From NCBI GenBank assembly GCA_019454045.1, contig SKCR01007813.1, forward strand, positions 372,001 through 436,000: a DNA stretch of 64,000 nucleotides. Direction: 5' to 3'. Positions 1-64,000 of the stretch are shown here, piece by piece; position 1 is the stretch's first letter, and each line of letters opens with the position of its first letter. This stretch comes from Zanthoxylum bungeanum (Eukaryota > Streptophyta > Magnoliopsida > Sapindales > Rutaceae). The notes under the pieces are model-generated. The model was not told the DNA's origin, did no database searches, and saw only the letters and a list, made by a program, of their open reading frames with translations. Made by a program: the position numbers and the translations under genes.

Positions 1-1500
1 TGATGTGTTTTGAACATTAAAAGAGCAAAATGCACAAATTGGCCAAATGGGGGGCTCACGGCTTTGGACAAAATTTTGGGAATTTTTGTTGCAATTTGAA
101 TTTCAATGTGTAGGACATGTTAAATTCATATTAGTAATGATTTAGAATCATCCAAAATTATTTTGAACAATTTAGGACTAAAATGAACAAAATGCAAAGT
201 TTTAGGACCTAATTTCATAATTTGATAATTGAGTAATTAAATAAATAAGTTTATTTAATTGATCCGAGAAAAAGTTTTGAAATCGGAAAATTTTGATTTT
301 CCACTGTTCCGCTGCGTTACCGGATTTCCGCCTTAAAACCCATTCAGTTATAGGAATTCAGCCCCTCGAACAAACCTCCCACAATCAGTGAATTTGTTTG
401 GTTAGTTGAGAATCAAAGCAAGCATGGTAAGCAAACGGAAAATCACAGAAATTAAGAGGTTAACGTAGTTCGGCGGAGAGTGGCTCCAACATACGTCTAT
501 AGGCACAGAGAGGAAAATTTTAATTACTTGCTCGGGTCAGAACCGACCATTTTTCTCTCTCTCATTAAGTTTTTGGGCTCCCTTTATAAGTGGTCAAATG
601 CAAAAAAAATTGCTAACCCCTGTATCTGAGTTTTCAACTCCTTTTATAGGTTCTAAATCTACTATTCCACCAACTTGTGACGCCAGTTCACGTCATCCTA
701 TCATCGTAGCCCATGCTCCTTTTCCCCAACCACTCTACGAACAGCGGCTCTGGTCTTCTGACTCAACCACTTTGCCAGCAGAGAGCCATCATTCCCACCT
801 TTTGTCCTCTGCTACACGTTTTGCCCACATGACAGCCTACAACTCAACCATTCCAACATTGTTCTGTGTGTCAGAGGGAAAGTCTCTGACCTACCCTGTC
901 ACATCAACCTCATGGAGGCTCAAACTTTCATGTAGGGCATACATAAGCACAAGATACTGCAACCTCAACCTTAGTCCTCGGACAGCACGCTGAGGCGAAT
1001 GTTGCTGGATCATCTTCCTTGCTTCTTTACTAGGTCGGGTCGGTAGTCACGGACCATCTCGAGTCGGCCTCTGTAGACGCTCAAGTGCTGCCGAATCTGA
1101 TATCTTTTCATTAGGTCAGGTCGGTAGTCACAAACCTATCCAACTTGTTCTTCCCTCAGGTCCTTCTGCGCCTCAGGCTCAGACCCCTTTCTCCGACCCC
1201 TCATCCTCACAAGGACCTTGAACCTTCATATATTTAAGTGCAAATCCCATTATACCCCTTTTAAGGTTTCAGAATTCCTCAGAGCTGAAATCACCATCAA
1301 CAGAAGTTATTTCCCTTCCCAAAAAAAAACAAACAGTTACCTTATTTTTAGAGAAACTACTTTTATCCGCCAAAAAAAAAAAAAAGGAAGGAAAGAAAGA
1401 AAGAAAGAAGAAGAAGGTTGACTATTTTATAAATACGAAGTTTTTTGAGGGGTTTTTTAAATAAAATTTCTTCTCATTTTTCTCGAATTTTTATTATTGC
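1..1500. repeat. Left flank with LTR-like remnant, no gene recognised
   Basis: No coding region could be supported. About 370-1215 has the character of a decayed LTR: a phrase around 460-520 with 'taacgtagttcgg' followed by a run about a cited year-like 'acgtctataggcac' stretch, a TATA-like 'tttataag' near 583, and CT-rich sequence, as in many plant copia LTRs. I found no paired target duplication and no clean TG..CA ends. The open frame at 598-993 lies inside this stretch and resembles no family I know. A GA-rich microsatellite (ggaa/gaaa units) occupies about 1371-1417. Confidence 0.25.
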
Positions 1501-2278
1501 GAGATAATATGAAAAAAATTATACACGCACTCTTATCGTTTCTCTCTCCAAACCGACAGACACTACGTGCTCCGGCCTAACGGCTAAAAAACGCCGCAAA
1601 GCCGCCGCTTTCAGTCTTCTCTACCACCGCCGGCGTGACCTCGCAACCTCTACCATCACCAGTAACTCATTTGAAATTCTATTTTCTTTCATTGATTTTG
1701 ATTGTTTGTGATGTGATGTACTTAAATCTTGTACTGTAAATTCATTATTCTTTCCAATTAATTCATTAGTCAATCGTATGTAAAGTGAATTAGGAAGAAA
1801 GGTTAGTTAATTCGAAAAGGCAATTGAACTTCTGTGAGTAATTGGAACTTGTACTTGCCTAAGATAGTGAAGCCATTTTAGCAATATAATGTCTCTGTCT
1901 TGTTGAAAGGATCAGTTATAATTTTGGCTTCCGTAAAGTTACAAATAGGCTGCAAGTAGGTGGTTTTTCTTTTTTCTTTTTTTTTTTTCCTTTTTTTAAT
2001 AAAGACTGAAGAGAGGACTTCTCCAATTTTTAGTTTTGAAGGTTCTAGTAAAGTTTAGTTAGTGAGAGTCAGGTAAAGATTAGAGTCTAGAGATTGTGCT
2101 TTTGTGTTCTGTCTATTTTTAATATGTTTTTGGTTTCTGTACTTAGGTGTGTATTTATTTTTTAGTGATTGCTTTGATGGAATTTCGAATTATGCTTATA
2201 TCATAAAGGGTTTATATTTCCATTTTTCCTATTCTGGTTTCTAGGAGGAAGATTGATTGAAGTTGTGGATCTCTACTG
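1428..2278 (+). promoter_or_regulatory. Possible DET1 promoter and 5' UTR
   Basis: A TATA-like TATAAATA lies at 1428-1435, about 840 bp upstream of the DET1 start codon. A GC-richer stretch (about 1540-1660) could be a leader exon. A candidate 5' UTR intron runs from a GTAACT donor near 1662 to a pyrimidine-rich TTCTAG acceptor at 2243-2244, with the ATG 35 bp further on. A poly-T tract lies near 1970-1990. The gene model is inferred; only the ATG and the downstream exons are well supported. Confidence 0.3.
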
Positions 2279-5200
2279 ATGTTTAGAAGCATCAATGTCA
2301 CTTCCAGGATTTTTGAGCGCCAAATTCGTACTCCTGCTCCTGGCACAAGTGTATGTCCTTAATTTTTCTTTTTATCATGCTCAATTATTCTGTAATTACC
2401 ATGCCACTACCACTTTCAGAATCTATGCCTATTAGCAGGTTTGCAGCCTTCACTTTGGTGAGGAAAAAAGATAGAGAAATAGAGAAAGATTAAATTTTAT
2501 ATATCAAAGGATTCTTCATGAATCGAAGCATTATTAGAATGCCACTTTGATCATATTTTCCAGCCAAAGACAGCCGACCTTTTAGCTAACATTTTCCATG
2601 ACCATAACAATTACATAGGAAAATTTTTCAGGCCTCGGTTGGATAATAGTGTTTTTTACAGAGACCGAGTCAAAAGGTTTTCTCTGCATATTTTGGCATT
2701 GTCATTATCTCCGAGTTTACTGGAGGTTTTTTTTTTTTTTTTTTTTTATTTCTTTGTATTGGTGAGTTAAGAATGGTTTTCTTCCAAACTACTCTGATAG
2801 TCTGATCCACCTCTGGATTGAGCCCAAGTACATCCTCCCCCTCCCCCTTTGAGTTATTGATGACCACTGATATACAGCCTTACAGTAGAGAGTAAAAATG
2901 TGTGTTTGCAGGTTCATTGTGCCAGGCGATTCTACGAGAATATAGTGCCGAGTTTTACTTTATATGACATTGAATGCCCTGACAATTCCTTTCGAAAGTT
3001 CACTGATGACGGTCAATACCTCATAAGTTTTAGCAGAAACCACCAGGATTTGATTGTTTATAGACCAATGTGGCTGTCATTTTCATGCAAAGAAGAAGAC
3101 TGTAGCAGTCATGATCTTCCTCCTAGAGCAAACAGATTCGAGAGCTTCTTCACCCAGTTATATTGTGTTACTCTTGCTTCCTGCAACGAGCTTATATGCA
3201 AAGACTTCTTTCTCTCCATGGAGGGTAACCAATTTGGACTCTTTGCTACTTCCACTGCTCAAATCCAGGGAGTCCCATTCATCGAAAGAATAACATTTCA
3301 CCTCTTGAGGTTTGTACTCAGTTTCTCATCAGCAGTTTGCATAATTCTTGGGGAATTTTATGTCTAAGATCTCTTTATTTATTTTATGAAAAAATATTTT
3401 AATAGATGGTCTCTTTAAGCCGTGATCTTCATTCTAGTTTTGTTTAATATCTATGATTAGGTTGGAAGATGGGGTTGTATTGGATGATAAGGTCTTTCAC
3501 AATGATTTTATCAATTTAGCCCATAACATGGGTGTTTTCTTGTACGATGATTTGCTGGCAATTGTCTCACTTCGTTATCAAATAATACACATTCTCCAAG
3601 TCAGGGACTCAGGGGACCTTGTTGATATACGAGCTATTGGTTCATTTTGTCGTGAAGATGATGAACTCTTTCTCATTTCTAATTCTCAGGCAAGATGCAT
3701 TTCAATTCAAGCATTTGATATTTGATATAGTTTCATTGTTTTTCTTCATTCATCTCATGGGTGGTGTTAATGTTTATGGGTTGAAATTGTATAGGCTGAT
3801 TTCATATTTGTACATGGGTGAACGGTAATTTTGGTGGATTATTCCACTGTTGTTTTGGCTTTTTGTGCAGCTTATGGGTTTTTTCTTTTACTTTTTAGTG
3901 GTCTTCTGGTTTCATGTAACTTTGAATTGATGTTTCCTTATTAATACAAAATTCAATGTTTCTTACGAAATGAAATAAAATAAAATAAAAATGTTGTGAC
4001 TTCACTATCTTCTCCCTTCAGTGGCATTGTACCGTTAAGAATACGTATGACCCTTCAAACTATAGCAGGAAATAGAAATTATTATTTCATTTTCACTAAT
4101 TAACTTGCCTGTTGTGTTCATATCCTTTCATCTTCAGCTTTTGCTAGGATTATTACTGTAATCGTGTGTATACAGTTATGACATTATATAAAGAAATTCC
4201 ACTGCTCCTTTTGCTTTGCTGTGTGTGAAATCAGATGCTCAAATAACTCCTTTACATGCTATTCATATTGTTAGTTTTAGCTTATTGGGTTCCGAATCAT
4301 CAAAGTCAGTAAGTCACTGTATTTTGATTGAATTTAATGTACTTTTGTCTGTCAGCTTTTCCTTTACCATTCCTAGTCAGAAGATTTACAAATTTCATCT
4401 TGTGTTTGTTGATTTATGAACCAACAATATAGCTCTTTTATGCACTGCCAGGCAACTTCTGAAAGAAGTAGATCGCATCCATTTCCTGGGAATCAAGTTG
4501 AGAATGGGCATAACCAGGTTAATCAAGACGATTCTTTTCTGAGTGGCATCAAACAACGTTTGCTTTCTTTCATATTCCAAAGAATATGGAATGAAGAAAC
4601 AGATCAAACCACGGTTGGTCTTTCACTTTTACCTTTATTTTATTTATTGGGTATCAAAAGTTTTGAAGAAGGTTATCTCACATAATTTTGGCATATTATC
4701 ATGTAATTTTTTCTTTTATTTTATTTTTAATAATTGGACAAGATATTCTATCTTGAGAATCTTCTCCTGCTATTTTTCATTGCAAACCATCCAATCAACA
4801 TTGATCAGACGTTTTAAAAAAAGGGCAAATATATTAAATTCAAACTTTGCTTGCTTACAATTGTAGCTCTCTGCATATGTGGTGAGCTGCTTAAGCCCCG
4901 TGCCTACCGTAATGTAATGATTTGCTTACAATGTACTTGCGCTTCTTTTAAATTTAGCCTAGTGCATACTAAGTTTACCAGAAGAAATATTATAGAATTT
5001 TGTATGGTGTCTGGACTCTTTCTTTTGCATTTGGTAGCCTGAGTCATATTGCCAAGTGTCTTTAGAGATTCTGCTGTTTGGTTAAACTTGAACCGTCATG
5101 CTTTGTTTATGGAGGCATGTGTTTTTTAATGGATGGTTTAAGTTGTATAATATTTTCTCATGAGCTTAACAAAACAATGATTTCGGATGGAGCACAATGG

Positions 5201-7266
5201 CGTCAAAAGATCCTTGTAGTCAACCCCACCTAGTGAGAAAATGTTTTGTTTGGTTTGGTTCTCTTTGTATAGATATAAATATAAAAATGTATTACCAGCA
5301 TGGCATCAACATTCGCCAGAATGCAAGGGTTTTAAGTTGCTTCTATGTCACACACACAGAAATATAAGAGTTTCTCATATGATGTTAGTTTTGTGAATTT
5401 AATTATTTACCATGATGAGTCTTGCTATACCAGAGGGTTCAGTGCCTGAAGAAGAAGTTCTATTTTCGCTTTCAAGATTACGTTGATTTAATTATCTGGA
5501 AGGTAATATTTTAATTACCAATTCTATATATATATATATATATATCCATCTTAGTTTTTCTTAAACAGTGAGAAATGAGAAATAGTTTGAATGTATTTTT
5601 TATTTTCTTTATTCTACAAATAATGGGCAGGTACAATTTTTGGACCGGCATCACTTGCTAATAAAGTTCGGTAGTGTAGATGGAGGGGTGAGCTCTTTGT
5701 CCTTTCCACATCTGTAATAAACCAAACTAGAATCAAAATTATTGGATGAATGTATGTAAACCTGCAAGCCCGGGCTTAGCATGAACACGGACCACTACTT
5801 GTGCCGTGCTGGGCCTAAAGTTCCATCCTTCCAGGCATGGTAGGCCATGCCCATTTAAAAAAAGTATTTTAGATTGTAAAATTAAATTAACAAATTAATA
5901 CAAGATGAAAAGAGAGATGTGTTTCTGTGAAAAATAGAGATACCGTCTTTCAAAATAAAATATATGTTGGCGATGAAGATAGTTTTGCTTGATACTGGTA
6001 CATTTTGGTGGACCATGTTTTGATTGTAGACATCTGACTCTGTAGGTATCTCGGAATGTTGATAACCATCCTGCATTCTTTGCTGTATATAATATGGAGA
6101 CGACAGAAGTTGTTGCATTTTATCAGGTAAATTCTTTAATCTCATAAGTTGTTGTTTTTATGTTCTCACGGGAGCTTTTATGGTTCTGACTTGCACAGGA
6201 TCTGTTAATTGTTGTAGAATTCAGCAGATGAGCTTTACTTCTTGTTTGAGCAGTTCTGTGATCATTTCCACGCAACATCTAGAAATTCACTGCATATGAA
6301 CTTCATATCATCTCATTCGAATAATGTTTATGCTCTTGAGCAACTAAGGTCCATTAAAAATAAAGCTGGCAGCTCTTCACAGGTTTTAGTTTTTTCATTC
6401 TTGCATCTCTTCTGGTTTTTGTTTTTAATTTAATTTTCTCCTGCTTTTAATCAATAAAATGATCCATATATCTTCTTCCGTTCCTCATATCTAAACAATT
6501 GATAGATTCTACAGTTTGTGAAGAAGATGTTGGCCTCTTTGCCTTTTGGTTGTCAATCACAGAGTCCTTCTCCATACTTTGACCAATCTCTTTTTCGATA
6601 TGATGAAAAGGTTTGATTCATATATTACTACCTACAGTGTAAATGTTTATTAAAAAAAAATCAACTGGTTTTTTCCTTTTTCATACTCTTATTTCTTTGG
6701 GATGGGTGGGGGGTTTGGGTGCGATCATGGGAGGATAATGGTGAACTGTGTTAGGCAAACTAGATTTTTGACTGAGAAACTGTTATAAGATTTTACCATG
6801 TTTATGAAATTTTGTTTTACCATGTCCATATTCTGTTGCAGCTTATTTCGGCAACTGACCGACACAGACAATCAACAGATCATCCCATCAAATTTATTTC
6901 TAGAAGGCCACCACATAACCTTAAATTTAAGATTAAACCAGGTATGCCAATTTGCCTCATTGCAGACTTTTTTCAGATTTATGCTAAGTATCCTTTCAGT
7001 GTTTGGTATATAGATAGTTCCATAATTTCACTTTCTAGTTGCACCATTACATATTTGTTTAATTGCTACGGACTTTTCACACTTCTAGAGTAGGTGCATA
7101 GTAATGAATCCCGTGTTTTTTATTAGGTCCCGAAGCTGGTACTGTAGATGGTCGGACAAAAAGGATTTCTTCATTCCTTTTCCATCCATTTTTGCCTCTT
7201 GCTCTCTCCATTCAGCAGACTTTGTTCCTGCAGCAGTCAGTTGTGAATATTCACTTCCGAAGATAA
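2279..7266 (+). CDS. DET1: DET1 (DE-ETIOLATED 1) light-signalling repressor
   Basis: Eleven coding exons: 2279-2350, 2912-3309, 3461-3689, 4452-4613, 5434-5502, 5631-5687, 6046-6126, 6218-6382, 6515-6610, 6842-6941, 7127-7266. They total 1569 nt (522 residues plus stop), close to the usual 520-545 of plant DET1. The start MFRSINVTSRIFERQIRTP and the end VVNIHFRR match the family. Conserved blocks include FRKFTDDGQYLISFSRNHQ, NLAHNMGVFLYDDLLAI, FCREDDELF, FLDRHHLLIKFGSVDGG, SHSNNVYALEQL and NPIKFISRR-like HPIKFISRR. All junctions are GT-AG except intron 3, which appears GC-AG. Known role: nuclear protein that joins COP10 and DDB1 in a complex working with CUL4 ligases, and represses photomorphogenesis. 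Frame is kept throughout, so the gene looks functional. It carries no transposon in its exons. A short GC-rich repeat fragment lies in intron 6 (about 5760-5850). Confidence 0.93.
3690..4451 (+). other. DET1: Non-canonical GC-AG intron of DET1
   Basis: Exon 3 ends ...AATTCTCAG and the next bases are GCAAGA. Reading on reaches a stop at 3723, and there is no in-frame GT donor before it. Splicing CAG|GCAAGA to the acceptor CCAG at 4448-4451 keeps phase 0 into the next conserved block (ending SFLSGIKQRLLSFIF). CAG|GCAAG is the usual context of the minor GC-AG class handled by the U2 spliceosome. Confidence 0.75.
5527..5547. repeat. (TA)n microsatellite in DET1 intron 5
   Basis: About ten TA units lie between exon 5 and exon 6 of DET1. 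It is a simple repeat with no other feature. Confidence 0.8.
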
Positions 7267-10190
7267 TAATATTTCATGATTGCTACCTTATTCACTCATT
7301 TTCCGGAGTGTCTATTGAGTGTTGAGTTGAGAAATCTTTATATCTGGCGTTCCTTATTTTATGTGCATCCATAATTGTACGCTTTCAACTTTATGCCTCT
7401 ATACATGTAGCATTTTAATGAAGATTGATGAAAGTGCATGTGCATGGGCTGGCAGCAGTTTTCCAATTTTCCCCACTTCTCCAGTTGGCTGAATGTATTG
7501 TAAAGCAGCAGAGTGCAATGTATGAATGTTATCTATCAACCTTCCCATCATTTCCAATAGTTTATATTGTAGGATTACATGTTAGCAAGTATTAACCAGC
7601 TTAGAGACTATTGTTCTTGGCATCAAACTCGGCTAAATGAAGGGTGTGACTACATTAATTTTTTTTCTGTAAAGCAAAGTGATTATGTCAGTTGTACATA
7701 TATTATTCAGTATCCAAAAAGAAGTTAGTTTAATATGTCTTTCATATGAATGACTCGGTTATAAAATTGGAATAATTAGCAATACGAGTTGTTAGACAAT
7801 TCAAGATAATGTTAATAGAATATTTGACAGGGAGTAGCAGCAGTTAATACATTCATTAGACAAACTATTATTTATTAACCAACTTAGTTTCTATTCTGTT
7901 ATTTAATTTATTAAATTGGTCATATTTGCTGCTGACTTTGCAATTTTACTATCCTAATTGACAAATACTTGATGTTGAATAAATTGAGGGCCAACGAGCG
8001 AATCCAGGTTTGTAGATTGAGATGATCAGGGGACAGTGGATATTGAACTTTGTTTTTGATCTATCCCTAACACCACTAAAAAGGGGGAAAAATGCTATCT
8101 TTTTCCGTTAAGCTACAGGATAGATTTGAAAGGCTGTTTCTCTTTTTCAAGTTAAAGACAAAATCCAAACATACAATTTCACTTTTTTAGTTTGCAGGTT
8201 CCACTGAAGCTCAATCATTGAAGACAAGGTGTGCATAACCAGAACTAGCTTACTCTCACTCTTTAATAAGCTTAGGGTTCCGTCGTCTTCTTATTTTCTC
8301 TGATTATCTACGTTTATTTTTTTCGTTATTATTTTTTAATGAATAGAGGTTGAATATTAAGTGGTAAGTATTTAAGTAGTCATGACGTTTTTTCTTTTTT
8401 TCATTTTTAGGTTTTGGAACCTCGCTGTAAGATAAGAAGAATGAAGTGTTTATGGCCTGGTCAAGTCACGTAATCTTTCATCATCTTATTTGTCAAAGAT
8501 ATCACAGGACTTGTCTTCTTATTGCACCTGGTATGTGCTATCTTGTTAACTCACTTTCATATTAACATTGTTTAGTTATTAGTTATTGGCATGACTTTTG
8601 TATCTTCTTTTATTTTTGTCAAATTTTTGAGAAATTTTGTATAGCTTTATTTTGCTGTCATCTTATCCATTTCTTCTGAAGATCTCATCACGACAGTATG
8701 TTACTGCCAGTAAAAATGCTGCATTTGTAGGAACCATGTACAAGCACATTGTAGATCAATATCCACTTTTAGAAGATCAATGTCACTGCCAGGATTTGTG
8801 CTTTTTTTTTTGTGTTTTTTTTTTATGATGACTCTGTTAACCACTTCCAGAAACTATCTAGTAGGTTTGTTATATTTAGGAAATTAAATGAAGGTAGCTA
8901 ACCTCGCCGCTAACATTACATTGGAAACTTTTTCTCCGTCTCAGTTGAAAATGAGTGATACCAGCCTATATAATCTGTATTTTGATTTTATTTTGTTAGT
9001 AATATGGTTGATCGCATCCAGTTGACCTTTGCAGTAACATAACTTGGATTCTGAACTAAACACAAGGGTCAAGCACAGCAGCCATCCAGCAAGGTTGATT
9101 GTAGGGTGAGTAATTTCCAGTACAATTATATTACAGATTATCCCTTCTGACTATTCAAAATGTAATTGCATTTGGCTGCTACATTGTTAATTGCCGAAGT
9201 TGAGGGGGTCTATATTTGGCTGCTCATGTGTGTATTCTATTGTGTGATTCTTTTCTTTCACTGCATTGGAATGGTAACGCATACTACTAGTAATAGTGGT
9301 ACCAGCACCTTGGATGACCATAATCCATAATGGCACGATTTGAGGATGATAAGAAGATTTAAAGTGTTGAGCCAACAATCCGAAGGTTCTGCTTTCCCTG
9401 TGGTGTCCTTATCCTTGAACCTTCAGTGGTTCTGGCGTGTTACTGATGAGCCATATCATATGTTGTGTTACAGACCTCGTGGATAGGAAAGGATGCCTAT
9501 GTGTTAAATGAACCACCAGCTAAGCTCGTACATAGCTAATGTGGTATCCTATATTAGGAAACTGGCATTACAATTGTGCAGACACCTAATCTTATAAAAG
9601 CTTCATACGGCCAGAGAGGCCAGAAGCACCGAATCGTGCCGCTTTTCTTTGGGAATAGTTAAAATCGTATTAAAAATATTTTTTTCAAGGTTAAAAACAT
9701 ATGAAATGTCATGATAATAAATTAAAAAACGCGGATTAGGCAGTTGTCTTAAACTGGTTTCTGTACATGCTAACTGGTCTCTTGTTTAATTTTGTTCACT
9801 TTTTGCTCTTTTTATTGTAAACCAAACAAACTAATTTTTTCAAAAAACAAAACAAAAGAGATACAAATTTTCTTTAGATAATTATGCAGAGATTAAATAA
9901 ATTGGCTAACTTATAATAAAATGGTATAATTATCTAAAAAAAAAAAATTCTATATAATCATTTTAAAAAAATAACTCTCTTAATTGTGGCTTTTTATTTT
10001 TTTCACCTTTTACTTGTTTTTACTTTCAAATCCCTTTGTTGGATTGTACTTTTATTGTTTCACTTATTATAATACAAAATTGAAATACTTCTTGACTGTG
10101 GCTTTTTTCTTCACTTTTTAATTGTTTTTACTTTCAAATCCTATTTTTGGATTGTACTTGTTGTTTCCATTTTTTATTATACAAAACCTG
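7267..10190. other. DET1 3' UTR and gene-free flank
   Basis: The first 200-400 bp probably hold the DET1 3' UTR and polyadenylation region. Beyond that no protein family is recognised. Frames at 8637-8828, 9187-9378 and elsewhere are short and show no conserved motif. The sequence is AT-rich with poly-T runs (8803-8825). Confidence 0.5.
9979..10187 (+). repeat. Imperfect tandem duplication, about 105 bp units
   Basis: Two adjacent units (about 9979-10080 and 10091-10187) share the order: TGTGGCTTTTT, then GTTTTTACTTTCAAATCC, then TTGGATTGTACTT, then TTATACAAAA-like. The second unit stops at the start of the LTR-like element at 10191. No function is evident. Confidence 0.6.
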
Positions 10191-12776
10191 TGTTGGAGTT
10201 GGTATTTGGAGCGCTAATTCAAATAATATATTGTACATTTTATTATTTATTAATAAAATAATTACATTTTCATTTCATACTTTATTAATGATATTGTCAT
10301 TATGCATAATAGATTGATGTATAAATATGCTAAGAATGATATCGATCTTAGAATAGCCTTGTAGTAATACTGGACATTAGGTGGCCCGACATTGAGATAA
10401 TATTACTATTATAAACTATTCTTAAAGTAAATATTCTTAGTGGTTGGTTTTGGAGTACAATCAAATTCTTATAACCTAGAAGACTAGCACATGTCATATA
10501 TTGGAATTGGAGATCCAATGGTTTAACTTGATGTACCATGAGCTTTGGATGCTCGTATAGATGTGTGGGTATCGGTTGGACCGAATATTGAATCACTCAC
10601 ATGTGATTCCTAATAGTTGGAAGTACATACCACCGTCAATAAGAATCTCCTCGAGTCGAGTAGCATATGTAATCCTTTGACTATAGGATAATATTGATTT
10701 TGTGTGAGATTATTCACACTTTGATGTCATGTATGTAAGAAATCTTTCACGGTCTGGCCTATAGATGTTCGTTGGGTGTGGACTGATGCATTCGTTAATC
10801 AAGTGCGAATCAAGCTACATTCCGTCGGCCCGTATATGTAGCATAAGAGGTTTAGGTATCCATGTAAGTAAGTCACGATTCTTAAAATTTTGGCCAAAGT
10901 CGATCACATAAGGTGGATCGCATATATCAAAAATGGTTTCTGATTAGTTGTAAAGAATCGTGCACATGTCAACACGAGATGTGCGCCTCAGAAACTTGAT
11001 GATGTATTTTATGTTTCCTAAGCACAACTCGGATAGCCTACGACAGAGAGATTGATGAACATATGTAATGACTTCGACTTGTATAGTTTAAAAAGGTCGT
11101 CTATGTTCTTCGCGAATTTAGAGATAGCCGAATTGTGTATATATTAACTAGGCTTATATGACGAATGTGTCTGAACTTAAAGAGTCCCAATATGAAGTGT
11201 ACTCGTTGAGTACTTGGGTAGCCGATTAATTTTGATAAATATAATATTCGATATTATAATTATCAACTAAGATAATCAAGTGTTATTGGATAACATTGAT
11301 TATTTACTTTAATCTAATTGGATTAATTGGATTAATTCAATAATTATACAATGGCTTAATTGTAAATTCATAAATATCTCAACCATTTGAGGATATTTTG
11401 ATAATTCCAAATATGTAATTATACGTGTTTTTAGCTTGATTTAATTAGATTAAATCAAAGTGGAAGACATGTAACTAATTTATTAATTAAGATTTGTCTT
11501 GATTTAATTTGATTAAATCAAAGTGGTAGACAAATGTGATTAGTCACACCTAATTATACATATTTGAACAAATTAGATTAAGTCTACATAAAAGTTGATT
11601 ACAACTTTTATTAATTAAAAATTGCTAAAGTTTTGCTATAAATAGCAAGTTTGAGCAAGGCTTTAAGTAAGCTTGTGAAAGATAAATACAAGTAATTTTT
11701 GGAGAAATTAGCTTAAGTTAGAGAAGTGTTTAGAGAAGTTTTGGAAGTTCTCTACAACATTTCATCTATGAGAAATCAAGATTGGATCTTAGAGTGAAGC
11801 TTGCTACCATTGGAATAAAGATTGGATCTTGGACTCAAGCTTGCAAACCTTGGAAGTTCTCCAACTATTTTAATAAAGGAGAAAGAGATTGGATCCTTAT
11901 ATCAAGCTTACTGGGTAATGTTTGATCTTCTCCTAAGCTATGCTCTATATTAGTGAGTTTTCATTAGTAAGATATATAATGATGAATTATGTATTAGATG
12001 CATAATTACATAGCTTAAAGTTGAAATAAGGCTAATGAATTGTGTTAGGATGCTTTGGAAGTATAAACACAATATGTTTGTAATTAGGTTAAATATGTTC
12101 ATTTCGGACATGGAACAATTAATAAGAGTTTGGAACTCTAGATTAAAGCTTAAAGCTTAAAGTTATGACTACCATTATAAAATCATTTGACCACCTTTGG
12201 GTGAACTAGAGTTGTTCATGAGACATTTCATAGTGGGATTCTAAATTGGTTTGTGTTTTGATTCAAACAAATGCATATATGTATTTATAATACATGTATG
12301 TTAGTTGTATAATATGTGTTGTGGTTGGTTTTGATGTTAAAATTGGTTTTAAGATGTATTGAAATGATAGGAGAAAATTGGAAGTGTTTAGGATTCATTT
12401 GAATGTTGAAATTGCTCACTGCCCAGAAAAGCGTCGCGACACTGACCTTCCAGCGTTGCGACACTGAGCATCAGACATTTGGGCGTCGCGACTCTCACCC
12501 TTGCGCGTCGCAACTCCGGGATGTTGAGCTCTCCCACATTGCTCGCAGATTTGGGCGTCGCGACACCGAGAGCTGATGCATACTAAAATTTCATTTCCTC
12601 CGTTTTGGAGTTTCAAGACTCCGATTTGGTCCTTGTTTTTTCCTACGGATTCGTATCGAAATGTAGTTTTGATTAAAATATTTTAAAATAGACTTATCCA
12701 TGTTATTTTGGGTTAGATCCACTTTCGCTGCGCAGGACACCGATCCAACTCTAGGGGTTCCACAACCGCCTCAACA
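10191..12776. mobile_element. Probable solo LTR, 2.6 kb
   Basis: The sequence starts TGTTGGAG and ends TCAACA, giving short inverted TG..CA ends. The flanking pentanucleotides are acctg (left) and acgtg (right), a four-of-five match to a target duplication. There is no coding sequence. A TATAAATAGC promoter-like site lies near 11637, as expected for an LTR, which suggests + orientation. A GC-rich patch at about 12425-12570 repeats CGTCGCGAC four or more times. Its general style resembles the large LTRs of the nearby copia element, but lineage is uncertain. It could also be a very degraded non-autonomous element. Confidence 0.55.
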
Positions 12777-12840
12777 ACGTGATGTTAGCAAATTGAATTA
12801 TTTGGTAAAAAAATAATAAAAACCTTTTCTTTTAATTTTG

Positions 12841-13110
12841 GGAAATTATCTCTGAACCACTTCAGGTTTGAGGAAAGTACACGTAACCACCACATATTTC
12901 TAACAATGACAATGCACTACCTTTGGTTTGTGTTTTGTATCAATGAGTCATTTTTTCGGTGTTAAGTGAATGATGACATCAGAATGATATTTTTGTCAAA
13001 TCACTATATTGTAGTGGTTTCTTGATTCAAAATCAAAAGGTTAAAATATGCATTAACATTATCACAAATATTTGATAGTGCAGAGATAATATCTAAAAAA
13101 TTAAAATAAT
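12841..13110 (+). repeat. Left long terminal inverted repeat of a DNA element
   Basis: It begins GGAAATTATCTCT and reads in the same order as the reverse complement of 38412-38690. Shared blocks include the GTGTTAAGTGAATGATGAC motif, CACTATATTGTAGTG and AGATAATATCTAAAAA. Long inverted termini with a GGAAATTATC end suggest a Mutator-like or fold-back element, but no transposase and no clear target duplication were found; both flanks are T-rich. It is the outermost layer of the nest. Confidence 0.7.
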
Positions 13111-13377
13111 TAATAATAAAAATAATTTTTGATTTAATAATAAATTTATATTATTCTTAAATTAAAAATACATAAAATTTAATATTTAAACTTTTCATTT
13201 TTGTGGCAACGTGAAGACTGTTCTAATTGTGATATTTCTAAAGGATGTGTGTGGGGAGGTATGGCAGAGTTGTTGGTGCAACGAGGGAGGTATGACACTA
13301 TGACATGTGTGCATGTGGTGAGAGAGTTCGATATGAGTGTGATGGAGGATCTAGGAGTGTGTTTTTGTGGTGACTGT

Positions 13378-13895
13378 TGATGAGTGATAATTATATCACT
13401 ATTTTCCACTCATTTAACCTAATTTTTTGTATAGTTTCTTGAGTTTTGTGAATATTTTGATGTGTTTTGTGTTATTTCGTAAATAAATAAAGTTTCAGGA
13501 CATTCTGGAGGTGATTTTGGGCCAAAACAGTGAAAAATGACAAAAATGGCAAAATGGTCATTTCGCGCGTCGCGGCGCGCTGCCTGCGTCGCGACGCCTA
13601 ACGTGCACCGCACCATGCTAATATGCGTCGGGGACACGTTTCAGAATCTGAGAAGTTTGACTTTGCTAACTTGCGTCGTGCCACGTGTCAACATCACAAC
13701 CGATCTGCTAACATGCGCCGTGACACGTGTCATCATCATATGGTGCCGACAATCGCCATTGCCACGTGTCAGCCATGTCATCGTCCACATCAGCAGTAGA
13801 CCGAGTCAACTCGCCACGTCATCATCAGCCAATCACAGCGTGCCACGTGTCGCAATCCTACGGTGCCGACAATCACTTTCGCCATGTGTCACCAC
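13378..13895 (+). repeat. Athila 5' LTR, left part
   Basis: It starts TGATGAGTG and is collinear with LTRs at 28402 and 35683. It contains CGTCGCGACG and several CACGTGTC motifs. It is interrupted at 13896 by a copia element, with accac on the left and gccac on the right as its duplication; the LTR resumes at 23831. Confidence 0.85.
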
Positions 13896-15809
13896 TGTTG
13901 GTTTCTAATATAGTCCCAAGATCATATTTGAACAATGAAAAGAATGAATACTCAAAGAAGTGAGGCGGAAACACACTTACATTGAACGGATTTTGAAGAC
14001 GAATAACACAAAAATCCTTGTTGTAATCGGCCAAGCTCCAAGTTTGGTTGAAGATGAACAAGCTCCAAGCTTTGAGAGGATTCCAAGCTCTTGAGATGGT
14101 TTCCCTATCACCTTATATTGATTCTTTAAGTGTGCTAGCAAGAGATGAAAGAAAACAATTTCCTTTCCTTGGTGGAGAAGCTCACGGCAATGCCTTAGGG
14201 AGAGAGAGAGAGTTTCTTAAGTTTTTTGGTGTTTTTGTTTTCTAAAAACAACAATACAAAAAACCTTTACCTAAATTTGGTATATGCCTTTCAAAAAGTC
14301 AAAGGCCAAATTGGTGGGAAAATTGCATTAAAGGCTCTCAACAACCAACATCATGAATATTGACTAGTTGTCACTCACCAAAAAAGTGAAATGACATCCA
14401 TCACAAAAGTGACATGTGATGTGACGAGCGATGTGATGAGTGATGTGACTTGTGGCCGCACTTGATTCAAAATCGGAGTGGCCTCGCAAACACATCCCGG
14501 GCTCGGTTTCGTTAATTCCAAATTAACGAATTTTCCGTTGCGACGTAATTAAATCAAATTTACTATTCACGTCGTTAGCGAATTAATTATAAATCAATTC
14601 GTTAGCCCGAATTAAAATCCAATTTTAATTCCGCGTCGAAATCTAATTTCGTTTAATATATCGAATATATTATTTTATCGATTAATTCCGAATTAATCGT
14701 TCCCTCTCTTCTAATAGTATTTTATCCCAGATAAAATATCTCCGCTATTAATCCAAGATTAATTAAGTTCGAATCATACGTCATCGGTGAATCTTCGAGA
14801 AGCGACCCAAGAGATCCCTGGATATGTTGGCAGTAAATTCGGTCGTCAGACTATCCGAACACGTACGTACCTCGTACTACATTTTTTTACCGATTTACGA
14901 GACATGGTTTGCTTTTAGCAAAGCGCCATGCCTACCCGATTCTCCATAAATATTCTTAATGGAATATACGATCTTTGTCAGGTGTAGTATACGTAGTATT
15001 GTGTATTGCGATCCAGTATCTGATGTCACATACAAGGGTTGGGGCTGGAATAATGTTTGCCCCGTACGAAGCATATATCGGATTACAAGCAACTAGTCTA
15101 TTTAATCGGATAATCATGACCAAGTCATGTTATCCCGATGGTTGCAACACAATAGAGAACCATTTCTGTATCCCTGCGTGATCATCATCTCCATATGACT
15201 GAAGTGATACTTCCGTCTTGACATCACACCCAATACACTACGATTCTCAATAAACCCAGAAGAGGCGTACACAGAACCTGTTAAAGTCCTGGATGACCAA
15301 AACCAAAGCGTATTGATTGTCGCAAGTACTAGCGATGTAAGTCTCAGGTTAAGACCAAATACACATACCCTGATGCAGATTCCCATAGACACATAATCAT
15401 ACTACCAGTGGGATTCCGCGGGGTCTATCCAGAGCGAAACTGTTTCTGTACCATCGGTAAACACAACCTTCTATCACACTTGCATAAGTATTCAATACTT
15501 AAATATATGAGAACTATGTCGTTATGCTTCCATAACACGCACAAGTGCGATACTAGTCTATTCCGCATTATCGATGTCCAGTTTCGATAATACTACGACT
15601 AAGGATATTTAATGATTAAACCTTTATGGATTGATATTGTCTCATATCTTATAATCTGGAACTAATCATAGGGACTTTTATCATTTATATATATTAAGTA
15701 ATCAAATTACAAAATGATAAAATGCAATTTCATTGCTACATAATTAATTTGTACAAAAACCACAATGTCTTTTACAAATAGTGACGCTATGGGTCATAAT
15801 TGTCTAACA
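13896..15809 (-). repeat. Copia 3' LTR
   Basis: Collinear with 21919-23830 over its whole length, with scattered substitutions and small indels. The end TGTCTAACA at 15801-15809 is followed directly by the polypurine tract. Frames inside it (for example 14895-15392) are non-coding. Confidence 0.9.
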
Positions 15810-15825
15810 ATCTCCCACTTGGCCT
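15810..15825 (-). other. Copia polypurine tract
   Basis: On the - strand the sequence reads CAAGTGGGAGATTG immediately before TGTTAGAC of the LTR, a typical copia plus-strand primer. Confidence 0.75.
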
Positions 15826-16609
15826 ATAGGCTGTCACTCAAGCATCTAATACCTGAACTATGTACATGTCGCTCAAACTTTTGCTGAGGAATAGCTTTCG
15901 TCAGCGGATCTGCAATGTTGTCCTCTGATGCGACCTTCTCGATCTTCACATCGCCACGATGTATGATCTCACGAATCAGATGGAAACGTTGAAGAACATG
16001 CTTGGATCGTTGATGAGACCGTATTTCCTTAGCCTGCGCTATAGCCCCGTTATTGTCACAATACAATGGAACGGGTTCAGCTGCTAACGGAACTACTCCT
16101 AATCCAATTAGGAATTTTCGGATCCAAACTGCCTCTTTTGCTGCTTCAGCTGCAACAATATACTCCGCTTCTGTTGTTGAATCGGCAACAGTCTCTTGCT
16201 TGGAAGATTTCCAGCTTACTGCTCCGTTATTCAAACAAAATATGTACCCACACTGCGACTTGCAGTCGTCTTTGTCGGTTTGGAAACTTGCATCGGTATA
16301 CCCAGTTACCTCAAGTTCTCCATCTTCGTAGATTAAGAAAGCATCATTAGTTCGTCTAAGATACTTAAGGATATTCTTAACCGTCATCCAGTGACCATCA
16401 CCTGAATCGGCCTGATAGCGACTACACATGCTCAAAGCATACGAGACATCAGGTCGCGTATATATCATGGCATACATGATCGATCCGATTGCCGAGGCGA
16501 ACGGTATCCGATTCATGTTGTCTCTCTCATCTTGAGTTTTAGGACACATGTCCTTAGATAGAGAGACGCCATGTGACACTGGCAACAGTCCCCTCTTGGA
16601 CTGATCCAT
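15824..16609 (-). pseudogene. Copia RNase H and RT thumb region
   Basis: Contains ARPDVSYALSMCSRYQ-like TRPDVSYALSMCSRY, the RNase H block GYTDASFQTDKDDCKSQCGY and ADSTTEAEYI, and the copia end region KHVLQRFHLIREI. The acidic residues D, E and D of RNase H are visible. It overlaps the upstream RT frame in another register at about 16513-16609, so a frameshift separates them. It ends near the PPT, as in intact copia polyproteins. Confidence 0.88.
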
Positions 16610-17427
16610 GTTGAATCTCTCAACACTTTGTCAATGTACGTACTCTGGGAGAGTCCAAACAGCTTTCTAGATCTATCCCGGTAGATCTTTATTCCTAGAA
16701 TAAAGGCTGCTTCTCCCAGATCTTTCATGGAGAATTTTAATGAAAGCCAAGCTTTCACCGACGTTAACATGGGAATGTCATTGCCAATAAGCAATACATC
16801 ATTAACGTAAAGGACAATGAATGTCAGTGCGCTCCCACTAACCTTCTTATATACACAAGGATCATCCTCGTTTTGAATGAAATCATATTCTTTTATGATC
16901 TCATCAAAACGTTGGTTCCAAGATCGCGATGCTTGCTTCAATCCATAAATGGATCGATTTAACTTACAAACCTTGTTTGCAAGTCTAGGTACGACAAAAC
17001 CGTCAGGCTGTTGCATATAAACATCCTCCAAAAGGTTTCCCTTAAGGAAAGCGGTTTTGACGTCCATCTGCCATATCTCGTAATCGAAATATGCAGCAAT
17101 AGCAAGCATTATGTGAATGGATTTAATCATGGCAACGGGTGAAAAAGTTTCGTCGTAATCGACACCATGTCGTTGACGAAACCCTTTCGCTACAAGCCTA
17201 GCTTTGTACGTTTGTACGTTGCCATCCATGTCAGTCTTCCTCTTGAAGACCCATTTGCATCCAATAGGCTTTACGCCTTCTGGTGCATCAACCAGTGTCC
17301 AAACTTGGTTGGTGTACATGAAATCTATTTCGGAATTCATGTCATCTTGCCATAAACCGGAGTCGATACCTTGTATCGCTTCCTCATACGTAGTCGGCTC
17401 GTCTTCCTCAATAAGATTAATATCCAC
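16513..17427 (-). pseudogene. Copia reverse transcriptase
   Basis: Starts with the copia pre-RT block (EPTTYEEAIQG, WTLVDAPEGVKPIGCKWVFK), then KARLVAKGFRQRHGVDYDET and QMDVKTAFLKGNL, which carries the first catalytic aspartate. The second catalytic motif reads YVND instead of YVDD, losing an essential aspartate. The frame breaks near 16600 and also upstream between 17427 and 17509. It is inactive by inspection. Confidence 0.9.
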
Positions 17428-17508
17428 ATGAGGTGAGATCAGAAACCCATACCTCTCAGGTTGTTTCTTGACTCTCTCCGACCTACGTGGTCATTGTGTA
17501 TTCGAAGA

Positions 17509-18330
17509 TTATGGTACAGTCTCATCCCTGATAGACTGTTCATGTTCCGTTAAGGATTTTGTGCCAGGAACAGTATCACTCCGATTTTCATCGAGTTCTA
17601 CTTTCCTCCCACTTATCACTGCATTTAGGAATTCCTTCTCAATGAAAACCGCATGTAGAGCAACAAATACTTTGTTCTCTTGTGGGTGATAGAAGTAATA
17701 TCTTTTGGTTTCCCTAGGATATCCTACAAATAGGCATTTATCTGATTTGAGTTCTAGTTTGATGCATTCCAAACGTTTGACGTATGCCCAGCAACCCCAA
17801 ATCTTCAGGAATGAGAAACCCGATTTCTTTCCTGTCCATATTTCATATGGAGTCTGTTGAACAGACTTTGACGGAACCTTATTCAAAATAAGTATTGCAC
17901 TGTTCAATGCATATCCCCAGAAGGAAATAGGTAGCTCTGTGCGACTCATCATAGACCTCACCATGTCTAATAAAGTTCGGTTTCTCCGTTCGGACACACC
18001 GTTTAATTGCGGTGTTCCGAGAGGAGTCCATTGTGAAAGAATACCATATTCTTTCAAGTAATCAAGAAACTCATTGCTCAAGTATTCGCCACCACGGTTC
18101 GACCGTAATGCCTTAATACTTTTACCAGTCTGTTTTTCTACTTCGTGTCGAAACTCTTTGAATTTCTCAAAAGTTTCCGACTTGTGTCTCATAAGATACA
18201 CATAACCAAAATGCGATGCATCATCCGTAAAGGTTACGAAGTATTCATATCCACCTCTAGCCTGACTAGACATGGGCCCACAAACATCACTATGAACAAG
18301 GGCTAACAGTTCGGTGGCACGTACACATTT
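17509..18330 (-). pseudogene. Copia integrase core
   Basis: The core begins just upstream of the open frame with HSDVCGPM (first catalytic aspartate), continues YFVTFTDDASHFGYVY, and has LRSNRGGEYLS where LRSDRGGEY is expected, so the second catalytic aspartate is replaced. The chromodomain-less C-terminal region follows with GYALNSAILILNKVPSKS and WGCWAYVK. A one-base frameshift near 18340 separates it from the zinc-binding part upstream. Two independent lesions in catalysis and frame make it non-functional. Confidence 0.88.
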
Positions 18331-19065
18331 ACCACTAAAAGGTGACTAGGCATCTTGCCTAATAAACAAGATTCCCAGACGTTATATGAATTTGGATCAA
18401 ATTCGTCCAAGTACCCACTCTTCGAAAGTATGGATATACGTGTCTTGTTTATGTGTCCTAGACGACAATGCCACATATAAGTTTCATCTTTGTTACTTAC
18501 TTTAAGCCTTTTGTTTGTTACATTATATGTTTGAGATTGATTTATATTCAAAATATAAAGACCATTATTTACATCAGCTGTGCAAATTTCCATATCATTT
18601 TTATACATAAAACACCCGGTGTTTCTAAATACAAAAGTATACCCACATTGGGTTAACATAGATACAGAAATAATATTCCTATTCAAACTAGGTACAAAAT
18701 AACAGTTTATAAGTTCAAGTACATGCCCCAAGGGCAGTTCCAAAACATAAGTGCCCAAGGCCAAAACGGAAACTCGAGTCCCATTTCCAACGCGGAGGTC
18801 AATCTCTCCTGAGGCCAGTCTCCTGCTAATCCGCAGATCCTGCACATCAGTACATATGTGAGTACCACAACCAGAATCAAAAATCCAATTTTTAAAACTA
18901 GAAGTAGACATGTTTATTTCTATAACAAACATACCTGAAGCCGGTGCCTTGCCCGCTTTAATTTCCTTCATGTGTGCCTTGTACTCGCGGCAGTCACGCT
19001 TCCAGTGACCCCGCTTCCCGCACTGCAAGCATACATCTTGGGATTTGTCCTTGGGTTTCCCAGAA
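18303..19065 (-). pseudogene. Copia CCHC knuckle, protease and integrase zinc domain
   Basis: In order: CCHC zinc knuckle CLQCGKRGHWKRDC, aspartic protease site WIFDSGCGTHIC, protease body SVLALGTYVLELP, and the integrase HHCC domain WHCRLGHI with its C-terminal pair reading WESC instead of CESC, so one zinc ligand is lost. The frame runs into a stop at 18303 after a one-base shift near 18340. It is separated from gag by another frame change around 19030-19150. Confidence 0.87.
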
Positions 19066-19147
19066 CCCTTGACGATTTGGCCTTGCCCTTCTTCTTATGC
19101 TTCTTCTTCTTAACACCTCCAGTCGCCTTGGGTCAAGCCCTCGGAGT

Positions 19148-19783
19148 CTAAGATGTTGAAGCATAGTGCGCCTCGCGCTTCTTGCCCTTAAGGAGCTCAT
19201 TTTCTGCCTCACGCAGAGTGGACATCAACTCTCCAAGAGTCTGGTCTTGGTTCAACATGTTGTAGTTCATGATGAACCCACTCCAAGTGTCGGGGAGAGA
19301 CTGTAGGATCAAATCTACTGAAGTCTCAGCCTCAAAGACTATGCCCATATGTCCGAACTGCTCAATATCAGCAATCATCTGTGAGACATGGTGCTCAACA
19401 GACGTACCCTCTGACATGCGAGCCCGGAATAGCTTCTTCTGCAACTCATATCTTTGCGATCTAAGGTTAGATCGGTGGAGATCGTGCAACTTCGCCATCA
19501 TCTCATAGGGATCCAACCCCTTGTTTTGACGACGGAATTGCGAAGTCATAGTGGCAAGCATTACCGATTGAGCAGTCGCATTATCATTGCTATGAGTCTT
19601 CCAAAGCTCTAGCTCAAGCAACTGATTAGGTCGGGGCTTAGGCCCAATAGGTCGCTCTAAAGTATAGAGTAACTTCTCGGATCCCAGAATAATTCTGAGA
19701 TTCATATCCCAGTCCTGAAAGTTTGTGCCATTAAAGACGTTGTCGCCCATGAGAATTTCCCTAATGCTCAACTTTCTTGTCAT
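19148..19783 (-). pseudogene. Copia Gag
   Basis: A 211-residue frame starting MTRKLSIREILMGDNVFNG, with the copia Gag (UBN2-type) layout: W..NLRIIL near residue 30, MMAKLHDLHR, YELQKKLFRARM, ILQSLPDTWSGFIMNY. The ATG is 2.1 kb downstream of the PBS. The frame ends before the zinc knuckle, which lies in another register. It would form the particle shell. Confidence 0.87.
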
Positions 19784-21901
19784 CTTAACCGCAATAGTCC
19801 AACTATTCGATTAACGATGTTTGGGTACAGTCTAACTGTTACAAGAAAAATAATAATGTATTAGTCCAACTAATAAAATAATTGACGAAATAATTTTGAA
19901 AGCGCGTAAAGCTAAGTATTTGAGCGAAATTGCAAATTCAATAGTAGCCTCCCACTATTTTTCGGCGAGCCTAGTGGGCTAGGATCCCGTTAAATAACAC
20001 ACAACCTTGACTTTGGCCAACAAGCTGTATGATATTTAACTAGGTAGATCTCTAAGATCAATTGGATCTCATCCAATTCCCAGATCCGGTAGATGGACCT
20101 CCAAGTCCGAAACATATATACAATATATATGCCAATATATGCAATATATTTTCCTAACCTTTTTCCTCTGAATCAACTAAGTCTTGGCTTTGGCACAACA
20201 AGCTTAATGATTCCAGTTAAGCGGAACTCATTGACTATGGAAAGCTTCGTAATCGATGTCGATGGAAAAGAAGTGATCTTGACTTTGGCCAACAAATCAC
20301 AACTTGGACAAGACACCGATATGCAACAAGGCCTTCATGATTCAAACACATCCGCGATGGACAAAGGTCTTGACTTTGGCCAACAAACCAGTGTCAATCT
20401 TGGATCTTTAGTAAGAAACACTCAATGGAAGGAAAACGCTTAATATTTTATTGAGGGTTTTTCGCGTAAATTGGCAACCAATTTATTATCTTTGTTAAGG
20501 TCTCATCATAAAATAATAATGATATGCAGATGGATATCGCACAAATTGTTCCTAGAACAAATCACTCCATTTCCTCTCCCCCGGCTAGCACTATTCTTAC
20601 TTCTACCCAATTACATAATACAATAATAGAAACCTCATTAACATTAAGGGGAATTAGGTGAGAAGAGAATACAAAGAATCAAGAGAGATAATGCTGGACA
20701 CGCAGGTCCAATTTAATAAATTCTAAATTTACAATAATTTCCAAAATTGCCCTTTCCCTTCTAATATCCATCCGATATACATTATTCATTCAACACATCC
20801 ATGTATTCATTCATAGCATGTTATTCAATCAATCTAATTCAATTAATTAATCTTTGAATTAAGTGATCATCCAATGTTCAAACAACGATTTGATTTGGCG
20901 CAAGTCCAACTCGTTTGTGAATAAGTACTCGAAGTACGAATTCTTGAATTATATCGAACTACTCTTTAAATCTAATTTAATTCGTATTCAATACTAATTC
21001 ATTTATTTAATTCCAAATTAAATATCTACAGTTTTTAATGCGCTTTAACGACTTAGATTCCAAATCTAATCTAAACGGGTCTCAAAGCCCAATTAACATC
21101 CAATATTGTTTAATTAAAGTCCAATGGGCTTTCAATTGATTTCAGAAGGCATGGACTTTGGTCAATATGGGTCAAACCCAAATACCAAAGCCCAATTAAG
21201 GAATCACCTTTATTTGCCAAGAAATCAATTTCGGCTCATTAGGCCCAATTAAACTTTTAAAGCCCATTTGTTATATTTGGACTTAATGGAATGGTTTAGG
21301 CCCAATTTGGATCCAATCCATTTGGCCCAAACCAACTTGGCCCAACCAAGCCCATTATGCCCAAATACAACAATTATAAGCCCAATTCAAAATCAAGCCC
21401 AATTTATTAAATTCCAATTTTCCAAAATTCATAATTTAATAAATCAAAGTGTTTAGCCATGATTAATCATTTAAATTAACATTTCCAAAATACTAATCTA
21501 ATCCATTAATCATGCTTTTCATCATCAACACATGTCCAACATAATTGATTCAAAAAATCATCTCATTTCATGATATCAAGCTCACGACATTTTAGGGTTT
21601 ATTTTTTCCGATTTCGTTTTCAATCCGATTGAATTACAAATCAACATTATCCCAAGTCTTTCATCTCATCCAATGATCAAAAGAACAAAATACCATGACT
21701 TTAAGGTTCTATCATGCATTCGGCCAAGCATTAGATTTGCGGAAAAATTAATCCAATTCATTTTTCATGAAATTGATCATGCATAACACTATGTTATCAT
21801 CATCCAAGCATACTCAATCAATCAATTTTATCAAATCATGCTCAAATCATTTTTACCCAAATTTTTAGCGTATGAACCCTAATATTTTTCATGCTAAAAT
21901 T
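19784..21901 (-). other. Copia untranslated leader
   Basis: A long leader of about 2.1 kb between PBS and gag. The first third from gag carries four copies of a CTTGACTTTGGCCAACAA-like motif (about 20006, 20182 degenerate, 20277, 20369). The stretch 21040-21440 is rich in GCCCAA/GGCCCAA. No coding potential was found; the frame at 20093-20443 is not recognised. Confidence 0.7.
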
Positions 21902-21917
21902 AGGCTCATTGATACCA
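21902..21917 (-). other. Copia primer binding site
   Basis: Next to the 5' LTR the - strand reads TGGTATCAATGAGCCT, close to the TGGTATCAGAGC complement of initiator tRNA-Met, with a small insertion. Confidence 0.75.
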
Positions 21918-21918
21918 T

Positions 21919-23830
21919 TGTTGGTTTCTAATATAGTCCCAAGATCATATTTGAACAATGAAAAGAATGAATACTCAAAGAAGTGAGGCGGAAACACACT
22001 TACATTGAACGGATTTTGAAGACGAAGAACACAAAAATCCTTGTTGTAATCGGCCAAGCTCCAAGTTTGGTTGAAGATGAACAAGCTCCAAGCTTTGAGA
22101 GGATTCCAAGCTCTTGAGATGGTTTCCCTATCACCTTGTATTGATTCTTTAAGTGTGCTAGCAAGAGATGAAAGAAAACAATTTTCTTTCCTTGGTGGAG
22201 AAGCTCACGACAATGCCTTAGGGAGAGAGAGAGTTTCTTAAGTTTTTTGGTGTTTTTGTTTTCTAAAAACAACAATAAAAAAAACCTTTACCTAAATTTG
22301 GTATATGCCTTTCAAAAAGTCAAAGGCCAAATTGGTGGGAAAATTGCATTAAAGGCTCTCAACAACCAACATCATGAATAGTGACTAGTTGTCACTCACC
22401 AAAAAGGTGAAATGACATCCATCACTAAAGTGACATGTGATGTGACGAGCGATGTGACGAGTGATGTCACTTGTGGCCGCACTTGATTCAAAATCGGAGT
22501 GGCCTCGCAAACACATCCCGGGCTCGGTTTCGTTAATTCCAAATTAACGAATTTTTCAATGCGACGTAATTAAATCAAATTTACTATTCACGTCGTTAGC
22601 GAATTAATTCTAAATCAATTCGTTAGCCCGATTTAAAATCCAATTTTAATTCCGCGTCGAAATCTAATTTCGTTTAATATATCGAATATATTATTTTATC
22701 GATTAATTCCGAATTAATCGTTCTCTCTCTTCTAATAGTATTTTATCCCAGATAAAATATCTCAGCTATTAATCCAAGATTAATTAAGTTCGAATCATAC
22801 GTCATCGGTGAATCTTCGGGAAGCGACCCAAGAGATCTCTGGATATGTTGGCAGTAAATTCGATCGTCGGACTATCTGAACACGTACGTACCTCGTACTA
22901 CGTTTTTTTACCGATTTACGAGACATGGTTTGCTTCTAGCAAAGCGCCATGCCTACCCAATTCTCCAGAAATATTCTTAATGGAATATACGATCTTTGTC
23001 AGGCGTAGTATACGTAGTATTGTGTATAGCGATCCAATATTTGATGTCACATACAAGGCCTGGGGCTGGAATAATGTTTTCCCCGTACGAAGCATATATC
23101 GAATTACAAGCAACTAGTCTCTTTAATCGGATAATCATCACCAAGTCATATTATCCGGATGGTTGCAACACAATTGAGAACCAGTTTTGTATCCCTACGT
23201 GATCATCATCTCCATATGACTGAAGTGATACTTCCGTCTTGACATCACACCCAATACACTACGATTCTCAATAAACCCATAAGAGGCGTACACAGAACCT
23301 GTTAAAGTCCTGGATGACCAAAACCAAAGCGTATTGATTGTCGCAAGTACTAGCGATGTAAGTCTCAGGTTAAGACCAAATACACCTACCCTGATGCGGA
23401 TTCCCATAGACACATAGTCATACTACCAATGAGATTCTGCGGGGTCTATCCAGAGCGAAGCTGTTTCCGTACCATCGGTAAACACAACCTCCTATCACAC
23501 TTGCATAAGTATCCAATACTTAAATATATGAAAACTATGTCGTTACGCTTCCATAACACGCACAAGTGCGATACTAGTCTATTCCGCATTATCGATGTCT
23601 AGTCTCGATAATACTACGACTAGGGATATTTAATGATTAAACCATTATGGATTGATATTGTCTCATATCTTATAATCCGAAACTAATCATATGGAATTTT
23701 ATCATTTATATATATTAATTAATCAAATTACAAAATGATAAAATGTAATTTCATTGCTACATAATTAATTTGTACAAAAACCACAATGTCTTTTACAAAT
23801 AGTGACGCTATGGGTCATAATTGTCTAACA
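21919..23830 (-). repeat. Copia 5' LTR
   Basis: Collinear copy of 13896-15809. On the - strand it begins TGTTAGACAATTATG at 23830 and ends CCAACA at 21919, immediately next to the PBS. It probably carries the element promoter; I could not assign a TATA box securely. Confidence 0.9.
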
Positions 23831-25311
23831 GCCACGTCAGCGCAATCATTCAGCTCCCAATCACAGCGTGCCACGTGTCACCTTATCCACTGCCACGTGT
23901 CGAGCTCTCCGCGTTCCACGCCGCTAATCACGCGCGTCGCGACGCGCGCACCTTGCCAAGGCCTATAAATTCAGCTCATTTTTCTGATTTTAGATGTACC
24001 TTCCTCTCTGAATTCTCTGATGTAAATAGGGAGTTTTATATCTAGTTTCTTTTAATTTCAGTTTTGTAATTAATTTTAATTACGTTCTTTAATAATAATT
24101 TACTTTCTTTACTTTCAGTTTTTTTATTATTCAACATGAGGAGGTAACTTCTCATTGCTAGGGTGAAAGGTAAAACTTTTATTACTGCTATTTAGATTAA
24201 TCTCCCTTAATTATAATATATTAACTACTTAAAATTTGACTTAACAATGATACCGCTATATTGGTCGGTTCGTAATCAATTATAAACTGGTTTTAATCTG
24301 ACTAAGCATGGATATCGCCTGGTTGGTCGGTTGGTAATTTCCGCCTATATGACTGGTTTATGGACTTAATTTGACTTAATCAGGTTACCGCCTATATGGC
24401 TGGTTGGTAATATCACATAAGTTAATATATTATATTAAGGGAGATATCTAAAATAGTAGTGATAAAAGTAGATCCTCTAGCCCTAGCATTTTCTTTTATT
24501 GTAATTTTCTTTATTTACTTTTCAGCATTTTACTTTATGTCTTTTATTTTTAAGTTTTTACTCGCCCTAGTTATGTGTCATAACTAAGTTAGTTATCTAG
24601 GGTTGTGATGAATTCTAATATCACCAGTTTATAAGGGGTTATTTTGTAGTTTGGGTAATTTAAAGGTTTACTTATTAAGTCTTAAGTTTAATGCGTCTTG
24701 TTAACTGACCATTAATAAGATTGATCTGGTAAATCTAAAATAAACTTGACAAATAAATTTTAGGTTTCAGCCTTAGACTTAATAGCCCACGATCTTCCTT
24801 GAGGATAGATAACCCTTTAATATATTTCCTTACAGGATAGACATATACCTGTCGGGCGGGGGTAACCTTAATTGGAACTTAATCTTAATGAATCCAGGTA
24901 ATTTGGTTGACATAGACATATGATTCAATTGGGTTATACTGGGTATTTGCGTCTGACCATCGACAGAGGCTTTCGCATAATTTCGTGTTTCAGGTTAGTA
25001 AACCGATATATTACACAAGCATGAAATAACCACTTCATCTTTTAAAAGATATTAGAAAGATTCACAACCCTAGATAGTTTCTTAATATTGAATTTTCTTA
25101 AACCTACTTTCGAGCAATTTTATTTACTTGTTTTTTTAAATTCAAAATCTTGACCATTTCAAATCAATCAATCAACCTGTTAGATACTAGTAATCATTTG
25201 ACCTCATAAAATTAATAGATTAGGTATAAAGTCCTCGTGGGATCGATACTTTTTATATTACTTGAACGATACGTGCACTTGTGTTATACGCGTGTGATTA
25301 CGCACCGGTCA
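23831..25311 (+). repeat. Athila 5' LTR, right part
   Basis: Begins with gccac, the copia target duplication, then continues the Athila LTR. It holds the promoter CCTATAAATTCAGC near 23963, the CGTCGCGACGCG patch near 23935-23945, and the U5-like end ACGCACCGGTCA at 25311. The body (24000-25300) is non-coding and collinear with 29200-30582 and 36380-37705. Confidence 0.86.
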
Positions 25312-25317
25312 AGTTTT

Positions 25318-25335
25318 TGGCGCCGTTGCCGGGGA
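25318..25335 (+). other. Athila primer binding site (tRNA-Asp type)
   Basis: TGGCGCCGTTGCCGGGGA lies 6 bp after the LTR. This is the hallmark PBS of Athila-type plant gypsy elements, complementary to the 3' end of tRNA-Asp. Confidence 0.9.
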
Positions 25336-25445
25336 CTTATTTATCTTTCACTATTAATTTTGAGGTTAGATACCTTTACTTGTATCTAATTTCTTTTTAC
25401 TTATTATTTTTTATTTTCTTGTGTTTCAGGTTCTCAGAAACTACA

Positions 25446-26800
25446 TGAGACGAACCAGAAGCTTTGAACTTCGACCGTTTGACCCGAAAATTGAAAGAAC
25501 CATCAGACAGTTGAGAAGGGAAAGGCGTGAAGGCCAAGAAGCTTTAGTCAACATGGAACCTGAACCTCTGGAAGTTGCACCACCACTACCCATTCGAGAC
25601 GGAACCATTCAGGTGGTCGACGGCTTCATTTCTTGTATTGTATTTCCTCATTTACCAGCAAATATGTGTGACATCAAAACATGCATTCAGATGATTCAGC
25701 AGTCAGTGCAGTTTGGGGGAAAAGCAACTGAAGATCCTAATACCCACATCAGCAACTTTCTGGAAGTTTGCGGCACTTTCAATTACAACCGAGAAGCTGA
25801 AGAAGCAATGAGACTACGGGTTTTTCCATACTCCTTGAAAGACAGAGCTAATGCTTGGCTACATTCACTACCAGCAGGTTCCATCACAACTTGGAACACT
25901 TTAGCCACCAAATTTCTTGCAAAGTACTTTCCACCAGCCAGAACTGGAAAGCTAAGGAATGACATCACATCCTTTGTACAACAAGACTCGGAAACTCTCT
26001 ACGAAGCTTGGGAAAGGTACAAAGATTTGCTCCGGAAATGTCTTCACCATGAGATTCCAAAATGGCTTCAAGTCCAAACTTTCTATAATGGACTTTCTGG
26101 ACTGATGAGAACCACAATCGATGCTGCTGCTGGAGGAGCTTTAATGGCTAAAGGAGAAGATCAAGCCTGGGACCTAATCGAAGAAATGGCCAACAAAAAT
26201 TCCTTGTGGCCAACATAAATGAGCATGATCCAAAGAATTGCATGAATTTATGAAGTTGGAGCCAATGCAACAGTCAATGCCAAGCTGGATCAGATATGCA
26301 AATTCGTGGAGACTCTTACCACTGGATCCACAAGTTCAGCATATGGAGGAGCACCAGAACCAAACCAACTTGAAGAGACGGTGAATTATGTCAACAATTT
26401 CAACAGACATGGGAAAAATCTATATTCCAACACCTACAACCCAGGGTAGAGGAATCATCCCAATTTTTCATGGGGCAACAATTCAGGACAAAAGAACAAT
26501 CCACCACCTGGATTCCAACAGCAGAACTATCCACCACCAGGATTTCAACAACAGAACAAAGGCCAGGAACATGAAAAAGAACCAGAAATGAAAGAATGGA
26601 TTGCAGAGATGTTCAAAAAGCAACAAGCAACATATGATCTATGTTTCAAAGCTACTCTGCTTCTATCAAAGCATTGGAGAATCAAATTGGACAACTGGCC
26701 AATGCTCAGAGTTACAGACCGCCAAGAAATCTTCCCAGCAATACAGAACCAAATCCAAGGAACCGAGGGAATGAGCAATGTCAAGCCATTACTTTGAAAA
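25446..26800 (+). pseudogene. Athila Gag
   Basis: The ATG at 25446 opens MRRTRSFELRPFDP. The retrotransposon gag domain follows: AWLHSLPAGSITTWNTLA, LAKYFPPARTGKLRNDI, LYEAWERYKDLLRKC, FYNGL. The frame stops at 26216-26218. A degraded C-terminal part in shifting frames continues to about 26800, with a proline/glutamine repeat PPPGFQQQN near 26500-26560 and the zinc-free tail typical of Athila. It would be the particle protein. It is broken by at least one stop and two frame changes. Confidence 0.87.
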
Positions 26801-26806
26801 GCGGTA

Positions 26807-27811
26807 ATGAAATCAACAAAGATGTTGGAATCAAGGCAACAATTGAAGAACTTCCAAAAGATGCAGTTCCACAGATGGAGGAAAAAGGAGCAAAGGAAAA
26901 AGAAAAATATCAGATCATTCCACCTACACCTTTTTCCTCAGCGTCTTCAGAAAAACAAACTGGACAAGAAGTTTGCTCGATTCCTGAAGGAGTTCAAAAA
27001 GCTGCACATCAACATTCCATTTGCAGAAGCTTTGGAAGAAATGCCCAGCTATGTAAAATTCATGAAAGACATTCTTTCACGAAAACAGAGATTGGGAGAT
27101 TACGAGACAGTAGCATTGACGGAAGAATGCAGTGCCATCATTCAAAGGAAACTTCCCCCGAAGTTGAAAGATCCTGACAGTTTCATAGTCCCATGCACCA
27201 TTGGAGAACATTATATCGGTAAGGCTTTATGTGATTTAGGTGCAAGTGTTAATTTAATGCCTTTTTCTATTTACAGGAAACTGCAAATTGGAGAAGCAAT
27301 GCCTACCTCAGTCTCACTACAACTTGTTGATCGAACACTCGCATTTCCGAGAGGAGTCGTTGAAGATTTCCTGGTCAAAGTTGACAAACTCATTCTCCTA
27401 GCAGATTTCATTATCCTTGACATGGAAGAAGACAAAGAAGTACCTATCATTCTTGGGAGACCATTCTTGGCTACAGGTAAAACTGTAATTGATATACAAA
27501 AATGAGAACTAACCATGAAAATGCAGGACCAAGAAGTTACCTTTAATGTTTTCAAAGCCATGAAATTCTCGAGCGATGAAAAGGAAGAAGAATGTTTCAG
27601 AGTTGATGTTGTTGATAGTAGCGTTCAGGATACTGAGCCAAATCCCACGGATACACTTGAAGCTTGCATCACCAACATGACTGACAGCGAGCTAGATGCT
27701 GAAATCCTGGAATGTATCAACTATCTTGACAAGCCATTCTGTTTCAAGTCAACACCACCAGTTGAAAGTCTGGAACTGCCAAAGAAAGATCGAATCAACA
27801 CCACCAGTTGA
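26807..27811 (+). pseudogene. Athila aspartic protease region
   Basis: Two adjacent frames. The first (to 27505) holds PFAEALEEMPSYVKFMKDIL, a conserved pre-protease block, then the active site ALCDLGASVNLMPFSIYRKL (Athila has DLGAS where most have DTGAS), then DFIILDMEEDKEVPIILGRPFL, the second conserved protease block. A stop at 27503-27505 ends it; the linker to RT continues from 27515. Cleaves the element's polyprotein when intact. Confidence 0.85.
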
Positions 27812-27839
27812 AGAACCACCACAGCTGGAGCTGAAATTA

Positions 27840-28401
27840 CTTCCGAGCCATCTCATGTATGCATTTCTTGGAAACTCTTCTGAATTACCTGTTATTATTT
27901 CTTCTTCACTAACATTGGAGGAGGAAAAAAAGTTACTGAGAGTGTTATGAGAACATAAGAGAGCCATTGGCTGGACTATAGCAGACATTCGAGGCATTAG
28001 TCCATCATTTTACATGCACAAGATTCTGATGAACGATGAGTACAAACCCACAGTGGAGCATCAACGGAGACTCAATCCAATCATGAAGGAGGTCGTGAAG
28101 AAAGAAATCATCAAATGGTTGGATGCTAGCATCATATACCCCATCTCAGACAGCACTTGGGTGAGTCTTATGCAGTGTGTACCGAAGAAATGAGGAATTA
28201 TTGTTGTCACCAATGAAAAGAACGAGCTGATTCCAACAAGAACAGTGACTGGATGGAGAGTATGCATGGACTACCGGAAGCTGAACAAAGCAACAAGGAA
28301 TGACCATTTTCCGCTACCATTCATTGACCAGATGTTAGATAGACTGGCGGGACATGAGTTCTATTATTTTTGGATGGATATTCAGGATACAATCAGATTG
28401 C
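27840..28401 (+). pseudogene. Athila reverse transcriptase, N-terminal half
   Basis: Shows the gypsy RT entry blocks in interrupted frames: an IGWTIADIRGISPSF-like stretch at 27968-28010, the VKKEIIKWLDASIIYPIS block near 28095-28145, GWRVCMDYRKLNKATRNDHF near 28251-28310, then PLPFIDQMLDRLAGHEFYYF and WMDIQD, where an aspartate is expected. Stops near 27948, 28192 and elsewhere. The domain is cut at 28401 by the solo LTR and resumes at 30588. Confidence 0.87.
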
Positions 28402-30582
28402 TGAGGAGTGGTAATTATATCACTATTTCCCACTCATTTAATCTAATATTTAGTATAGTTTCTTGAGTTGTGTGAATATTTTGGTGTGTTTTATGTTATT
28501 TTGTAGATAAATAAAGTTTCAGGACATTCTGGAGGTGATTTGGAGCAAAACAGTGAAAATTGGAAAAAATGGTATTTTGGTAATTTGCCACGTCGCGACG
28601 CCTAACGTGCGCCAAACAGTGCTAACGTGCGCCAGGTCCACGTGTTAGAATCTGAGAAAAGTTTGACTTTGCTAACATGCATTGTGCCACGTGTCACCAC
28701 ACAGCCGATCTGCTAACATGCGCCGTGCCACGTGTCATCACCCTACGGTGCCGACAGTCACCATCGCCACGTGTTGCCACGTGTCACTCTTCGTCATTGC
28801 CACGTCATCATCCACATCATCAGTTGATCGAGCCAACGTGCCACCTCACCGCCACATCACCATCAGCCAATCACGAAGTGCCACGTGTCGTAATTCTATG
28901 GTGCCGACAGTCATTTTGCCACGTGTCACCACGTCAGCGCTACGTCAGCATCAATTATTGGCTCTCTTATCCCCATCTAACACGTGGCAGATAAGAATCT
29001 GAGCCGACCAATCAGAAGCTGCCACGTGTCACAATAATTGAGCCCCAACCACCTTGCCACATGTCACCTTTTCACCTTATCCAGAATCTGCAGCTGACGA
29101 ACCAGAGCGTGCCACATCGACAGAAGCTGGCGTAGCGACGCCAAATGCCTTGGCGTTGCGACGCTGGAACCCCACCGAGGCCTATAAATTGAGCTCGAGA
29201 TTTCAGTTTCAGTTGTACCATTCTCTCTTACTTCTTTGATGTAAAGAGGGAGTTTCTCTCTCTAGTTTCTTTTAGTTTTTAGTTTTGTAAATAATTTTAA
29301 TTACGTTTTGTAATAATAGTAATATACTTTCTTACTTTTTACAGTTTTTACTATTCACCGTGAGGAGGTAACTACCCCAGTTAGGGTGAAATGTAATTCT
29401 TTTACTGTTATTATTTAGATTAATCTCCCTTAAAAATAATATATTAACTATTTAAAATATTGACTTAAAAAGGATACCGTCAGATTGGTCGGTTGGTAAT
29501 TCATCTTAATCTGGTTTAAACCTGACTAATCAAGGATACCGCCAGATTGGTCGGTTGGTAATTAAATTTTCTTACCGTCTTTATGGCAGGTTTATTTTGG
29601 TTCCGCCTTTATGGCTGGTTGAACTTAATTTGACTTAATCAGGTTACCACCTATATGGCTGGTTGGTAAAATAATCACAAGTTAATATATTATATTAAGG
29701 GAGATATCTAAATAGTAAATAGTAAAAGTTGATCTTTTTACCTTAGCATTTTATTTTATTTTATTGTAATTTACTTTTCAGCTTTTACTTTATGTCTTTT
29801 ACTTTTCAGCATTTTTACTTTATGTCTTTTACTTTTAAGTTTTTACTAGCCCTAGTTATGTGTTAGTTATCTGGGGTTGTGATGAATTCTAATATCACCG
29901 GTTTATAAGGGGTTATTTTATAGTTTGGGTAATTTAAAGGTTTACTTATTAAGTCTTAGGCTTAATGCTTCTTGTTGTCTGATCACCAATAAGATTGATG
30001 TGGTAAATCTAAAATGAACTAGACATAGGATTTTAGGTTTCAGCCTTAGACTTAATAGCCCACGATCTTCCTTGAGGATAGATAACCGTTTAATAGATTT
30101 CCTTACAGGATAGACATATACTTGTCGGGCGGGGGTAGCCATAATTGGAACTTAAACTTAATGAATCCGGATAATTTGGTTGACATAGACATATGGTTCA
30201 ATTGGGTTAAACTGGGTATTTACGTCTGACCATCGACAGAGGCTTTCATTTAGTGTTCCAGGTTAGTAAACTGATTTATTACACAAACATAAAATAATCA
30301 CTTCATCTTTTCAAAGATATTAGAAGGATTCACAACCATAGATCTTTGTGTCTTTTGTTATTTTCCTTAGTATTTTCTTTTGTCTTTTTATTTATTTAGC
30401 AAATCTACAATCAATCAAATTAATGAAGCAATCATTCTCTTCACCCTCAATTAGATATTTGTAAATAAATAGATTCAATAATTAATAACAACAGTAGGAA
30501 TTAAGTCCTCGTGGGATCGATATTTTTATACTACTTGAACGATACGTGCACTTGCATTATACGCGTGTGATTGCACCGGTCA
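28402..30582 (+). mobile_element. Solo LTR of the same Athila family inside RT
   Basis: A 2.18-kb LTR starting TGAGGAGTGG and ending GCACCGGTCA, collinear with the element's own LTRs. It is flanked by a perfect 5-bp duplication attgc (28397-28401 and 30583-30587). Joining across it gives continuous RT coding, proving a secondary insertion followed by LTR-LTR recombination. It contains TATAAATTGAG near 29182 and about eight CACGTG-containing motifs at 28630-29030. Confidence 0.93.
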
Positions 30583-31462
30583 ATTGCCATCGCCCCAGAA
30601 GATCATGATAAAACCATTTTTACATCTCCGTATGATACTTTTGCTTTCCGCAAGATGCCATTTGGATTATGTAATTCCCCTGCCATTTTTCAGCGTTGCA
30701 TGATGGTCATCTTCTCAGACATGTTGGAGTAAAGTATGGAGGTATTCATGGATGACTTCTCTGTGTTTGGAGACTCTTTTGACCATTGCTTGCAAAATCT
30801 GGAACAGGTGTTACAAAGATGGGAAGATAGAAACCCGGTACTCAACTGTGAGAAATGCCACTTCATGGCACAGGAAGCATTGTTCTTGGATACCGGATCT
30901 CACAAAAGGTAATCGAGGTAGACAAAGAAAAGATTGAAACAATTGAAAAACTACCTCCGCCGACATCAGTCAAAGGGATTCGGAGCTTTCTCGGACATGC
31001 AGGTTTTTACAGGAGATTTATCAAAGATTTTTCCAAAATTGCAAAACCTATTTGCAATCTTTTGGAGAAGGATGTGCCTTTCAACTTCACCAATGCCATG
31101 AAGCTTTTGAAATCCTAAAACAGAAGCTGGTCTCTGCTCTCATCATTGTAGTACCAGACTGGACCCTTCCATTTGAGGTGATGTGCGATGCTAGTGATTT
31201 TGCTGTAGGTGCAGTTTTGGGACAAAGCAAAGCAAAGATTTTCCACACCATCTACTACTCCAGTAGAACTTTGAATGAAGCTCAACTCAACTACACAACC
31301 ACTGAAAAGGAGTTGCTCGCAATTGTGTACGCTTTTGACAAATTCCGCTCCTATCTGCTGGGTCCCAAAGTGGTGGTCTACACAGATCATTCAACAATCA
31401 AATACTTGATCACGAAGAAAGATGACAAACCCAGATTGATCCGTTGGATACTTCTTCTGTAA
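30583..31462 (+). pseudogene. Athila RT C-terminal half and RNase H
   Basis: Resumes with AIAPEDHDKTIFTSPYDTFA and FRKMPFGLCNSPA, then the catalytic FMDDFSVFG (YxDD variant with both aspartates present). After frame changes come [20 protein letters not shown], and the RNase H block [35 protein letters not shown] and [12 protein letters not shown]. Stops near 30731 and 31460 and frame changes near 30870 and 31100 break it. It is continuous with the N-terminal half if the solo LTR is ignored. Confidence 0.88.
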
Positions 31463-31486
31463 GAATTTGACGTAGAAATTCGAGAC

Positions 31487-32909
31487 ATGAAGGAGATAGA
31501 AAACCAAGTGGCAGATCATCTATCGAGGCTCGAGAATGGAGAAACAGTTGGCAAAGAATTGTCAATCAAAGAAACTTTTCCAGATGAACAGCTATTTGCC
31601 ATGAAACAGCAGGATATCTCTTGTTATGCTGACTATGTCAACTTCATTGTATCAAGAAAATGGCCGTTGGAATGGACAACTCAGCAACAAAAGAAGTTCT
31701 TCAATGAAGTCAAACATTATGTTTGGGATGAGCCGTACCTGTTCAAACGCTGTGTTGATCAACTATTGAGACGGTGTGTTCCACAGGAAGAGGTCAACAG
31801 TGTTTTGCAACACTGTCATTCATCACCATATGGCGGACACTTCAGCGGGAATAAAACTGCAGCCAAAGTCCTACAATCAGGTTTGTTCTGGCCCACTATT
31901 TTTAAAGATGCTTATCTTTTTGCTCTTCAATGTGAAAAGTGCCAGAGAACGGGGAATATTTCCAGGAGAAATGAAGGACCTTTGCACAAATATTCTGGAA
32001 GTAGAGATATTTGATGTGTGGGGTATAGATTTTATGGGACCCTTTGTTCCATCATTCGGAAACCTGTACATCCTAGTTGCTATAGACTACGTCTCCAAAT
32101 AGGTCGAAGCAATTGCACTGACATCCGATGATTCAAAAATGGTGATCAAATTCCTTAAAAAGAATATTTTCACTCGGTTCGGAACACCTCAGGCAATTAT
32201 CAGTGATGGTGGCTCACATATCTGCAACAGATACTTCGATGCACTCCTATCCAAATATGGAGTTACTCACAAGGTTGCCACTGCTTATCATCCACAGTCA
32301 AATGGACAGGTTGAAGTTTCAAACAGGGAAATCAAAAGAATCCTGGAAAGAACCGTTGGATCAACAAGGAATGACTGGTCTACAAAACTGGATGGCGCAT
32401 TATGGGCCTATCGAATAGCTAACAAGACACCCATTAATATGTCCCCATATCAAATGGTGTTTGGAAAAGCATGTCATCTGCTAGTTGAGCTTGAGCACAA
32501 GGTGTACTGGGCACTAAAGAAGTTGAATCTTGATCCATAAGCTGCAGGAGAGAAAAGACTCCACTAACTCAACGAATTGGAGGAATTTCGCTTACATGCT
32601 TATGAGAATGCCAGATTGTACAAAGAAAAGACCAATAAATGGCATGATCGAAAAATAGTGCACAAACAGTTGGAACCAAGGCAACAAGTGTTGTTGTACA
32701 ATTCAGGGTTGAAATTTTTCCCTGGAAAGTTGAAATCAAGGTGGTCAGGTCCATTTGTGATCACTCAGGTTTTTCCATATGGAGTTGTTGAGTTACTGGA
32801 TCCCAACACCACCAACATATTCAAGGTTAACAGTCAGCGTATCAAGCACTACTGGGGAGAATCATTTGAGCGACAAAAAGAAAGTGTCACACTTTCAGAT
32901 CCAGCCTAA
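31487..32909 (+). pseudogene. Athila integrase
   Basis: Starts with the RNase H-integrase linker NQVADHLSRLENG. The HHCC zinc domain covers HCHSSPYGGHFSGNKTA ... CEKCQRTGN (31805-31960). Catalytic core: VWGIDFMGPF with the first aspartate, [14 protein letters not shown] with the second, and [16 protein letters not shown] with the glutamate. The C-terminal domain has QVLLYNSGLKFFPGKLKSRW and a gypsy-type SGPF block. Broken by frame change near 31990, a TAG at 32101-32103 and a stop near 32540. Ends ...TLSDPA, followed by a non-coding signal. Confidence 0.88.
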
Positions 32910-33047
32910 CGTTCGAGAAGTCACGTCTAGCTGACGACGTTAAACGTAGCGCTCGCAGGGAGGCAACCCATGCAATTTTTGTATATATTGTTATTTGGTG
33001 TGTTTTATTTTTGTGTATTTAATTTTTGCAGGATAAGTCATTTCAGG
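32910..33047 (+). promoter_or_regulatory. Post-integrase element signal and possible splice acceptor
   Basis: Contains GACGACGTTAAAC and AGGGAGGCAACCCA near 32931-32970, a short conserved post-pol signal seen in Athila/Tat-type plant elements. A pyrimidine-rich tract ends TTTTTGCAG near 33031, 17 bp before the ATG of the next frame. This looks like the acceptor used for a spliced subgenomic mRNA of the downstream cargo; inferred only. Confidence 0.45.
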
Positions 33048-33569
33048 ATGGAAGAAGTTCTCGTAAATCTTCACAAGCAATTTCCTTCTCTCCCTCAAAA
33101 ATATCTGATGAAAGTCTACAAAGCTCGCTTGGAACGGATGAGACTACTGATGATCAAAGGTATTCCAACTGACATTCGTTGGATTATTGAAGCACGGGTC
33201 CGATTGGCAGGTTAGTCTTCTGAATCTTTTATTTCACATCTGTCTGGTTTTGGAAGAAGCACCTATGCAAAGAAACGTAGAGCTAAGTAAATGGGTGTTT
33301 GTTACAAATGTGCACTCTGGAATTGCAATACTCGTTGTCGTTCTTTAGGAATGGTGTCTGATAATCGCGAAGACAAAATTAAATTCATTAGGGATGGCTT
33401 GAGTAAAGAGTCTTTAGATGATATATCTTTGACTCTTGAGACGCATCCCAGTGGATATGTTCACATAGCCTTCGCAAATTACATACACAATTTCAAAAGA
33501 AAGACAACAGTTAAGTCTCGGGAATCTGACTCAAAAAGACTCTGTTTGCCAATTTATAAGAAAATTTGA
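33048..33569 (+). pseudogene. Viral NABP-like cysteine-rich protein, broken
   Basis: From the ATG at 33048 one reading frame extends to 33569, with two in-frame stops: TAG at 33213-33215 and TAA at 33288-33290. Visible parts: an N-terminal helix-like region with MRLLMIKGIPTDIRW; then GFGRSTYAKKRRAK (about 33249-33287), a basic patch; then CYKC and CNTRC cysteine clusters (33300-33336); then KFIRDGL (about 33380-33400). The order GRSTYA-KRRA, two cysteine pairs, then a FIR-G block resembles the zinc-finger nucleic-acid-binding proteins of carlaviruses and relatives (Pfam Carla_C4 / Viral_NABP). It is longer at both ends than those. The family assignment is inference from motif order. Some viral members act as silencing suppressors or nuclear regulators. 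It sits in the env position of the Athila and directly precedes the LOG-like frame. Confidence 0.5.
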
Positions 33570-33840
33570 TGGGAAGCTTGTCCCTGACGCATAGACGTCA
33601 ATTAAGCCGTAAATATTTGTAGATATTATATCTCTTTGTCTTTTCCTAATAATTGTAATTTGTTTTGTTGTTTTCTTTTATTTTCTCCGACAAGATCCAG
33701 ACCTTTTTTACTATCACAATTTATTTTATTGTTAACTAATAATTGTCATTTGGCAGGTACTAGTGCTATTATTTTACTCACCCTTTTTCAGGTGTTATAA
33801 ATTCAACTCATCATTGCACTTTTGAAGACATCCAGAGTAA

Positions 33841-34493
33841 AACATCGCCACTTCAAGAAGACGAGTTGAAAACATCTGTGTGTTTTGCGGTACTAGTGTT
33901 GGTGTTAAGCCACAATACGTAGAAGCAGCACATGAATTGGGTAGAGTCTTAGCTGCAAGGAATATGCACTTAGTATATGGCGGAGGCAATCTTGGACTTA
34001 TGGGGATCGTTTCAAAGGCCGTACAGGAAGGAGGCAGTCAAGTCTTGGGAATCATCCAAAATCTTTGGCGGAGGCAAATCTTATTGGACCATCAAACGGA
34101 GAAGAACTAATTGTGCCAGGTATGTCTGAACGACTGGTAGAAATGATTAACCGTGCTGATGCTTTTATTGCTTTGCCAGGTGGCTTGGGTACATTGGAGG
34201 AAATTTTTACAGTGTTATCTTGGGCAAACTTGAACATACACCAGAAACCGCTTGGACTGTACAACGTCGAAGGATTTTATGATTTTCTTTGTGTATTTCT
34301 TGATGATGCCCGGAGAAATGGGTTCGTGACAAAACCTATGAAAGAACTCATTTTTACTGCCAGAACTGCTCCGGATCTAATTGACCAAATCTTAGCCTAT
34401 GAACCACAAATTGACCCTATCATTTCAAAGATAAATTGGTTCGAGGACGATCGTGGTAAGAGGCGTCGGATTAATCTGGATCTTAACCTTTAA
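33841..34493 (+). pseudogene. LOG-like cytokinin riboside 5'-monophosphate phosphoribohydrolase, captured copy
   Basis: LOG enzymes release active cytokinin bases from nucleotide precursors. Visible: VCVFCGTSVG-type start ICVFCGTSVGV (33874 on), AAHELGRVLAARNMHLVYGG, GNLGLMGIVSKAVQEGG, then a one-base frameshift near 34056, then EANLIGPSNGEEL, MSERLVEMINRADAFIALP with the arginine, and the signature PGGLGTLEEIF (34176-34208) with the catalytic glutamate, then WANLNIHQKPLGLYNVEGFY. Plant LOG genes normally have several introns; none is present, so it looks like a captured cDNA. It ends in a non-standard tail GKRRRINLDLNL, with a basic cluster and an LxLxL (EAR-like) motif. No ATG is seen in frame: a TAA lies just upstream at about 33838 and the first codons are AAC ATC GCC. 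Either it was fused or spliced to upstream sequence, or the start is lost. It lies between integrase and 3' LTR of the Athila, so it is element cargo. Confidence 0.85.
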
Positions 34494-34561
34494 CTTTTTG
34501 TGTAGAATTTCAGCTAACCATGTACTATCTTATAAACTCTTCTTCTACTTTTTAAGACATT

Positions 34562-34600
34562 GGGGACAATGTCTCATTTAGGTTTGGGGGAGGGAATTAG
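34562..34600 (+). other. Internal polypurine tract with hairpin
   Basis: GACATTGGGGACAATGTC can fold as a 7-bp stem, followed by TTTGGGGGAGGG. The same pairing of hairpin and purine tract occurs after the coding region in Athila/Tat elements; probably an auxiliary plus-strand primer. Confidence 0.6.
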
Positions 34601-35667
34601 TTGATCAGTATCTTGTTTTTAGTTGTGTGTTGTTTTTATTTTTAGTCCAAAATTTTTCGAAAAATACAAAAAAATTGAAATTTTTTCAAAAATTACAAAA
34701 ATATTTTGCGTTTTTGTTTTTATTTTGACTAAAAATTTGAAATTGGTGAGAGATAGATGTGTAAGGAGTTCTCATTCCTGAGACGTATCTCAAACCTATT
34801 TCGGAACAAGTTAATTTTTGTTTATTTCCTTTTGAATTATTTAATTTGTGAATTCTCCATAATACTGACTAAAATGGATCTTCATATGCTCAGTTGGTAG
34901 GTATTATCAACATGCATGGTAACATACAGACATGAGTTGTAATTGAAAAGTTTGTAATATTCAGCGCTCTAGTTTAATTGGAGGAAACTTCTCAAAAAGT
35001 GATGGAGTAAAAAAAAAACATCTGAGATCCGAGTTATTAAGTCCGTAGGGGTGTCTTAACACCTGGTGCCCTAAAGCCAACTGGTTTGGGAGCGACCGAC
35101 CCAACACTCGCTAGATAGATGGAAGATATTGTATATAAATAAAAAAAAAATTCAAAAATCAAAGAAAAAATCAGAAAAATTATTCCATTACTACAAAAAG
35201 GTGTGAATTCTGATAAAACTTTAGGACAAAAATATTACTCTCTTATCAACTGCACTTGAGACTGTTGTGGGCAAAAATGAGTTGAATAATATTTTGTTGG
35301 ATGTGTATATGGAGAATGGTAAATATAATCGGAGAATTTACTTATTTGGTAATTTAGAAAGAAAGAAAACAACTAGTAACTTGGAGTAGAATTTCACCTG
35401 ATTAGTCACTAACTTCTTTATTCTATTTTCTCTTGTCTTTTTGCTTTTATGTGCATTAGTTTCACTATATTTTTACTTTTGTAAAATGTTTGTGGGTATC
35501 ATTGTTGTAAACCCTCACGAGACTACAACTCGTCCACTAGGGACACCTAGGGGTTTAAAGGCTTGTTGCATACGCTAAATGCAACCTTGATCCCTACGAA
35601 AGTGGCTTAGTTTTAAAGATGTTTATATTATTTTATTTTGTTGTTTTGCTCGAGGACTAGCAAAATG
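34600..35667 (+). other. Athila 3' untranslated region
   Basis: Non-coding. A-rich and T-rich runs (34650-34735), and a CCCTAAAGCCAACTGGTTTG stretch near 35070 of the kind common in 3' regions of plant gypsy elements. No gene seen. Confidence 0.55.
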
Positions 35668-35682
35668 TTAGGTTTGGGGGTG
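35668..35682 (+). other. Athila polypurine tract
   Basis: TTAGGTTTGGGGGTG immediately precedes the TGATGAG start of the 3' LTR. Confidence 0.8.
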
Positions 35683-37705
35683 TGATGAGTGGTAATTATA
35701 TCACTATTTTCCACTCATTTAACCTAATATTTTGTATAGTTTCTTGAGTTTTGTGAATATTTTGATGTGTTTTGTGTTATTTTTTAGATAAATAAAGTTT
35801 CAGGACATTCTGGAGGTGATTTTAGGCCAAAACAGTGAAAAAAGACAAAAAAGGCAAAATGGTCATTTCGAGCGTCACGACGCGCTGCCAGCATCGCGAT
35901 GCCTAACGTGCGCCGCACCATGCTAATATGCGCCGGGGACACGTGTCAGAATCTGAGAAGTTTGACTTTGCTAACTTGCGTCGTGGCACGTGTCAACATC
36001 ACAGCCGATCTGCTAACGTGCGTCATGACACGTGTCATCATCCTATGGTGCCGACAATCGCCATCGCCACGTGTCAGCCATGTCATTGTCCACATCAGCA
36101 GTAGACTGAGTCAACTCGCCACGTCAGCGCCACATCATCATCATCCAATCACAGCGTGCCACGTGTCGCAATCCTACGGTGCCGACAATCACTTTCGCCT
36201 CATCAGCGCAATCATTCAGCTCCCAATCACAACGTGCCACGTGTCACCTTATCACCTTATCCACTGCCACGTGTCGAGCTCTCCGCGTTCCACACCGCTA
36301 ATCACGCGCGTCGCGACGCGAGCTTCACGTCGCGACGCGCGCACCTTGCCAAGGCCTATAAATTCAGCTCATTTTTCTGGTTTCAGATGTACCTTCCTCT
36401 CTGAATTCTCTGATGTAAATATGGAGTTTTATATTTAGTTTCTTTTAATTTCAGTTTTGTAATTAATTTTAATTACGTTCTGTAATAATAATTTACTTTC
36501 TTTACTTTTTCAGTTTTTACTATTCAACATGAGGAGGTAACTTCCCACTGCTATGGTGAAAGGTAAAACTTTTATTACTGCTATTTAGATTAATCTCCCT
36601 TAATTATAATATATTCACTACTTAAAATTTGACTTAACAATATACCGCTATATTGGTCGGTTGGTAATCAATTATAAACTGGTTTTAATCTGACTAAGCA
36701 TGGATACTGCCTGGTTGGTCGGTTGGTAATTTCCGCCTATATGGCTGGTTTATGGACTTAATTTGACTTAATCATGTTACCGCCTATATGGCTGGTTGGT
36801 AATATCACACAAGTTAATATATTATATTAAGGGAGATATCTAAAATAGTAGTGATACAAGTATATCCTCTAGCCCTAGCATTTTCTTTTATTGTAATTTT
36901 CTTTATTTACTTTTCAGCATTTTACTTTATGTCTTTTATTTTTAAGTTTTTACTCGCCCTAGTTATGTGTCATAACTAAGTTAGTTATCTAGGGTTGTGA
37001 TGAATTCTAATATCACCAGCTTATAAGGGGTTATTTTGTAGTTTGGGTAATTTAAAGGTTTACTTATTAAGTCTTAAGTTTAATGCTTCTTGTTAACTGG
37101 CCATTAATAAGATTGATCTGATAAATCTAAAATAAACTTGACAAATGAATTTTAGGTTTCAGCCTTAGACTTAATATCCCACGATCTTCATTGAGGATAG
37201 ATAACTCTTTAATAGATTTCCTTACAGGATGGACATATACCTGTCGGGCGGGGGTAACCTTAATTGGAACTTAATCTTAATGAATTCAGGTAATTTGGTT
37301 GACATAGACATATGGTTCAATTGGGTTATACTGGATAATTGCGTCTGACCATTGACAGAGGTTTTCGCATAATTTCGTGTTTCAGGTTAGTAAATCGATA
37401 TATTATACAAGCATGAAATAACCACTTCATCTTTTAAAAGATATTAGAAAGATTCACAACCCTGGATAGTTTCTTAATATTGAATTTTCTTAAACCTACT
37501 TTCGAGCAATTTTATTACTTGTTTTTTTTTAAAATTCAAAATCTTCATCATTTCAAATCAATCAATCAACCTGTTAGATACTAGTAATCATTTGACCTCA
37601 TAAAATTAATAGATTATGTATTAAGTCCTCGTGAGATCCATACTTTTTATACTACTTGAACAATACGTGCGCTTGCGTTATACGCGTGTGATTACGCACC
37701 GGTCA
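35683..37705 (+). repeat. Athila 3' LTR
   Basis: 2.02 kb from TGATGAGTGG to ACCGGTCA. Promoter-like CCTATAAATTCAGC near 36355. At least seven CACGTGTC motifs at 35940-36275 and a CGTCGCGACGCG patch at 36306-36340. Followed by attgt, the target duplication. Confidence 0.9.
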
Positions 37706-37714
37706 ATTGTAGAG

Positions 37715-38172
37715 TATGGGTGTTCAGGGGTCGGGCCGGGTCAAGTTTTTTTGAATTTTGTGAGACCTGATCGGGTCACGCGGGTCGGGAAACCCAAACA
37801 CGAAATTAGAGAGGTGAAATCTAATCGGGTTGGGTCGGGTAGTCGAATCGGCTCTAAAAAAGAAATTTTTTTAATGATTTAATTATTTTTAAATATAAAT
37901 ATTAATTATTTTATATCCCGAAAATTATTATATATATAAAGTTTCAACATACAAAAGTAATAAATAAATAAAATAATAATTAAAATTTTTTATAAAATTT
38001 TTTATTTTTAGAAAAATAATAAAAATCTAATAGAGTCGGGTCAGGTCAGGTTTTAATATCAAACCAGTGACCCAATCCGCAAATATCGGGTCGGGTAAAG
38101 GCGAAAAATCATTATTTTTTTAAACCTGTGCGGGTCGGGTCGCAGGTTGATCTGAAAATTTGTACACCCCTA
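37715..38172. mobile_element. hAT-type MITE, copy 1
   Basis: 458 bp, rich in GGGTCGGG, with ends TATGGGTGTTCA and TTGTACACCCCTA (inverted). Perfect 8-bp duplication ttgtagag at 37707-37714 and 38173-38180. Same family as 59841-60287. It inserted across the right target duplication of the Athila. No coding capacity. Confidence 0.88.
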
Positions 38173-38411
38173 TTGTAGAGGAATCTATGATTATGAAGGG
38201 TACACGTGAAACTATCAAGATCTCATCAGCCATTATCTTTTGATTGTATTTCTTTATTGTCAGTAATTTCACTTATTATTTTATAACGGAAAGTAATTTC
38301 TTTAGTGAAGATTTTATGGAGAGTTTGTGTTGTATGATTTCGCTATCTTGTTAATACTAATATATTTTTTGACATTATGAAGAATCATTTGATTATGGAG
38401 AATTATTATTT

Positions 38412-38690
38412 TTATTTTTATTTTTAGATATTATCTATGCACTATTAAATAATTGTGATAATATCAATGCATCTCATAATCTTTCAATTTTGTATCAAAG
38501 AGTCACTACAATATAGTGTTTTGATAAAAATATTCTTTTGACGTCATCATTCACTTAACACCGTTAATAAAAAAAGAAAATGGCTCATGGATACAAAACA
38601 CAAATCAGATGTGGTGCAGTGTCATTGTTAGAAATCCATGGTGGCTACATGTATTTCCCCCAAACCTAAAGTGGTTTAGAGATAATTTCC
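38412..38690 (-). repeat. Right long terminal inverted repeat of the outer DNA element
   Basis: Reverse complement matches 12841-13110 in order and ends AGAGATAATTTCC at 38690. Between 38181 and 38411 lies the interior of this element, corresponding to 13118-13377 on the left, with no recognisable transposase. Confidence 0.72.
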
Positions 38691-38769
38691 TTTTTTTTTT
38701 GAAATGATAGTGCCAGTTATGACAAAATAAACATAAACTATTTTATTTTTACGGTTATAATCATTTCAT

Positions 38770-39085
38770 TACTTTATAAATTGAAAAATAACAAATTGTT
38801 ACATGAAGTATTGGGGTATAATATTTTACTATTATATCTTTATAAAAGTTATATTTTACTATAAAACCTTACATTTTACTACTATATGTAACATTATACT
38901 ATTGGTAATAAAATGTTACATCACAATGCTTCTGATATTAAATTGTTATTTCTTAATATTTCTTGTAGTAAAATGTAAGGTAGCAGTAGTAAAATGTAAT
39001 TTTTTTTTAAAAAATATAATAGTAAGATATTATATCTCAATATTTCTTGAACCCGTTTGTTATTTCTTAATTTATAATACTCCAT
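38770..39085. mobile_element. AT-rich MITE with inverted arms
   Basis: The left arm (about 38770-38845) and the right arm (about 39000-39085) are inverted copies: both carry AAATAACAAA, a TATTG...ATATAATAT block and CTTACTATTATAT-like ends. The core repeats TAAAATGTAA. The open frame at 38803-39111 is an artefact of this AT-rich repeat. Confidence 0.6.
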
Positions 39086-40669
39086 TAATTTACCTGTTTA
39101 TAATAAAATAAACACATTTTAATATGAAAACTAGTATAGCGTAATTGTTTGGTAGCATTTTTTTTTCCCAAGTCTTGGGTTGCATTTGACACACTAACAA
39201 AGTAGATCTTTACTCTCAAATATAAGAGTGTCGAAGTAATAAAATAACCCAGTAAGTACATGGTCGATTCACATGGAATAGATTTAGTAAAATAAAATGA
39301 TAATTTTAGTCAAAATAAAAAGATTAAGTTATTTGAAGTAATTGATAATTTTTAAATTGAATTGCAACAATAAAATAAAATATTGGGGTTAGATGATCCA
39401 ATTTTAATATTTCAAATTTAGAAATTTTAATTTTTATAATATATAAATTGTCATTATTACCCAGTTAATTTATTTCAGGAATTAATTATGCCAGAGCAAA
39501 TAAAACCAATCATAAAGGTAGTGATAACATTTGTCTACAATAAGTCCAATTAGGTACTCAATTATGTCAAATAAATAAAAATAAGCAATATATGTGGTAA
39601 CAAAGTTTGTCAATAATTAATCCTGATTTAAATTAAATATTAATCATTGTATTATTATTTATATGTTATAATATAAATAAGATTAATCTATATTTTTATA
39701 TTAAGAGCTTCATCCTTTATCCCAGCAGGATGAAATTAGTTATTCATGATTTGAATAAAAACACACATAATTTTATTACTGAAAGAAAAAGAAATTACAA
39801 AAAAGCTTAAAAAAAATAAAATACATAAGAGCTGGAATTGCTTAAATTTTCAGAGAAAACTATGGATTCCCGAGTTGCTTAACTGAGGTGCTGAGCACCT
39901 CTATTTATGGAGGGATCAGCACCCTCCATCTTTGACAATTTGTCAAATAATGGGTCAATCCACCGCCAATTTTATTTCCTTTTTTCTTCTTGTTTTTTGC
40001 TTTAATAATTACATATAATATACTTTGGCTTTTTCATCAATCTCGACCTTGAAAACTTCAGAAATAGAAAATCTTATAAACATCAAAGTTGTAGATATTT
40101 CAGTCTTGTTTCATCTGAAACTGAAATTGCCTCAATCCGTCGGAGTAAAAAGTTATGGCCAAAATACGAAAATTACGCAAAGTTGAAATTTCTGAAATTG
40201 AATATTGTTATAACGCCCTTTTAAGTTTCTGACCTCTAAAATCCAAATGTCACGTCCATTTTTCTAGTTATGCATGTAAAGCATAAGAAATAAAATCACA
40301 ATAAAAATATATATAACATAAATTTAATTATTGTTCACAAATGTGCTAAATTAAGGGGATTAATGAAACTATAAATATAAAATAATTATTTTATCTTTAT
40401 TAAATGTACACTTTTTATTGTCCATTAGTATTCTTTAGAATCCTTGGTGGAGTCCCTTCTTTATGGATGTCATGCCTCAATTTTGGGAGCAAATTTATTT
40501 TACTTGTATTTGATCCAGGTTACATGAGCACTTCTTATTTAAATGTGAGTAATAGTATGTTTGATAGTGCTTAAAATGATACAAAAATACTTTTTTTAAA
40601 AGTTAAAATAATGTATTTTTTTAAATATCTTAAAAACTAGTTTAAACTACTTTTCATGCAATATATATA

Positions 40670-40715
<46 letters not shown>
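39086..40715. other. AT-rich gene-free stretch with (TA)n end
   Basis: No gene. Parts of 39130-40500 have the flavour of a degraded gypsy LTR (for example TGTCGAAGTAATAAAATAACCC near 39230), but I could not find ends or duplication. 40664-40714 is an almost pure (TA)n tract at the boundary of the viral insertion. Confidence 0.4.
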
Positions 40716-41636
40716 CATGGAAGACAGGATCTCAAATTATATAGTTTGATCAGATGTATACGTAATTATCCGATTTTAATAATATTGGCTTGGGGTTTGC
40801 AAACACAGTACCAGATCTGGATCCCAGAAATGGTGCTCTGAAGGAGGAGGGAGAAGAGAAATACAACTGAGGGGAGAGATCCGGTCTCTATGCCTCAGAG
40901 GATCAGTAACAGTTTTAATGGCAGAATTGATAAGAATATCAATCTGCAAGCATGCTTTTCGAAATAAATTACAGGAAAAATAAATAACTTTGCATTCTTT
41001 TTCAAATAGATGCTTACATTTTCTTTTGAGAGAACAAGATTTAAAACTAAACTAAGAGAAAGGTTTTTAGAAGAGAGAAATTGAAAATGGTTCAAAGAAA
41101 AACGGATGCTCTCCTCTGAGAGTTAATGGGAACTATATACCCAATCAACCAACTACTCTGAATTATTACAATTATCAAAAACAGTAAGATGCTCTGACTT
41201 TGTTCACATGGCTTTGGATGGCTTTGTCATAAAATAGTAAGATGCTTCTGCTTTTCTGACTTTTGTAATTGCTTTGAATAGTAAGATGCTCTGCTTTCTT
41301 CACATGGCTTTGGATGTTTTTGATTCTCATGGCTTTGCTTTTGATTCACATGGCTTTGTCATAAGATGCTCTTGGTCTCTGAGCACATGGCTTTGCTTTT
41401 GATTCACATGGTTTTTTCATAAGATGCTCTTGGTCTCTGAGCACATGGCTTTGCTTTTGATTCACATGGCTTTGTCATAAGATGCTCTTGGTCCCACCGG
41501 TCTTTGTTCTGAGGCTTGTTGATGCAGTAAAAAAAAATTTTGAAAATTTTCTTGTCCCACAGCTTTTTTCTCGTGATGAGAATAGTGAGTGAAGGGGAAA
41601 AGAAAATAATTTTCTTTTTCTCAAAGACTTTTTTTT
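40716..41636 (-). promoter_or_regulatory. Viral intergenic region, left copy
   Basis: Non-coding region after ORF2. A TATATA box at 41134-41139 (- strand: GGTATATAGTTCCC) is the likely pregenomic RNA promoter. Upstream of it on the viral strand lie three direct repeats (next entry). The end is at 40716, next to (TA)n, and stops just before the PBS of the circular map. Confidence 0.6.
41334..41494 (-). repeat. Three tandem 58-bp repeats in the viral promoter region
   Basis: Units at 41334-41391, 41392-41449 and a partial one at 41450-41494 share ATTCACATGGCTTTGTCATA and GATGCTCTTGGTCTCTGAGC. The right viral copy lacks the triplication. Position upstream of the TATA box suggests an enhancer. 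Confidence 0.8.
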
Positions 41637-41987
41637 TTAATGCTTTAATGAGGAGAGAATACCGAAACAGTTGTCTTCGTTATCATCTCCAAGGGAAATA
41701 AAAGGTTGTGGCTCCCCACTACTTGATGAGCTGGCAGCAGATGAAGCAGGCCTAGAAGCAAGGAGCTGTTGCATAATTTGAAAATACTCTTCTTCAGATT
41801 TGGCTCCTGCCAAGAGAGACTGGGCTGAAGACTTCTGAGAGAGAAAAGTACTTTGGGCTTTAAATTCCTCAACATTTGATTTTAAATGCCCTTTAGAACA
41901 GAGCCACTGCTGGACCATATGTTGGGACAGCTTGGACTGTTCATCAAATTTGGACCACCATTTAACTTTGAAGGTTCTTTGGATGAG
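41637..41987 (-). pseudogene. Viral ORF2, C-terminal part (left copy)
   Basis: Encodes the ORF2 end: QWLCSKGHLKSNVEEFKAQ, a serine/alanine-rich stretch, and the acidic end SLGDDNEDNCFGILSSLKH. It is separated from the first part of ORF2 by the 1.44-kb solo LTR at 41988-43429. Function unknown in the group. Confidence 0.8.
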
Positions 41988-43429
41988 TGATTACGCCCAA
42001 ATATGACTCGCGGTTATCGCAGTATAGCTGGGGTGTCGATTCCTCAGAGAGATGGTTACAATGAAGCTGATTCACTCAATCAAAAGCATTAACGGTAACT
42101 AAAATAAAGAAAATGAATAAATTGATAATTAAAGTAAAGATAAATAAAATAATGAAAATATATTAAAAGATAATGGCAGAGAGATATGACAAAGCTTCGG
42201 GAATCCCTCTTGCATCGAACTCCTATATTTAGTTATTGATTCCTTTTATTACACAATTGAAGGTTTCACATCCCAAACCAACAATCGGAAAATATTCAAT
42301 TCTACACATATTCAAAATCTAAGGTAATTAATGATTATTTTCCCTATGTTAACAGCACACAAAAGCCATCGTTACGAGCTATCTAACGTCGACAATATAC
42401 CCTCAGGCAATACTGCAGCAGAAGACCAACACGCAAAACAACTTTACCAGTCACAATTAAATTCGCAAACCACACATAGAAGAAGCATGACTGGATCTAT
42501 ATGGGATTTGACAAAATATAATTTATGGATTAATAAATCAAAAGATGATAGAAAATAACAACCATTAATTTTATTAAACAATTAAAAGGTTCGTAGGAAT
42601 CAAAAACATAAATAATAAAAATCCAACACAAGAGTTTATCCCTAACTTTGCCTAGGGGATTAGTTCATCATAAAAGAAATAAAAATAGCCTGGGATTGGA
42701 GAGAATTATTGTTCTGAATCATCACGACTCCGCGTCCCGGCTTCTGGACTCTGATTTCTTTTCTGAACTCTCGGCACTGCTCTTATTTTTCTCTGCTTGT
42801 GCCTCTCGGCACTACCCTCTATTTCACGCACGCAGCAGCCCTCTCGGCTGGTTCCCCCTCGTTTTTGCGCAGCTCCCATGCAATTTATACACAAAGCAAT
42901 TTAAACCTAATGCAACTTGTAATTGGGCCCACGTAACTTCCTTTTTTTCAACTTCCTTTTGTTTTAGTCAAAGTTTTGCTGCTTTCTCTCTCCAAACTCT
43001 TCTTTCTTTTTTTAGTTCACGTGAAGCTCTCTTTTTTTATTTGGTTTTGGCAATTGAAACACTAACACAAGGCAGGGCCCCACGTGTTTAGCATCTTTGA
43101 CTTGGTCAACAATTTGTCTACTCTTGCTTTATTTCTACAAATGGCGCCGTGGCGCCTTATTCCCTGGATTTTGTGTGGGATTGTGGCGCCGCGGCGCCAG
43201 TTCAATCTTTCCTCTTTGTGTTCTCGACTTCCCTGAACACTTATAATTGTCTCAGAATCCATATGTTAATATTCCTACAAATAAAATCACTAAATTAATG
43301 TAAATAATAAATATTTCTAAATTAATATAACAATCAAAATTATGTGGTAAAATATAAAATATATAACTAAATACTAAACAATAAACATAGATAAGTGATG
43401 TTTCAAAGTACATTTTCATGCACTTATCA
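41988..43429 (-). mobile_element. Solo LTR inserted in viral ORF2
   Basis: 1442 bp with TG..CA ends (tgattacgcc ... cacttatca) and a perfect 5-bp duplication atgag (41983-41987 and 43430-43434). No coding sequence; a GC-rich GGCGCC-containing patch near 43142-43200. Comparison with the uninterrupted right copy confirms the empty site. Orientation - is inferred from the TGATAAGTGCATG start typical of plant gypsy LTRs. Confidence 0.88.
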
Positions 43430-44475
43430 ATGAGCAAATGGGTTTCATGGGTATGGAATTGAAGACTCCACATCCAGACCCAAGGTAAAAAGAAATTTGT
43501 ACAGAAACAAAGAAAAGGGGGAAATCTTTTCTCTGAATCAGAGGGAACATAATGGGCTTTGAAAAGGTTTAAACAGGATTTTGCATTAGGGGTTAGGATA
43601 TCTGGGCTTGGTCCATAATAGTTCCACCAATGTTGGAACCAGTTTGGAAGGCTTTCAACGGTTATTTTGGAATTAAAGAAAAATAACCATGAATGGCTTT
43701 TCTTAGGATTTTGAATTAGGAAGGTATTAAACCACGCTTGTTGGTAATCCCAATAGGAGTAGGATAAGCAATGGTTTAATCTATTTTGGAAATTGGCAGG
43801 AAAAAATTTAGGGTTATGAAGGGGTTCTCCCCATTGTTTTGGAGAAATGACTTTAAGGATAGTGGTCGTAGAATAGGCTGGCTCCGAATGAGCATCGGAA
43901 AAGAAAAAATGTTTGAATTTCACAGATTCTGTAAATTCAAGAATGTCTTGATAAAAGGATTGGGGTTTTGACAAATCCCAAGGTTTAAGAAACCAACCCT
44001 TTGGAAAAAACTTTGAAAGAGTAATGAATGGATCAGGATTATAAAACCCATCTTCAATACTTAAAATATTTTGGTGATAGGTTTTATCATGCCAATCCGA
44101 TTTTTGTGAAGGCCTTTGTGAAAAAATTTGGGAAGATGAACTTCCACTTAAAACAACTTCTTTTTGGGTTTTTGGAAAAATAATTTCTTTGGAAGAAGAT
44201 TTTTGAATTTCTTGACTTTTTGAAAAATTTTGTAAAGCAAGTAGGAGTTCAGGGGATTTGGAAATGGATTCTATCCATTCATTTACCTGGACTTGAGAAG
44301 TAATTGCTTTGGATGAAGATTCTTCTTCCTCTTGGATTGTGTCAACCCAAGATTTTATAGGAATGCCTGAGGCTAGCTTTGGAATGGGTGGAGGAGATTG
44401 GGATTCTTTGTAAGGGCTTTGGACAGAGGGCTCAATAAGCTTGGCTTTGCCAGTGTCTTTTTTCTTGGGCGGCAT
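43430..44475 (-). pseudogene. Viral ORF2, N-terminal part (left copy)
   Basis: Starts MPPKKKDTGKAKLIEP at 44475. The ATG overlaps the ORF1 stop by one base (TAATG), suggesting reinitiation. Contains a lysine-rich start, a serine-rich linker, then a folded-looking aromatic-rich region (LSYSYWDYQQAWFNTFLI, WFQHWWNYYG). Frame runs into the solo LTR at 43434; codons beyond are not viral. No known domain recognised. Confidence 0.8.
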
Positions 44476-47400
44476 TATCTGTTTTGGAGAAATTCTCTGG
44501 TTAGAAAATCTGGAACAGAATTTTCATCTCCTTTAATAAATTCAATTTCAAAATCAAAAACACTCAAAATTGCTTGCCAACGTGCAAAAATCTGTTTGGA
44601 TGCAATGTTTTGAACATCTTTTTCTAAAACATGTTTTGCAGCTTTACAATCAATTCTTAGTAGAAATTTTTGATTTAGCAAGTCACTTTGGAATTTGGAT
44701 ATGCATAAAACAATAGATAAAATCTCTTTTTTAATAGTAGAATAATTTTTCTGACAATCATTCCAATGGGCAGAAACATATTGGACTATTTGTTCTTTAC
44801 CATTCTCAACTTGTTTTAGAATACCACCATACCCTAAGTCAGACGCATCAGTTTCAACAACTTTTGGTAAACTAGGGTTAGCTAAATATAAACAGGGGAT
44901 TTCTTTAACGGTATCCTTTATTAATCTAATAGCTTTAGTGTGTTCATGAGTCCAGGGGACAGGAACTTTCTTTAACCTATCATGTAAGGGTTTTGCAATC
45001 CTACTGATATTAGGACAAAAGTCTAGAACATAATTTAAACTTCCTAGAAATCTTTGGAGTTGGGTTTTATCAAGGATTTTATCAGGAAATTTATCAGTAA
45101 AAGCTAGGGATCTTTCAATTGGTGTAATTGTTCCTTTGGAAATGTAATGTCCTAGGAATCTAATTTTAGTCTGAAATAAAGAAATCTTTGTACTAGAAAC
45201 GGCTAGGCCAGCTCTCCTAGTGGCAAAATAAAAAGTCTTTAAATGTTTGAAATGTTGATCAATGTCTTTTGAGAAGATTAACACATCATCAATATAAACT
45301 ATGCAAAATTCAGAGTAAGGGTTATAAATGTCATTCATTATCCTTTGAAACTCAGAAGGTGCATTCTTTAAACCAAACGACATAACTGTCCATTCAAATT
45401 GTCCAAATGGAACAGTAAAAGCAGTTTTATAACGGTCGTTAGGATGAATTTGAATTTGCCAAAAACCTGACTTCATATCAAATTTTGAAAATATGAAAGC
45501 AGAGTGAAGTTTTTGAAGCAAATATTTTTTGTTAGGTATGGGATACCTAATCCATTTTAGGGCTTTGTTTAAAGGTTTGTAATTGATCACAAGTCTTGGT
45601 GTACCTCTTTCTATTTCAGAATTTTTATTCACATAGAAAGCAGCGCACGACCAAGGAGACCTAGATTTAACAATTAGTCCTTTAGACTCTAAGTCTTTGA
45701 TCTCATTCCTACAGTGTTTTTCTAAGTCCATATTCATTTGAATAGGTCTAGCTTTTGTAGGAATTTGTTTTTCATCAAAAGATGATTCATAAGGAAGATC
45801 TATCAAATGTTGCTTTCTATTCCAAAAAGCAGAAGGTAGATCAGCACAGATTTCTTTCTCAATTAATACTTTGAAATCATTAATCTTTTGTTTTGTGAAA
45901 TCAGTTTGTAGTTGTTTTTCAAGTCTTTCAATATTTAAATCCTTTTTTAAATAAAGTAAGTCATTTTGTTTTTTCTTTAACAAAACACTAACATGGTTCT
46001 GATAAACAGAACAAGCTTTCATAATATTCAAATTTCTTGTCTTAGGTTTTTCAATAAAAGAAAACTTTAATTTTTTATTTTTTGTTTTAAAGGTTATACC
46101 ATCATAATTAACAGTATAAGGGGTAATGAGGTTTATGAAAGGAGTTCCAAGGATAACAGCATGATGTATATCATTTGTTAAAAGAAAGGAAGTCCTAAAT
46201 TCAAAACCATCATTTGGAATTGAAGCATCAACTTTGGAAGAAATTTTTAGTTTTGAATTATTTGCGGCAGAAAGTCTTTCATGTGTTTTTTTATGAAACC
46301 TATTTGGAATAATAATTTCTTTGATACAATTTAGATCAGCACCTGTGTCAAATAAGGCTACTGTGTCAATTTGGAAATCAGATGAAAGGATTAGAGTAAT
46401 CCAAATTAAGTATTTTCTTGTTGTTACTTGCTTTAAAACAAAAAGAAAATCATTTGGAAGAGACTCAATATTCTCAAGATTTTGATTTTCAGGTTCATCA
46501 TTATCAGAATCTGAAATTTTTTCAGAATTATCAACTAATTGACTTTTAAGAAGAAGTTGGATTGTTTCAGAATCATTTTTCTGCTTCTCTTTTAAATCTT
46601 TTATTTCAAATTTTACTTCTTGAATTTCTTTTTGAAGGTCTTGAAAACTGGGTGTATCTTTTTTATTTTTCTTTTTACTTAGGATTTGTGTAAGATCATA
46701 AGTATTCTGTTTTAAAACAGGAGTTTTAGAAGATTCTCCTTTGTCAAAAGTCTTTAGGAGTTTGTCAAGATATTCTTTTTGCAAATCAGGATTTGAAATA
46801 TGTTTTACAATTTCAAGAAAAGTTTCTTGATCTTTAGTCAAAACATTAAGTTTCTTATTCTTTAAGTAAGAATCCGTGTCAGAATCACTATTGCTTTGAC
46901 TAGAAGTATCTGAGTCAACTAACTCATCCACTTGTAAAGGTTCAGAATTTTCTGTTACGGAAGATTCAGACTCAGAAGACTCAATAAGCAGATTTGTTAT
47001 TTTGGAAAGAATTTCGTCACTGAGATCTAACTCATGAAGTTTTTTGTTCATTCTACAATATTTTGCAGTATGTCCTTTCTTTCCACATTTATAACAAGTA
47101 GCTTCCTTATAATTGAAAAGGGCTTTAGGTCTAGAAGTGTGAGGTTTTCTATTGGATTTCTTATAAGGTTTTGAAGGTTTTTTATAGAAATTTTCTTTAG
47201 GACTAGGAGGAGATTTTTTAAATCTTTTAGAACTGTAATTCCTTTTATAAGGTTTTGAAGAACATTTTCCTTCACAATCTTTAGAGGTACTAGCTTTAAA
47301 GGGATCATAGTTGAACTGTTTACAAAAACTACCTAGTTCTTGCTTAGATTTCCTAAGCTCCCATTTTAGGCGTTTCTGTAATTTCAAGTCTTGGCAAATT

Positions 47401-47780
47401 TTTAAGCCTTCCTTATTGATAAAACTAACTAATTCACCATAGGTAAGTCTATCATAAGGGATACGGTTGTCATGGAGGGCTTTAATGGAATTCCTAACCT
47501 TTTCACCTAGAAGGGTAGGTAAACCAGCAAGGAATTTTTCTTTCCAGGTTATATTATTAGCATCATCTCTTAGAAAGAGTCGTGTAAAGAAGGTGGTTTT
47601 ATAACTTTGGAAATCACTAAGCTTTCTACATCTTAAGTTATGTAATAACTCAGCATTTTTATCACGTAGGTGAGAGGGGTCACCTATGAAATGGAGGGAA
47701 ATGGTCAAAATTAAAGTTGCAACAGCATCTTGAATAGGACTGTTATATTCATCCAGAATGGGAACATTGTCTTCATCTGT
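44475..47780 (-). pseudogene. Viral polyprotein part 2: capsid, protease, RT, RNase H (left copy)
   Basis: Same frame as the upstream part, separated only by TAA at 47781-47783. Order: capsid-like region (LHFIGDPSHLRDKN, FFTRLFLRDDAN), a lysine/serine-rich basic segment, CCHC knuckle CYKCGKKGHTAKYC (near 47045-47095), acidic serine-rich segment, aspartic protease ALFDTGADLNCI (near 46335), RT with the catalytic YIDD at 45285-45296, and RNase H with VVETDASDLGYGG. Ends REFLQNR. The frame is open for 1077 residues from the first ATG, so this copy is unusually well preserved. Reverse-transcribes pregenomic RNA in the episomal virus. Confidence 0.88.
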
Positions 47781-50063
47781 TTAAATAGCATCCAAGATGT
47801 CTAATTGTTGACTCTTGGTGAGAAGATGATCCCACCAACCTTTAAGTTGACCAGTAAAACCAGCAACAAGAATTTCTGTAATTGCTTTATCAGAGGTTCC
47901 TGTTTGGGTTTTGTAGGCATTAGCTGCCATGGTCATCTGTTGTAATAGGCTAAGAATGTTATATTCAGACATTACATCTATATTCCATTCATAGACAGAA
48001 GATGCATTAAACCTGGATTGGCTTATTGCACTAGGCCTATTATCAACAGCTATATCAGGAGGAGAATAAGAAGTAGCAGGAAGTGCTAATTCCCAATGAA
48101 CTTTATTAAATTTAGAGACAGGTTTGGAATTTTCTTGGAAGGCTTCTATGTCAGAAGAAGCTATGGAAGAGTTATCTAAGTCTAGAACTCCGATTCTACT
48201 ACTAGATTGGGGAGTATCTAGGGCAATATCAATTTTCTTTTTTGAAAAGGAAGAAGATGTTTCTATCATATCCAGTTGTTCTTTAATAGCTCTAACAAAA
48301 TCAGATTTTGACTCATGGACAATCTTCTGGCTATCTTTAGAAATCTGGAAAGGCTCAAAAATAGGCTTTTTAAGCTTCTTGTCCTCATTAGACTTTACGA
48401 CAGTTTTTAAGGAAGAAACAGTAATCGTAGACTGTTGGATTTGACTTTCTATCCTAGTCAACTGTTTTCCAATTGTATTTAGATTAGTATTACAGAAATT
48501 ATTCTGTTGGATAATACTATCTAAGTCTTTATCAGTGTCATTGGGTCTATGAATCTTTAAAGGTGAGGCTTTAACCTGAACTGAAGGTTCACCATGATCT
48601 ATAGTTATATTTCTCAAAGGAGGGTGTTCAGATTCAATGGTTCTATCACTGTCAGAAAGATTCCATTGTGGAATTTTCTTTCTAATAGTAATAGGATTTG
48701 ATTCTTTAAAAGGGTAAGAAATGTTATTTTCGGAAGTATACATTTCAAACCAATTAAAAAACGTAATGTGGACTTTATGCAAGTTTATAAATTCATAGTA
48801 GATTTCTTGAATTTGTTTTCTTTGGTTTAGAAAGTGTTTAAAAAACCAAAGTCTTTTTTCTTTATTCGAATCAGAATAAAAATCTTTGTGCAAGGAGGCT
48901 TTATCTAAATTGAAATCTTTTTGCAGGACATTTATGACATTTTTCGTGACAGCAGAAAATGTTGGAGAAGTTGGGGGAGAAGGGTCATTCTCCTCTTTAG
49001 TTTGTTCATGTGGAGTACTAGTGTAAATAGGGTGAGGGATACTAGTAGTATAATCAACAGATCGTATAGAAGAACTACTAGGAATATCCGAGGTGGAAAA
49101 CCTAGGTTGATCTTTGTATGACAGGTTCGGGATTTTAGAGAATTTTCTTTCTAAGGAGGGAATACTAGAAACAGATTCTAAATCACAGAACCTAGATGAA
49201 GTATTTCTTCTGAAAGATAATCTGACTTTTCCATCAGAATACTGAGTCACATTTTGTAACTCTGTATTTGGCTCAAGTTGTCTTGGAATCACTGGTTCAG
49301 TGGCTCCTTCTAGAATCCATTCATCAGGAAGATTGATATCTTTCCATTGGATGGGTCTAGGAATGACAGTGTTAGATTTTGAAAGGTCAGTCTGCAAGAG
49401 AAGAGTTTCATCCTTTTTTGACTGGAGTTTATGTTGCGTATTAAACGCAGAATGCATAGCTTTGTAGGAGATCTTATAGATCAAGGCAACAGGGATTGAT
49501 CCTTCAAACATATGGTAATTATGGGTTTTGATTTGAAGAATCATGCTTTTAAGGATATTTTTGTCTTGCAAGGAGATTGTGATGTTTGGGTAACAATCAA
49601 AGGAAATAGGACCTTTACAGAGACTTGATTCAATACTGCTGAGTAAAGAATCGTCAAAAGAGATGAATTTGTCATCTCTTAGAACAGCAAGGATGGAGGT
49701 ATCTAAGCCTTCTTTAGTGAGGGGTTTTATTCCAACTTGGATTAAACCAACATGCACATAATTAAACTTTTTATCTCTTAAATGTTTTAAAGCATGTTCA
49801 GAAAATAATTTAATTGTCTCAAAAGGTTTTGTAAGAGTAATATCACGTTCTTCAGTCTTTATGATATAATCTGTTTTTAGAAAATCAAGCCTTTTGGTTT
49901 TATAAATCGTATCTTTAGAAATTTTTGGCAATTTCCAGCAGTCAATGGCTTTATCAAAATCTTCAATTATGAATTCTTCTGAGTTAACTATGTTCTTTGA
50001 AATACTAGTCTTTTCAGTAGAAGAGCTAGACAAAGAGGAGGTTCTACAGAGTAGAGATTCCAT
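47781..50063 (-). pseudogene. Viral polyprotein part 1: movement protein and capsid start (left copy)
   Basis: Open for 760 residues from the ATG at 50063. Residues about 30-220 form a 30K-type movement domain (NYVHVGLIQVGIKPL, KGPISFDCYPNITISLQD). A serine-rich linker follows, then a region with WFEMYTSENNISYPF and FNKVHWELALPATSYSPPD, and the start of the capsid domain (LVAGFTGQLKGWWDHLL). It ends at a TAA that is present at the same codon in the right copy. The movement protein mediates cell-to-cell transport in episomal relatives. Confidence 0.87.
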
Positions 50064-50258
50064 GAGAAACTAAACTTTTAAACTAAGACTTATGAATTTG
50101 CTTACAGGTATGGGTTTACTGCCCTATGCGGAATCCTATCCTAGACGGGACTTACAACCAGTAAAAAAAATTCAGCAAACACACAGGAGATAATTTAAAA
50201 GAAAGAAATCATACAAACCATACAATATAATACTTCCAACCACACCTAGTCTGATACC
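50064..50258 (-). other. Viral leader and primer binding site (left copy)
   Basis: Short leader. The - strand reads TGGTATCAGACTAGG near 50256, the tRNA-Met-type PBS shared with the right copy at 50449. No other features seen. Confidence 0.75.
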
Positions 50259-50448
50259 ATGGAAGACAAAGACCGGTGGGACCAAGAGCATCTTATGACA
50301 AACCCTAGTTTACCAAAAGTTGTTGAAACTGATGCGTCTGACTTAGGGTATGGTGGTATTCTAAAACAAGTTGAGAATGGTAAAGAACAAATAGTCCAAT
50401 ATGTTTCTGCCCATTGGAATGATATATATATATATATATATATATATA
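50259..50448 (+). repeat. Rearranged viral fragments and (TA)n at the palindrome centre
   Basis: 50262-50300 matches the intergenic region (GACCGGTGGGACCAAGAGC), 50300-50420 is an RNase H fragment (VVETDASDLGYGG), and 50421-50448 is (TA)n. The RNase H piece looks identical to the left copy (gatgcgtctgac) rather than the right (gatgcatctgac), so it probably derives from the left copy. Confidence 0.8.
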
Positions 50449-50642
50449 TGGTATCAGACTAGGTGTGGTTGGATGTGTTATTGTTTTAAAGATTTCATCT
50501 GTTATTATTTTTAGACTATTTTCTGTGTGTTTGCTGAATTTTTTACTGGTTGTAAGCCCCGCTGAAGGATAGGATTCCGTTTAGGGCAGTAAACCCATAC
50601 CTGTAGGCAAATCTCATAGTAATAGAATAGGAATAGTTCCTC
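50449..50642 (+). other. Viral primer binding site and leader (right copy)
   Basis: TGGTATCAGACTAGG directly follows (TA)n and is the mirror of the left PBS. The leader to the ATG at 50643 is non-coding. Confidence 0.75.
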
Positions 50643-53600
50643 ATGGAGTCTCTATTCTGTAGAACATCCTCTCTCTCTAGCTCTTCTACTGAAAGGACTA
50701 GTGATTCAAAAAATATAGTGAACTCTGAAGATCTCATAATTGAAGATTTTAATAAAGCTATTGACTGCTGGAAATTACCAAAAATCTCAAAAGACGTAAT
50801 TTACAAAACAAAAAGACTTGATTTTCTTAAAACAGATTATGTTATAAAAACTGAAGAACGTGATATTACCCTTACAAAACCTTTTGAAACAATAAATTTA
50901 TTTTCTGAAAGTGCCCTAAAACATTTAAAAGAAAAGAAATTTAATTATGTGCATGTTGGTCTAATCCAAGTTGGAATAAAGCCCCTTACAAAAGAAGGCT
51001 TAGATACTTCTATCTTAGCCGTTTTAAGAGATGGAAGATTCATCACTTTTGATGATTCTTTACTTAGTAGTATTGAATCAAGTCTCTGTAAAGGACCGAT
51101 CTCTTTCGATTGTTATCCAAACATCACAATCTCTTTACAAGATAAAAATATTCTAAAAAGCATGGTTCTTCAAATTAAAACCCATAACTACCATATGTTT
51201 GAAGGATCAATCCATGTTGCCTTGATTTACAAAATTTCCTACAAAGCTATGCATTCTGCGTTCAACACGCAACATAAGATCCAGTCAAAAAGAGATGAGA
51301 CTCTTCTCTTACAGACTGATCTGTCCAAATCTAACATGGTTATCCCCAGACCTATCCAATGGAAAGATATCAATCTTCCGGATGAATGGATTTTAGAAGG
51401 AGCTTCTGAACCAGTAATTCCAAAGCAACTTGAGCCTAATACAGAGTTACAAAATGTGACCCAGTATTCTGATGGAAAAGTCAAACTGTCTTTTAAAAGA
51501 AGTACTTCATCTAGATTCAGTGATAGGGACTCTATGTCCAGTATTTCTTCCTTAGAAAGAAAATTCTCTAAAGTTCCGTCAGTTATAAATCTACAACCTA
51601 GATTCTCTACTTCAGATATACCAAGTTCCTCCATACGTTCTGTTGATTATACTACTAATATCCCTCATCCTATATATACTAGTAGCCAACATGAACAAAC
51701 TAAAGCTGATTCTCCTCCTACATCTCCTACATTTTCTGCTGTCACAGAAAATATTATAAATGTCCTACACAAAGATTTCAAGATAAATAAATCCTCTTTG
51801 CATGACGATTTTTATTCTGATCTGAATAAAGAAAAAAGACTCTGGTTTTTCAAACATTTCTTAAACCAAAGACAACAAATTCAAAAATCTTATTATGAAT
51901 TTATAGAACTACATAAAGTACACATCACTTTTTTTGATTGGTTTGAAATGTATGCTTCTGAAAATGACATTTCTTACCCTTTTAAAGAATCAAATCCCAT
52001 TACTGTTAGAAAGAAAATACCTCAATGGAATCTTTCTGATAGTGACAGGACTATTGAATCTGAACATCCTCCCTTGAGGAATATAACCGTAGACCATGGT
52101 GAACCCTCAATTCAGATTAAAGCCTCACCATTAAAGATTCATAGACCTAATGATACTGATAAAGACTTAGATAGTATTATCCAACAGAATAATTTCTGTA
52201 ATACTAATCTGAATACAATTGGAAAACAGTTAAATAGGATAGAAAGTCAAATCCAACAATCCACTATTACTGTTCCTTCATTAAAGACTACTGTAAAACC
52301 TAATGAAGACAAGAAACTTAAAAAGCCCATTTTTGAACCATTTCAGATTTCTAGAGAAAGCCAAAAGATTGTCAATGAGTCAAAATCTGATTTTGTTAAA
52401 GCTATTAAAGAACAATTAGATAGAATAGAAACATCTTCTTCCTCTTCAAAAAAGAAAGTTGACATTGCCCTAGATACCCCCCAATCTAGTAGTAGAATTG
52501 GAGTTCTAGACCTAAATAATTCTTCCATAGCTTCTTCGGACATAGAAGCCTTCCAAGAAAATTCCAAACCTGTCTCTAAAGTCAATAAAGTTCATTGGGA
52601 ATTAGCTCTTCCAGCTACTTCTTATTCTCCTCCAGATATAGCTGTTGATAGTAGGCCTAGTGCAATAAGCCAATCCCGGTTTAATGCATCTTCTGTCTAT
52701 GAATGGAATATAGATGGAATGTCTGAATATAACATTCTTAGCCTATTACAACAAATGACCATGGCAGCTAATGCTTACAAAACCCAAACATGAACCTCTG
52801 ATAAGGCGATTACAGAGATTCTCGTTGCTGGTTTTACCGGTCAACTTAAAGGTTGGTGGGATCATCTTCTCACCAAAAGTCAACAACTTGACATCTTGGA
52901 TGCTATTTAAACAGATGAAGACAATGTTCCTATTCTGGATGAATACAACAGTCCGATTCAAGATGCCGTTGCAACCTTAATTTTGACCATTTCCCTCCAT
53001 TTCATAGGTGACCCATCTCACTTACGAGATAAAAATGCCGAGTTACTACATAATCTTAGATGTAGAAAACTTAGTGACTTCCAAAGCTATAAAACCACCT
53101 TCTTTACAAGACTCTTTTTAAGAGATGACGCAAATAATATAACTTGGAAAGAAAAATTCCTTGCTGGTTTACCTACCCTTTTAGGTGAAAAGGTTAGGAA
53201 TTCTATTAAAGCCCTCCATGACAATCGAATCCCTTATGAAAGACTCACCTATGGTGAATTAGTTAGTTTTATCAATAAGGAAGGATTAAAGATATGCCAA
53301 GACTTGAAATTATAGAAACGCCTAAAATGGGAGCTTAGAAAATCTAAGCAAGAACTAGGTAGTTTCTGCAAACAGTTTAACTATGATCCTTTCAAAGCTA
53401 GTACCTCTAAAGATTGTGAAGGAAAATGTTCTTCAAAGCCTTATAAAAGAAATTACAGTTCTAAAAAATTTAGAAAATCTTTTCCTACTTCTAAAGAAAA
53501 TTTCTATAAAACACCTTCAAAGCCTTATAAGAAATCCAATAGAAAACCTCACACTTCAAAATCTAAAGCCCCTTTCAATTATAAAGAAGCTACTTGTTAC

Positions 53601-56211
53601 AAATGTGGAAAGAAAGGACATACTGCAAAATATTGTAGGATGAACAAAAAACTTCATGAATTAGATCTCAGTGAAGAAATTCTTTCCAAAATAACAAATC
53701 TGCTTATTGAATCTTCTGAGTCTGAATCTTCGTAACAGGCAATTCTGAACCTTTACAAGTTGATGAGTTAGTTGATTCAGATACTTCTAGCCAAGCAATA
53801 GTGATTATGACACAGATTCTTACTTAAAGAATAAGAAACTTAATGTTTTGACTAAAGATCAAGAAACGTTTCTTGAAATTGTAAAACACATTTCTAATCC
53901 TGACTTACAAAAAGAATATCTTGACAAACTCCTAAAGACTTTTGACAAAGGAGAATCTTCTAAAACTACCGTTTTGAAACAAAATACTTATGATCTTACA
54001 CAAATCCTAAGTAAGAAGAAGAATAAAAAAGACACACCAAATTTGCAAGACCTTCAAAAGGAAATCCAAGAAGTAAAAATTGAAATAAAAGATTTACAAG
54101 AAAACAGAAAAATGATTCTGAAACAATCCAACTTCTTCTTAAAAGTCAATTAGTTGATAATTCTGAAAAAGGTTCAGATTCTGATAATGATGGATCTGAA
54201 AACCAAAAGCTTGAGAATATTGAGTCTCTTCCAAATGATTTTCTTTTTGTTCTAAAGCAAGTAACAACAAGAAAATACCTAATCTGGATTACCCTTATCC
54301 TTTCATCTGATTTCCAAATTGACACAGTAGCCTTATTTGACACAGGTGCTGATCTAAATTGTATCAAAGAGATTATTATTCCAAAAGAGTTTCATAAAGA
54401 AACACATGAAAAACTTTCTGCAGCAAATAATTCGAAACTAGAAATTTCTTCCAAAGTTGATGCTTCAATTCCTAATGATGGTTTTGAATTTAGGACTTCC
54501 TTTCTTTTAACAAATGATATACATCATGCTGTTATTCTTGGAACTCCATTCATAAACCTCATTACTCCTTACACCGTTACTTATAATGGCATAACCTTTA
54601 AAGCAAAAGATAAAAAATTGAAATTTTCTTTCATTGAAAAACCTAAAACAAGAAATTTGAATATTCTAAAAGCTTGTTCTGTTTATCAGAACCATATTAG
54701 TGTTTTGCTAAAGAAAAAACAAAATGACTTACTTCATTTAAAAAATGATTTAAATATTGAAAGACTTGAAAAACAACTACAAACTGGTTTGATAAAACAA
54801 AAGATTAATGATTTCAAAGTATTAATTGAAAAAGAAATATGTGCTGATTTACCTTCTGCCTTTTGGAGTAGAAAGCAACATTTGATAGATCTTCCCTATG
54901 AATCCTCTTTTGATGAAAAGCAAATTCCTACTAAAGCTAGACCTATTCAAATGAATATGGACTTAGAAAAACATTGTAGAAAAGAGATCAAGGACTTAGA
55001 ATCTAAAGGTTTGATTGTCAAATCAATGTCTCCTTGGTCCTGCGCCGCTTTCTATGTAAATAAAAATTCTGAGATAGAAAGAGGAACACCTAGACTGGTT
55101 ATCAATTACAAACCTTTAAACAAGGCCCTAAAATGGATTAGGTATCCCATACCTAACAAGAAAGATTTGCTTCAAAAACTCCACTCTGCTTTCATATTTT
55201 CAAAATTTGATATGAAGTCTGGTTTTTGGCAAATCCAAATTCATCCTAAAGATCGTTATAAAACTGCTTTTACTGTTCCTTTTGGACAATTTGAATGGAC
55301 AGTGATGCGTTTGGTTTAAAAAATGCACCTTCTGAGTTTCAGAGAATTATGAATGATATTTATAATCCTTATTCAGATTTTTGTATTGTTTATATTGATG
55401 ATGTTTTGATCTTTTCAAAAGACATAGATCAACACTTCAAACATTTAAAGACCTTTTATTTTGCCACTAGAAAGGCTGGTTTAGCTGTATCTAGTACAAA
55501 GATTTCTTTATTCCAAACTAAGGTCAGATTCCTAGGACATTATATTTCCAAAGGAACTATCACACCCATTGAAAGATCTCTTGCTTTTACTGATAAATTC
55601 CCTGATAAAATTCTAGATAAAAGCCAACTCCAAAGATTTTTAGGAAGTTTAAATTATGTTCTAGATTTTTGTCCTAACATCAATAGAATTGCAAAACCAT
55701 TGCATGATAGATTAAAAAAAGTTCATGTTCCTTGGACTGATGAACATACAAAGGCTATTAAACTAATAAAGAACACTGTTAAGGATATCCCTTGCTTATA
55801 TTTAGCAAACCCTAGTTTACCAAAAGTTGTTGAAACTGATGCATCTGACTTAGGGTATGGTGGTATTCTAAAACAAGTAGATAATGGTAAAGAACAAATA
55901 GTTCAATATGTTTCTGCTCATTGGAATGATTGTCAGAAAAACTATTCTACTATAAAAAAGAAATTTTATCAATTGTTCTTTGCATATCTAAATTTCAAAG
56001 TGATTTACTAAATCAAAAATTTTTGCTAAGGATTGATTGTAAAGCTGCAAAACATGTTTTAGAAAAGGATGTTCAAAACATTGCATCTAAACAGATCTTT
56101 GCACGATGGCAAGCAATTTTGAGTGTTTTTGATTTTGAAATTGAATTTATAAAAGGAGATAAAAATTCTGTTCCAGACTTTCTAACCAGAGAATTTCTCC
56201 AAAACAGATAA
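50643..56211 (+). pseudogene. Viral polyprotein, broken (right copy)
   Basis: Collinear with the left ORF1. Movement domain intact to 52790, then TGA at 52791-52793, the shared TAA at 52908-52910, TAG at 53313-53315, frame changes near 53735, 53800 and 54110, another near 55300 and another near 55960. The CCHC knuckle (CYKCGKKGHTAKYC region near 53600), protease DTGADLN (about 54340), RT YIDD (55391-55402) and RNase H blocks are all visible. It is more decayed than the left copy. Ends REFLQNR and overlaps ORF2 by one base. Confidence 0.87.
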
Positions 56212-57601
56212 TGCCGCCCAAGAAAAAAGACACTGGCAAAGCTAAGATTATTGAGCCCCATGTCCAAAGCCATTACAAAGAATCCCAATCTCCTCCACCC
56301 ATTCCAAAGTTAGCCTCAGGCATTCCTATAAAATCTTGGGTTGATACAATCCAAGAAGATGAAGAATCTTCATCTAAAGCAATTACTTCTCAAGATCAGG
56401 TAAATGAATGGATTGAATCCATTTCTAAATCCCCTGAACTCCTACTTGCTTTACAAAGTTTTTCAAAAAATCAAGATATTCAAAAAACTTCTTCCAAAGA
56501 AATTACTTTTCCAAAATCTCAAAAGGAAATTGTTTTAACTGGAAGTTCATCTTCCCAAATAATTTCTCAAAAGCCTTCACAAAAATCGGATGGTATAATA
56601 AAACCTATCACCAAAATATTTTGAGCATTGAAGATGGGTTTTATAGTCCTGATCCATTTATTACCCTTTCAAAGTTTTTTCCAAAGGGTTGGTTTTTCAA
56701 ACCTTGGGATTTATCAAAACCCCAATCCTTTTATCAAGACATTCTTGAATTGACGGAATCTGTAAAATTCAAACACTTTTTCCTTTCTGATACTCATTCT
56801 GAGCCGGCCTATTCTACGGCCACTATCCTTAAAGTCATTTCTCCAAAACAATGGGGAGAACCCCTTCATAACCCTAAAGTTTTCCCTGCAAATTTCCAAA
56901 ATAGATTAAACCATTGCTTATCATACTCTTATTGGGATTACCAGCAAGCGTGGTTTAATACTTTCCTAATCCAAAACCCTAAGAAAAGCCATTCATGGTT
57001 ATTTTTCTTTAATTCCAAAATAACCGTCGAAAGCCTTCCAAACTGGTTCCAACATTGGTGGAACTATTATGGACCAAGCCCAGAAATATTAACCCCCAAT
57101 GCAAAATCCTGCCTAAACCTTTTTAAAGCCCACTATGTTCCCTCGTCTTCAGAGAAAAGATTCCCCCCTTTTCTTTGTTTCTGTACAAATTTTTTCTTAC
57201 CTTGGGTCTGGATGTGGAGTCTTCAATTCTACACCCAAGAAACCCATTTGCTTCTCCAAAGAACCTTCAAAGTTAAATGGTGGTCCAAATTTGACGAAGA
57301 GTCAAAGCTGACACAACACATGGTCCAGCAATGGCTCTGTGCTAAAGGTCATATTAAATCTAATATTGAAGTTGTCAAAGCCCAAAGCACGTTTCTCTCT
57401 CAGAAGTCTATGGCCCAATCTCTCCTTGCAGGTGCCAAGTCTGAAGAGGAATATTTTCAAGTAATGCAACAACTCCTTGCCTCGAGACCAGCATCTTCTG
57501 ATGCCAGCTCTTCAAGTGGTGGGGAGCCACAGCCTTTTATTTCTCTTGGAGATGATAACGAAGATGACTGTTTCGGTATCCTCTCTTCTTTAAAGCATTA
57601 A
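56211..57601 (+). pseudogene. Viral ORF2 (right copy)
   Basis: Starts MPPKKKDTGKAKIIEP, overlapping the ORF1 stop (TAATG). Two overlapping frames (56211-56624 and 56621-57601) show one frameshift near 56590-56620. Unlike the left copy it has no LTR insertion, so the full region is present to SLGDDNEDDCFGILSSLKH. Aromatic-rich middle region; no known domain. A protein of unknown function in the florendovirus-like group. Confidence 0.82.
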
Positions 57602-58377
57602 AAAAAAAAAAAAAAAAAGTCATTGAGCATAAGAAAATTATTTTCTTTTCCCCTTCACTCACTATTCTCTACACGAGAAAAAAGCTGTGGGAAAAGTAAT
57701 TTTCAAATTCAAGCATCCAAAGCACTCAACAGGTACCGGTGGGACCTTGACCAACAATTCAATTCAAAATAATTGATGACAAAGCCATGTGAAAGAGCAT
57801 CTTATGATGACAAAGCCAGGTGAAAGCAAAAGAAAAAGAAGAAGCATCTTACTGTAGCCATGTGAAGAAAGCATTCAAAGCCACCCAAAGCACGTTACAA
57901 AGACAGAAAAGCAGAAGCATCTTACTGTATCTTACTGTTTTAATAATTGTAATAATTATGGTAGTTGGTTGATTGGGTATATAGTTCCCATTAACTCTCA
58001 GTAGAGGGCATCCGGTTTTTCTTTAGGACTATTTTCAAATTTCTCTCTTCTTAGAACTCTTTCTCAGTTTATACTTTAATTTTGTTCTTCAAAGAAAATG
58101 TAAGCAATTGTTTTAAAGCCTATGTAAAAGTTGTGAATGTTTATTTAAAAGCAATTTTATTTTTAAAGCATGCTTGCAAACTGATAATTATATCAGTTCT
58201 GTCATTTAAAATTGTTACTACTCCTCTGAGGCATAGAGACCGGATCTCTCCCCTCAGTTGTAATTCTCTTCTCCCTCCTTCACTCAGAGCACCATTTCTG
58301 GGATCCAGATCTGGTACTGTGTTTGTCACCCCGGCCTTATTAAAATCTGATCATTTGCATCTTCATAAGCATCATTT
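57602..58377 (+). promoter_or_regulatory. Viral intergenic region, right copy
   Basis: Begins with an A-run. TATATA at 57978-57983 in the context GGGTATATAGTTCCC is the mirror of 41134-41139. Downstream there is a purine-rich and GATC-rich stretch (58240-58320) matching 40800-40900 inverted. The last 40 or so bases before the PBS present in the left copy are missing here. Flanked by (TA)n. Confidence 0.6.
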
Positions 58378-58378
58378 G

Positions 58379-58412
<34 letters not shown>

Positions 58413-58413
58413 T
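58378..58413. repeat. (TA)n tract at the right viral border
   Basis: Alternating TA with one interruption, immediately next to the viral end. Tracts like it lie at 40664-40714 and 50421-50448. Confidence 0.85.
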
Positions 58414-59454
58414 CAAAACTAGTTTAAAATAACCGATTTCAAAAGAGATCTTTCAATATCCGTAAAATTAAAATTTGTAACTGCAAGGAACAATTTAAAC
58501 ATGAAGACATGTCTATCACACAGTTTCATTTATGTTTCCTAAAATACAACAAATAGATAACAAGAGAGGAACCGTTCTTCTATTCTGACGAGTTAAATTT
58601 AGCCTAAATTCCAACACTAAGGAAAATCCTATGAACACTAAAAGCACACAAGAACTTAGATAGAAATTTGGAGGTTAAAGAAAAAATTGAGAGAGCACTC
58701 GAATTTTAGTGTAAATAAAATGAGAAAATGCTCCTCTTTTAATATAATACTCAATGGAAAGTTGGAAACAAACCACCAAATGTCACCAAGGATTACAATG
58801 ATCATAAAACATTCAAATGGCTTGGAAGTTGCAAGTTCAAATTAAATTTCATTCGATTAAGATAATTTGAACATGTACAATATAAGTTCTTAACTACCCG
58901 GTGAGAAAATTAGAGCAAATAAAACTATCATATATTAAGCGAGATAAGAGGTTGGCATAGACAGAAATTATAAAGAAATATCTATATTTTACTGTACTTA
59001 ATGAGACGATAGATTCCGAATATAACATAATAACATTAAAAGATTTATATAGTCAACTCCATTTAATAGGAAAAAAACTTAGTTTAATTTATTATTAAAC
59101 GTCACAATGAGAGTCATGACATATTACTCTCATGTTTCCAAGGACCCAAAAACTGGAAATTCTACTAATATCTAATATTAGTGGTACAAAAGATTACACA
59201 TTACTCTCACTAGTATAGATCAGCCTGGATAAACTTCTTTGCTCTAAAATAGATGCAAAATGTCTTTAAGCTTCATCTATCACAAGCACAATCCTCTATA
59301 TGAACTTCCAAATATTGATCTGCTCCTTGTGAAACCTAATGTAAAATGGGAACCCTAAATTAATACTTTTTCCTTCTATATGTAGGTGTTCATTGTCGGA
59401 AAACGAACCCTTCTTATGATAGTTTGGCAAGGTATGCAGATTAATCTCCATTAT
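58414..59454. other. Gene-free intergenic stretch
   Basis: AT-rich, no protein family recognised. The last 100 bases probably contain the 3' UTR of the acetolactate synthase subunit gene on the - strand. Confidence 0.5.
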
Positions 59455-62400
59455 TTATAAAGGCAGCGGATATCCGCGTAGATAGGTGGAATCTACACCC
59501 GACTCCCGGATCAATGCAACCCTCCCTGTCCGAGCCACCTTCAACAAAGAATACATCGCTCTAAATTTATTTACATATGTAAACAAACTGTGTGCCGCCA
59601 ATTCTAATAAATGTAAGTATACAACTAAAACTTTCCTATCTGATAAGGATATAGATATTATTGAAAAACTTATCACAGAAACTTGAAACAAGGCACAGAC
59701 CTCACAAATTCCGTAGGGCTCCAATAATCTCTGCAATGCACTGATCTTATTTATATCACCTGTCATCTGAAACAGAATACAAATAAGTGTTAGCAAAACT
59801 GGAAGGAATGGAAGTTAGGATGATATGGGTTGGCAATTACTAGGGTGTTCACGGGTCGGGTCGGGTTTTTTGAATTTTGTAAGACCCGGTCAGGTCGGAT
59901 CACACAGGTCGGGAAGCCAGAACCCGAAATTTGAGAGGTGAAACCCGATCGGGTCGGGTCGTAAGAAAAAAAGGAAATTTTTTTAATGATTTAATTATTT
60001 TGAAATATAAATACTAGTCATTTTATGTCCTGAAAATTATCATATATATAAAGTTTCAAGATAACAAAAGTAATAAATAAATGAAATAATAGTAAAAACT
60101 TTAAAAAATAAAATAAAATCTTTAGAGATAATAAAAATCTAATAGGGTTGGGTCGAGTTTTAATATCAAACTCGTGACCCAACCCAAATATCGGGTCGGG
60201 TCGGGTTAACCTGAAAAATCATTATTTTTTAAAACCCGTGCGGGTCGGGTCGGGTCGCGGGTTGACCCAAACATTTGTACACCCCTAGCGACTACAGATA
60301 GCAGAGTGTGTCGCATTAATTTGGAGGACAAATGAAAAATCTATTGAAAACAACAAACTTAACCTGCTACTCTGGTTTTGTTATGTTTAAAAAAAAAAAT
60401 CAAAAAATCATAAGAGCTGCTCAACAAACAAATTAACTCAAGAGCCCTTCCCAATTGAGATTGATGCAAATTTTAAGCACTCTCAAGTAGGGGCGGCAAT
60501 TTGGGTCAGGATTCGTTTATTCGTTCGATTCGCTTTAAAGCGACTATGAGTTTGGAAAATTGGATTCGTTTAATAAATGGGTCAATTCGATTCGATTCGT
60601 TTAATAAACGAATCGAATCCGAATTTGAGCTCTTCAATTCGTTTATTCGTTTAGAATTCATTTATTAAACGAATCATAAACGAATCGAATTCGAATCCAA
60701 TTCGTTTAGTATCCGTTTAATTATATTACAAATTTACCCTTAATTTTATTTATTATATTTGTTAAAAACAAAGGGTAATTTAATAATTTTGTATGTTTAA
60801 CTGAAGTATATAAACCTAAAACTAAAACCTAAACCTAACTCTCACTTCACGTCCTCACGTCCTCACAACACACTCTCAGTCTCTCACGCCGGCGGCCTCA
60901 GCCCTCAATCTCTCTCAAATCTCAATCAACAGGCAACAGCTCATCGTAGCAGGTAATCTTTCTTCGCCAATGCTTTTGTTTATTCATGTTTGCTCTCCAC
61001 TTCTGTGTTCAAAAAATCATCAATCTCTGACCGTTTGAAGCCGGTGTTGATGCCGCCGATGATTCAGCTGAATCTTGAGTCGCCGATTCAACAACACGCA
61101 TGATTTTTTTTTTTACCTTCTCCCTTGTTTGACTCTCTGGGAAAATTTTGACTTTAGCTCTGTAATCGAATGATCAACAAATGAAAATAATAAAAAAGCA
61201 AAACTGGAATTGAAAGAAATTGTTTCCATTGATAGAGACCAAAACGCAGCTGCCGATCAATACAGAAAAAACGAAATGAAAATAAATAATAAGTAAATAC
61301 TGGGTTTTCGCCTTCTTGGCCTTTCTGTGTTCGTTTTTTTTTTTTTTTTTTTTTTTTGTGATCATTTTATACCTAGTTTTGATTATTCTATCTGGGTTTG
61401 ATTATTGGTTTTGATTTGCAGGATTTTCATCCCGGATGATAATGATAAAGAAGTTTGCCTTTACCGTCTCAACTTGTATTCGAGATTTTGGTCAAAATGT
61501 GTTTTGAAGATTTTAAGTGTTATTATATTATCCAATTGATTTGTAATTTGAAATTTGGAGCTTGTTGTAAGGATTTTAAGACTATAACAACGAATATGTT
61601 ATTGAATATGGTATGAAATGGATGCTTAGATTTTGTATTTTATTTTGATTAAACGAATCGAATACGAATATTCGACTATTAAACGAATACAAAATTTGAT
61701 TCGTTGAATTTGATATAAACGAATCGGATGCGAATAATAAACGAATCAGATGCGAATAGTAAACGAATAATAAATTCGTTTCGATTCGTTTGATTTATGT
61801 AAACGAATCGAATACGAATATTCGTTTATTAAACGAATCGAATCCGAATCTGAATCCTAATATCAGGATTCGTTTAATAAACGAATCAAATTCGAATTTA
61901 GTGCATTACAATTTGATTCGTTTAGAATTCGTCATGAATTCGATTCGTTGATTCGTTTTGAATCCCTTATTCTCAAGTTCCACTTGACTCAAAAATTGGT
62001 AGGTCAATGATCGAATTCCAACCCGATATAAGATCATTGGAATATGGATCCAAATATTTTATTTCAAAGGCATACACATACCAAGTAGGTTCTCACTTTT
62101 CATAGAAGTAAATCGAGAAACAAGTAATATTTTAAATAGGGTTTACTAGGGGTGGCAATTTGGGTCAGGATTCGTTTATTCGTTCAATTTGATTCGCTTT
62201 AAAGCGAATACGGGTTTGAAAAAATGGATTCGTTTAATAAATGAGTCAATTTGATTCGATTCGTTTATTCGTTTAGGATTCGTTTTATTATTTTATTTTA
62301 CTAGTTATTGTTATTTTTCAATTAAGATACTAGAAATTATGGCTAATTACCATAGAAAAATAATATTGTCGATATTTGGTGAGATATTTTTAGTAAATAT

Positions 62401-64000
62401 ATTAATTACATATTTCATATGTATATATTTGTGAAGAATTTATGTAAATCAATTATGGTAAATTATGTTATTAAATAATATCATGACTAAACGGATATTC
62501 GTATTCGATTCGTTTAATAAACAAATCGAATACAAATCATGATATTAGGATTCGTTTAATAAACGAATCGAATACGAATCCATCACATTTTGATTCGATT
62601 CGTTTAGGATTCGATACAAATTCGATTCGTTGATTCGTTTTGACACCCCTAGGGTTTACCTCAAAAGTAATTGTGTGATCAGACACATCAACTGCTCTGG
62701 CCCGGAATATTCTGGCAATGTCAAGGACATCCCTTCTAGCAGCAGTGTTCACAGCAATTTTTATCAACATCAGCTCCCGTTCGGCAAATGGCAAGTGAGT
62801 TATATCTCGAACCTGAATAAGACAACACCATTGTCAGCAATTTGGTCATCTGAAATTTACAAATTTGAAATGCAATTGCAGATATCAAAAGAATACACTT
62901 ATTAATGACCTCTCAAAACATGGACTACTTGGTAGTAAAATCAAATGAGGGCATTGGTCCAAAATTCACATTATATAGAAGAATTTATTTGGGAAAAAAA
63001 CAAAGATGATTAAACAAATAATTAAAACCAAGTTCCAGATACACATACACCGCTCCTTTATTAAGTCTTTATCTGTTTCACCAGTAAATATTTTAACTAA
63101 CTGCTGCTCAAGAAATAAATAAAGTAATTTCATCTGTAAACCATATAAAACCCCAAGAATAGTTGGAGGAACTTGACGAGTGGAATTCATTGAGATGACT
63201 AAAAGAGGCCCCAAGAAACTTTTAAGGAAGATAGATTTTACTTGGAAATAAAAGTTTCAGACATCACTGCACCCTATATATGGCTTGAGACCATTGCTTC
63301 CATCTTCAAGACTTGTTTCCTTTTTTTTCCCTTATGTGTTTCGTAATGTCATAGCAAGCCTAAGCATGAATCTTGTTTTGTAAAACTGAGTAGTTTGGTT
63401 ATGGCACCCAAATATTGTGAACAATGATAGAAGTTTCAACAAAAATTCTCCTTCCATTTTCCACATGCTGACTTTTCAAGATCTAACATATTTGCATAGC
63501 CAAATTTTATGTGCTATTTCTTCTCATTTTCAGAGAGATCATTCAGGCGCATGAAATTTGAAGCAGAATTGGTATAAATCCAGAATCAAATTTAATTTTA
63601 AATTAATGTTTTACGTTTTAAATGAAATAGGATTCTAGTTGGAATTTTTAATATTACAAAGTGGATCTAGACTTCAACTAAAAGCTTTCAAATCTGTCAA
63701 TATGCCACCTCTTTTCAGAGAATTAGAGAGAGAGAGAGGTAGAAGCATGCGTTTCCAAATCCTCCATGTTTTAAAATCAGTTCTGTATATTGTTCAAGAA
63801 AACTATGGAAATGATTTAAAATCTTAAGACCTTCCAGCTCATTTAATATTTAACGAAGGTATAAATTGGGTGCTGATGCACTGCTTACCTCATGGAGATC
63901 TATAAGCTTGTGTAATTGCTGAACCAACTTGCCAATGGACTCATCAGTTCCTGGAATAACAGTTGTGATGCGAGAAAGACCCTCCATTTCAGCAGGCCCC
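59455..64000 (-). CDS. AHASS: Acetolactate synthase regulatory (small) subunit, 3' end
   Basis: Four coding exons in - orientation: 64000-63889 (partial, gene continues off the window), 62812-62660, 59766-59701, 59538-59455. They give about 138 C-terminal residues with frame kept across GT-AG introns. Blocks: [69 protein letters not shown], then [17 protein letters not shown] and the end YLRGYPLPL. This is the second ACT-domain repeat of the plant protein, which binds the catalytic subunit in plastids, activates it and confers feedback inhibition by branched-chain amino acids. The intron 62659-59767 is 2.9 kb and filled by hAT-type insertions. No lesions seen. Confidence 0.92.
59841..60287. 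mobile_element. hAT-type MITE, copy 2 (intronic)
   Basis: 447 bp, ends TAGGGTGTTCA and TGTACACCCCTA, GGGTCGGG-rich, same family as 37715-38172. Flanking octamers gcaattac and gcgactac match at six of eight. Lies in the long intron of the acetolactate synthase subunit gene. Confidence 0.83.
60488..61969. mobile_element. Non-autonomous hAT element (intronic)
   Basis: 1482 bp with ends TAGGGGCGGC and AATCCCTTA; flanking octamers ctctcaag and ttctcaag match at seven of eight. Both subterminal regions are packed with AAACGAATC/GATTCGTTT repeats, typical hAT transposase sites. The centre (60840-61450) looks like a promoter, 5' UTR exon (ending near 60951 at GCAG|GTAATC) and intron acceptor (TTTGCAG near 61421) followed by ATGATAATG, but no transposase follows, so it seems a deletion derivative of an autonomous element. 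Confidence 0.75.
62147..62651. mobile_element. hAT-type MITE at a splice donor (intronic)
   Basis: 505 bp, ends TAGGGGTGGC and ACACCCCTA, same subterminal AAACGAATC repeats as the 60488 element. Perfect 8-bp duplication gggtttac at 62139-62146 and 62652-62659. The right copy abuts exon 62660-62812 and contains its splice donor. Confidence 0.88.

Follow-up and report, generated by a model that had tools for sequence, protein, structure and literature searches.

Pairing of a NABP-like gene with a LOG-like gene in a Gypsy LTR retrotransposon family of Zanthoxylum bungeanum

From our analysis of a 64 kb stretch of Zanthoxylum bungeanum DNA (hereafter the window), and of related copies found throughout the same genome, we conclude that a NABP-like gene resembling those of carlaviruses and a LOG-like gene occur side by side as a lasting trait of a family of Gypsy LTR retrotransposons. 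The low dN/dS of the LOG-like gene, together with its shifted-frame controls, indicates that selection has maintained this gene over many cycles of copying, as it has the rest of the element.

The element in the window lies on the forward strand at 13378-37705, has Athila-like traits and has received two later insertions. Its 5' LTR is in two parts, the first (13378-13890) preceded by ACTGT and matching the beginning of the 3' LTR with 92.65% over 13378-13883, and the second (23831-25311) agreeing with 36197-37706 in 94.3% of 1514 columns. Between the two parts sits a nested LTR element (about 13891-23830) with LTRs of its own that measure 1.92 kb and are 96.5% alike. The primer binding site TGGCGCCGTTGCCGGGGA (25318-25335) is presumably the complement of the 3' end of tRNA-Asp, a type that we take to be linked to the Athila lineage. 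It is followed by gag (25370-26218; PF03732, E 1.4e-21) and by an open frame at 26798-27505 that aligns with other copies of the family and is assigned by position to the protease region of gag-pol; its DLGASVNLMP stretch is presumably a protease mark. The 5' part of the reverse transcriptase (27951-28466) is interrupted, its end running into an inserted LTR, and its counterpart in the related locus L023 matches RVT_1. The insertion, a solo LTR of a related element (28402-30586), gives 78-80% matches to the LTRs of the window element. The end of the reverse transcriptase and RNase H follow at 30852-31462 (family alignment; PF17917 and PF17919 in L023), then the integrase with its zinc domain, core and C-terminal part (31463-32909; PF17921, E 2.6e-11; PF00665, E 1.4e-9), a polypurine tract recognised from its sequence (35668-35682) and the 3' LTR (35683-37705), which is followed by ATTGT. 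All of these features are on the forward strand, and the target-site duplication ACTGT/ATTGT agrees in four of five bases.

The order typical of Gypsy elements, with gag, reverse transcriptase, RNase H, integrase and an extra ORF before the 3' LTR, was found in the window and L023 taken together. The two extra genes lie between the integrase and the polypurine tract and 3' LTR, that is, in the env-like position to which the original prediction had assigned them. The divergence of the LTRs over the 1514 columns shows that the window element is not a recent copy; it is decayed, with an interrupted reverse transcriptase, both extra genes broken and the remaining gag-pol spread over several frames. 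Elsewhere in the window, the stretch 43252-57252 holds head-to-head copies (43433-50260 and 57252-50448, 90% alike) containing a long frame of 1101 aa on the reverse strand (44475-47780), which by description only resembles an endogenous pararetrovirus. A 58-base unit is repeated three times in tandem at 41328-41501, with repeats 90-97% alike.

The NABP/CRP-like gene (33048-33594, forward strand) contains stops at 33213-33215 and 33288-33290 and a frameshift after about 33473. The sole piece in the window that matches Carla_C4 (PF01623), 24 residues at 33216-33290, scores 18 bits against a cut-off of 20.9 bits. A protein search with the window NABP, with X placed at both stops, returned 355 relatives, of which 120 were listed. 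The closest among these, P0121, is intact, 182 aa long and 86% identical over 82% of the query, and scores 24.5 bits for Carla_C4 (cut-off 20.9) and 28.5 bits for Viral_NABP (PF05515; cut-off 23). When five relatives including P0121 were scanned, four passed the cut-off for Carla_C4 and four that for Viral_NABP. The broken state originally proposed for this gene is confirmed, and so is its identity, as intact relatives pass the two Pfam cut-offs; the window pieces do not. Among the 120 matches listed, 56 are exactly 182 aa long, 107 carry the zinc motif C-x2-C-x4-C-x3-C and 104 a basic nuclear-type stretch ([KR]3+A[KR]), which directly precedes the cysteine motif in 97; the named taxa include Populus, Acer, Xanthoceras, Rhamnella and Orobanche, most entries being nameless. 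The predicted structure of the protein was too poor for a fold comparison (pTM 0.31), and no NABP relatives were found in viral contigs.

Like the carlavirus CRP/NABP proteins (PF01623, PF05515), whose Pfam cut-offs the intact relatives pass, the element NABP has a four-cysteine motif preceded by a basic stretch. Unlike these proteins, the element NABP is often 182 aa long and is borne by a retrotransposon, and its zinc motif is shorter than the C-x2-C-x12-C-x4-C reported for one carlavirus in the accessible part of the source. As this carlavirus motif was not found in it, we file the element NABP as a relative rather than a member of the group. In the accessible parts of PMC9650830 and PMC8839810, carlavirus CRPs are described as nucleic acid-binding proteins with a nuclear signal and a zinc finger; one of them is reported to be a plant transcription factor that alters cell size and proliferation, and silencing suppression has been reported for carlavirus CRPs.

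The LOG-like gene (33841-34493, forward strand) is divided over two frames, 33841-34110 (PF18306, E 7.4e-10) and 33945-34493 (PF03641, E 1.3e-30), and retains the tail RRINLDLNL. It had been described as near-complete, which is not correct, as it has a frameshift at about 34030-34060 and no recognisable start codon. Its proposed identity and signature are sound: the two Pfam domains are matched, and the sequence contains PGGLGTLEEIF as well as the Arg of MSER. For PF03641, the window gene scored 106.7 bits and its relative P0002 124.1 bits (cut-off 27); LOG thus passes the Pfam check from the window itself, and NABP via intact relatives only. In LOG enzymes, the PGGxGTxxE motif and the Arg have a catalytic role. 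A protein search with LOG returned 3304 proteins with an E-value of at most 0.001; among the 120 listed, 53 are exactly 217 aa long, 102 have the PGG motif and 80 the M-x-x-R (fragments included), and both motifs are retained in all 23 genomic copies picked by LOG score. In structure and family comparisons, the nucleotidase PpnN also gave weak matches. The cut-off of the NCBIfam equivalog for cytokinin LOG (NF058542), from a library built on prokaryotes, was missed with 114.4 and 122.7 bits against 300, and the substrate of the element LOG may therefore differ. Four pattern matches for LOG in viral contigs all failed tblastn.

The AlphaFold model of LOG (pTM 0.84) is confident except at the ends, and its closest solved structures are plant LOG-type proteins, with a target TM-score of 0.95 against Arabidopsis At2g37210 (2a33). 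The element LOG shares its fold and catalytic motifs with At2g37210 and At5g11950 (1ydh), but has only 40-46% identity to them in the structure match, belongs to a separate clade, carries a basic LxLxL tail and is encoded in one continuous reading frame in the element.

Searches over the 3.956 Gb genome of Z. bungeanum (51,709 contigs) gave, as first-look counts rather than copy numbers, 47,331 loose LOG candidates (PF03641), 46,456 loose NABP candidates, the top match being 99% identical to P0121, and 74,016 loose integrase candidates. All of the 150 LOG candidates scored cover 130-131 of 131 positions, and 147 lack an internal stop. By-eye comparison of 150 integrase and 150 NABP places revealed eight contigs with a NABP match 495-516 nt downstream of an integrase match on the same strand, the spacing in the window being 511 nt; one further contig common to both lists lacks this pattern. 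The 28 loci picked by NABP comprised eight returned loci and 20 of 142 other places, chosen by hand among the better-scoring part, and thus represent copies with a good NABP. LOG lies directly downstream of NABP in 27 of them, the exception (L039) being a stretch of only 2214 bases. The LOG frames of these 28 loci include seven that are single and open, nine that are single with stops, ten that are frameshifted or partial and one with an in-frame indel; in one locus LOG was not seen. The pairing, first proposed from the window as a family trait, is therefore present in other copies, and its introduction by a one-off insertion is rejected by this co-occurrence and by the numbers of loose LOG and NABP candidates. 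Among the database relatives, P0103 for LOG and P0169 for NABP both come from a contig of length 6562, which may be one and the same.

Selection was assessed as the median pairwise NG86 dN/dS, with the same alignments read in shifted frames as a control. For the 17 NABP-picked copies whose LOG could be aligned in a single frame (136 pairs), the value was 0.253 (controls 0.94 and 1.49), and for the 12 that remained when five rows with forced gaps were left out (66 pairs) it was 0.156 (controls 0.91 and 1.70). The comparison across copies suggested by the original prediction thus revealed purifying selection on LOG. These values supersede an earlier estimate of 0.24 from the 23 copies picked by LOG score, a set biased towards intact LOG. 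In that set, changes common to at least two copies were synonymous in 59 cases and nonsynonymous in 43, and singleton changes in 78 and 91 cases, respectively. In the LOG-picked loci, dN/dS was 0.36 for gag, 0.35 for protease, 0.31 for the C-terminal part of integrase and 0.55 for NABP, each from 8 to 10 rows of which half or more contain stops (7 of 10 for NABP). Constraint on NABP is weaker.

Our phylogenetic analysis, a tree by a quick method of 72 of the 140 proteins prepared, places 41 family proteins and eight copies from the Z. bungeanum genome on one side of a single branch (SH-aLRT 99), with 20 canonical plant LOGs, At5g11950 and two bacterial LOGs on the other. The element LOG family is one clade apart from the canonical plant LOGs sampled. 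A recent capture from a host LOG gene is not supported by this tree, in which host LOG genes of the same genome were not sampled. The basic LxLxL tail is found in 81 of the 109 family proteins with a C-terminal region (11 of 120 were left out by the rule for an absent C-terminal region) and in none of 120 canonical LOGs. Read by eye, LDLNL is kept in 15 of the 17 NABP-picked LOG copies. The pattern of the tail is constant and its residues vary (INLDLNL, LDLSLSL, LNLTLSL); one subgroup has LDIDLNR in its place. LOG was seen directly in an element context in the Z. bungeanum genome, and its occurrence in elements of Citrus and Populus rests on the accessible part of PMC9289625.

Several structural types carry the LOG gene, as seen in 20 loci of 10 kb taken from the 150 best LOG scores and hence biased towards good LOG frames; a set picked by LOG gives no measure of the retention of LOG relative to other genes. 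In two of these loci (L017, L023), pol is present upstream of the picked LOG, and in L024 a second, pol-bearing element lies beside the picked one. Gag, protease, the integrase end and NABP are present in seven (L011, L012, L013, L015, L018, L019, L022), which gave no match to RNase H or to the core of integrase and only short reverse transcriptase matches, to the end of the query that reaches into the LTR. Three more have LOG with only a fragment of NABP (L014, L016, L024); other mobile-element frames adjoin in L014 and L024, which makes an interruption likely. In the remaining eight (L009, L010, L020, L021, L025-L028), LOG has no neighbouring match to gag, protease, integrase or NABP; all of them except L027 are flanked by LTR sequence on either side and contain a primer binding site region. 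LOG and NABP need therefore not act as a unit.

These pol-less elements include five with a leader ORF containing a gag-type zinc knuckle (L010, L020, L021, L026 and L028, the first Cys being changed in L028); an ORF in L025 matches the later part of this leader ORF, and L009 has no ORF of at least 90 aa between LTR and LOG. The LTR pairs of L010, L021, L025, L026 and L028 are 94.5-97.6% alike over at least 1800 columns, those of L020 96.1% over 484 columns only and those of L009 78-89%. L010 is flanked by an exact target-site duplication, CCGAC. An open LOG frame of 212-217 aa is present in four of the seven LTR-flanked elements (L020, L021, L025, L026). Grouping of the element types into clades was rejected on LOG DNA (23 rows, L028 excluded), where 2 of 19 inner branches were well supported; the pol-less types consequently look like repeated losses or exchange rather than one lineage.

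Candidate expression signals precede both genes. A candidate 3' splice site, TTTTTGCAG (33023-33031, forward strand), lies ahead of NABP in the window and in six of seven other copies compared, preceded by a pyrimidine-rich stretch; the seventh copy reads TTTTTGAAG. Before LOG, a pyrimidine-CAG block is followed by the TATA-type core TATAAATTCAACTCAT (33779-33811, forward strand). Among the 20 NABP-picked loci read (L044-L063), 19 have TATAAATT ahead of LOG and 15 the full block, in which TATAAATT comes directly after the pyrimidine-rich CAG part. Nearly the same 16-base core occurs before LOG (33796-33811) and in both LTR promoters (23964-23979 and 36357-36372), giving three matches in the window against 0.06 expected for a pattern chosen after seeing the sequence. 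Among 11 other LTRs the resemblance is partial: a match to the core with up to four mismatches, against about five in shuffled sequence, was found in five LTRs and not in the other six. From the core and the CAG block, LOG may be expressed from a promoter of its own, through a spliced RNA, or in both ways.

LOG enzymes produce active cytokinin from its riboside 5'-monophosphate. The reading that we prefer, put forward tentatively and as a whole, is that the window element represents, in decayed form, a large and long-lived family of Athila type with two extra genes after pol, and that this two-gene module keeps or pushes the host cell towards a dividing, meristem-like state via cytokinin. Of this, the identities and order of the genes, their co-occurrence, the high copy number, the purifying selection on LOG and its separate clade were observed; the action on the host cell is inferred. 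LOG, expressed apart from gag-pol through an internal TATA-type promoter or a spliced RNA, would free active cytokinin from the monophosphate within the cell that harbours the active element, and the basic zinc-finger NABP would act on RNA or DNA in the nucleus, as carlavirus CRPs do. Together they might hold the cell in, or bring it into, the dividing state, which would favour reverse transcription, integration and passage to the gametes. Growth control of the host cell may thus be the common direction of the two proteins; LOG proteins are called pivotal in cytokinin activity in the accessible part of PMC9289625.

Other roles for the enzyme are conceivable. It is unlikely that LOG works for the replication of the element itself, as a nucleoside-monophosphate phosphoribohydrolase tuning or cleaning the pool of nucleotides while reverse transcription proceeds, with cytokinin a side issue, on the model of the dUTPase carried by some retroviruses. 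The constraint on LOG, at least equal to that on gag and protease (in different samples), the weak PpnN matches and the missed equivalog cut-off are in line with such a role, but the catalytic Arg and PGGxGTxEE match those of LOGs, the closest solved structures are of plant LOG type and a nuclear-type tail would be superfluous for cleaning a pool. That tail is central to a reading that we consider quite unlikely, namely that LOG has turned into, or is also, a nuclear regulator that changes the expression of silencing or defence genes. LxLxL is an EAR-type motif, the partners of which are TOPLESS-type corepressors, and its frequency among family proteins, its absence from canonical LOGs, its retention in the NABP-picked copies and the constancy of its pattern while residues change would all suit recruitment of such partners. 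The motif is, however, short, the tail is modelled with low confidence, one subgroup has LDIDLNR, and the catalytic residues are kept as well. Doubtful as a whole is the fullest version, a dedicated host-reprogramming module in which LOG, forming a separate clade and equipped with an LTR-like promoter and a tail that recruits TOPLESS, stands beside a nuclear NABP ancestral or sister to carlavirus CRPs.

Selection on LOG could also originate outside the element's own cycle, from use of some copies by the host. Some poplar members of the family are indeed annotated as ordinary LOGL10 genes, but the very many candidates, with open frames recurring across several structural types, fit better with selection on transposing source elements, and we regard host co-option as very improbable. 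That the two genes are merely passengers, captured once or recently from host sequence and useless to the element, is hardly credible: both are broken in the window, and gene transduction by LTR elements is known (accessible part of the review PMC7264820), yet the co-occurrence in 27 of 28 loci, the frame-controlled dN/dS of 0.16-0.25 and the separation from the canonical LOGs sampled speak against it. The growth-control reading remains the one that we prefer.

Two Athila-like elements similar to LOGL4 were reportedly described by Steinbauerova in 2011. A cytokinin gene on mobile DNA is also known from the Agrobacterium T-DNA, which differs from the LOG element in carrying ipt, encoding IPT rather than LOG, and in being delivered by a bacterium rather than a retrotransposon. 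The LOG domain in Gypsy elements is itself already known: the accessible part of PMC9289625, which cites Steinbauerova 2011, describes an additional LOG-type (YgdH/LOG) domain in Gypsy-type LTR elements of Citrus and Populus. That part names no second gene beside the LOG domain, and a word search of the article found neither NABP nor cysteine-rich protein. In contrast to that account, as far as accessible, LOG is paired with NABP in the Z. bungeanum elements, purifying selection has been measured and LOG occurs in pol-less derivatives. The same source describes Gypsy elements of orchids that contain an RNA demethylase domain. There too, an enzyme of host type has become a fixed extra ORF in a Gypsy family, but enzyme and lineage differ, and activity was shown in vitro. 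A word search of the survey PMC6317226 did not find extra ORF, LOGL4 or carlavirus. Within the top listings, most subscription papers being outside the scope, we found no literature that connects retrotransposons to a NABP of carlavirus type, or an EAR-type tail to LOG; the NABP pairing and the LxLxL tail were thus not found in print in the sources accessible.

The role of env-position extra ORFs in plant retrotransposons is an old open question. With its known fold, directly assayable activity and strong purifying selection, LOG makes this question testable. If the host-reprogramming module is real, control of a growth hormone would be part of the life cycle of these elements, and even pol-less derivatives would keep a useful LOG. 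Through the NABP, plant retrotransposons are tied to RNA viruses from a different family, which provides a starting point for tracing the origin of the carlavirus CRPs.
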